Notes under the pieces: generated by a model | What the model saw: the letters and a program-made list of their open reading frames with translations, nothing else | What the model was told of the DNA's origin: nothing | Databases searched by the model: none | Position numbers and translations under genes: made by a program | DNA from: an uncultured Bacteroidia bacterium | GTDB taxonomy: Bacteria > Bacteroidota > Bacteroidia > Bacteroidales > UBA932 | Assembly: GCA_902789435.1 (NCBI GenBank) | Contig: CADAOA010000012.1 | Coordinates: forward strand, 1 to 34,325 | Length of the DNA stretch: 34,325 bases | Reading direction: 5' to 3' | Shown: piece by piece, positions 1-34,325 of the stretch | Layout: each line of letters opens with the position of its first letter | How positions within the stretch are numbered: the first letter of the stretch is position 1

Positions 1-119
1 ACTCTTTCTCTGACATTTCTACAAAGTTCGGAATTTTTATCAAATAACGAAGCAAAAAAGCCCCCTCTCTTCCCATCCACCCCAAAACTCCTGAAAAATG
101 GGGGGAAAATATGCAATTC

Positions 120-137
120 TGTCGCCTATGTGTCGCC
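120..137. repeat. Short direct repeat TGTCGCC x2
   Basis: Two copies of TGTCGCC separated by TATG, giving an 11-bp period, about one helical turn. Tandem sites with this phasing can be protein-binding or recombination core sites, but nothing nearby supports a particular role. It may be chance. Confidence 0.3.
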
Positions 138-200
138 AAAATTTAACCATCATTTGCTGTCTTCCTAGGAAAAGTTTTGGAGATTTATTTGCATAAGTGC

Positions 201-230
201 TTGGAATAATCGCTGTTTTTTTTTATTTTG
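201..230 (+). promoter_or_regulatory. Weak candidate promoter for the 298 gene
   Basis: TTGG at 201-204, an 18-nt spacer, then TTATTTTG at 223-230. This is a partial match to the Bacteroidota TTTG / TAnnTTTG pattern: the first A of the -7 box is missing. It would start transcripts near 237 and leave a leader of about 60 nt. Confidence 0.3.
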
Positions 231-297
231 CAACCGGAGGTAGTGTCCTCTGCAACAGAATATAATAAGTGTGTTACAAACATAGAATAGATTAGTT

Positions 298-1548
298 ATG
301 AAACGATTTATCTGCTGTTCAATTATAATCTTGATATCAACCCTTCTGTGTCTGGGGCAGAGTAACAAGCAGAAACAAATAGAAAAGTTTATTACTAATG
401 CCTTGAGCACCCCAGCTCCAAAAAACTATAAGCCTTGCTACCGTCCGGTTGTCAATTCAGAGGGAGATTATGATTTGAGAGGCAAGAAATTCTACATTGC
501 TGAGATACAATATGATTCTGTGGGAACAGTTATTTCTGAATCTAGGCTTAAGACTTTCGGAAATTATGTTCGTCAAAGCCTTTCTCTTAAAGGAGCCGTA
601 GAGGTTCAAGACAAACAGGAAGCGGATTTTTCTATCAATGCGTCTATTCGTTTTTGGAACGATGAGTCAGAGTCTGGGTATTCAGTTCCAACCCGAAGAG
701 TTGGAGGAAAGGGAGCGCGGGCTGATGCTTGGAAATCTTTTAGAGACACGATTTCTATAGACTGGACCGAAAGAGATAAAAGATATCAGGAGAAGGTAGT
801 ATCAAAGAAGACATATCACCATAATTATTTTCACAAGATGATAGAGATAGTCGCTTTAGATAAGGATGAAAAGCCACTTTTTAAATCAACCGTTCGGAGC
901 GACAACAGAGACTTTGGTTTCCAGGCGCTCAATCCAAATGAGGTAATGCTTTTCCTGGTGGCTGATTCTTATGGAAATACTGCAAGATACGGATTCAACC
1001 TTGATGCTTACAACAGTTATCTCGCCTTGTTCAAGAAAGGGGAGTTGGTCGGTGATTGTAATGTTACATATGCCCCAGAGGCCATATCACCTTCCAAGGA
1101 TGTAAGTGTTTTCTTGGTTGACCGTCAAGAGGATAAAACAATTGTGGTTGTGAAGGATGAAGGAATACTGAAACTTGATCAGAACAAGAATAAAACTGCA
1201 ATGCTGAAGGTTGGTGATATTCTTCTACCTTGTTCAAATATGTCATACAGTGCTACTAAGATAGCACAGGGAGTGCGTCTTCTTACTCTTGAGTTTCCTT
1301 CCCTCGGCGATGCAAATGAATTTGACTTGCTTTTCTGCAAGAAGAACAAGGAAATACTTGCCCTAAACATTAATCTGGATAGAAAAGAATTCAAGCAGAT
1401 TAAGGTTAAGAACAGTGACAGCCATTACAATTACTATAGCGATAATGTAAGGCAGGAACAACGATGGTTGAGACTTAAGGAAAAGGGAAGGGGCTGGAAT
1501 CCTGATATGAACAGAAATAATATTCCAGTCAGCCCAACATTATCCTGA
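298..1548 (+). CDS. Exported protein of unknown function
   Basis: 416 residues starting MKRFICCS, with a hydrophobic signal peptide to about residue 20 (cleavage near CLGQS). The only Cys near the cleavage site lacks a good lipobox, so I read it as secreted or periplasmic rather than a lipoprotein. Around residues 60-115 there is a mixed segment (FYIAEIQYDS, then ADFSINASIRFW). That pattern recalls small domains of cell-envelope lipoproteins that sense or bind nucleators, but I do not recognise the family. The rest is a mixed alpha/beta sequence rich in Lys, Asp and Asn with no catalytic motif. Base composition is visibly AT-richer than the operon at 5-18 kb, which suggests recent acquisition or a less constrained gene. 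The stop codon overlaps the convergent neighbour by 9 bp. Confidence 0.75.
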   Translation: MKRFICCSIIILISTLLCLGQSNKQKQIEKFITNALSTPAPKNYKPCYRPVVNSEGDYDLRGKKFYIAEIQYDSVGTVISESRLKTFGNYVRQSLSLKGAVEVQDKQEADFSINASIRFWNDESESGYSVPTRRVGGKGARADAWKSFRDTISIDWTERDKRYQEKVVSKKTYHHNYFHKMIEIVALDKDEKPLFKSTVRSDNRDFGFQALNPNEVMLFLVADSYGNTARYGFNLDAYNSYLALFKKGELVGDCNVTYAPEAISPSKDVSVFLVDRQEDKTIVVVKDEGILKLDQNKNKTAMLKVGDILLPCSNMSYSATKIAQGVRLLTLEFPSLGDANEFDLLFCKKNKEILALNINLDRKEFKQIKVKNSDSHYNYYSDNVRQEQRWLRLKEKGRGWNPDMNRNNIPVSPTLS

Positions 1549-2700
1549 GGTGGTAATAGTGTCGTTGTTGAAAGAAAGCGTGTCTAGGCGAGGCAGTTCA
1601 ATGCTGCGCCAGTCATTTGTCACTTTCAGCGGATGGCCTTGTACAGAGCCCCAGTCACAAAAAGCGGTGCAGCCATAGATGACCATACTCCCGTCATCCA
1701 TTTTAATCATGCTGTCAGGGGAGAACTGAATGGAGAGATTAGGGCATTCCAGTGTGATAACGTTATCGGGAGCAAACAATTTGCGAAGCGTCTGATTCCT
1801 CTCTTCCAGTTTGCGCTGAAAAGCTTCTTCTGCTGCATCAATGGTTTCAAAGTCATACTTGGCTTTTGTTGTTTCTACGGCTTCTTCCAAGTTTTCCGGA
1901 AGAGTTATTCCGTAAATCGCCATCGCTGAGGAGCCAAGATCACTGCCAGAGTTCATTTCTTTGTGCCAAGAATGGCCGGACTGGTCCAGAATCAATCCGT
2001 AAAGAGGGCCGGAAAGGTATGCGAAAGAGCGTGTCAGGTTGTCTGATTCATAGAGGTAGTCAAGGTCAGAAAGAGCCTGTAGGTATTCCTTGTTGTCAGG
2101 AATAGCAATGCGCCTTCCGGTGTACTCGGCAAGTCCTTCCTGAATCTCAAGAGAGTTCTCTTCAGCGGCAAAGTCAGGATACAAGTGTCTTCTTTGGGCG
2201 CGGAAACTCAAGGCATCTTTAAGAGCGGTTTTCTTTTGCTCGCCATCACAAGAGGCTGTAGCCTTCAGCGCGTTCCACTCCAGTTTCAGAAGCGTACGGG
2301 CATCTCTATTGGAAAGATGGGAATTGTTGGGATCTTTATCCTGCCAAAGTCCAAGCTCCGGCTGGCGATAATGAAACATTTCGTGGACGAGGATTATGGA
2401 CTGATGCATCTGGTCTCCGGACAGAGGCCACAAAATCATTGTCCAGCGCTTGCCGTCCAGTTCAGTTGTAGAATTGGCAACAGGCTTATCCGCCGGGAAT
2501 GTTTTTGGCGCGTCAGGGACATTGCTGACAATATTCCTCAGCGAATCCACACCAAGAACCGGAGCATATAGGTTAATACCCCACAGTTTGCCATTGTCTT
2601 TATTGCAAAGTTTCTCGACGTGCTCGAATATAGACACATCAGAAGTGCCGCAACTTGCAAGCAGCGCTAAGACTGCTATCAAAAGAACTCCCTTTTTCAT
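1540..2700 (-). CDS. HExxH metallopeptidase-like lipoprotein
   Basis: 386 residues from the ATG at 2698-2700. This start gives a proper SPII signal (MKKGVLLIA, lipobox LASC, Cys17) and lies 4 nt after the preceding stop. An upstream in-frame ATG at 2751 would put 17 charged residues before the signal, so I rejected it. H106-E107-M-F-H110 is a zinc-binding HExxH motif. A downstream EGLAEYTG (about 188-195) supplies candidate third-ligand glutamates as in gluzincins, and LEWNAL (about 140-145) is a further conserved-looking element. I expect a zinc peptidase tethered to a membrane, facing the periplasm or the cell surface. The substrate is unknown. It probably shares a transcript with the DUF6249 gene just upstream. 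Its 3' end overlaps the convergent exported-protein gene by 9 bp. Confidence 0.85.
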   Translation of the reverse strand: MKKGVLLIAVLALLASCGTSDVSIFEHVEKLCNKDNGKLWGINLYAPVLGVDSLRNIVSNVPDAPKTFPADKPVANSTTELDGKRWTMILWPLSGDQMHQSIILVHEMFHYRQPELGLWQDKDPNNSHLSNRDARTLLKLEWNALKATASCDGEQKKTALKDALSFRAQRRHLYPDFAAEENSLEIQEGLAEYTGRRIAIPDNKEYLQALSDLDYLYESDNLTRSFAYLSGPLYGLILDQSGHSWHKEMNSGSDLGSSAMAIYGITLPENLEEAVETTKAKYDFETIDAAEEAFQRKLEERNQTLRKLFAPDNVITLECPNLSIQFSPDSMIKMDDGSMVIYGCTAFCDWGSVQGHPLKVTNDWRSIELPRLDTLSFNNDTITTSG

Positions 2701-2704
2701 AGAG

Positions 2705-3142
2705 TCAGTCTTCCTTCTCCATCTCCTTTTTAAGGAGTTTCCTGCCGGCAAAGTAAGTGATGAACAGGCTGATACCGATAGCCATCAAGACTCCCCCAGC
2801 CATTGGCAGCCCTTCTCTAAACCACAGGCCTTGAGGAAGGCCCGGGCCAAGCAGGTCCACAAAATAAAGAATCAGAAAAGAGAGACCCATAAAAAAGAAG
2901 ATGCCGGCCCCGGAAAGCTTTCCCAGCAGATCCTGCTTTAGGCTTTGTTTCTCCTGGGGTTTGGATACTTTGGGAGCGGTGAATTTGTCCACGTCAACAG
3001 GAAGTCCGGCTTCGATAGCTTTGAGCATGATTTCTGCCTTCTTGTTGGTTTCATTTTGCCTGGCACGCATAACCAGCCAGACAATCATCACGGAAATGAT
3101 AACACATGCAATAGCGATGATGAGGATTCCAAGGGTAGTCAT
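2705..3142 (-). CDS. DUF6249-type small membrane protein
   Basis: 145 residues with three predicted membrane segments: residues 3-26 (N-terminal anchor), about 80-98 and about 112-130. Between the first two is a charged cytosolic loop containing KAIEAGLPVDVDKF. This layout and the loop motif match the DUF6249 family of Bacteroidota, whose biochemical role is unknown; members often sit beside ECF sigma-factor genes. No sigma factor is present here. Instead the gene lies between the BspA-type surface lipoprotein (35 nt upstream) and the HExxH lipoprotein (4 nt downstream), all on one strand, which suggests cotranscription. The C-terminus is strongly charged (KKEMEKED), typical of a cytosolic tail. 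Confidence 0.8.
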   Translation of the reverse strand: MTTLGILIIAIACVIISVMIVWLVMRARQNETNKKAEIMLKAIEAGLPVDVDKFTAPKVSKPQEKQSLKQDLLGKLSGAGIFFFMGLSFLILYFVDLLGPGLPQGLWFREGLPMAGGVLMAIGISLFITYFAGRKLLKKEMEKED

Positions 3143-3177
3143 AATGTGGTTATCTTTCTAATCTTTCCTGCTTTTCA

Positions 3178-5070
3178 CTATTCCTCTACAACAGTCCAGC
3201 CAGAAGGAATTCCGCTGGCTCCGCTTGTCCAGGTAACACCGGCTTTCTTTGTGAAAGTTCCTGAAGCAGACACAGTATTCAGCCAGTTAGAAGTACTTCC
3301 GCTTGCGAAAGATGTGGCCAGACATTTGATTTCGGAAACCTTGGTTTTTTCAAACATTCTTTCGTAACAGTGAGGAACTAATGTTTCTGCTGGCAGATCA
3401 GGAGCGTTTTTCAAATTCGAGCACTCGTCAAACATTGAAAAATAGCAATAAGGCTCGAGATTTGTTACGTGGCTCAGCAAATCTTTTGGTACGCTTTGCA
3501 AATTTGAACTTCCCCTGAACATCTGCCTATAACAACTTTCTGCCAGAGTTGTAGCAGGAAGAGCTGGAACTTCTGTAAGATCGCACAGTTCGAACATTGA
3601 TTGGCAGCAGCTTTCTGCAAGTACCGTGGCCTTGATAACAGGAGCAGACTTAAAGCCCTTGCACTCCTTGAACATACCGTTGCAGCAGAAAGGAGCCATT
3701 TTGTAAGCTGATATAATAATGTGCTTTCCTGTTGTAATAGACTCATTTCCCCTGAACATATTCTGGTAACAATTAGCTTTAAGATTTTGAGCGGAAAGCA
3801 CAAAATATCTTTCCGGGTGTATATCAAAATTATGAAGACCCCAGAAAGCACCTCCAAACTCACATTCATTCAAGATGGAGGTTCCTATGATATACTCGTC
3901 ATCTTCATCTCCGGTACACTTAAGGCTCATTATGTCTCCAAATATGTAAACATTCTGTGAGAATGAAAATATTGGTTTACCTCCAGCAGTTGGCCATCCA
4001 GTCGAAGTATTATGATTCTGGTTTTCATAGGAAGCCGTCCTTTTGCTTCTGAAAAGAACTACAGTTCCTGCTTCAGGAACAGTTAATACTTGGCCGGGAG
4101 CATAATCAGTCCAACCGGCATTATCCATATTATACTGAGCTTTATCTCCTTCGGAGACATAATTAAACTTAATAGTTGTGTTGGCAACTCTAGTCTGAAC
4201 GGCAAATTCGCTTGATGAGATTCTTGAAACATTATATTTCTTGTTTCCCGCCAACGTTGCATTAGAAAGGTAAAAAGGCCTTTCAGGATAGGTTCCGCCT
4301 CCAACTTGAACAGTAATAATAGCCTTGTTCAGGTTTGTTCCGTCAGGGAATGCGGCTACAAAATTTGTTACAATATCCTCTGCTTCCTTTTTGAGCACCA
4401 TTGAACCTGAACGGGATGAAACAGGATCAGGAGCACTACCGTCATGATTGGTAAAAGTTATAGCAACAGTCTTAGATTCTGTGGAACCATCAAGAATACT
4501 CTCTGACAAATCCACATAGGTTACCTTGAAATTCAAGAATGCTGAATTCTGATGGAGGATAAAACTCTTTTTTTCGTATTCGCTCTCGGCGGTAAAATCA
4601 CTGTACCACTCAACAGCCTCCTGAAGGGAAGATGCAATGGCATTTTCAGACGTAGGGTAAGTAGTTGCATTTACAAAGCCCTGTCTGGTTATGGTATCGT
4701 GTATCTTGTCTGTGACACTGACAAGTGTAGCATTGAGTTTCAGCTTTGGATCCGGTTCTGAGCCTGTCGGATAGGAAAGGTCTCCGGAAAAAGTGGCGGA
4801 ACTGGTACCGGCCCCTCCAACAAGTTTCAGTATTCCATGTACATTATCATTGTCTCCTGTAACATACAATTTATCATCTGTCTGGAAAACATAGGAATTC
4901 CCATCCAAAGAAGCACGTGTTGAAGTACCTTCTTTAACAGTTACAGTATAGGAAATAGTATTTTCCTTTTGCTCAGGCTCTTGTTCCGGGGTATAGCGGT
5001 CTTCTTTTGAGCAGGAAATGGAAATCGTCGCAAAGAACAAAGCGGTGTATAAAATAACTCTTGATTTCAT
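3178..5070 (-). CDS. Fimbrillin-like / BspA-repeat surface lipoprotein
   Basis: 630 residues with an SPII signal (lipobox SISC, Cys20). The N-terminal half looks like the fimbrillin-like fold common in Bacteroidales: TVKEGTSTRASLDG, then FQTDDKLYVTG and a serine/glycine-rich beta region. The C-terminal part, about residues 433-575, holds six BspA-like (DUF285-type) leucine-rich repeats built around C-[YC]-x-x-MF: CYQNMF, CCNGMF, CCQSMF, CYRQMF, CYFSMF and CYERMF. Proline-rich turns such as PALPATTLAES lie between them. The protein closes with GIPSGWTVVEE, an ending I associate with this repeat class. It probably sits on the cell surface and binds host or microbial ligands, but the ligand cannot be read. 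It follows a 39-codon gene in the same transcript. Confidence 0.85.
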   Translation of the reverse strand: MKSRVILYTALFFATISISCSKEDRYTPEQEPEQKENTISYTVTVKEGTSTRASLDGNSYVFQTDDKLYVTGDNDNVHGILKLVGGAGTSSATFSGDLSYPTGSEPDPKLKLNATLVSVTDKIHDTITRQGFVNATTYPTSENAIASSLQEAVEWYSDFTAESEYEKKSFILHQNSAFLNFKVTYVDLSESILDGSTESKTVAITFTNHDGSAPDPVSSRSGSMVLKKEAEDIVTNFVAAFPDGTNLNKAIITVQVGGGTYPERPFYLSNATLAGNKKYNVSRISSSEFAVQTRVANTTIKFNYVSEGDKAQYNMDNAGWTDYAPGQVLTVPEAGTVVLFRSKRTASYENQNHNTSTGWPTAGGKPIFSFSQNVYIFGDIMSLKCTGDEDDEYIIGTSILNECEFGGAFWGLHNFDIHPERYFVLSAQNLKANCYQNMFRGNESITTGKHIIISAYKMAPFCCNGMFKECKGFKSAPVIKATVLAESCCQSMFELCDLTEVPALPATTLAESCYRQMFRGSSNLQSVPKDLLSHVTNLEPYCYFSMFDECSNLKNAPDLPAETLVPHCYERMFEKTKVSEIKCLATSFASGSTSNWLNTVSASGTFTKKAGVTWTSGASGIPSGWTVVEE

Positions 5071-5110
5071 CTTCTTTTCTCTTTAATTAAAAACATAAAC
5101 AACAAAATGA

Positions 5111-5230
5111 CTAGAGGTCTCCTCCCTCCTCCAGCCCCGGTTGTTCAAATGTGCCGGATTGGCAGACAAAAGCTTCAAATTGAAAACTCAATACCTTAAT
5201 CTTAGGTGAATCATAAAGTTGCTTTTTCAT
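5111..5230 (-). CDS. 39-residue small protein upstream of the surface lipoprotein
   Basis: A complete reading frame from the ATG at 5228-5230 to the TAG at 5111-5113. It begins MKKQLYDSPKIKVLSF, continues with FEAFVCQSG and ends in an acidic, glycine-rich tail (EQPGLEEGGDL). Short peptides with this plan (MKK, a Y-x-x-P-x-I-x-V core, a Cys-Gln/Ser-Gly turn and an acidic tail) are a type I recall just upstream of fimbrillin- and BspA-like lipoprotein genes in Bacteroidales. It lies 40 nt before the lipoprotein start, inside that gene's leader and downstream of its promoter. It has no signal peptide. It could be a translated regulatory leader peptide or a stable microprotein; the function is unknown. 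Confidence 0.7.
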   Translation of the reverse strand: MKKQLYDSPKIKVLSFQFEAFVCQSGTFEQPGLEEGGDL

Positions 5231-5285
5231 ATATCCCCGTTGATATTAAAATAGATTGAATTTTACTTCCAAATATTAACTCACT

Positions 5286-5325
5286 GATTTTTAGGCAGAA
5301 TAGGCTCACTTTGAACCTAAAAATC
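5286..5325 (-). promoter_or_regulatory. Leader hairpin / operator dyad
   Basis: A perfect 10-bp inverted repeat: GATTTTTAGG at 5286-5295 and CCTAAAAATC at 5316-5325, 20 nt apart. The upstream arm coincides with the transcription start expected from the promoter at 5329-5360, so the RNA would begin with this stem. It may be a DNA operator, a 5'-stabilising hairpin or an RNA switch. It is too short to be an invertible promoter segment. Confidence 0.5.
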
Positions 5326-5328
5326 GTG

Positions 5329-5360
5329 CAAATTTAATACTTTCTTTTAAAAATATCAAT
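5329..5360 (-). promoter_or_regulatory. Promoter of the small protein / surface lipoprotein operon
   Basis: On the minus strand, ATTG (5357-5360), a 20-nt spacer and TAAATTTG (5329-5336). The -7 box matches TAnnTTTG completely and the -33 box matches TTTG in three of four positions. Transcription would start near 5322, about 90 nt before the 39-codon gene. Confidence 0.65.
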
Positions 5361-5381
5361 CTCAGCATCTAGATGCAAAAT

Positions 5382-5413
5382 ACCGTCCAACTTTTCAGGA
5401 GAAGTCGGACGGT
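5382..5413 (-). terminator. Hairpin terminator of the nine-gene operon
   Basis: Arms ACCGTCCAACTTTTC (5382-5396) and GAGAAGTCGGACGGT (5399-5413) pair almost completely, allowing G-U pairs, around a very short loop. On the minus strand the stem is followed by ATTTTG, a modest U-tract. It lies about 50 nt past the stop of the M20 peptidase gene and just before the next promoter. Confidence 0.7.
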
Positions 5414-5461
5414 GTTATTCAATAATCTTTTGTCGGCGGTATTCTGCCGCAAGTGATAATT

Positions 5462-6808
5462 CTAGTAGTATTTGTAGAAGAGGGCGATGGATTCCATTCC
5501 GCCGAAGAACTGCTTGAGAAGGTAGCTCTCGTTAGGGGAATGGATGGTGTCTCTTTCAAGGCCGAATCCCATCAGCAGAGGGTCTGTGCCCAGGATCTTC
5601 TGCATATCAGCCAGGACAGCGATGCTTCCGCCGCCACGGCTTGGAACAGGCTCTATGCCCAGAACTTCCTTCATGGCCTTTGAAGCGGCCTGGAAGGCAG
5701 GGGAGGTGATTGGGATCAGGAAGCCGTTTCCGCCTTCTTTCTCCTCTACCTTAACTTTGACGTATTTAGGGGCGATAGCCAGGAAATGCTGTTTGAAGAG
5801 CTTGGTTATCTTGGCACTGTCCTGGTTAGGAACGAGCCTCATCGATATCTTGGCGTGGGCTGTGGATGGAAGGACGGTCTTGGCGCCTTCTCCTGTATAG
5901 CCGCCCCAGATTCCGCAAACGTCCAGGCAAGGACGGATACCGGTTCTCTCGAGGGTGGTGTAGCCCTTTTCTCCCTTGACTTCCTTTATGCCGAGGAATT
6001 TCTTGTACTCGTTGAGGTTGAAAGGAGCCCTGGCAAGTTGGGCGCGGTCTGCCTTGCTGAGGTTGACCACATCGTCATAGAAGCCTTTTACCTTGACCTT
6101 GCCGTTTTTGTCGATCAGCGATGAAATCATATCGCAGAGGACATTGATAGGGTTGGCGACAGCTCCGCCGTAGTGGCCGGAGTGGAGGTCCTTGTTAGGG
6201 CCGGTGACGGTAACTTCCAGATAGGCCAGGCCTCTCATTCCGCAGTTGATGGAAGGGACTTTCTCGCTGATCATGGTGGTGTCGGAGACAAGGATCACGT
6301 CACTGGCGAGCATTTTCTTGTTCTTCTTCACCCAGGCAGGAAGGGACGGGCTTCCGATTTCCTCCTCGCCCTCGAAGATGAATTTTACGTTATGCTTGAG
6401 CTGCTTGGTCTTTACAAGATATTCAAAAGCCTTGATGTGCATGAACAGCTGGCCCTTGTCGTCGTTGGCGCCTCTTCCCCAGATAGCCCCGTCGTGAATC
6501 TCGGGCTCGAAAGGATTGGAGTTCCACTTCTCCAGAGGTTCGGCAGGCTGGACATCATAGTGACCGTAAACCATAACGGTCTTGGCCTTAGGGTCTATCA
6601 TTTTCTGGCCGAAGACTACAGGGTTGCCGGCTGTCGGATAAACGTCGGCCTTGTCTGCACCGGCCTTTTTAAGCAATTCAACGAGTCTTTTGGCGCATTT
6701 AAGCATATCTGCCTTGTGCTCTTTCTTGGCGCTTATTGAAGGGATTCTCAGGAGAGAGAACAGTTCTTCGAAGAAACGGTCTTTGTTCTGTTCGATGTAT
6801 TGTTTCAT
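5462..6808 (-). CDS. M20 family (CNDP-like) dipeptidase
   Basis: 448 residues from the ATG at 6806-6808 (MKQYIEQNKD). A start 13 codons upstream would overlap the preceding gene, and MKQYIEQ is the usual beginning of this family. M20 metal-site motifs are present in order: VMVYGHYDVQPA (His and Asp ligands), GRGANDDKGQ (bridging Asp), EGEEEIGSP (catalytic base Glu plus ligand Glu), HSGHYGG (dimerisation-domain His) and a C-terminal DTIHSPNE (ligand His). These predict a cytosolic two-metal dipeptidase of the carnosinase-like type. No signal peptide is seen. It is the last gene of the minus-strand run, 26 nt after DUF5686. A role in releasing an amino acid from an N-acyl or peptide product is possible, but it may simply be a housekeeping rider. 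Confidence 0.92.
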   Translation of the reverse strand: MKQYIEQNKDRFFEELFSLLRIPSISAKKEHKADMLKCAKRLVELLKKAGADKADVYPTAGNPVVFGQKMIDPKAKTVMVYGHYDVQPAEPLEKWNSNPFEPEIHDGAIWGRGANDDKGQLFMHIKAFEYLVKTKQLKHNVKFIFEGEEEIGSPSLPAWVKKNKKMLASDVILVSDTTMISEKVPSINCGMRGLAYLEVTVTGPNKDLHSGHYGGAVANPINVLCDMISSLIDKNGKVKVKGFYDDVVNLSKADRAQLARAPFNLNEYKKFLGIKEVKGEKGYTTLERTGIRPCLDVCGIWGGYTGEGAKTVLPSTAHAKISMRLVPNQDSAKITKLFKQHFLAIAPKYVKVKVEEKEGGNGFLIPITSPAFQAASKAMKEVLGIEPVPSRGGGSIAVLADMQKILGTDPLLMGFGLERDTIHSPNESYLLKQFFGGMESIALFYKYY

Positions 6809-6834
6809 ATTTGAAGTTTTTATGTTTAGTCTTG

Positions 6835-9453
6835 TTAGAAGGCCCATTCGAAACCGAAATTAACGGCGGCCCTGTGGTTTTTCTTGACCTTTACGCCATC
6901 TTCTATCTTGAAGCGGTGAGTCATTCTCCAGAAGACATCTACGCGGAATACCCTGAAGATATTGGTCACGCCAACACCCATTTCCACATAAGGTTTTCTC
7001 AGAGAGCTCATGCCTTCAGGGAAGAGCAGGCGGGCTTCCATTCCCTCGTATTTTGCTCCAGGGCCGGTTCCCATGATGGTGCTGGAAGGATTGCCGATCT
7101 TTCCGTCGGTGATACCGTTGTTAACCTTTGACAGGGTGCCGTAGCCGGCTTTCAGGGTGAAGACCTCTCTCCACTGCAGGCGTTTCATGACAGGGATCTT
7201 GCCGAGGAAGAAACCTCTGAAATTATGCTCGTAGAACAGGGTGGTCCAGGTATCGGACGCAAACTCGTAGAAGTCCATGCAGGCAAAGGAACTCTTGTCC
7301 AGGAAATATGTGCCGTTTCCTTCGTGGAGTTTGAGGAAAGGATATGGAACCTTGCCCACGATCTTTCCGCCGGTAAGATGGAACTTGGATGTTCCGAACG
7401 GCGGCAGAGGCAGGGTGTAGTCCACGGTAGCTTCCGCGCGGAAAAATCCGAAGTCATTGTGGCTCATTCCCTTGGCCGCTCCCACAAGGTCTATGGTAAC
7501 TACTGGATAGTGGGTAAGGACATAGATCTTGTCAAAAGTTCCGCGTGTAACCGTTTCGTCCCAGGAGAATCGGGCGGTATAATGCAGCTGGTTGGAAGAA
7601 ACGCTGGTTACGTGGATGCTGTCCGGAGTGAACATAGGCACATAGCGGTTGGAGTAGACCCTGCGGCTTTCCACACCGATACTGTTATTGAATCCCTCGT
7701 TCCACTCGTGGACATAGGAAATGGAATAATCGTTGACAGGACTCATCCTCTCGCTGTTGCCCTTGTTGAGCAGGGAGGACATGATGTTGCCTTCCGTAAG
7801 GGCATCCGTACCTCTTCCCATCTGGACAAGGTCCCTGCTCGCACTGACAACGATTTTACGGGTAGGCAGATTGCTGAACATGTATTCGGCCATTATCTTT
7901 CCCTTGAAGTCCTTGTCCTTGGTTCCATATGCTATGTGGCCGGAAAGCCTTATCTTCTTGCTGAAATCTTCCGTCGTCCTTCCTCCGAACTGGAATCTCG
8001 CACCTTCCAGGTTGTTGAAGCTGAACATCTTGAAATATGGTCCAACTCCAAAGTACTTGAAATCGTAATATCCGTTGACAAAGGTGTTTACGATAGTGTA
8101 GAGATTGTGATACAGTGGAACGTTCTTGATGGAATCCACCATCTTGTAGATATTGCTTTCCTTCTGGCTGAGGGCATAGGGGCGGTTTTGCTGCCAGTAG
8201 GATTCATCGTCGACAAGAGGGTTCTTTCCCATCACCACATTGCTCATCAGTTTGGAGACGCTGTCAGGCATCTGCCGGTCGAATCTCGGATCGATATAGT
8301 CGCATTGCCTCCTTCCGAGGAAAGACATTAGCTTGGAGGAATCCCTCATGGTTACCGAGAAGTCCGCATACATCTTATCCTGCTTGAAGAACCATAGGGA
8401 ATCCTTACCCTGGTAAGAGCCTTTTCCTCCAACCAGCTGGTATTCGGAATCCAGGACAAGATCCCTGATCCAGTTGACGTTGCTGCCTTTCTTGAGCTTT
8501 ACGTGGATTTCCCTTACAGCCCAGTCTTGGGCGTCAATCCTCATTTCTCCGTCGAAAGTCGGGGAGGAAACCAGTTTGGACGGATGGAAACGGATGTGAT
8601 AGGTTTTCCTTCCGTCTATGTTGAGGCTGTCGATGAGGAAATAGTCGTAATAAACATTAGGGCCACTTACCGGAGACGGGATCTGAACATTGAACAGGTT
8701 GATGAAGTCATCGTAGAAATTGGTGCGGATGTGCATATTGCCGGTAAACTGGGCAAATGTTGCCTCATCCTTTACTCCCGATATGCGGCTGGCGTCTATG
8801 ATTTCCTTGGTCAGGGCCGGATCTTTCTGCTTGTAGAACCTGGAGTTGTTCTCCGAGATCATAATCGGCAGATAGGGTTTTCCGCTGATGACGGAAGTGT
8901 CCATATAGTCGAACACAAAACCGAAGTTTCTCCTCAGCAGCTTGTTCTTTATCTGTGTGTCCGCGTTGACAAGGTCCAGTTCCATCTTTGTGTAGAGCCG
9001 GCACTCGTAGCGGTCTCTCTCTTCCGGATTATTGATTTTCTTGGCCCTTTCTATGTTGGAAAGGATCCAGCGGATATAGCGGTAGTCCGGCTTTACCACA
9101 ATCTGGTTGAGTAGGTTTTCTTCGATTTTCAGGGCAATGTCAAGCTGGTTGAATGCTCCTTTCTTAATCTGCTTTTCCTGCGGGATGTAGCTCAACATCT
9201 CGAATCTGAGCAAATCTACGGTAAGGTCTCTGGTTTCCAGAGTGTAATATCCGTCCAGGTCTGTGGACACACCGATAGTGGTGCCCTTGAAGTAAACGTT
9301 GGCAAACGGAAGGCCTTCTCCTGTATCGGCGTCGGTGACGCGACCCTTGACTCTTGTGGTCTGTGCATCGGCAAGGGATGGCAAAAGCAAAACGGCCGCC
9401 AGCAGAAGAGCCGGCAGACGTTTCAAGATTCCCCGATTGCCTGATATCAGCAT
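6835..9453 (-). CDS. DUF5686 outer-membrane protein with carboxypeptidase-like domain
   Basis: 872 residues. There is a signal peptide to about residue 30 (LADAQTT), then a carboxypeptidase D regulatory-like beta-sandwich at about 32-115 (VKGRVTDADTGEGLPFANV). A long DUF5686 region follows, ending in alternating hydrophobic/aromatic strands and a terminal FGFEWAF. An aromatic last residue is the usual signal of a BAM-inserted beta-barrel. This plan is common in Bacteroidota and the function is unproven; it resembles TonB-receptor-like or surface-assembly proteins without a plug domain. It starts 12 nt after the LolA-like gene and is followed at 26 nt by the peptidase. In the operon it would be the outer-membrane end of an export route, which is my inference from order and location. 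Confidence 0.88.
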   Translation of the reverse strand: MLISGNRGILKRLPALLLAAVLLLPSLADAQTTRVKGRVTDADTGEGLPFANVYFKGTTIGVSTDLDGYYTLETRDLTVDLLRFEMLSYIPQEKQIKKGAFNQLDIALKIEENLLNQIVVKPDYRYIRWILSNIERAKKINNPEERDRYECRLYTKMELDLVNADTQIKNKLLRRNFGFVFDYMDTSVISGKPYLPIMISENNSRFYKQKDPALTKEIIDASRISGVKDEATFAQFTGNMHIRTNFYDDFINLFNVQIPSPVSGPNVYYDYFLIDSLNIDGRKTYHIRFHPSKLVSSPTFDGEMRIDAQDWAVREIHVKLKKGSNVNWIRDLVLDSEYQLVGGKGSYQGKDSLWFFKQDKMYADFSVTMRDSSKLMSFLGRRQCDYIDPRFDRQMPDSVSKLMSNVVMGKNPLVDDESYWQQNRPYALSQKESNIYKMVDSIKNVPLYHNLYTIVNTFVNGYYDFKYFGVGPYFKMFSFNNLEGARFQFGGRTTEDFSKKIRLSGHIAYGTKDKDFKGKIMAEYMFSNLPTRKIVVSASRDLVQMGRGTDALTEGNIMSSLLNKGNSERMSPVNDYSISYVHEWNEGFNNSIGVESRRVYSNRYVPMFTPDSIHVTSVSSNQLHYTARFSWDETVTRGTFDKIYVLTHYPVVTIDLVGAAKGMSHNDFGFFRAEATVDYTLPLPPFGTSKFHLTGGKIVGKVPYPFLKLHEGNGTYFLDKSSFACMDFYEFASDTWTTLFYEHNFRGFFLGKIPVMKRLQWREVFTLKAGYGTLSKVNNGITDGKIGNPSSTIMGTGPGAKYEGMEARLLFPEGMSSLRKPYVEMGVGVTNIFRVFRVDVFWRMTHRFKIEDGVKVKKNHRAAVNFGFEWAF

Positions 9454-9465
9454 TCCGTCAAGAGT

Positions 9466-10107
9466 CTAATAGTTGAACAGTTCGTCCGGAATCATTCCGT
9501 TGAATTCCTTGTCCGGAGTGTTCCAGGTGGTGTTGTTCCCGTTTTTCTCGGTGAGGGTGAAAATGCACAGGGTAAGGTCCTTCTTGCTGTAGGAGGCGGT
9601 CAGGTGGTTCCACCTTCCCTTTGCGTTCTTGGCCACATCCATATCAAAGACATAATATTTGTCTGTAGTGGACATCTTGATTTCAGATTTGTTGAGCTGG
9701 GCGGCCTTTTCCAATTCTCCCTTGATGCAGTTGATAAGGGTTCCCCTGAGAATGTTCATGTTGTGGTCAGTCTTGGTGTTGAAGACGTTACGGGTTCCGC
9801 CGCTTATCATCGTGACCTTGTCTCCGTTTATGATCAGCTGGTTTTCCTTGTCCTTATGCTTTGTCCTGTCGAGAGTGAGCTGCATGGAAAGCTTTTCGGA
9901 AGAACGGACGAAATACATCTTGCCCTTGCTCTCCACGTTCTTTTTCATTCCCTTCATAGTCTTTACCTGGGAGCAGGTGGAGACTATGGTCTTGTAGGAC
10001 TCGTTCTTTTTCTGGATGTCTGCCATGACTTTTTCCTTGCTCTGCGACAAAGCGGCTGCGCTTGTCAGAAGGCAGCAGGAAAGTATAGCGATAAATAATT
10101 TCTTCAT
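9466..10107 (-). CDS. LolA-like periplasmic carrier
   Basis: 213 residues with a signal peptide (MKKLFIAILSCCLLTSAAALSQS). The mature part has the LolA/LolB-like pattern: an amphipathic N-terminal helix (about 25-50), then strands FVRSSEKLSMQLTL, QLIINGDKVTMISGG and, near residue 155, KYYVFDMDV. Such half-barrel proteins bind acyl chains in a hydrophobic groove and carry them across the periplasm. LolA-like members recur beside MMPL exporters in aryl-polyene, flexirubin and related lipid clusters. Here it follows the oxidoreductase by 21 nt and precedes DUF5686 by 12 nt, which fits a shuttle between the inner-membrane exporter and the outer membrane. The housekeeping LolA would normally be elsewhere. 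The cargo is not known. Confidence 0.75.
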   Translation of the reverse strand: MKKLFIAILSCCLLTSAAALSQSKEKVMADIQKKNESYKTIVSTCSQVKTMKGMKKNVESKGKMYFVRSSEKLSMQLTLDRTKHKDKENQLIINGDKVTMISGGTRNVFNTKTDHNMNILRGTLINCIKGELEKAAQLNKSEIKMSTTDKYYVFDMDVAKNAKGRWNHLTASYSKKDLTLCIFTLTEKNGNNTTWNTPDKEFNGMIPDELFNY

Positions 10108-10128
10108 AACGGTGCAAATTTACTCCAT

Positions 10129-11622
10129 TTACTCCAAAAAAGATACCACCTGTTCTTTCCCCAGGATTTCCAGGCATGTCAGGAGAGAGGTAAGTGTGAC
10201 TCCAAGGATTCCGTGGAGATTGAGGTTTTGTCCTGTAAAGTACAGGTTCCCGAACGGGGTCTTCGGGGTCAACAGCGTCTGGGTCAGGTTGTTGCAGTCT
10301 TTCCTGATGCCATATGCCGTACCCCTGACGGCTCCGGTGTAATTCAAATATGTCAGCGGAGTGCTGGTATAGAAAGTTTCTATGGATTCCTTCAGGTCGG
10401 GGAAGAAATTCTGCGCCATGGAGATGCACTCCTCCGCTTTTCTTGCCTTGAAAGCCAGATACTCTTCTCCGCGACGGTTAGGAAGGGTGCCGGTCCACTT
10501 CTCGACCTCGGAATAGTTCATCGGGGTGAGGATGTCCATCAGAGTGGCGTAATCTCCGCTTTCAGGAACCTGCTGGCTGATGAGAGCCCCCTTCACTTTG
10601 CCTCCAGATTGATTCTCCGCGATGTTCCACACGGATTCCAGATCCGGAGAGTAACAGTAGGAATTGCGGTTAAGGTAAGGGATACGTCCCTCCTTGAGCT
10701 TTATGTTAACCGTGAAAAAGCCGCAGGTTTGTTCCAGGCGGTTTATCCTGCGGCGGAAAACCGGCCTTATGTTAGGACTGTCTTTTAGAAGTTCCAGGGT
10801 AAGTTGCGGGCTGAGGTCGGAGACGAAAAGATCTGCGCTCAAGCTTTCCCTGCATCCCTTGTGGAGGATTTCTGCTCCGAATACAAGTCCGTCCTTTTCT
10901 TTCAGGGATATTACCTGTGCGTTTGCCAGTACGGTTCCGCCCATTTTCCTGATGCCGTCTGCAAGCGTGTCTGCAATCAGGGAGCCTCTTCCCTTTAGTT
11001 TCCAGGCACTTTGGATGAAAGAGCTGTTGATCTGGGCGAATGTATAGAGTGGAAGGGTATCTTTCCTGAGTTCCAGTTTCAGGGAAGCCCCGCTCAGTAT
11101 GTCTCTAAGAAGGGGATCGCTTATGCTGCGGCAGAGATAACCGTAAGCGCTTTTCTCAAACAGGGAATTTATGGAGTCATATCCGCCGGATTCCTTGTAT
11201 ATGGGATCAGCGATCCCTTTGCCCACATTCTCCAGGAAGGAGGAATAGTTCTCCAGCTCCATCCGGTTTTCCGGGAAAATCGCTGAGAGAGATTGGGCAA
11301 ATTGTTTGTAGCCGTTAGCCAGGGGATAGGTTCTGCCTTTGAGGAGAATCTGGTCAAAACATTCGGTATCAAGTTGATGCCAAGGAAGTTCCATAAGGCC
11401 GAGATGGCGGAATATCCTTTCCAGTATCTGGCCTTTTCCGAGTGCTCCGACATAATGGAATCCCGTGTCGAATTCGTCCTTTCCCCTGCGGAAAGTCTGA
11501 AGGCATCCTCCAAGTGCGGCGTTCTTTTCCAGGACGCAGACATTCATACCGCATTTGGCGAGTATGAAGGCGCATTCCAGACCTCCCAGTCCGCTGCCTA
11601 ATATGACGACATCGTATTTCAT
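10129..11622 (-). CDS. RetSat/CrtI-like FAD-dependent oxidoreductase
   Basis: 497 residues with an N-terminal Rossmann FAD motif (GSGLGG, residues 9-14, closed by VLEKNAALGG), an FDTGFHYVGAL element and a C-terminal FAD-binding TGQNLNLHGILG. The combination of FDTG-x-HY with TGQN near the end points to the retinol saturase / carotenoid desaturase-isomerase group. These enzymes reduce, desaturate or isomerise conjugated polyenes at a membrane surface. There is no signal peptide, so it acts from the cytosol. Its start overlaps the exporter stop in an ATGA junction, so the two are almost certainly cotranslated. In this operon it would adjust double bonds of an acyl or polyene chain. Without phytoene synthase nearby, a carotenoid substrate is less likely. 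The direction of the reaction is unknown. Confidence 0.85.
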   Translation of the reverse strand: MKYDVVILGSGLGGLECAFILAKCGMNVCVLEKNAALGGCLQTFRRGKDEFDTGFHYVGALGKGQILERIFRHLGLMELPWHQLDTECFDQILLKGRTYPLANGYKQFAQSLSAIFPENRMELENYSSFLENVGKGIADPIYKESGGYDSINSLFEKSAYGYLCRSISDPLLRDILSGASLKLELRKDTLPLYTFAQINSSFIQSAWKLKGRGSLIADTLADGIRKMGGTVLANAQVISLKEKDGLVFGAEILHKGCRESLSADLFVSDLSPQLTLELLKDSPNIRPVFRRRINRLEQTCGFFTVNIKLKEGRIPYLNRNSYCYSPDLESVWNIAENQSGGKVKGALISQQVPESGDYATLMDILTPMNYSEVEKWTGTLPNRRGEEYLAFKARKAEECISMAQNFFPDLKESIETFYTSTPLTYLNYTGAVRGTAYGIRKDCNNLTQTLLTPKTPFGNLYFTGQNLNLHGILGVTLTSLLTCLEILGKEQVVSFLE

Positions 11623-14132
11623 CTATGTCTGAAGGCCTCCCATTTGTAAAACAGGTAAGGCTGCAGGGTGAAAGTAATCACGATGGTGGAAATCATTCCG
11701 GCCAAGGTTGACAAACCTATTGAGGAAATGGCAGGATGCACGGCAAACAACAGGCTGCTCACTGCCAGGATCAGCATTACGGCCGAGAAGAATATTGCGC
11801 TGCGGTGATACTTCAGGAGTTCTTCCCTTTCCTTGCCCTTGATAAGGCCGTCCATCACGAAGATGCTGTAATCCACTCCCATTCCGAAGATGAAGGTGGA
11901 GATGACCATGTTGATCAGGTTGAATTCTATGTTGAACAGTCTCATGAAGCCAAGTACCATAAACCAGCTCATGAACATCGGCAGGAAAGCTATGATGGCA
12001 TGGACGATGTTCCTGAATGCCAGCAGCAGGATCACCAGGACGAACAGGGAGGAAATCAGCAGCACCGTGTTGAAATCGTGTTCCATGATTTCCAGCATGT
12101 TGGTTGTGTAGAAAAGAGGATCTATCACTACAACCCCGTGGGAGAGGTCCTTGTTCTTGTCCTTTCCACCGGCGGCAAGGATTTCGGAAGCCCTCCACAG
12201 GCTGTCAGCATCCTTTGCCTTAAGGGTGGTCAGTACAAGGTAGTTTCCGTCCTCGTTCTTCTCCATGAAATTGCCCATTATCTCGTTTGGAACTGTTCCT
12301 CCTCCGAATACGTCCACAGGAGAATAGTCTTTTTCCAGAGCCTCCCAGAAAGGCTCGAACATCTCCGCTTCAAAGCCGTTGCTATCAGCGGCGGCAGCGG
12401 TCATTTTCTTTACCTGGTCTTTTTTCTGCGGCGTGAAGTATGCGTTCCAGAGGCGGATCCTTTCGGTCTGCTCGGTGGACGGGAGAAGAAGGTTGGAAGC
12501 AGAGTTGAACGAGGAAATTATACCCCTGTCTTGAAGGGCCTGGCATTCCTCGGCCAGAATCTGGTTCAGTGCCAGGGCGCTGTCCAGGTCCCTGGAATGA
12601 ACCGCTATGTGTTTTGTCTGAAGGCCACCCTCGAACTTGCTGTCATAGACCTCCTCCGCGACTATCAGTTTAGGATCGCTGTATGCCAGATGGAAGAGAT
12701 CAGTATCGAAGTTGGCCCGTCCTCTGGTGAAGATTACGCTGAGTACAAACAGGATGACAACCAGCACGATGACCCAACCGCTCTTATGGTAAGGATGGGT
12801 GGTGATTTTCTCGATAGCCTCGAAGGCTTTGTCGTTTTTCTTTCCAGTGGAGTTCTTGAAGAACTGCGGAAGGAAGAATAATGCCGCCAGCGTGGTTCCT
12901 ACCATTACCAGCGAGGCCATCAGGCCGAAATCGCTGAGGAGTGAAGATTTGGTGAAAACCAGTCCAAGCAGGGAGCCTACGGTGGTGATGCATCCAAGAG
13001 CCACCGGCTTTGCCTGGTCCTGAATGACCTGCTCAACCGGAGCAATGTACTTGTGGTGGGTGATGATGTGTATGCAGTAGCTGAGAGCCACTCCGATCAC
13101 GATGCATCCTATGCCCAAGGCAATGAAGGACATCTGTCCCTGTATCAGATAAACCGCGGCTATGGCTGCAACCACTCCCCAGACAAGAGGCATGAGCATA
13201 TAGAAGAGAGTATCCTTTGTCCTGAAACAATATCCGATTATCAGGATAATGATAATGAGGGCGATGCTGACAGTCAGCACCAGGTCTTTCTTTATACGCC
13301 TTGCGGTATAGACGCTTTTGGTGGATTTTCCGCAGATGAGAACCTCCACCTGCGGGCAAACTTTGTAAAGCTCCTGGGCTTCTTCCTCGATCAGGCTGAT
13401 AAGATGGGATCCGGACTTGCTGTCCATTGCCCGGAAAGCCGGAGATACATAGGCAATGGCAACGGTGCTGTCTGAACTCATCAGATGGAAATCCGTCAGG
13501 GTAAGTTTTCCGTTATCCTTGTGGGCGGAACCGTCAGATAGGTCTCCACCGGCGGAAGCGAGGCTTTTCATAGCCAGGCTCCTGAATGCCAGCGGATCCT
13601 TGCACACTATGTCGTACCACATCCCGGAAGGGTCGTCGGCAAGCAGGTCTGCATTCTCCTGCATCAGGGAATCCAGGCTCTTGGCGTTCAGTAAATTGTC
13701 CAGGGACGGGTAGAAAGTGCTGTCCAGAAAACACGGGGCATTGTCCAGGATCAGGAAGGCTCCGTCTTCCAGCAAAGAAGGGTCTATCCTGTTGAAGACG
13801 TCTTCCATATAGCCGCCCTTGTCGTGAGCCTTTATGGAATCGCAGAGCCTGTCGGAGGCGGAAACAAGCGTGTCCACCATATCCTGCGGGGACATGGTGC
13901 TATCCGTTATCCTGAGTTCCACGAAAATCTTGTCCTTGACTCTCAGTTTGTCAAAGACATATCTCACGCCGCTGTTTTCTTCCGTTGCCGGGAGGAGTTT
14001 GGTTATATCTTCCTCATAGTACATCCGGCCGGCCAGAAAAGCCAGCAGGACAAAACTGCCAAGGAGGATTATATAGAAAACCGCACGCCTCTTCCTGAAA
14101 AAACGGTAGACGGCCAGAGCCAGACGAGTCAT
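11619..14132 (-). CDS. MMPL/HAE3-type RND lipid exporter
   Basis: 837 residues with the duplicated RND plan: one N-terminal membrane segment (about 17-37), a large periplasmic loop, a bundle of about five segments (about 278-425), a second periplasmic loop and a final bundle (about 685-835). The second half carries GMGVDYSIFVMDG, the family's proton-relay Asp. The equivalent place in the first half reads GVALSYCIHII, with Ser in place of Asp. MMPL proteins export lipids, glycolipids or polyenes from the inner membrane with the proton gradient. The gene abuts the ACP gene upstream and shares an ATGA with the oxidoreductase downstream. That coupling strongly suggests it exports the product of this operon. 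A partner porin is absent; LolA-like and DUF5686 proteins follow instead. Confidence 0.9.
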   Translation of the reverse strand: MTRLALAVYRFFRKRRAVFYIILLGSFVLLAFLAGRMYYEEDITKLLPATEENSGVRYVFDKLRVKDKIFVELRITDSTMSPQDMVDTLVSASDRLCDSIKAHDKGGYMEDVFNRIDPSLLEDGAFLILDNAPCFLDSTFYPSLDNLLNAKSLDSLMQENADLLADDPSGMWYDIVCKDPLAFRSLAMKSLASAGGDLSDGSAHKDNGKLTLTDFHLMSSDSTVAIAYVSPAFRAMDSKSGSHLISLIEEEAQELYKVCPQVEVLICGKSTKSVYTARRIKKDLVLTVSIALIIIILIIGYCFRTKDTLFYMLMPLVWGVVAAIAAVYLIQGQMSFIALGIGCIVIGVALSYCIHIITHHKYIAPVEQVIQDQAKPVALGCITTVGSLLGLVFTKSSLLSDFGLMASLVMVGTTLAALFFLPQFFKNSTGKKNDKAFEAIEKITTHPYHKSGWVIVLVVILFVLSVIFTRGRANFDTDLFHLAYSDPKLIVAEEVYDSKFEGGLQTKHIAVHSRDLDSALALNQILAEECQALQDRGIISSFNSASNLLLPSTEQTERIRLWNAYFTPQKKDQVKKMTAAAADSNGFEAEMFEPFWEALEKDYSPVDVFGGGTVPNEIMGNFMEKNEDGNYLVLTTLKAKDADSLWRASEILAAGGKDKNKDLSHGVVVIDPLFYTTNMLEIMEHDFNTVLLISSLFVLVILLLAFRNIVHAIIAFLPMFMSWFMVLGFMRLFNIEFNLINMVISTFIFGMGVDYSIFVMDGLIKGKEREELLKYHRSAIFFSAVMLILAVSSLLFAVHPAISSIGLSTLAGMISTIVITFTLQPYLFYKWEAFRHR

Positions 14133-14381
14133 TTATTTTTCGCTGATTCTCTCGAAGAGGAAGTCGTAGAGTTGACTGAAGTTGGTTGTTTTCATCAAGT
14201 CGGTACCCTTGATCTTGATGTCGAAAGTTTCTTCAATCAGGGCGACAAGGTCTACCAGTGAAAGACTGTCGAGATCAAGGGTTTTCTTGATGTCTGCATC
14301 CGGAGTGATTACCTCCTTTTCAACCTCGAATTCTTCTGACAGAATGTCAATGGTCTTAGCGATCAGTTCTTCTTTAGTCAT
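14133..14381 (-). CDS. Acyl carrier protein, pathway-dedicated
   Basis: 82 residues, acidic and helical, with the phosphopantetheine attachment motif LDLDSLSLVDL; Ser39 is the expected carrier residue. Helices I-IV can be followed (about 3-18, 39-52, 58-63 and 67-79). The motif and C-terminus differ from the housekeeping AcpP (GADSLDTVEL), and the gene is not next to a fabF-rnc pair. I therefore read it as a specialised ACP that holds the growing or finished acyl chain for this operon. It ends with TAA directly next to the exporter's ATG and begins 21 nt after the ketosynthase stop. Activation needs a phosphopantetheinyl transferase, and none is in the window. Confidence 0.93.
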   Translation of the reverse strand: MTKEELIAKTIDILSEEFEVEKEVITPDADIKKTLDLDSLSLVDLVALIEETFDIKIKGTDLMKTTNFSQLYDFLFERISEK

Positions 14382-14402
14382 ATTATTTGTTTTAGTTTAT
14401 TT

Positions 14403-15623
14403 TCAAAGGTTTTTTATCACGAGTGTGGAGTTGGTTCCGCCGAATCCGAATGAATTGGAAAGGAATGTGTTGAAAATCCTCTCGATTCTCTTCGCCGGAA
14501 TGTTGAGTTTGGCGGAGTCTTCGTCCGGTTCCTCGAAGTTGATGTTTGCTCCGATGAAACCGTTTTTCATCATCAGGATGGAGTAGATCACCTCGCTGGC
14601 TCCAGCCATCCACATTTCGTGGCCGGTCTGGCTCTTGGTGCTGGTTACAGGCGGCATGTTGTCTCCGAATACCTGATAAATAGCCTTGGCCTCGTTCTGG
14701 TCTCCGACCATAGTGCTGGTGGCGTGGGCATTTATGTAACCAATCTCTGAAGGAGTCAGCCCTGAGTGGGCAAGCGCCATTTTCAGAGACCTTGCAGGAC
14801 CGTCTACGTTAGGAACCGAGATATGGTCTCCGTTGGATGAGAAACCGTATCCAAGCACCTCGGCGATGATAGGGGCACCTCTTTTTACAGCGCTCTCATA
14901 ATCTTCCAGTATGACAGTGGCAGCTCCGCCGGACGGAACCAGTCCGTCTCTGTGACGGTCGAAAGGACGGGAAGCTTTTTCAGGCTCGCTTTCTCTCTTG
15001 GAGAACGCGCTGATACCGTCAAAACTGCATACGGAATAAGGGTTGGTTTCCTGGGCTCCGCCACATATCACCATATCCTGAAGTCCGTTCTGGATAAGCA
15101 TGGATCCCCAGCCGATGGAATGGCTTCCGCTGGCGCAGGCTCCTGAAACCGTGAGGTTTATTCCCTTAAGTTTGAATATGCAGGAAAGGTTCATCGTGAC
15201 GGTGGAGTTCATACTCTTGAAAATTCCTCCACTGCCTATCAGGGACGTGTCTCCCTTCAGCCTCATGGCATCCACGCTGGCTACAACAGGTTCCGCGCTG
15301 GAGTCGTTTCCGTAGAGAAGGCCCACTTCGTGACTGTCCAGCCAATCCTGGTCTATGCGTGCGTCCCTGAGCGCATCCGCAGTGGCGCAATATGCGTACA
15401 AAGCCTGTTCAGGCATGTAAACCCTTTGGTTACGGCTGAGGATTCCCTTGAGATTAGGTACTTCCACATATCCGGTAAGAGCGGACAAGAATCCCATTTC
15501 CTTTCTGACGGGATCGAACACGATGCCGCTTTTTCCGTTGTAGAGAGAATCCCTGACCTCGTCCAAAGTCTTACCGAGGCAGGAGTAGATTCCCATTCCT
15601 GTTATGACAACTCTTCTTTTCAT
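14403..15623 (-). CDS. Beta-ketoacyl-ACP synthase (FabB/F type)
   Basis: 406 residues from the ATG at 15621-15623 (MKRRVVITGMG). It shares an ATGA with the acyltransferase stop, which settles the start against an upstream alternative. The thiolase-fold catalytic set is complete: Cys163 in VSGACASG, His300 in NAHATST and His335 in TGHEMWMAG. It should therefore perform decarboxylative Claisen condensation of acyl chains with malonyl-ACP, rather than act as an inactive chain-length factor. The C-terminal SNSFGFGGTN is typical of the family. The GHEMWMAGASE form resembles FabB-like enzymes. Only one ketosynthase is present, and no ketoreductase or dehydratase is encoded. Either a single elongation step occurs or the remaining steps are supplied by general fatty-acid synthesis. 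Confidence 0.93.
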   Translation of the reverse strand: MKRRVVITGMGIYSCLGKTLDEVRDSLYNGKSGIVFDPVRKEMGFLSALTGYVEVPNLKGILSRNQRVYMPEQALYAYCATADALRDARIDQDWLDSHEVGLLYGNDSSAEPVVASVDAMRLKGDTSLIGSGGIFKSMNSTVTMNLSCIFKLKGINLTVSGACASGSHSIGWGSMLIQNGLQDMVICGGAQETNPYSVCSFDGISAFSKRESEPEKASRPFDRHRDGLVPSGGAATVILEDYESAVKRGAPIIAEVLGYGFSSNGDHISVPNVDGPARSLKMALAHSGLTPSEIGYINAHATSTMVGDQNEAKAIYQVFGDNMPPVTSTKSQTGHEMWMAGASEVIYSILMMKNGFIGANINFEEPDEDSAKLNIPAKRIERIFNTFLSNSFGFGGTNSTLVIKNL

Positions 15624-16984
15624 ATCTTGAACAAAGACCACAGACGGTCTTCCAGTTTTTCGCTATCTTTCCTTAAAGTGCGCAATTTAGCAATTTTTGA
15701 TTTCTTATGAAACGCCAGAAGCCTCAATTCCTCCTTGACGGTATCCCACCATTCGGTATAATACCAGCAGAACAGTGCCAGCGGTGGCATCATAAGGAGG
15801 TAAAGCACAGCCATATAGATTGTAAGGAAACACCATACGACTATAAATGAGATCAGGGCGAAAAGCGGAATAGTTATCACCGCATTAACTCCAAGAAGGA
15901 AGGATGATGAAAGCATTTTGTCTTTCACCCTCTTTGTCAGACGTTTCGGAATGTGGTACAGAAGCAGGTTCGGCCACAGGGAGAAAATCCACAGAGGGAA
16001 AAGGAGCACAAGGGCTGCTATCTTCAGTATCGTTGAACCCCAGGAAACCTTCTTGTTCAGAGACTTGAATTCAAGTCCGCATTCCTGGAGGTCTTCTCTC
16101 AGCTTTTCAGCCTCTCCGTAAACGGATTCCCTCGTTCCGTCTTCCAGGGCTCCCAGGCTGGCAACGAATTCTTTCTCGACCTGAAGCTTTTCAGGAAGGA
16201 TTCTATATGGCTTCTTGCGGATGAAGGCAAAGGATTTTCCGTAATTTACCCTGAGGAAATCAATGGCCGGATAGTTGTCCAGATCCTGGATGTCCAGCAT
16301 CATGGAAGAAATAGCTTCTCTTACCACCTGGTTGACTTCTCTCATCGCCGTCCTGGGCTTTTCCTTGTAGAGTTCGTAGTAAGGCTTCAAAGAAACCGGG
16401 TCGGAAAACATAACGCACATCTCCCGCCTCATCCCGAAGTAGTTGGTATAGTGGTTGGCTACCGGAAGGATGAAGATCTCCTGTTCGAATCCGGTTTGTT
16501 CGGCCGCCTTGAAGGCCATTGTGGTGTATCCCATAGTGAAATGGCCAAGGTATCTCTTGTCCTGATGGCCGGCTTCAGGGAAAATCATGACACTCTGTCC
16601 GTGTTTGAGAAGATGGTAGCTTTCGTCAAAGGACGCGCTGTTCTTTCCGACATCTTCCATGCCTTCGTGGTCCATCCTGAAAGCTGGCATAAGGCCAAGG
16701 AACCTCAGGTATTTCTCAAGCACTTTGCTGACGGCGAAGATATCCGCCCTGGCCCAGAAGAAAGGTCTTCTTCCAGGACCCTTGAAGGCCAGCATAACGG
16801 CTATGGCGTCCACCAGGCAGTTCTGGTGGTTGGACGCAATCACCTGGGCGTTACCCTCCGGAAGAATCTTTTCATCTCCGATGCGATAAACTTTCCTGTA
16901 CAGGAAATGGTTGAAGAGCAGGCGGATGAATTCCTTGAACCACATGTAGTATAGTCCGCCCTTGAATGTTTTCCTGAATTCCAT
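15620..16984 (-). CDS. PlsC-like acyltransferase with C-terminal membrane domain
   Basis: 454 residues. The acyltransferase block covers about residues 25-220: SNHQNCLVDA is the catalytic His/Asp motif and FPEAGHQD stands in the place of the usual FPEGT substrate motif. The His-Asp spacing is five residues rather than the common four, a form I recall in GPT2/AAK14816-like members. After a charged linker there are two or three membrane segments between about 320 and 410, then a basic helical tail. Relatives move acyl groups from acyl-ACP or acyl-CoA to glycerol phosphate, lysophospholipid or another headgroup. It follows the serine hydrolase by 12 nt and overlaps the ketosynthase by 4 nt. I infer that it attaches the chain made on the ACP to a polar acceptor at the inner membrane. 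Confidence 0.88.
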   Translation of the reverse strand: MEFRKTFKGGLYYMWFKEFIRLLFNHFLYRKVYRIGDEKILPEGNAQVIASNHQNCLVDAIAVMLAFKGPGRRPFFWARADIFAVSKVLEKYLRFLGLMPAFRMDHEGMEDVGKNSASFDESYHLLKHGQSVMIFPEAGHQDKRYLGHFTMGYTTMAFKAAEQTGFEQEIFILPVANHYTNYFGMRREMCVMFSDPVSLKPYYELYKEKPRTAMREVNQVVREAISSMMLDIQDLDNYPAIDFLRVNYGKSFAFIRKKPYRILPEKLQVEKEFVASLGALEDGTRESVYGEAEKLREDLQECGLEFKSLNKKVSWGSTILKIAALVLLFPLWIFSLWPNLLLYHIPKRLTKRVKDKMLSSSFLLGVNAVITIPLFALISFIVVWCFLTIYMAVLYLLMMPPLALFCWYYTEWWDTVKEELRLLAFHKKSKIAKLRTLRKDSEKLEDRLWSLFKI

Positions 16985-16996
16985 CTGCTGATGATT

Positions 16997-18190
16997 TTAT
17001 TCTTGCTGAATCCAATCCTGGATATCCATTGAACCTTCTTTGAAGAACAGGCCGAGAACCTTGTTGGTGATGTCGTGGCCAGCCCCGCTGTTTGCAAAGT
17101 AAACCAGGGTTTTCTTCTGGCTTGGGATTATCACGAACAGGGCCTTGGTGTTGCCGTTGTCTCCCCAGTGCCAGAGAACCCTGCCGTAGTTAGGATTCTC
17201 CTCTATTCCGATTCCCAACCCCCAGAAGATGCTTTTCTTCTCGTCCACCGGCCTTACCTTTGGAGGGAACTGCGTTGCAGGTCCGCTGCAAGGAGTTATC
17301 ATCAGAGCGTGGCTGGTCTGGGAGAGACCCTTTCCGTCCATTACGGCACGGATGAAGTTGGAATAGTCTATGGCGTTGGTCCTGAGGGTGTAGGCAACGT
17401 TCTGCCTTGGGAACTGCCTTACGCCTTGGCTTTCTCCGCTGCGTCTTACGGATGCGGTGGTTATACCTTCGAATTCCGGAATCCACTCATAGGAAGAAAG
17501 AGGCATGTCCAGAGGTTCGAACACATATTCCTTTGCTATTGACTGGATGTCCTTTCCCTTGATCGCCTCAACGGCTCTCTGAAGGAAAGCGTAGCCCTCT
17601 CCGCTATACCCGAAGATGGAATCAACAGGGAAGGTGAAATTGATAGGAGCGGTCGGCCACTCGTCAGAAGACGGAGACGCAGCCCAGTCGTCTATACCAC
17701 TGCGGTGCATAAGTATCAGCCTGGCAGTCAGCTTCTTTGCCATATCCTTGTCCACGAAGCGGTCTATATCTGTATACTCGTAAAGCGGACGGTCAATGTC
17801 AATTTCTCCCTTGTCGTACATCTTGAGCACTATATAAGCGAAAACCACCTTGCTCAGCGATGCCGCCTGGAACACAGCTTCCTTTTCATAATCTGCCTTG
17901 CCGGTCTCCTTGTAGCTGAAGCTGGCGGAGTCTACGGCAACAGGCTCTTGAGTTGACCAAGGGGTTACTCCAACCTGGCAGTAAACACTGTCTGAAGGTT
18001 CGGTGTACTTGAGCTGGATCATCGGTATGTTGGCTTCTCTGATTATGGTCAGCAGAGAATCCTCTAAGGCGGACTGTCTTTGTTCCATGGCTTTTTCTTT
18101 GTTGTTGCAGCCTGCAAGGTGGAAGGAGAGAGTCATTGCCACCAGAATCATACCGGCTCCGTATAAAAATTTTGTTAATTTGTTTGTCAT
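16997..18190 (-). CDS. Beta-lactamase-fold serine hydrolase lipoprotein
   Basis: 397 residues from the ATG at 18188-18190, which gives an SPII signal ending LAGC (Cys28). A start 13 codons upstream lacks this shape. The class C beta-lactamase / penicillin-binding-like set is present: SLSK at about 111-114 (nucleophile Ser111), YSGEGY near 207 (in place of YxN) and HWGDNG near 352 (HxG in place of KTG). This combination fits the esterase / D-aminopeptidase / transesterase branch better than a true beta-lactamase. It is anchored at a membrane and faces the periplasm. As first gene of the operon it is divergent from a BlaI/BlaR1-like pair, the place a regulated beta-lactamase would hold. It may cleave or transfer the acyl product, or act on peptidoglycan-like amides. 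Confidence 0.87.
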   Translation of the reverse strand: MTNKLTKFLYGAGMILVAMTLSFHLAGCNNKEKAMEQRQSALEDSLLTIIREANIPMIQLKYTEPSDSVYCQVGVTPWSTQEPVAVDSASFSYKETGKADYEKEAVFQAASLSKVVFAYIVLKMYDKGEIDIDRPLYEYTDIDRFVDKDMAKKLTARLILMHRSGIDDWAASPSSDEWPTAPINFTFPVDSIFGYSGEGYAFLQRAVEAIKGKDIQSIAKEYVFEPLDMPLSSYEWIPEFEGITTASVRRSGESQGVRQFPRQNVAYTLRTNAIDYSNFIRAVMDGKGLSQTSHALMITPCSGPATQFPPKVRPVDEKKSIFWGLGIGIEENPNYGRVLWHWGDNGNTKALFVIIPSQKKTLVYFANSGAGHDITNKVLGLFFKEGSMDIQDWIQQE

Positions 18191-18216
18191 ATCAAAGGAT
18201 GCTAAACACCAATCTG

Positions 18217-18224
18217 CAAATTTA
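18217..18224 (-). promoter_or_regulatory. Candidate -7 box of the nine-gene operon
   Basis: TAAATTTG on the minus strand is a full match to TAnnTTTG, and would start RNA near 18210, about 20 nt before the hydrolase ATG. I see no convincing TTTG at the usual 19-21 nt spacing, so an activator or a weak promoter is possible. Confidence 0.45.
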
Positions 18225-18300
18225 ATCAAAATGGCTCAAATAATTATTCTCCCACAAATTACCCCGCCTTCCTAAAAAACAAAGGAAAACTACTAAATTT

Positions 18301-18332
18301 TTTAGGAGATATAAAAATAATTACTATATTTG
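18301..18332 (+). promoter_or_regulatory. Promoter of the BlaI/M56/TPR operon
   Basis: TTAG (18302-18305, one mismatch to TTTG), a 19-nt spacer and TATATTTG (18325-18332, full match to TAnnTTTG). The transcript would start near 18339, about 22 nt before the repressor ATG. Confidence 0.6.
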
Positions 18333-18340
18333 CATTGTAA
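18321..18340. promoter_or_regulatory. Candidate BlaI-type operator dyad
   Basis: The half-sites TACTA (18322-18326) and TTGTA (18335-18339) form an inverted repeat with outer TTAC/GTAA symmetry. It lies directly over the -7 box and the expected start of the operon. BlaI/MecI operators are built from TACTA/TACAA-like half-sites, so autorepression is the natural reading. I saw no equally good second copy near the divergent promoter. Confidence 0.5.
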
Positions 18341-18360
18341 AACCAGCTGTCCGATTGACG

Positions 18361-18726
18361 ATGAAACAGAAACTGACTGCAAAAGAAGAGATGCTGATGA
18401 ACATATTCTGGGCTCATGAACCCTTGTTTATCAGAGATTTAATCAGTTATATCCCAGATCCCAAGCCCCATTACAACACGGTGGCCACGCTTGTGAAGTT
18501 CCTGGAGGAAAAAGGTTTTCTGGAAAGGGAACCGATGGCAAACACTTTCCGCTATAAGGTAAAAATAAGTGAAAGCCAGTACCACGGGGATACCGTTTCC
18601 GAGGTAGTTGCCCGCTATTATGACAATTCTTATCTGCGTCTGGTTTCCCAGTTCGTGGAGGAAGACAAAATGAACCTGCAGGAGCTCAAAAACCTCATTG
18701 CCCAAATAGAAAAGAACAAGAAATGA
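18361..18726 (+). CDS. BlaI/MecI/CopY-family repressor
   Basis: 121 residues from the ATG at 18361 (MKQKLTAKEEMLMNIFW). A TTG two codons upstream is less likely. The N-terminal winged helix is clear: the first helix, LTAKEEMLMNIFW, is followed by HYNTVATLVKFLEEKGFLERE (recognition helix) and a wing ending FRYKVKIS. The C-terminal helix (about 70-118) should form the dimer. In the classical system the repressor is cleaved when a BlaR1-type sensor protease is activated. The gene overlaps the M56 protease gene by ATGA, the standard pairing. Its promoter carries a candidate self-operator. Targets beyond its own operon are not proven, but the divergent lipid operon is the obvious candidate. Confidence 0.92.
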   Translation: MKQKLTAKEEMLMNIFWAHEPLFIRDLISYIPDPKPHYNTVATLVKFLEEKGFLEREPMANTFRYKVKISESQYHGDTVSEVVARYYDNSYLRLVSQFVEEDKMNLQELKNLIAQIEKNKK

Positions 18727-20000
18727 CACCTTTCCTTTTATATATCGCCAGGGCAGGGCTCTATCTGAGCCTGTTCTACGCCTTTTATCTGCTGGCAATG
18801 CGCCGGACCACGTTCTTCAGGCTGAACCGCGGGCTGCTGCTCTCATTAAGCTATCTCTGCCTTCTGCTGCCGCTTATAAAGCTCAGGAAAGTCTCGGCTT
18901 TTGTCGGCGGTGCCACGGAACTGACTATGGTGAAAGTGGGAACGGAACCGGAGGCAACCCAGGCGCCTTTCCCTTGGAATGAGGTCCTCTTGGCAGTATT
19001 TGCCATCGGAGCGGCCGTCACTCTTTCCATCTATCTGGTATCGGCCTTGAAGATGCGCCAGATAATCAGAAAAGGGAAATCCGCTAAACGGGAAGACTGC
19101 AGACTGATAGTCCTGGAAGAGGATGTACCGTCCTTCAGCTGGGGCAGAAAGGTTGTCATAAGCCGGAAAGACCTGCAAGAAAACCCGGCAATCTTCACCC
19201 ATGAGCTGATGCACGTGCAGAGAAGGCATTCTCTTGATCTGCTCCTCTTTCTGCCCCTCCAGATTATCTTCTGGTGGAATCCGCTGGTTTGGATAATCAA
19301 CGAAGAACTCCGCCTGGTCCACGAATACGAGGCCGACGAGGGTGTTATAAAAAAAGGCATCGATGCAACTCAATATCAACTACTTCTTGTGCGAAAAGCC
19401 GTGGGGGAACATCGTTTCTCCCTGGCCAGCGGCTTCCAGCACACCAAACTCAAAAACCGAATTGAAATGATGCTCAAACATTCTTCTTCTACCTGGATGC
19501 GCTGGTCGTATCTTGTACTTATCCCTGTACTGGCTGCCTTCATGTTCGCCTGCAATCCTTCCAAGAACACGGCCGAGCCGACTCCGGCTGCCGAAAGTGA
19601 ACCACAGGCACAAGGGACATTTGAACCACAGGCCCAAGGAAACTTTGAAGCCCAGGATTCAGACGCTTCTGAACAAGAAGGTCTTCCGTTTAACACCATC
19701 GAGGTCAAGCCTTCATTTAACGGAGGTGATGACAGCGAGTTTGCAAAATGGTTCTACGGCCAGATCAAATATCCGGAGCAGGCCATCAAAGACAAAGTTC
19801 AGGGACGCGTTCTGGTACAGTTTACCATAGGAACCGATGGTACTGTCAGCAATGTGAAACTTCAGAAAGGAGTGCGTGATGACCTGGATGCAGAAGTCCT
19901 GAGAGTGGTTGAATCCTCTCCGAAATGGAAGCCGGGCTCTCAAGACGGAAAAGCCGTTCCTGTCACTTACTCCTTCCCGGTAGTCTTCAAGCTTCAATAA
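18723..20000 (+). CDS. M56 (BlaR1-like) sensor protease fused to a TonB C-terminal domain
   Basis: 425 residues. Membrane helices lie near 4-24, 37-54 and 87-108. A cytosolic metalloprotease region has HELMH (160-164) and EYEAD (201-205) as zinc motifs, followed by a hydrophobic segment near 173-193 and a last helix at about 263-277. In classical BlaR1 a penicillin-binding sensor domain would follow. Here the periplasmic part is a Glu/Gln/Pro-rich linker with the repeat EPQAQGTF/EPQAQGNF, then a TonB_C domain (about 335-425: YPEQAIKDKVQGRVLVQFTI, PVTYSFPVVF). Known M56 proteins of Bacteroidota often have this arrangement. The TonB part may contact outer-membrane receptors, so the signal is probably not a beta-lactam. 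It is coupled to the repressor by ATGA and to the TPR gene by TAATG. Confidence 0.9.
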   Translation: MTPFLLYIARAGLYLSLFYAFYLLAMRRTTFFRLNRGLLLSLSYLCLLLPLIKLRKVSAFVGGATELTMVKVGTEPEATQAPFPWNEVLLAVFAIGAAVTLSIYLVSALKMRQIIRKGKSAKREDCRLIVLEEDVPSFSWGRKVVISRKDLQENPAIFTHELMHVQRRHSLDLLLFLPLQIIFWWNPLVWIINEELRLVHEYEADEGVIKKGIDATQYQLLLVRKAVGEHRFSLASGFQHTKLKNRIEMMLKHSSSTWMRWSYLVLIPVLAAFMFACNPSKNTAEPTPAAESEPQAQGTFEPQAQGNFEAQDSDASEQEGLPFNTIEVKPSFNGGDDSEFAKWFYGQIKYPEQAIKDKVQGRVLVQFTIGTDGTVSNVKLQKGVRDDLDAEVLRVVESSPKWKPGSQDGKAVPVTYSFPVVFKLQ

Positions 20001-21181
20001 TGAGAAAATACCTTTTTATCGCGATATGGATGATGGCCTGCGTTCCGCTTTGGGCGCAGACCTCCCATCGCGATTCCATTCTGGCTGAAGCCCGGTACCT
20101 CAAGAGCATATACCGCACGGATGATGCCATTGAAAAACTGTCTGACCTGGTGCAGCCGGAGGCTATGGACGAGGTTGTGCTGGCCGAGCTGGCCGACTGC
20201 CATTTCCAGAGCGGGGACTTTGAAAATGCGTCGGGGACATATTTCCTTCTTTCGTCTCTTAAGCCGGACAATATCCTCTACAAGGTCAGGCTGATGCAAA
20301 CCTTCTACCGGATGAAGGCCTATCAACAGAGCATCCAGGCCGGGAAAGCTGTGCTGAAGTTGGACTCCATTCCAGCCGTGGTCAGCTATATCGGTGACGG
20401 CTACCGTCAGATAAAGCAGACAGATTCAGCTCTCTGGTACTACCGCAGGGCCTTGGCTATGAAACCTATGAACGAGACTGTCCTGTCCAAGGCGATGGGC
20501 CTTCTTCTGGACGTTAAGGATTATGAAGGGGTAATAGCCATCAGCAAGCCTTTCCTGGCGGAAGATCCCGACAATCCAACCATTGCGCCCCTTCAAGGTG
20601 TAGCCTTTTACAGGAAGGGAGATTATGATGCCGCAATCAATGTTTTCCAAAGACAGGAGGATCTGGGAAACGACTCTTACCCCATCCACTTCTTCCTGGG
20701 GCAGAGCTATTGGCACACCCAGGCAAAGTATCGGGCCGAGCAGGAACTTCACGCAGCCTGGCAGATCGATTCCAGTGACGTGAACCTTGCTTATACGATA
20801 GCCTCGGTTAAATCAGAATTCCTGTATCCATTCGAGGAAGTCGTGAAGCCTTGGCTGGACAAGGTAATGGATATGCTTCAGCCGGACCCGGCCATGATGT
20901 CCCGCGTGCATCAGCTTTACGGGTTGGGATATTACCGTAAACAGAACTCCTGGGACAAGGCTATCGAGCATTACAAGGAAGCCTACCGGTATAATCCGAA
21001 GTATTTACCAGCCCTGTCTACCATTGCCTATTGCTATCAGGTCAAGAAAGACTACAAGCAGGCAATCGAATGGTATGAAAAGTACCTGAGGCTTGTACGC
21101 CCCGGAACAAAAGGCTATGAATTCGCCAAGGAGAACCTGGATTACATCAAAGGCGAATTGTTCATGGAAGAACAGCCTTGA
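20000..21181 (+). CDS. Periplasmic TPR-repeat protein
   Basis: 393 residues from the ATG at 20000, which shares one base with the upstream TAA. A signal peptide covers about 1-20 (LFIAIWMMACVPLWAQ). Most of the rest is tetratricopeptide repeats: GDFENASGTYFLLSSLKPDN, QTDSALWYYRRALAMKP, GDYDAAINVFQRQEDL, SWDKAIEHYKEAYRYNP and DYKQAIEWYEKYLRL are clear examples. TPR domains are protein-binding scaffolds without catalytic activity. Third genes of this type follow BlaI/M56 pairs in other Bacteroidota, where the protein may bind the periplasmic side of the sensor or its TonB domain. That partnership is inferred here from gene order and translational coupling. The 3' end is 12 nt from a convergent gene. 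Confidence 0.88.
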   Translation: MRKYLFIAIWMMACVPLWAQTSHRDSILAEARYLKSIYRTDDAIEKLSDLVQPEAMDEVVLAELADCHFQSGDFENASGTYFLLSSLKPDNILYKVRLMQTFYRMKAYQQSIQAGKAVLKLDSIPAVVSYIGDGYRQIKQTDSALWYYRRALAMKPMNETVLSKAMGLLLDVKDYEGVIAISKPFLAEDPDNPTIAPLQGVAFYRKGDYDAAINVFQRQEDLGNDSYPIHFFLGQSYWHTQAKYRAEQELHAAWQIDSSDVNLAYTIASVKSEFLYPFEEVVKPWLDKVMDMLQPDPAMMSRVHQLYGLGYYRKQNSWDKAIEHYKEAYRYNPKYLPALSTIAYCYQVKKDYKQAIEWYEKYLRLVRPGTKGYEFAKENLDYIKGELFMEEQP

Positions 21182-21193
21182 CCGTAGGGGGAA

Positions 21194-21928
21194 CTACAGG
21201 ATGATACCTACAGAAATATAGCTGAGTTTCGGACCGTACTCCTTCTGGAAGAGTGAGTGCGGAGCATACTTCACATACAGAGCCACTTCCGGCAGACCAA
21301 TGATCAGACGGTACTCTGGAGTGAACTTCTTGGTCTTCCAGTGCTTGATCTTGAGTTTTTCCTTTGAGCTGCCGATCTTGTACTTGCTGACGCTCTTTGC
21401 GGAGAAGTTATAGTTGCCCATCAGGTCAAATCCAAGCTTCAGGTCATCCATAACCTTTATCTGATAACCAAGTGAAGCTCCGAGCTCGAATACATCCAGC
21501 CTGGACTTTCTCTTGCTGTGATTATTGGCATCTGGATTCATATCTTCAAAAGGAATGGCTCTATAAACACCACTTTCAACACCTGGTAATGGAAAGCGGT
21601 AAGTATTTGCAATAATATTCTTGTGGCGGGTCTTGAAGAACATGGTTCCGAAGTTCAGGGCAAAGTCAAACCTGTGCACTTCAGTCGGTTTGTAACTGAG
21701 ATTAACGATGTCAAATCCGAGTTCCCAGGACTTGAAAGCCTTCAAACCCATCTCCTTTGGAGAATCCAGAGCTGTAAGGGAACCAAAATAGAAATTCTCT
21801 CCCACTGCCAAGTTGAACTCAGATGTCTTGTCATCATCTGATACGGGAAGTACGTCAACATCTACAATCTGTGCCTGGAGACTTGCAAACGCAAAGGCAG
21901 CCAGAACGGTCAAAAACAGTTTTTTCAT
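21194..21928 (-). CDS. Small outer-membrane beta-barrel-like protein
   Basis: 244 residues with a signal peptide to about residue 19 (LAAFAFASLQAQ). The mature part alternates hydrophobic and polar residues in strand-like stretches with many aromatic girdle residues: KSWELGFDIVNLSY, FDFALNFGTMFF, FELGASLGYQI, LKLGFDLMGNYNF, EYRLIIGLPEVALYV. Basic loops lie between them. This matches a small (about 8-10 strand) outer-membrane barrel of the OmpW/PorT-like sort, but I cannot name a family and no substrate is evident. The last residue is Leu rather than the more usual Phe/Tyr. It has its own good promoter (21951-21980) and stands alone between convergent and terminator-separated neighbours. Confidence 0.78.
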   Translation of the reverse strand: MKKLFLTVLAAFAFASLQAQIVDVDVLPVSDDDKTSEFNLAVGENFYFGSLTALDSPKEMGLKAFKSWELGFDIVNLSYKPTEVHRFDFALNFGTMFFKTRHKNIIANTYRFPLPGVESGVYRAIPFEDMNPDANNHSKRKSRLDVFELGASLGYQIKVMDDLKLGFDLMGNYNFSAKSVSKYKIGSSKEKLKIKHWKTKKFTPEYRLIIGLPEVALYVKYAPHSLFQKEYGPKLSYISVGIIL

Positions 21929-21950
21929 ATTCTTTTAATTATAATTGGCG

Positions 21951-21980
21951 CAAAGATAACCTTTTTACCAGATAAAAAAA
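21951..21980 (-). promoter_or_regulatory. Promoter of the small outer-membrane protein gene
   Basis: TATCTTTG (21951-21958 on the minus strand) fully matches TAnnTTTG, with a T-rich TTTT (21977-21980) 18 nt upstream as a weak -33. It would start RNA near 21944, about 16 nt before the ATG. The -33 part lies within the U-tract of the tRNA terminator. Confidence 0.55.
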
Positions 21981-21984
21981 GAAA

Positions 21985-22006
21985 GGAAAACTCCGAAGAA
22001 TTTTCC
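21985..22006 (-). terminator. Rho-independent terminator of tRNA-Glu
   Basis: On the minus strand GGAAAATTC, a TTCG loop and GAGTTTTCC form a 9-bp stem (one G-U pair) with an extra-stable cUUCGg tetraloop. TTTC and a run of seven T follow at 21972-21984. It lies 6 nt past the tRNA 3' end. Confidence 0.85.
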
Positions 22007-22012
22007 CTTTTG

Positions 22013-22084
22013 TAGGAGATAGGAGAATCGAACTCCTATTTAGGGAATGAGAATCCCTTGTCCTAACCGTTAGACGAATCTCCC
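22013..22084 (-). tRNA. tRNA-Glu (anticodon CUC)
   Basis: 72 nt without an encoded CCA. Acceptor stem GGGAGAT pairs with ATCTCCT, the first pair being G1-U72. The D-arm region TTCGTCTAACGGTTAGGACA is typical of bacterial tRNA-Glu. The anticodon stem AGGGA/TCCCT closes a seven-base loop, TTCTCAT, with anticodon CTC, which reads GAG. The T-arm is AGGAG-TTCGATT-CTCCT. A dedicated promoter and terminator flank it. Most bacteria read both Glu codons with UUC, so this is probably the additional, less abundant isoacceptor. Confidence 0.93.
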
Positions 22085-22099
22085 AGCAGATTTGGACTG

Positions 22100-22130
22100 C
22101 AAAGATATGAAATAGTTTCAAATCTGCAAG
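22100..22130 (-). promoter_or_regulatory. Promoter of tRNA-Glu
   Basis: CTTG (22127-22130), a 19-nt spacer and TATCTTTG (22100-22107) on the minus strand. The start would be near 22093, giving a precursor with about 9 extra 5' bases. An 8-bp inverted repeat (CAGATTTG at 22087-22094, CAAATCTG at 22119-22126) brackets the -7 box. Confidence 0.6.
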
Positions 22131-22148
22131 GATGGCTTGCGATTTTAG

Positions 22149-24545
22149 TTAAAGGAACGCAAAGGATTTTGATACGATGAATGCCACAATCCAAGCCAGG
22201 ACGAGAGTGTAGCATACGGTGAACAAGGCCCATTTCCAGCTTCCGGTTTCTGTCTTGATGGCTCCGATGGTGGCCACGCAAGGGAAGTAGATCAGAGTGA
22301 AGGCCATGAAAGCAAGGGCTATTGCCGGAGTAAGGACGTTGCTGATTATAAGCTGTCCGTCAACGGTGTAAAGCATATTCATCGTGCTGACCACGATTTC
22401 CTTGGCAGCCATTCCGCTCAGCAGGGAGACGCTTTCCTGCCAGTGGAATCCCAGAGGCGCCAGAACGGGACTTATAAAGTTTCCGATTGCGGCAAGCCAG
22501 GAATGTTCCAGACGGGCCGCCGGGTCCGGATCGCAGGACGGGAAGTAACTCAGGGCCCATACTATGAGTGTTCCTATGAGGATTACCGTGGCGATCTTGT
22601 GAAGATATTGCTTGCCTTTGTCCCAGGTGTCTCTCAAAAGAGATTTAAGGGTAGGGATCCTGTATGGCGGAAGTTCCATCACGAACGGGGTCTCGTCAGA
22701 GTTGAAGAGCACCTTGCTGAAAAGTTTTGCCATAAGGCCGGCGAGCAGGACTCCTCCCAGATAAATGCAGAAGATTACAAGACCCGCGCTCTTAGGGAAA
22801 AACACTCCGGCCAGAAGCAAGTAGATAGGAAGCCTGGCGTTGCAGCTCATAAGAGGGTTGATAAGGATGGTGATCATCCTGGCATTCCGGTTCTCGATGG
22901 TCCTGGTAGCCATCACCGCCGGAACATTGCAGCCGAATCCCATCATCAGCGGAATGAAACTTCTGCCGTGGAGACCGATGAGGTGCATCAGCCTGTCCAT
23001 TATAAAAGCTGCCCTGGCCATATAGCCGCTGGCTTCCATAAGGCTGATGAAGAAGAAGAGTATCAGGATGTTTGGAAGGAATACCAGCACTCCGCCCACA
23101 CCGGTGATTATGCCGTCGACAACCAGGGCCTTGAACCATCCGTCGCTCATAGCCGATCCAACTCTCTCTCCCAGCCATCCGACTCCGGAATCAATCCAGT
23201 CCATAGGATATTGACCTAAGGTGAAGGTGGCCTGGAAAATGAGGTACATCGCGATCAGGAATATCGGGAATCCGAGCCATCTGCCGGTAACAATGTTGTC
23301 GATCTTTTCCGTAAGGGTTTTGCCTGGTTTCCTTTCTCCTCTGCGATAAGTTTCCCTGAGGGCTCCGTCTATGAAGCCGTACTTGGCGTCCATTATGGCG
23401 TTCTCGGGAGAATCGTGGAGTTCCTTTTCAATCGCCAGGGCTTCGCCGTCCCTTACCCTGAGGATTTCATCCTTGTTGGAAAAGTTGTCCAGCACTTTTT
23501 CTATCTCCTTGTCGCGCTGTAGGATACGGATGGCGACATATCGCGGAGTAAACTCGTCTGTAGCATTTGGATTCTTGTAGATTTCCTCCCTTATCCTGCT
23601 TATGCTTTTTTCAATGACCGGCCCGTGATTTACGTGGATGTGCTTGATGATGCCGCTGACACTTTCATTTTCCTCATAGACGTCTATGATGGTGTCGAAC
23701 AATGTGGCGATGCCACGGTTCTTGACAGATACCGTAGGCACCATAGGCACGCCGAGCAGTCTCTCAAGTTCACCGTAATCCAGAACGTCTCCCTTTTCTT
23801 CCAGCTCGTCGTACATATTCAGGGCAATCACCATCTTAAGGTTCATGTCGATGAGCTGGGTGGTCAGGAAGAGGTTCCTTTCCAGGTTGGAAGAATCCAC
23901 AACGTTCAGTATCACGTCAGGTTTGTCGTGGATTATGGTATGGCGGACATATTTTTCCTCAGGGCTGTAAGCGGAAATGGAATAGGTTCCCGGGAGGTCT
24001 ATCAGCGTGATGCGGTAACCCTTGTAGTACATCTTGCCCCTTACGGCATCCACGGTTACCCCGCTGTAGTTGCCCACCCTCTGGTGGCTTCCGCTGGCGC
24101 GGTTGAACAGGCTGGTCTTTCCGCAGTTGGGGTTTCCGACCAAAGCTACCGTGATTTCCTTGCTCTTTTCCCGGGCACCACGATATAGCGCGTCTTCTTC
24201 CTCCGTTGCCTTGGCTACCGAGTCTCGGAACCGGCAGCTGCTTTCAGAGCATCCGATGCAGGTAGGCATGAAATTGCCGGTTCTCGGATTGTGTTCCCGG
24301 GCAAGATGTTCTGCCTCTTCCACGGAAATGACCTCTATCTGGGAAGCTTCGCTGAGCCTGAGGGATACGTGATAGCCGAGTATCTGGTACTCAACGGGAT
24401 CCTGCAGGGGAGCCTTGTGGAGCACTTCCACAATCTTCCCTTGGATGAAGCCCATCTCTATGATCCTCTTGCGGAAACCTCCGTGACCCTGGATCTTGAC
24501 GATGACGCCCTTTTCTCCCGTGTTCAGTTCAGAAAGCTTTGCCAT
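22149..24545 (-). CDS. feoB: FeoA-FeoB fusion, ferrous iron transporter
   Basis: 798 residues. FeoA-like SH3 domain at about 1-75 (LNTGEKGVIVKIQG, then KRIIEMGF). A linker follows with three cysteines (Cys96, Cys99 and Cys104 in CIGCSESSC). The FeoB G-domain has GNPNCGKTS (137-145), DLPG (183-186) and NMYD as G1, G3 and G4 motifs. The polytopic membrane part has the paired gate regions FLPNILILFFFISLMEASGY with GFGCNVPAVMATR, and LSGMAAKEIVVSTMNMLY. It takes up Fe2+ across the inner membrane under low-oxygen conditions, with GTP binding as the switch. FeoAB fusions are common in Bacteroidota. No separate feoC is seen. It begins close to a TATCTTTG box at 24559-24566. Confidence 0.96.
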   Translation of the reverse strand: MAKLSELNTGEKGVIVKIQGHGGFRKRIIEMGFIQGKIVEVLHKAPLQDPVEYQILGYHVSLRLSEASQIEVISVEEAEHLAREHNPRTGNFMPTCIGCSESSCRFRDSVAKATEEEDALYRGAREKSKEITVALVGNPNCGKTSLFNRASGSHQRVGNYSGVTVDAVRGKMYYKGYRITLIDLPGTYSISAYSPEEKYVRHTIIHDKPDVILNVVDSSNLERNLFLTTQLIDMNLKMVIALNMYDELEEKGDVLDYGELERLLGVPMVPTVSVKNRGIATLFDTIIDVYEENESVSGIIKHIHVNHGPVIEKSISRIREEIYKNPNATDEFTPRYVAIRILQRDKEIEKVLDNFSNKDEILRVRDGEALAIEKELHDSPENAIMDAKYGFIDGALRETYRRGERKPGKTLTEKIDNIVTGRWLGFPIFLIAMYLIFQATFTLGQYPMDWIDSGVGWLGERVGSAMSDGWFKALVVDGIITGVGGVLVFLPNILILFFFISLMEASGYMARAAFIMDRLMHLIGLHGRSFIPLMMGFGCNVPAVMATRTIENRNARMITILINPLMSCNARLPIYLLLAGVFFPKSAGLVIFCIYLGGVLLAGLMAKLFSKVLFNSDETPFVMELPPYRIPTLKSLLRDTWDKGKQYLHKIATVILIGTLIVWALSYFPSCDPDPAARLEHSWLAAIGNFISPVLAPLGFHWQESVSLLSGMAAKEIVVSTMNMLYTVDGQLIISNVLTPAIALAFMAFTLIYFPCVATIGAIKTETGSWKWALFTVCYTLVLAWIVAFIVSKSFAFL

Positions 24546-24558
24546 GATTTTCCGGCGG

Positions 24559-24566
24559 CAAAGATA
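24559..24566 (-). promoter_or_regulatory. Candidate -7 box of feoAB
   Basis: TATCTTTG on the minus strand matches TAnnTTTG, with an expected start only about 7 nt before the ATG. No clear -33 TTTG is seen. I find no unmistakable Fur or DtxR palindrome in the 116-bp divergent gap. Confidence 0.4.
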
Positions 24567-24612
24567 GTGTAATTAACCACCGTTGTCCATACCCATTTTT
24601 CGGTATATCTTG

Positions 24613-24620
24613 TATATTTG
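24613..24620 (+). promoter_or_regulatory. Candidate -7 box of the DUF4465 gene
   Basis: TATATTTG is a full match to TAnnTTTG and would start RNA near 24627, 35 nt before the ATG. The -33 box is not evident at the usual spacing. Confidence 0.5.
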
Positions 24621-24661
24621 CACCGGCTAATGGAAATTTAATCATTAAAAATACGAGTGTT

Positions 24662-25492
24662 ATGAAAAAGATTGTTCTTTCAGCGTTGGTTCTGTTTGCA
24701 GCGGCCGTAATGGTTTCCTGCAACAAGAGTTCAAACCACGAGTATCCTTTCTATCAGGCAGTAGCAATGTTCGACGACCTCTCTCCTGAGATGTACGCCA
24801 GCGACGTTTACGGAGAAAACCTTTACGGCAAGGGCTATTACTGGCTCGACAAGAACACCGGCCTTGGCTCAAAGCCTGTAGACGACCAGTTCTATTCCGG
24901 AGGAATTGCAGCCGGCAATTTCGCCGCCGAGGAACTCAGGCCAGATGACGCAGCCAACTGGTACAAGAAGCAGCTCGCAGTAAACTTCAAGAACCTCAGG
25001 GATTTCCCTGGATACAACAACAGCGAGCACTGCCTGGTTTCCTTCGGATGGGCTGACCCTGACGGATGGAATCATGCTCCTACAATGAATTTCACCGATT
25101 CAGATACCACCACCAGGATTATCGAAGGTCTTTTCATCTGCAATACCTCCTATGCCGTTGCCCAGATGACGACGGATCTTGGAAGCGGTGTTCCGATCAA
25201 GGACGGATGGTTCAAGGTTAAGTTCATCGGTCTGGATGCTGCCGGCAACGAGAAAGGAAAGGTTGAGGTTTATCTTGCCAACTACAAGGATGGCGGAAGA
25301 TATATGCTCGACAAGTGGGTTCCTGTAGCCCTTTCAAGCCTCGGAAGGATCCATACCCTCAAGATAGACATGGATGGTTCAGACAAGGGAGTTTATGGAC
25401 TGAATACTCCGGCTTACGTTGCGATCGACTGCATCGTGGTAAGGATTGACAAGGGTACTACCGTTAACCCTAACAAGGCTAACATCCTGTAA
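24662..25492 (+). CDS. DUF4465 lipoprotein
   Basis: 276 residues with an SPII signal (VMVSC, Cys20). The body resembles DUF4465: a glycine/tyrosine-rich start (YPFYQAVAMFDDL, GKGYYWLDKN), SGGIAAGNF, then LVSFGWADPDGWN, a nucleus of beta strands (GWFKVKFIGLDAAG, KVEVYLANYKDG) and the ending LNTPAYVAIDCIVV. These exported proteins are beta-sandwiches often found beside TonB-dependent cobalamin or metal uptake genes, and a role in ligand capture has been suggested. Here it is alone, divergent from feoAB across 116 bp. A link to iron is therefore only positional. It ends at a strong terminator shared with the convergent peptidase gene. Confidence 0.8.
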   Translation: MKKIVLSALVLFAAAVMVSCNKSSNHEYPFYQAVAMFDDLSPEMYASDVYGENLYGKGYYWLDKNTGLGSKPVDDQFYSGGIAAGNFAAEELRPDDAANWYKKQLAVNFKNLRDFPGYNNSEHCLVSFGWADPDGWNHAPTMNFTDSDTTTRIIEGLFICNTSYAVAQMTTDLGSGVPIKDGWFKVKFIGLDAAGNEKGKVEVYLANYKDGGRYMLDKWVPVALSSLGRIHTLKIDMDGSDKGVYGLNTPAYVAIDCIVVRIDKGTTVNPNKANIL

Positions 25493-25512
25493 TTTACCAA
25501 ACGGATAAAATT

Positions 25513-25540
25513 AAAGCCCTGTCGGGAACGGCAGGGCTTT
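25513..25540. terminator. Bidirectional terminator
   Basis: AAAGCCCTG (25513-25521) and CAGGGCTTT (25532-25540) form a 9-bp stem, extendable by T-G and C-G pairs inside. On the plus strand TTATTT follows; on the minus strand TTAATTTTA follows. It serves the DUF4465 gene and the convergent C69 peptidase gene, whose stop codon lies in its flank. Confidence 0.88.
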
Positions 25541-25544
25541 TTAT

Positions 25545-27257
25545 TTAATAGGTCTTTTCGTTTACCGGTATCGGTTCCATTTCTTTCGAGATGGCATCGA
25601 GCCATTTCTGCGGATAACCCGGCTGATCCGGCATCACGGCGTTGTCCTCGTTGTATATGGTCTTGAAACTTCCGTCCGGATTCTGCTTCTTTATGTTTCC
25701 GTCAATGTATTTCACAAGTAGATATTCGTCAAGTTTCTTGAACTTGCGGAACATGCGGTCGGCAAACATGTTAGACCAGTCTGTAAGATAAGCCTTGACC
25801 TTCTGCTCATCCTTGCTTTCCGCCAGGATCCTGGTGGCGTTGGCGTCGATCTCCGGAATTATCTTCAGAGCTCCGTTCTCGTGTTCGTCGATGGCAGCCC
25901 TAACCTCCGGTGCTATGTCCATATAGCGGCTGTAGGCGAAGTTGGCTATGCGGTTGAAAAGCCAGAAAGCTGAAGAATCCGAATACTTGACCATACTTCC
26001 GTTTCCGACCCTGAAGCACAGAGGAGCCTCAAGTCCGCTGGAATAAACAGGAGTGAGGGAGCTGGTGGCTGTGTCGTCTACGCCGAACCAAATGATACCT
26101 CCCACGATATCAGGAAGCCATCCCCTTGCCTGGCCGAGCAGCCAGAATCCGGTCTGCTGTGTGGCGATGGACCTCTCGAATTCATATTTCTGACCGTTTG
26201 AAATGAAAGACATAGGCCTCCATCTGTAAGGGTTCTGGTAAGGACCGGCTCCAAGATCATAGCGGAATTCGAACGGAGTATTCTCGAAGTGGTCTCTCAT
26301 GGCATCGGCGACATCCTTTACTGTGAGAGGATGTGCAGGCTTGATGTACAGAGGCATCTTGTTTTCCGGATTCTTTCCGGATGCGTAGTCTACATAGAAG
26401 GAAGCGTCCTTGTCTCCGATCTTTCCTCCTCCAAGTATGTTGAATATACTCCAGGTTCTGGTTTCGCATCCTCTCAGGGTTCCGAATGAAGCCGGAGCGT
26501 AGGCATCGCAGAAGCTGAACTCGTTGTCAGGTCCCTCATAATAACCGTTTTCCTTGGCGAACTTTATGATATCTTTGGAATATAGGCAGTTCTCAGGATC
26601 GTTGAGAGGGAAGGTGGAGATCCTTGAACAGTTGGCATGGCCGGAGATGTAGCCGTCCGGAATGCGGATAGCCACCCAGTTGGCTCCTTTGTTGAGATTG
26701 CGCCCGTCCTTGCCTTTCTTGACTCCCTTGCCCACGATTTCCATAATCCAGGCTTCGTCCTTGTCAGCGATGGAGAAAGTTTCTCCTTCTGAGCAGTAGC
26801 CGTAGGTTTCAACGAACCAGGCTATTGTCTTGATGGCTTCCCTGGCTGTCTTCGCCCTCTGTAAAGTAAGGTATATGATGGATCCGTAGTCTATTCCGCC
26901 GGTGGTGTCAACCAGGGATTCACGACCTCCGAAGGTGGTTTCCGTGATGATGAGCTGATACTCGTTCATGTTGCCCATAGTGGAATAGGTTCTGGATGCC
27001 TGTGGTATATCCATCAGATAGCGTCCGGAATCCCACTCATAGACTTTGATCATTGTGCCCTTCGGCCAGACTCCTCCGTTGTGGTGGTAAAGCTCTCCGT
27101 ACTGGGTGTGTGAATCTGCGGCATAGGTTACCATCACGCTTCCGTCCTTGGAAGCCCCTTTGGTTACGATGATGTTGGTGCATGCCTCGCCGATCTGGGA
27201 GAACCCAAAAGTCAGCAGGGCGGCAGCCATCGCGATTATACTGCTTCTGTATTTCAT
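25545..27257 (-). CDS. Exported C69 family dipeptidase
   Basis: 570 residues from the ATG at 27255-27257 (MKYRSSIIAMAAALL). The frame is open 65 codons further upstream, but that stretch would run over the divergent neighbour, and only this start gives a clean signal peptide. Cleavage after IGEA exposes Cys26 in CTNIIVTKGAS. In the C69 (U34) N-terminal nucleophile family this cysteine is the catalytic residue. Further family blocks are DGSVMVTYAADSH, TFGGRESLVDT, YGYCSEGETFSIAD and ANCSRISTFP. The enzyme should cleave dipeptides or beta-lactam-like amides in the periplasm. It sits alone with its own terminator, and its length fits the larger exported members of Bacteroidota. Confidence 0.92.
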   Translation of the reverse strand: MKYRSSIIAMAAALLTFGFSQIGEACTNIIVTKGASKDGSVMVTYAADSHTQYGELYHHNGGVWPKGTMIKVYEWDSGRYLMDIPQASRTYSTMGNMNEYQLIITETTFGGRESLVDTTGGIDYGSIIYLTLQRAKTAREAIKTIAWFVETYGYCSEGETFSIADKDEAWIMEIVGKGVKKGKDGRNLNKGANWVAIRIPDGYISGHANCSRISTFPLNDPENCLYSKDIIKFAKENGYYEGPDNEFSFCDAYAPASFGTLRGCETRTWSIFNILGGGKIGDKDASFYVDYASGKNPENKMPLYIKPAHPLTVKDVADAMRDHFENTPFEFRYDLGAGPYQNPYRWRPMSFISNGQKYEFERSIATQQTGFWLLGQARGWLPDIVGGIIWFGVDDTATSSLTPVYSSGLEAPLCFRVGNGSMVKYSDSSAFWLFNRIANFAYSRYMDIAPEVRAAIDEHENGALKIIPEIDANATRILAESKDEQKVKAYLTDWSNMFADRMFRKFKKLDEYLLVKYIDGNIKKQNPDGSFKTIYNEDNAVMPDQPGYPQKWLDAISKEMEPIPVNEKTY

Positions 27258-27321
27258 AATTTTAATAACTTTGTTTCGCATTATTTTTGCATTAAGCGGA
27301 GTAAAGATACTAAATTTCGAT

Positions 27322-27756
27322 ATGAAAAAGATTTTTGTTCTCTCAGCGATATTGTTCCTGGCATTGGGGACCGTCACCTCTTTTGCCCAGCATAATGAAA
27401 AGCAGCCAACCCCTGAGGAGATAGCTGAAAAGGATACAAAGACATTGGTCAAGAAGCTGAACCTTTCGGATTCTCAAGAGTTTTACGTTGACTCTATCCT
27501 CACAGCCAATTATGTGGGAGTCATGGCTGCAATGGAAGATCTCCAGAAGTCCGGAATGCAGGATCCCGAAACTTACCGCCTGGTAAACGAACAGTGGCAG
27601 AAGAAGAATCTGGATGCAATGAAGAAAGTCCTGGACGAGCAGCAGTACATCGGATATCTGCGGCATATAGGCAAGGGTAAGGACTACAAAAAGGGCAAGG
27701 ACGGAAAATGGTATCTGAAGTCCGAACTCAAGAAGCAGAATAAGAACTCTCAATAG
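27322..27756 (+). CDS. Small periplasmic Spy/CpxP-like helical protein
   Basis: 144 residues from the ATG at 27322 (MKKIFVLSAILFLALG), with a signal peptide ending near SFAQ. The frame is open upstream without a signal-like start. The mature part is helical: TPEEIAEKDTKTLVKKLNLS, SQEFYVDSILTANYVGVM and WQKKNLDAMKKVLDEQQYIG. The tail is Lys/Gly-rich (GKGKDYKKGKDGKWY). The L-x-L-S-x-x-Q and K-x-V-L-x-x-x-Q pattern recalls Spy/CpxP-like and related small stress chaperones of Bacteroidota, but the LTxxQ motif is not exact. I hold the family assignment loosely. Its last 29 bp overlap the 3' end of cdaA on the other strand. Confidence 0.7.
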   Translation: MKKIFVLSAILFLALGTVTSFAQHNEKQPTPEEIAEKDTKTLVKKLNLSDSQEFYVDSILTANYVGVMAAMEDLQKSGMQDPETYRLVNEQWQKKNLDAMKKVLDEQQYIGYLRHIGKGKDYKKGKDGKWYLKSELKKQNKNSQ

Positions 27757-28513
27757 CAAGCCTTAGCTCCGTGATGGAGTTAATGGTCTTGATTTCCCCG
27801 TCTTTGACGAAAGAGATTCCTCCGGTTTCCTCGGAGACTACGATTGCCGTGGCGTCTGTCTGTTCGGTTATGCCCGCAGCAGCTCTGTGGCGCATTCCGT
27901 ACTGAGGCGGAATGTTCTGGTTTTCAGAAATAGGAAGGGTGCACCTGGCTGCGATCAGACGGTTTGTGTTCATAACCAGAGCTCCGTCGTGGAGAGGGGA
28001 ATTCTTGAAGAACAGGTTTTCTATGAGCCTCCGGTTTATGACGGCATCTATCCTGTCTCCGGTTTCCGTGACGCTTTCCAGCGGGGAACGGTGAACCATA
28101 ACTATCAGCGCTCCGGTTTGTGTCTCGGACATTTTTCTTACGGCCTGGGTAAGTTCGTCCAGGGTTGTCAGCGGAATGGTCTTGTTGCTGCTTCCGAACA
28201 GTGTCCTGGTCAGGAAATTACTGTTGCGCTGGAAGGAGTTGTTACCAAGATGGATGAGGAATCTGCGGATTTCCTGCTGGAAGATTATGATCAGGGCCAG
28301 CACTCCGACCCCGAGAACCTGTCCCATTATGGCGCTGAGGAGCTCCATATGGATAGTCTTGACCACCATCCAGATGAAATACAGGATAATGATACCGATA
28401 AAGATGCTCATTGCGGCCGTTCCACGTATCAGTTTGTAAACCTGATAGATGAGCAGCCCGACAAGCAGGATGTCGATGATGTCTATCCAATGTATGTTGA
28501 TGAAATCCAGCAT
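27728..28513 (-). CDS. cdaA: Diadenylate cyclase CdaA
   Basis: 261 residues. Three N-terminal membrane helices (about 10-28, 33-53 and 60-78) precede a DAC domain (about 95-250). The signature DGA (176-178 in SPLHDGALV) and RHR (208-210 in GMRHRAAAG) are intact, so it should join two ATP molecules into c-di-AMP. The position before RHR is Met, where Thr is common in Firmicutes enzymes. In Bacteroidota this single cyclase controls osmotic and cell-wall balance. The usual companion folP is not adjacent; comF lies 46 nt upstream. A TACATTTG -7 box precedes the gene. The 3' end overlaps a convergent gene by 29 bp, so mutual transcript interference is possible. Confidence 0.96.
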   Translation of the reverse strand: MLDFINIHWIDIIDILLVGLLIYQVYKLIRGTAAMSIFIGIIILYFIWMVVKTIHMELLSAIMGQVLGVGVLALIIIFQQEIRRFLIHLGNNSFQRNSNFLTRTLFGSSNKTIPLTTLDELTQAVRKMSETQTGALIVMVHRSPLESVTETGDRIDAVINRRLIENLFFKNSPLHDGALVMNTNRLIAARCTLPISENQNIPPQYGMRHRAAAGITEQTDATAIVVSEETGGISFVKDGEIKTINSITELRLAIESSYSAS

Positions 28514-28535
28514 AACCTGTAATCATTTCGCGCAG

Positions 28536-28543
28536 CAAATGTA
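28536..28543 (-). promoter_or_regulatory. Candidate -7 box of cdaA
   Basis: TACATTTG on the minus strand matches TAnnTTTG, with an expected start near 28529 and a leader of about 16 nt. It lies in the short comF-cdaA gap. No clear -33 box is visible. Confidence 0.42.
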
Positions 28544-28559
28544 ATAAAAACGGATGAAA

Positions 28560-29294
28560 CTAAGGGACGTAGGCCAGTGTCGCGATACTTATTCTGCAGT
28601 TGATGGCCTCGTGAAGAAGACTGGCGCAGGCGTCCAGAGTGGCACCTGTTGTCAGAACATCATCGCAAATCAAAAAATGGGGGACTTTCCCGTTTGAGGT
28701 CAGTCTTGCCGCCCTTTCGGGGTTGATCCGGAAAGCATTTCTCACATTTGTCCATCGGTCCGCCCTGTCTTTCCTGGTTTGGGTAAGGGTGAAACTACTC
28801 CTTTTCAGCAGCCTTGTTTCCATCTTCACACAGAAGCCCCTTTCCTTAAGGGCAAGCAGTATGCCGCGGCCTATCACCTCAGACTGGTTGTAACCTCTTT
28901 TTCTCTTTTTGCGGGGATGCAGAGGAACGGGAAGGATCAGGTCTATATCATTCTCTGCGATGAACCCTCCCAACATCTTTCCCAACCTGAGGCCAAGTCT
29001 GATATTGCCCTCGTACTTGATGGAATATACCAGATTGCGATAGTTCCCGTTATAGAGGAAAAGGCTGGTGACCTTCTCGATCCTGGTTCTGCCCCAGAAG
29101 GTCTTGTCCGCAGGCGATTCTTCAGATGTCCAGGTATAGGAAGCGGGCAGTTCGGCAAGACAGAATGTGCATATTCCGTCTTCAAAAGCTTCCATCGGCC
29201 TTCCGCAGCATAGGCATTCCCTGCTGAGGAACAGGTCCGCCAGGCTTCGGATCCACAGACGGATGTCTTTTTTCAGTCTCTCTTTCAGCTTCAT
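28560..29294 (-). CDS. comF: ComF family phosphoribosyltransferase-like protein
   Basis: 244 residues. An N-terminal zinc ribbon is formed by CLCC (27-30) and CTFC (42-45). A type I phosphoribosyltransferase domain follows: LILPVPLHPRKKRKRGYNQS (conserved in ComF) and the PRPP loop FLICDDVLTTGAT near 207-219. ComF proteins take part in natural transformation, probably assisting single-stranded DNA handling together with primosomal factors. In Bacteroidota the protein is widely kept even where competence is not known. The gene is divergent from the PHP phosphatase across 62 bp and may be cotranscribed with cdaA. Confidence 0.93.
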   Translation of the reverse strand: MKLKERLKKDIRLWIRSLADLFLSRECLCCGRPMEAFEDGICTFCLAELPASYTWTSEESPADKTFWGRTRIEKVTSLFLYNGNYRNLVYSIKYEGNIRLGLRLGKMLGGFIAENDIDLILPVPLHPRKKRKRGYNQSEVIGRGILLALKERGFCVKMETRLLKRSSFTLTQTRKDRADRWTNVRNAFRINPERAARLTSNGKVPHFLICDDVLTTGATLDACASLLHEAINCRISIATLAYVP

Positions 29295-29326
29295 TCGGGA
29301 AAGTTTGCAAGAAATAAGTAATTTTG
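29294..29326 (+). promoter_or_regulatory. Promoter of the PHP / mutS2 pair
   Basis: TTCG (29294-29297), a 21-nt spacer and TAATTTTG (29319-29326, full match to TAnnTTTG). RNA would begin near 29332, 25 nt before the ATG. The -33 part touches the start codon of the divergent comF gene. Confidence 0.5.
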
Positions 29327-29356
29327 CACGCCAACCGGTAAAATTGACTCTTTTGC

Positions 29357-30175
29357 ATGAGCTTTTTTGTTGACACGCATACCCATTCGGAATTTTCTCC
29401 CGACAGCAAGACTACGGTGGGGGATCTTCTGCTCCGGGCCAAAAGCACCGGAGCCGGTGGCATTTGCCTGACGGACCATCTTGACCTGGATGCTCCGAGA
29501 AATCCCGGCCTGTTTGAGTTCAACATAGATTTTCAGCAGAAGGAGATAAAAGAAAAAAACCACCAAATTTTTCCGGATGGTGGGTGCAAGGTTCTGAAAG
29601 GCATTGAGATAGGACTTACTCCTGAAAACCTGGAACATTCCCGTGGATTCATTTCCGGACATTATTTTGACCAGATAATAGCCTCCATTCATTTTGTGGA
29701 TGGGGAAGATCCTTATTACGGAAACTATTATGAAGGAAAGAACTTCCGCCAGGCCTATTCCAGGGTTTTGCAACTGATTTTTGAGACAGCCAGGGATTTC
29801 GGGGATTTTGACGTAATCGGTCACTTTGACTATGTTGCCCGCTATGCCCCTTACGAGGTTAAAGACATCCGCTACAAGGATTTCCCTGATGAGATGGATA
29901 CTTTGCTGAGGTTTTTGGCGGAAAATGGCAAGGCGCTGGAAATCAACACCAAGACCTATGATTATCACGGAAGCCATCTTCAGGTTCTGGATGAGGATAT
30001 TCTCCGTCGTTTCAAGGAGCTTGGAGGAGAGTTCGTGACATTGGCCTCCGATTCCCACGAGGAAAGCAGGCTCTGCGACAAGTTCGGAAAGTTTGCCCAG
30101 CTATGCGCTGGCTGCGGCTTTCCGCGCCTGACATATTTTGAAGGCCGCTCTCCGAGGCTTTATTCTCCAAAATAG
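29357..30175 (+). CDS. PHP domain phosphatase, HisK/HisJ (histidinol-phosphatase) type
   Basis: 272 residues. The four PHP metal-binding motifs are in order: VDTHTH (residues 5-10), LTDHLD, then GIEIGL and an IASIHFV strand with GHFDYVARY, and SDSHE near the C-terminus. The length and the NTKTYDYHG segment match the histidinol-phosphatase-like PHP group, which hydrolyses phosphate monoesters with a trinuclear metal centre. No other his genes are in the window, so the physiological substrate is open and may be another sugar or amino-alcohol phosphate. It is followed by mutS2 after 14 nt, suggesting one transcript. Confidence 0.9.
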   Translation: MSFFVDTHTHSEFSPDSKTTVGDLLLRAKSTGAGGICLTDHLDLDAPRNPGLFEFNIDFQQKEIKEKNHQIFPDGGCKVLKGIEIGLTPENLEHSRGFISGHYFDQIIASIHFVDGEDPYYGNYYEGKNFRQAYSRVLQLIFETARDFGDFDVIGHFDYVARYAPYEVKDIRYKDFPDEMDTLLRFLAENGKALEINTKTYDYHGSHLQVLDEDILRRFKELGGEFVTLASDSHEESRLCDKFGKFAQLCAGCGFPRLTYFEGRSPRLYSPK

Positions 30176-30189
30176 AAAAACAGAAAGAG

Positions 30190-32691
30190 ATGAAAGATAC
30201 CGACCAACTGGAAAACAAGATAGGATTCGGCTTCGTGCGAGAAAGGATCAAAGGCCGATGCTCAACGGCATACGCATCGCAAAGGGCTGAGGACGAGACC
30301 ATTTCTTCAGATCCGGAAGAAATCCTCCGTCGTCAGGGATTGGTGGATGAGATGATTCAGATCTCGATTATGGAGAGCAAGTTCCCACAGGGGGGCTTTA
30401 CGGATTGCACGGGTTTTCTCCCTTCTCTGAAGAAGGAGAGCAGCGCCATCTCGGTGGAAAACATGAAGAAGCTCTCCGATTTTATGGGAAATCTCAGGAG
30501 CGTCACCTCTTTCCTTTCTTCCACAAAGGAGGAGAAATATCCTTTCCTTAAGGCTCTGGCTCTTCCCATCCAGTATTATCCGGCAGTCAATGCCAAGATA
30601 GATTCCATCTTGGACAAGAACGGGCTGGTAAAGGATACGGCATCCGCTGAACTTCACAAAATATCCTCCGAGCTCCGCCAGGCCCAGAGTTCCGTCAGCC
30701 GAAGGATAGAATCCCTTCTGAAAAAAGCAAAGGCGGACAATCTGGCGGATGAGGATGCAACCATATCGGTAAGGGATGGCAAGATGCTCATTCCGGTGAA
30801 CGCCACCAGCAAGAGAAGCATTCCGGGTATCGTCCAGGACGCTTCCGCATCCGGCAAGACCTTCTTCATAGAACCTATGGAAGTGGTGGAACTCAACAAC
30901 CGTATCCGCCGCCTGACATTCGACCGCCAGAGGGAGATTGCCCGCATCCTTATGGAGTTCACCGATTTCCTGCGGCCTTATATTCCGGAACTTATGGATG
31001 GGGCAAAGTTCATCGGAGAGGTGGATTTCATCCGCTCCAAGGCTGAGTGTGCCGGAGGAATGAGGGCCGGAATGCCGGTTTTGTCGGAGGACGGGTCGCT
31101 GAGGATTTACGAGGGAAGGCATCCTCTTCTGGAGTCCGCCCTGACAAAGGAGGGCAAGAAGATTGTCCCTACGGATCTCGTGCTTACAAAAGACAAGCAC
31201 ATTCTCGTGATTTCCGGTCCGAATGCCGGCGGAAAGTCTGTAGCCCTGAAGACAGTGGGCATCCTTCAGTATATGTTCCAGTGGGGTATGCCTACCACCT
31301 GCAGCCAGAAAAGCGAATTCCCGGTTTTCGACAACATCCTCATTGACATCGGCGACCAGCAGAGCCTGGAGAACGACCTTTCCACCTACAGCTCCCACCT
31401 TCTGAACATGAGGAACCTGCTCAAGGCCGCTTCGGACCGTACGCTGGTCCTGATAGACGAGTTTGGAAGCGGAACCGAGCCTGCGGCTGGCGGCGCTATC
31501 GCCCAGACAATTCTCGAGGAACTTGAGGAAAGGGGAACCTACGGAGTCATTACCACGCATTACACAAACCTGAAAGTCTATGCAGAGGGAAGCAAGGGCG
31601 TTGTCAACGGCGCAATGCTGTTCGACAGCGTGAACATAGCTCCTCTGTACAAGCTGGAGATAGGGGTTCCGGGCAATTCCTTCGCCTTTGACCTGGCAAG
31701 GAAGATGGGCCTTCCGGAGCATATCGTCAAGAAAGCCGAAGAGAAGGCCGGCGAAGATTTCATAGACCTTGAAAAACAGCTCCGCACGATTTCCAAAAAC
31801 CGCAGGAAACTGGAAGACAAGCTTGCCCGTATCCGCAATACGGACAAGACCCTGGAGAGTGTCACCGAGAAATATTCCAAGGAACTTTCAGATATCCGCC
31901 AGACCAAGAAGCAGATAATCGAGCAGGCCAAGGAGGAGGCTCGCCAGATAATCGCCGAGGCCAACAGGAAGGTTGAATCCACCATCAAGAAAATCAAGGA
32001 AGCCCAGGCGGAGAAGGAAGCCACCAAGAAAGCCCGCCAGGCCCTCAAGGATGCCGGAGAGAAGATAGAGAACAAACCGGACACCGACCAGGACAGGAAG
32101 ATCGAGGCCAAGATGAAATCTCTCCAGGAACGCCAGGCCAGAAGGGAGGAAAGAAAGGCCAGAAGAGAAAAGCAGCAGCCTCAGGCAAAAGCTGAAGAGC
32201 CGAAAGTCCTCAAGCTTGAGCCGGGCTGCAAGGTCAAGGTACAGGGCAGCGGCCTGATAGGGGAAGTCATCAAGATCGAGGGCAAGAATGTCACCATCTC
32301 CGTTGGAGACATAACCAGCCGCGTGAAGAAAGACTCCGTGACCGTAATTTCCAACAAGGAGTTCCAGAGCCAGGCCGCAGCCAAGCCATCATCGCTTAGG
32401 AATTACTCCATAACCTTGGACGAGAGCATTAGCAAGCGCAAACTTTCCTTCAAAGACGAGATAGACATCAGGGGCCAGAGGCTTGATGAAGCTCTCATGA
32501 CTGTCTCCAAATTCATCGATGACGCCACTCTCGTGGGAGCCTCCAAGGTCAGGATCCTTCACGGCAAGGGCACCGGTGTCCTCAAGGAAGAAATCCGCAA
32601 ATGGCTCAAGACAAATCCTGCAGTAGCAAGCTGCCAAGATGAAGATGTCCGCCTCGGAGGAGCCGGAATAACCGTCGTCGAACTAAATTAA
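30190..32691 (+). CDS. mutS2: MutS2 ATPase/endonuclease
   Basis: 833 residues. It starts with the LENKIGF element typical of MutS2. Core/lever helices follow to about 300. The ABC-type ATPase has Walker A GPNAGGKS (343-350), a signature region STYSSHL and Walker B LVLIDEFGSGTEP. A long coiled coil rich in Lys, Glu and Ala runs from about 520 to 680. A KOW-like segment (LEPGCKVKVQGSGLIGEV) comes next, and a C-terminal Smr domain (DIRGQRLDEAL, then LHGKGTGVLKEEI). MutS2 lacks the mismatch-recognition domain of MutS. It limits homologous recombination and, in Bacillus, acts on collided ribosomes. The catalytic LHGKGTG of Smr is intact. It is cotranscribed with the PHP gene. Confidence 0.97.
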   Translation: MKDTDQLENKIGFGFVRERIKGRCSTAYASQRAEDETISSDPEEILRRQGLVDEMIQISIMESKFPQGGFTDCTGFLPSLKKESSAISVENMKKLSDFMGNLRSVTSFLSSTKEEKYPFLKALALPIQYYPAVNAKIDSILDKNGLVKDTASAELHKISSELRQAQSSVSRRIESLLKKAKADNLADEDATISVRDGKMLIPVNATSKRSIPGIVQDASASGKTFFIEPMEVVELNNRIRRLTFDRQREIARILMEFTDFLRPYIPELMDGAKFIGEVDFIRSKAECAGGMRAGMPVLSEDGSLRIYEGRHPLLESALTKEGKKIVPTDLVLTKDKHILVISGPNAGGKSVALKTVGILQYMFQWGMPTTCSQKSEFPVFDNILIDIGDQQSLENDLSTYSSHLLNMRNLLKAASDRTLVLIDEFGSGTEPAAGGAIAQTILEELEERGTYGVITTHYTNLKVYAEGSKGVVNGAMLFDSVNIAPLYKLEIGVPGNSFAFDLARKMGLPEHIVKKAEEKAGEDFIDLEKQLRTISKNRRKLEDKLARIRNTDKTLESVTEKYSKELSDIRQTKKQIIEQAKEEARQIIAEANRKVESTIKKIKEAQAEKEATKKARQALKDAGEKIENKPDTDQDRKIEAKMKSLQERQARREERKARREKQQPQAKAEEPKVLKLEPGCKVKVQGSGLIGEVIKIEGKNVTISVGDITSRVKKDSVTVISNKEFQSQAAAKPSSLRNYSITLDESISKRKLSFKDEIDIRGQRLDEALMTVSKFIDDATLVGASKVRILHGKGTGVLKEEIRKWLKTNPAVASCQDEDVRLGGAGITVVELN

Positions 32692-32692
32692 A

Positions 32693-32723
32693 TTTGTGTA
32701 AACAAAAAAAAATCATATCTTTA
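32693..32723 (+). promoter_or_regulatory. Promoter of the exported J-like/TonB-like gene
   Basis: TTTG (32693-32696), a 19-nt spacer and TATCTTTA (32716-32723). The -33 box is perfect and the -7 box differs from TAnnTTTG only in the last base. The start would be near 32730, 19 nt before the ATG. Confidence 0.68.
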
Positions 32724-32748
32724 CACCGACAACAAACAATATTGCTTT

Positions 32749-33672
32749 ATGAAGAGACTGTTAATTCTTTTAGCTTTTGTGCTTGCAGCCTCTGCGATTT
32801 GGGCACAAAGCGATATGACGGCGGAAGACCTTATGTCGGGAGACAACAGGTCTTTGTATGAGGTTTTGGGCGTTTCCCAAAACGCAGTAGTAACCTACAA
32901 TTCTTTAAAGAAGGTCTTCAATGAGAATTATCCTTCGAAGAGAGAGGTTAATCTGGATAATCTTGATGAAATCAGAAAAGGCGTAGTTGCATTTTCCGTT
33001 CTTTCTGACGCTGAGCTCCAGACCAAGTATGATGTAGCTGGTTTAAAGGCAATCAGCGACAAGGTTTCGGTACCGAATATGTCAATACCTATGTATGACG
33101 GGGAACCTTGGGGTGCAGTCTTCCATTCAAAATGCCTGCTTCAGGTAAAGTATCCTGAGAAGGAATATAGGGCCAAGCACTGGGGAGCGGTCAAGCTCAG
33201 TTATGTACTTGGCGCAGACAAGAGTATCCGTGATGTCAAGATTGAGGAATCTTCTGGCTATGAGGCTCTTGACAAGGCGGCTTTGAAGGCTTTCAACAAG
33301 GTTGCAAAGAAAGATGCCAAGCATCTCCAGCCAGCAATCAGTCTTACAAACGGAACCCCGGTTGATACAAGGATGGAATTCGGAATCCGTTTCGACAAAC
33401 GCCATGTCAGCATCGTTGGCTCTCCTGAACATGTGGCAACTCCTAGGGGATGGGAGTATGTCTCGGGCAAGTACGATTATACCACCTGGCAGAGATCTGT
33501 CAATAACAACTACTTAGATGGAACCCTCCCTCCAAGGATGGGTCCGAATTCCAGAGTCACGCACTCGATGTATGGAGGCGACTATGGGAGAACAGCCCCT
33601 TACCAGGACAGCCGCGGGTACAGTGTTAACGTGGACAAAACGGCACCTGGACCTGCCAAGGCAGGGCGTTAG
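32749..33672 (+). CDS. Exported protein: degenerate J-like domain plus TonB-like domain
   Basis: 307 residues with a signal peptide (MKRLLILLAFVLAASAIWAQ). Residues 36-96 follow the DnaJ J-domain plan: LYEVLGVSQNA (helix I start), LKKVFNENYPSK in place of the usual KYHPDK, then helices ending AFSVLSDAELQTKYD, close to the classical LSD-x-x-x-R-x-x-YD. The HPD tripeptide is YPS, so stimulation of DnaK is not expected, and the protein is exported anyway. Residues about 115-205 (VKYPEKEYRAKHWGAVKLSY, DVKIEESSGYEALDKAAL) resemble a TonB_C domain. The tail is Tyr/Gly/Arg-rich and probably disordered. The J-like reading is mine from the pattern and needs a structural check. It ends 2 nt from convergent metK. 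Confidence 0.75.
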   Translation: MKRLLILLAFVLAASAIWAQSDMTAEDLMSGDNRSLYEVLGVSQNAVVTYNSLKKVFNENYPSKREVNLDNLDEIRKGVVAFSVLSDAELQTKYDVAGLKAISDKVSVPNMSIPMYDGEPWGAVFHSKCLLQVKYPEKEYRAKHWGAVKLSYVLGADKSIRDVKIEESSGYEALDKAALKAFNKVAKKDAKHLQPAISLTNGTPVDTRMEFGIRFDKRHVSIVGSPEHVATPRGWEYVSGKYDYTTWQRSVNNNYLDGTLPPRMGPNSRVTHSMYGGDYGRTAPYQDSRGYSVNVDKTAPGPAKAGR

Positions 33673-33674
33673 GA

Positions 33675-34325
33675 TTACTGTCTGATTCCGAAATAGTCTT
33701 TGATCTTACCTACCGAGTCTGTAAGTTCCCATCCGAAGAACTGGACTTTCTTCCTGATCTTCTTTCCGTCGCGGAGAAGCGTAACCTCCTTTGTATAAGG
33801 CTTTCTTCCCATGTGCCCATAAGCGGCGCAAGGCTCGTAGATAGGGTTCTTCAGACCGAATTTCTCGATAATCTTTGCCGGGCGCAGGTCGAATATTTTT
33901 CCGACAGCCTCGGCGATCTGGCCGTTTGTCAGAGTCTTGCCGTTTTTCTTTGCCTTGGTCGTGCCGAAGGTGTTGATGAAGATGCTCAGAGGCCTTGCCA
34001 CTCCGATGGCGTATGAAATCTGGATCTGGACTTCATCTGCAACTCCTGCAGCAACCAGGTTCTTGGCGATGTATCTTCCGGCGTAGGCCGCGCTGCGGTC
34101 CACCTTGCTCGGGTCTTTTCCGCTGAGGGCTCCGCCGCCGTGGGCTCCTCTTCCGCCATAAGTGTCAACGATAATCTTTCTGCCGGTAAGGCCGGTATCT
34201 CCGTGAGGTCCGCCGATGACGAACTTTCCGGTAGGGTTTACATAGAGCTTGTAGCCTTTGGCAAAGAGCTTCTTGATGTTCTCAGGCATGTTCTTGAGCA
34301 TCCTCGGGATGACGATGTTCTGGAC
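33675..34325 (-). CDS. metK: S-adenosylmethionine synthetase, 3' half (cut by window edge)
   Basis: 217 codons are visible; the frame is open through the last base, so the N-terminal half lies outside the window. Conserved MetK blocks are present: [36 protein letters not shown] (active-site Lys and Asp region), [11 protein letters not shown], then YGHMGRK near the end. A complete Bacteroidota enzyme has about 430 residues, so half is seen. It makes S-adenosylmethionine from methionine and ATP in the cytosol. No frameshift is visible. It is convergent with the J-like/TonB-like gene with only 2 nt between stops, and no terminator hairpin is apparent. Confidence 0.97.

Follow-up and report, generated by a model that had tools for sequence, protein, structure and literature searches.

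What does a nine-gene operon of an uncultured Bacteroidia bacterium (Bacteroidales, UBA932), carrying a ketosynthase (KS), an acyl carrier protein (ACP), an acyltransferase and export genes, assemble, and can it do so without help from elsewhere in the genome? The first-pass annotation of the window, the 34,325-nucleotide stretch of contig CADAOA010000012.1 that was analysed, had read the operon as a lipid or polyene assembly-and-export system related to, yet distinct from, aryl-polyene and flexirubin clusters. That reading is supported by conserved gene order and KS kinship; its account of how the chain would be built is not.

A conserved operon with seven genes of flexirubin/aryl-polyene kind

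Pfam and NCBIfam profile searches of positions 5382-18190 found the named domains present, with all nine open reading frames on the minus strand. Junctions were derived from open reading frame coordinates and translations. The serine hydrolase gene (ATG at 18190) is followed after 12 nt by the PlsC-like gene, which shares an ATGA overlap with the KS gene (ATG at 15623). KS and ACP genes are spaced by 21 nt, the MMPL start abuts the ACP stop (14133/14132), and the MMPL and CrtD-like genes overlap by ATGA at 11622-11619. Spacings of 21 nt (CrtD-LolA) and 12 nt (LolA-DUF5686) follow, and the M20 gene lies 26 nt beyond the DUF5686 gene if it starts at 6808 or overlaps it by 13 nt if it starts at 6847. 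A hairpin resembling an intrinsic terminator (5382..5413, minus strand), with a 12-pair stem and then a T-rich tail, closes the series; two terminator-like sites were found in 5071-5600, against a mean of 0.4 in shuffled sequence. Coordinates, translations and hairpin search therefore confirm the strand, junctions and end terminator originally described, and the nine genes are a genuine operon.

Gene order is conserved in close relatives. Among 12 genomes of the genus, all nine genes occur in order in five, the source genome included; G003 has the first eight in order, G140 and G086 carry a related operon, and in four of the 12 no PlsC match was found.

The genes at the two ends stand apart. 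The first encodes a lipoprotein with a serine hydrolase (beta-lactamase) fold (16997..18190; PF00144, 5.7e-26; lipobox LAGC, identified by eye); it heads the operon in six genus genomes, was not found before PlsC in G140 or G086, and is probably a passenger. The last, an M20 dipeptidase gene (5462..6808; NF006053, 518 bits, cut-off 441), has a dN/dS of 0.02-0.03. It is also a probable passenger, because its identity among the five nine-gene species (95-99.6%) is far above that of neighbour genes (60-94%) and because the G003 operon lacks it. With two such genes, we rejected the nine-gene set as one functional unit. The other seven, PlsC-KS-ACP-MMPL-CrtD-LolA-DUF5686, look like members of the flexirubin/aryl-polyene kind.

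The canonical PlsC motif is H-x4-D. The PlsC-like membrane acyltransferase of the operon (15620..16984; PF01553, 2.5e-14) has H-x5-D (NHQNCLVD) instead and gave no match in the PDB at E 0.1. The ketosynthase, KS1 (14403..15623; PF00109/PF02801), is FabB-like, its closest solved relatives being KAS I (FabB) chains at 310 bits. Its catalytic Cys/His/His are invariant across eight aligned sequences. The predicted active-site residues of KS1, one Cys and a pair of His, are in place, as is the predicted DSL serine of the ACP (14133..14381; PF00550). The ACP is ApeF-like (group profile 66 bits to Escherichia coli ApeF versus 48 to AcpP), and the MMPL/RND exporter (11619..14132; PF03176, 3.4e-17) is ApeM-like (group profile 111 bits). 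A CrtD/RetSat-like FAD oxidoreductase (10129..11622) matches TIGR02733 at 5.7e-37, below the cut-off of that model. The LolA-like carrier proposed earlier (9466..10107) is recognizable by predicted fold (model pLDDT 89; Foldseek top match LolA, E 3.7e-12) but not by profile, with no Pfam match and 78 bits to LolA2_flexi (NF053544), whose cut-off is 125. The DUF5686 protein (6835..9453; PF18939, 5.1e-54), which has a CarboxypepD_reg domain, would sit at the outer membrane; its structure model was unusable (pLDDT 57), and a literature search limited to open-licence PMC found no paper naming the family.

KS1 belongs to a CrtD-linked clade

To place KS1 we built a tree from 96 KS1 open reading frames, with L107 and L191 removed as duplicates and the G097 KS, which is split across two fetched stretches, absent; the bootstrap tree additionally leaves out four outgroups and seven rows that were near-identical or had long branches. 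KS1 falls inside a 46-sequence clade (support 100/100, present in all 200 bootstrap trees) that spans several families and is nested within the flexirubin KSs linked to tyrosine ammonia-lyase (TAL). Within the best 80 of 560 relatives, a scan that therefore favours close relatives, KS1 is about 61-71% identical to TAL-linked KSs of Flavobacterium, Chryseobacterium, Phocaeicola and others. Kinship with ApeR is weak, because E. coli FabF outscores it both against the KS1 profile (323 versus 289 bits) and among PDB matches (238 versus 224). Where ApeR has its aryl-stacking Tyr, all five KS1s compared, TAL-linked and TAL-free alike, have Ile, so we rejected this position as a starter marker.

Clade neighbourhoods were called with our own component profiles over a same-strand range of -6.5 to +9 kb. 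CrtD lies nearby in 22 of 25 well-covered KS1-clade loci versus 12 of 50 TAL-linked loci, and TAL lies in range in one of 25 versus 40 of 43 others; that the distal genes of type I (MMPL, KS2, ligase) are missing is partly due to the range itself. PlsC is found near the KS in 25 of the 46 clade loci and DUF5686 in eight of the 25 well covered, Prevotella included. PlsC matches occurred in 88 family genomes, and long regions were examined from part of these. The 34 lower-scoring PlsC regions (L193-L226) showed no KS1 by our profiles and are therefore other PlsC-like genes or cut-off loci.

Candidate partner genes lie elsewhere in the genome

The first-pass annotation had remarked on enzymes missing from the operon and had proposed a single elongation of intermediates from primary fatty-acid synthesis. 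Calling the operon locus A, we found a locus B on contig C19 that encodes a FlxB-type ketoreductase (KR; 380 bits, cut-off 340), a second KS of a different sub-family (KS2; the genome has one KS1 match), an ACP, an LpxL-like acyltransferase, a glycosyltransferase (GT2), a second LolA (103 bits for the LolA2 profile, cut-off 125) and a second MMPL, within whose gene the contig terminates. A chain-length-factor (CLF)-like protein there matches weakly (PF13723, 28 bits; ApeC, 29 bits). Locus C, on contig C2, encodes a KS-like protein, an ACP-like protein and an AMP ligase, and contig C3 has one dehydratase-like gene (DHa-like). A genome-wide search found no orthologue of TAL, DarB or a FabA-like dehydratase (DHb) in the assembly, which is 90% complete and may hide genes. 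The enzymes are indeed absent from the operon, and TAL and DHb from the genome-wide matches, but ketoreductase, second KS, AMP ligase and a dehydratase-like protein are all encoded in trans. Since the same genome encodes these, along with the CLF-like protein, supply from fatty-acid synthesis need not be assumed, although it may occur, and we rejected a self-contained nine-gene pathway in the source organism.

The operon shares with the flexirubin (flx/dar) clusters of Chitinophaga pinensis and Flavobacterium johnsoniae a homologous KS, an MMPL protein and an ACP, and its carrier resembles LolA2 at scores below the profile cut-off; the FlxB SDR reductase is present too, in trans, and the CrtD-like gene recurs in the 12 TAL-linked loci mentioned above. 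Unlike those clusters, the source genome yielded neither FlxA TAL nor DarB (of 13 genomes, G119 alone matched DarB), its seven genes run in their own order from PlsC to DUF5686, its pathway is split between contigs and an AMP ligase possibly replaces TAL.

For aryl polyenes (apeA-R of E. coli CFT073, X. doucetiae and A. baumannii), we used component profiles built from the operon region and its relatives. Best matches paired ApeR with KS1, ApeF with ACP1, ApeQ with KR, ApeP with DHa (27 bits), ApeI with DHb, ApeK with TE, ApeL with LolA, ApeM with MMPL, ApeO with KS2, ApeC with CLF (29 bits) and ApeE with ACP2, the KR profile scoring E. coli FabG (268 bits) nearly as high as ApeQ (282). The source genome thus has counterparts of ApeR, F, Q, L, M, O and E, and weakly of C and P: the KS-CLF pair in trans (KS2 and the CLF-like protein) beside a FabB-like second KS in the operon, two ACPs, a KR, one DHa-like gene, and the MMPL and LolA-like export set in the operon. 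Unlike the ape clusters, the genes are not contiguous here, no DHb orthologue was found, PlsC is related to ApeD very weakly (13 bits), and the CrtD, DUF5686 and M20 genes have no place in apeA-R. The match to characterised pathways is therefore a half one: the machinery is homologous to that of flexirubin and aryl-polyene clusters, but the TAL expected of flexirubin clusters was not found.

A possible swap of TAL for an AMP ligase

The only ammonia-lyase-like protein of the source genome is HutH-like (histidine ammonia-lyase 578 bits; FlxA 320, cut-off 700), and no FlxA-type TAL was found in the assembly. Among genomes of the genus, all seven with KS2 and without TAL carry the AMP ligase, as against none of three with both and none of two with neither. 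This suggests a starter swap within the genus, AMP ligase in place of TAL, although the exclusion covers 10 KS2-bearing genomes, among which the switch arose independently one to three times. It fails outside the genus, where three genomes of 73-80% completeness (G044, G050 and G026) have KS2 but yielded neither TAL nor, at E 1e-40, a match to the ligase. Among 149 family genomes, 28 carry a KS of at least 73% identity, and 12 of these have no TAL; four TAL-less genomes were also without KS2, and the operon may therefore work alone there (family counts of 28, 16, 12 and 4 were read by hand). TAL adjoins a KS1-type KS in three genomes, G140, G091 and G113, so the sub-type does not exclude aryl starters. 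In G140, of the same genus, homologues of loci A and B form a single uninterrupted cluster that has one copy each of KS1 and FlxB, and FlxA TAL scores above its cut-off.

A proposed genome-split pathway and its rivals

We favour, at a probability of about 0.48, the view that the operon is one arm of a TAL-free polyene-lipid assembly and export pathway of flexirubin/aryl-polyene kind, split across at least four contigs. The KS2-bearing genomes without ligase outside the genus, and the overlap of this view with a dietary-aryl reading, temper it. The substrates, order of steps, product, lipid anchor and cooperation of loci A, B and C that we infer would be as follows. The AMP ligase of locus C would activate a carboxylic acid and load it onto ACP, perhaps standing in for TAL, which KS1's CrtD-linked sub-type usually lacks as a neighbour. 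Elongation would fall to KS1, the FabB-like enzyme of the operon, together with the KS/CLF-like pair encoded by locus B. The FlxB-type reductase and the dehydratase-like protein, apparently with no dedicated enoyl reductase, would leave conjugated double bonds, which the CrtD/RetSat-like flavoprotein may isomerise, desaturate or saturate. The PlsC-like enzyme would esterify the chain to a membrane lipid, which MMPL would extract, the LolA-like protein carry and DUF5686 receive at the outer membrane.

It is possible, if doubtful, that locus A is instead an autonomous non-aryl lipid pathway using neither a KS-CLF pair nor an aryl starter. A FabB-like KS, a KR and dehydratases would turn primary acyl-ACP into a short polyene or polyunsaturated chain, which CrtD would modify before its transfer to a membrane lipid. 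The closeness of KS1 to FabB fits this, as do four genomes (G086, G019, G080 and G069) that have a KS1-type KS and no TAL or KS2 match; these are 92-96% complete, so the absences are not certain, and the operons of G019 and G069 are on short contigs only. G086 has PlsC-KS-ACP-DH-DH-MMPL-CrtD-KR-LolA in a single run, G080 retains DH-DH-KS-CrtD-KR, and in G007 the two KS sub-types lie on different contigs. A comparable anaerobic polyunsaturated fatty acid pathway has been proposed for anammox bacteria and Desulfotalea psychrophila (PMC2649909) from ladderane-type and related clusters that likewise hold a FAS-II-like KS, an ACP and a phytoene-dehydrogenase-like flavoprotein. Unlike these, the operon carries export genes, and, unlike ladderane clusters, it has no radical SAM gene among its nine, nor did one turn up among those genes of loci B and C that were tested by family; the related G140 cluster includes a TIGR04072 radical SAM protein. 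Against autonomy, KR and dehydratases in the source genome lie outside locus A and KS1 outside locus B, which looks like sharing, and TAL stands beside KS1-type KSs in the three genomes named above.

We consider it unlikely that the product is a true aryl polyene in which TAL was lost and the AMP ligase loads dietary p-coumarate, ferulate or hydroxybenzoate. Plant phenolics are plentiful in the rumen. The TAL/ligase exclusion, which holds in 10 of 10 KS2-bearing genus genomes, would follow, and feruloyl-CoA synthetase is among the ligase's 15 PDB matches; its best solved matches, however, are a gramicidin-synthase adenylation domain and malonyl-CoA synthetase, ApeH matches its profile weakly (19 bits), and the ligase-free genomes outside the genus speak against it. 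The E. coli aryl polyene is predicted to start from 4-hydroxybenzoate (PMC8253772), in keeping with such a starter.

That the operon is a decaying, productless remnant of a flexirubin cluster is very improbable. The TAL, DarB and DHb orthologues not found would suit it, as would the MMPL and CrtD genes of G003, each split over two frames, but reading frames are open in the five nine-gene species and the KS1 clade extends over several families. Furthermore, dN/dS was 0.02-0.18 in the 16 comparisons, out of 17, that gave a finite dS, although several of them approach saturation at synonymous sites; the operon genes are under purifying selection, and simple degeneration was rejected on this ground. 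A housekeeping fatty-acid/phospholipid operon (FabF/AcpP/PlsC), suggested by domain names alone, is scarcely credible and was rejected, given that the KS tree groups KS1 with flexirubin KSs and not with FabF, that C2 carries a separate FabF-like gene whose profile matches E. coli FabF at 508 bits, and that FabF-like matches of KS1 in relatives are 34-38% identical.

Implications for gut Bacteroidales

Beyond the genome-split pathway that we favour for the source organism, we tentatively propose a separate, widespread class of outer-membrane lipids in gut Bacteroidales. Its conjugated or polyunsaturated chains would not be started from tyrosine, and would be made by a FabB-like KS with a near-constant CrtD/RetSat-like partner and delivered by MMPL, LolA2-like and DUF5686 proteins; in some lineages the starter would have been switched, with an AMP ligase-ACP pair replacing TAL. 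Such clusters could readily be scored as aryl polyenes, and yet the sub-type is mostly without an aryl-starter gene beside its KS, and some genomes yielded no KS-CLF pair. The link between DUF5686 and KS1 in Prevotella and in the source family offers a possible functional setting for an uncharacterised protein family. Should the polyene lipid prove to be non-aryl or diet-derived, the products assigned to gut and rumen Bacteroidales would need revision.

Architecture and conservation of the operon

The nine reading frames at 5382-18190 on the minus strand were borne out by coordinates and translations, as were the gene order and junctions given in the first-pass annotation, and a terminator-like hairpin lies at 5413-5382, at the operon's end, where a terminator had been claimed. 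Pfam and NCBIfam families along the operon are a beta-lactamase-fold hydrolase, a PlsC-like acyltransferase, a ketosynthase (KS1), an acyl carrier protein (ACP), MMPL, a CrtD-like flavoprotein, a LolA2_flexi-like protein, DUF5686 and an M20 dipeptidase. The ketosynthase and ACP retain catalytic residues; the LolA2_flexi-like protein scores under its NCBIfam cut-off, and its model (pLDDT 89) resembles LolA proteins of known structure (best E 3.7e-12). At 18355-20000 (+), a short BlaI-like repressor frame, recognized by eye, and an M56/BlaR1-like peptidase with a TonB_C domain diverge from the hydrolase gene that opens the operon; in genomes G097, G074, G108 and G119 a homologue of window 21194-21928 adjoins this first gene in place of the pair.

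All nine genes keep an identical order in five of the 12 genomes examined from the window's genus (G097, G074, G108, G119 and the window's own, G000). G003 retains the operon up to its eighth gene, MMPL and CrtD each being split into two frames (L051 1-3699; single-contig genome), which reflects either decay or sequencing errors. G140 and G086 carry a related operon. A PlsC match is lacking in four of the 12 (G027, G045, G061, G130), although G027 has a run of KS1-ACP-DH-DH-MMPL-CrtD-LolA (DH, dehydratase). Of 17 Nei-Gojobori comparisons against G119 and G074, the 16 that gave a finite dS have dN/dS of 0.02-0.18, several of them near saturation; PlsC against G074 was saturated. Because M20 is much more conserved than its neighbors and is missing at the G003 locus, it probably has no share in the operon's function. 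The operon is real and conserved.

A ketosynthase sub-type linked to CrtD

In a tree of 91 ketosynthases (102 in an earlier version), the window enzyme falls inside one clade of 46 (support 100/100; recovered in 200/200 bootstrap trees), nested among ketosynthases that mostly lie beside tyrosine ammonia-lyase (TAL, FlxA). Clade hosts are Prevotella, Paludibacteraceae, Tannerella, Bacteroidaceae and other Bacteroidales. We compared same-strand neighbors (-6.5 to +9 kb, own component profiles) at well-covered loci, those extending 2 kb or more upstream and 8 kb or more downstream. CrtD lay near 22/25 clade members versus 12/43 others, PlsC near 13/25 versus 0/43 and DUF5686 near 8/25 versus 0/43, whereas TAL lay near 1/25 versus 40/43, ketoreductase (KR) near 12/25 versus 41/43 and LpxL near 0/25 versus 43/43. 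Other clade neighbors were ACP (22/25), the dehydratase DHa (15/25), MMPL and LolA (12/25 each); neither the chain-length factor (CLF) nor KS2, the second ketosynthase type described below, was near any of the 25. This TAL-free, CrtD-linked sub-type (type II) was not found described in the open-licence PMC literature searched. At 7 of 43 type-II loci, Prevotella included, a protein of ~380 aa sits directly upstream of the ketosynthase, in the position that PlsC takes at other loci (L171 8838-9980 and equivalents); the one member scanned had no NCBIfam match.

A ketosynthase at least 73% identical to the window's occurs in 28 of 149 family genomes, not counting G027, whose clade member is 67% identical. 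TAL (E <=1e-100) is present in 16 of the 28, beside the ketosynthase in three (G140, G091 and, judged from coordinates only, G113) and elsewhere in 13; among the 12 without TAL, four (G086, G019, G080, G069) lack a KS2 match. Six genomes have two KS1-type genes (G007, G093, G126, G081, G146, G027), the second in G007 lying beside TAL in a flexirubin-type cluster. In G103, a type-II KS-CrtD-KR run diverges from adjoining MT, ACP, LpxL, DH, KS-like, ACP and KS2 genes. These patterns imply that type II is separable from the TAL-linked system, yet has been rejoined to it in at least two genera.

Pathway genes elsewhere in the genome

The enzymes that the first-pass annotation listed as missing are indeed not in the operon, but the same genome holds three further relevant loci, on contigs C19, C2 and C3. 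C19 (locus B) encodes a kinase-like protein with a RapZ C-terminal domain, a nucleotidyltransferase, a FlxB-type reductase (380 bits; cut-off 340), an LpxL-like acyltransferase, an ACP, the ketosynthase KS2, a CLF-like protein (weak match), EamA, LolA, GT2 and an MMPL truncated where the contig stops. The protein with the RapZ C-terminal domain (L038 2607-4043), whose other domain is an APH/AmgK-like phosphotransferase, belongs to locus B in six genomes, counting that of the window. The locus B MMPL of G119 (L088 12967-16281; 1104 aa) has a C-terminal PlsC-type match (TIGR00530, below cut-off), so that exporter and acyltransferase are apparently fused there.

C2 carries a KS-like protein (576 aa), an ACP-like protein in which a DSL motif was recognized by eye, an AMP ligase and, further along, a FabF-like gene. 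In the window species as well as in G097 and G119, a separate contig bears the KS-like gene with ACP and ligase (L039 7979-11224; L090; L091); in G108 and G074 a similar gene (38-39% identical) is inside locus B with ACP/ligase beside it. This differing placement suggests that cluster pieces move or are exchanged.

C3 has a dehydratase-like gene (155 bits to the DHa profile; no NCBIfam match). In G119 the same gene is followed by LolA, a second dehydratase type (DHb), DarB (571 bits; cut-off 550), DarH (377 bits; cut-off 300), MMPL and then the same flanking gene; LolA-DHb-DarB-DarH-MMPL is not at the equivalent C3 site. The dialkylresorcinol locus was compared between L232 9336-17423 (G119) and L231 8775-10073 (window genome). 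Since DarB was matched only in G119 among 13 genomes searched, gain there is as possible as loss in the window genome.

A parent-like cluster and its relatives

In G140, of the same genus, genes homologous to those of the window and to those of C19 form a single run: PlsC-KS1-ACP-DH-DH-MMPL-CrtD-FlxB-LolA-TAL-ACP-LpxL-radical SAM-DH-TE-KS-ACP-KS/CLF (TE, thioesterase), with deacetylase, LolA, GT2 and MMPL on the cluster's next piece. Its TAL is FlxA (848; cut-off 700). The cluster also contains (L052 4787-6157) TIGR04072, a lipid-biosynthesis radical SAM family labelled 'ladder' (407; cut-off 360).

Papers on flexirubin and aryl polyene (APE) clusters give a similar parts list (PMC3992019, PMC8253772, PMC8358021). 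Our component profiles, some of which (e.g. TE, DHb) were built from relatives only, best matched ApeR, F, Q, P, I, K, L, M, O, C and E among the ape genes of E. coli CFT073, ApeP and ApeC weakly. The likeness to ApeR needs caution, as the KS1 profile scores E. coli FabB 390, E. coli FabF 323 and ApeR 289, and so does that to ApeQ (282), which E. coli FabG (268) almost equals under the KR profile. ApeR is described as FabB-like and as yielding shorter polyenes (PMC8358021). Other papers place LolA2/LolB2 in flexirubin loci with a proposed part in flexirubin transport (PMC11885536), report flexirubin-type clusters in five of the six Bacteroidetes classes analysed (PMC9248904) and mention an uncharacterised aryl polyene cluster in Prevotella micans (PMC8549736).

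Starter supply and the proposed pathway

Orthologues of the C2 AMP ligase occur in seven of the 12 genus genomes (G000, G097, G119, G108, G074, G027, G061), exactly those with KS2 and without TAL, and at or beside the KS2 cluster in G061, G108 and G074. At E 1e-40 none was matched in G003, G140 and G045, which have KS2 and TAL, or in G086 and G130, which have neither. On the FabF tree this pattern counts as one contrast with support and as three independent contrasts at most, and is therefore suggestive, not significant, of a swap of AMP ligase for TAL as starter enzyme within the genus. Against the swap, none of 20 genomes searched outside the genus has the ligase, and three of these outsiders (G044, G050, G026; 73-80% complete) have KS2 with neither TAL nor ligase. 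Among solved structures, the ligase matches a gramicidin-synthase adenylation domain and malonyl-CoA synthetase best, with a feruloyl-CoA synthetase lower.

By gene family and APE precedent, chains would be activated, elongated, reduced and dehydrated, adjusted by CrtD, transferred by PlsC, extracted by MMPL, carried by LolA and received by DUF5686. Of these steps, that of CrtD is the least clear. Flavoproteins of ladderane-type clusters, related to CrtD, gave no lycopene when replacing phytoene desaturase (PMC4790861), and a pathway for anaerobic polyunsaturated chains was suggested in PMC2649909.

The likeliest reading, to which we give a probability of just under one half, is that the operon is one arm of a split pathway of the flexirubin/APE kind. 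That an aryl polyene is still made, the ligase loading diet-derived aromatic acids, is unlikely. That the operon is a decaying flexirubin-cluster remnant without product is very improbable. The odds of the four readings given in this paragraph are kept lower because genomes outside the genus depart from the ligase pattern, because loss is not demonstrated by comparing the DarB site, and because two readings overlap. Alongside the split pathway, we tentatively consider that gut Bacteroidales may make a separate class of outer-membrane lipid whose chains would not start from tyrosine, some lineages having exchanged TAL for an AMP ligase-ACP pair.
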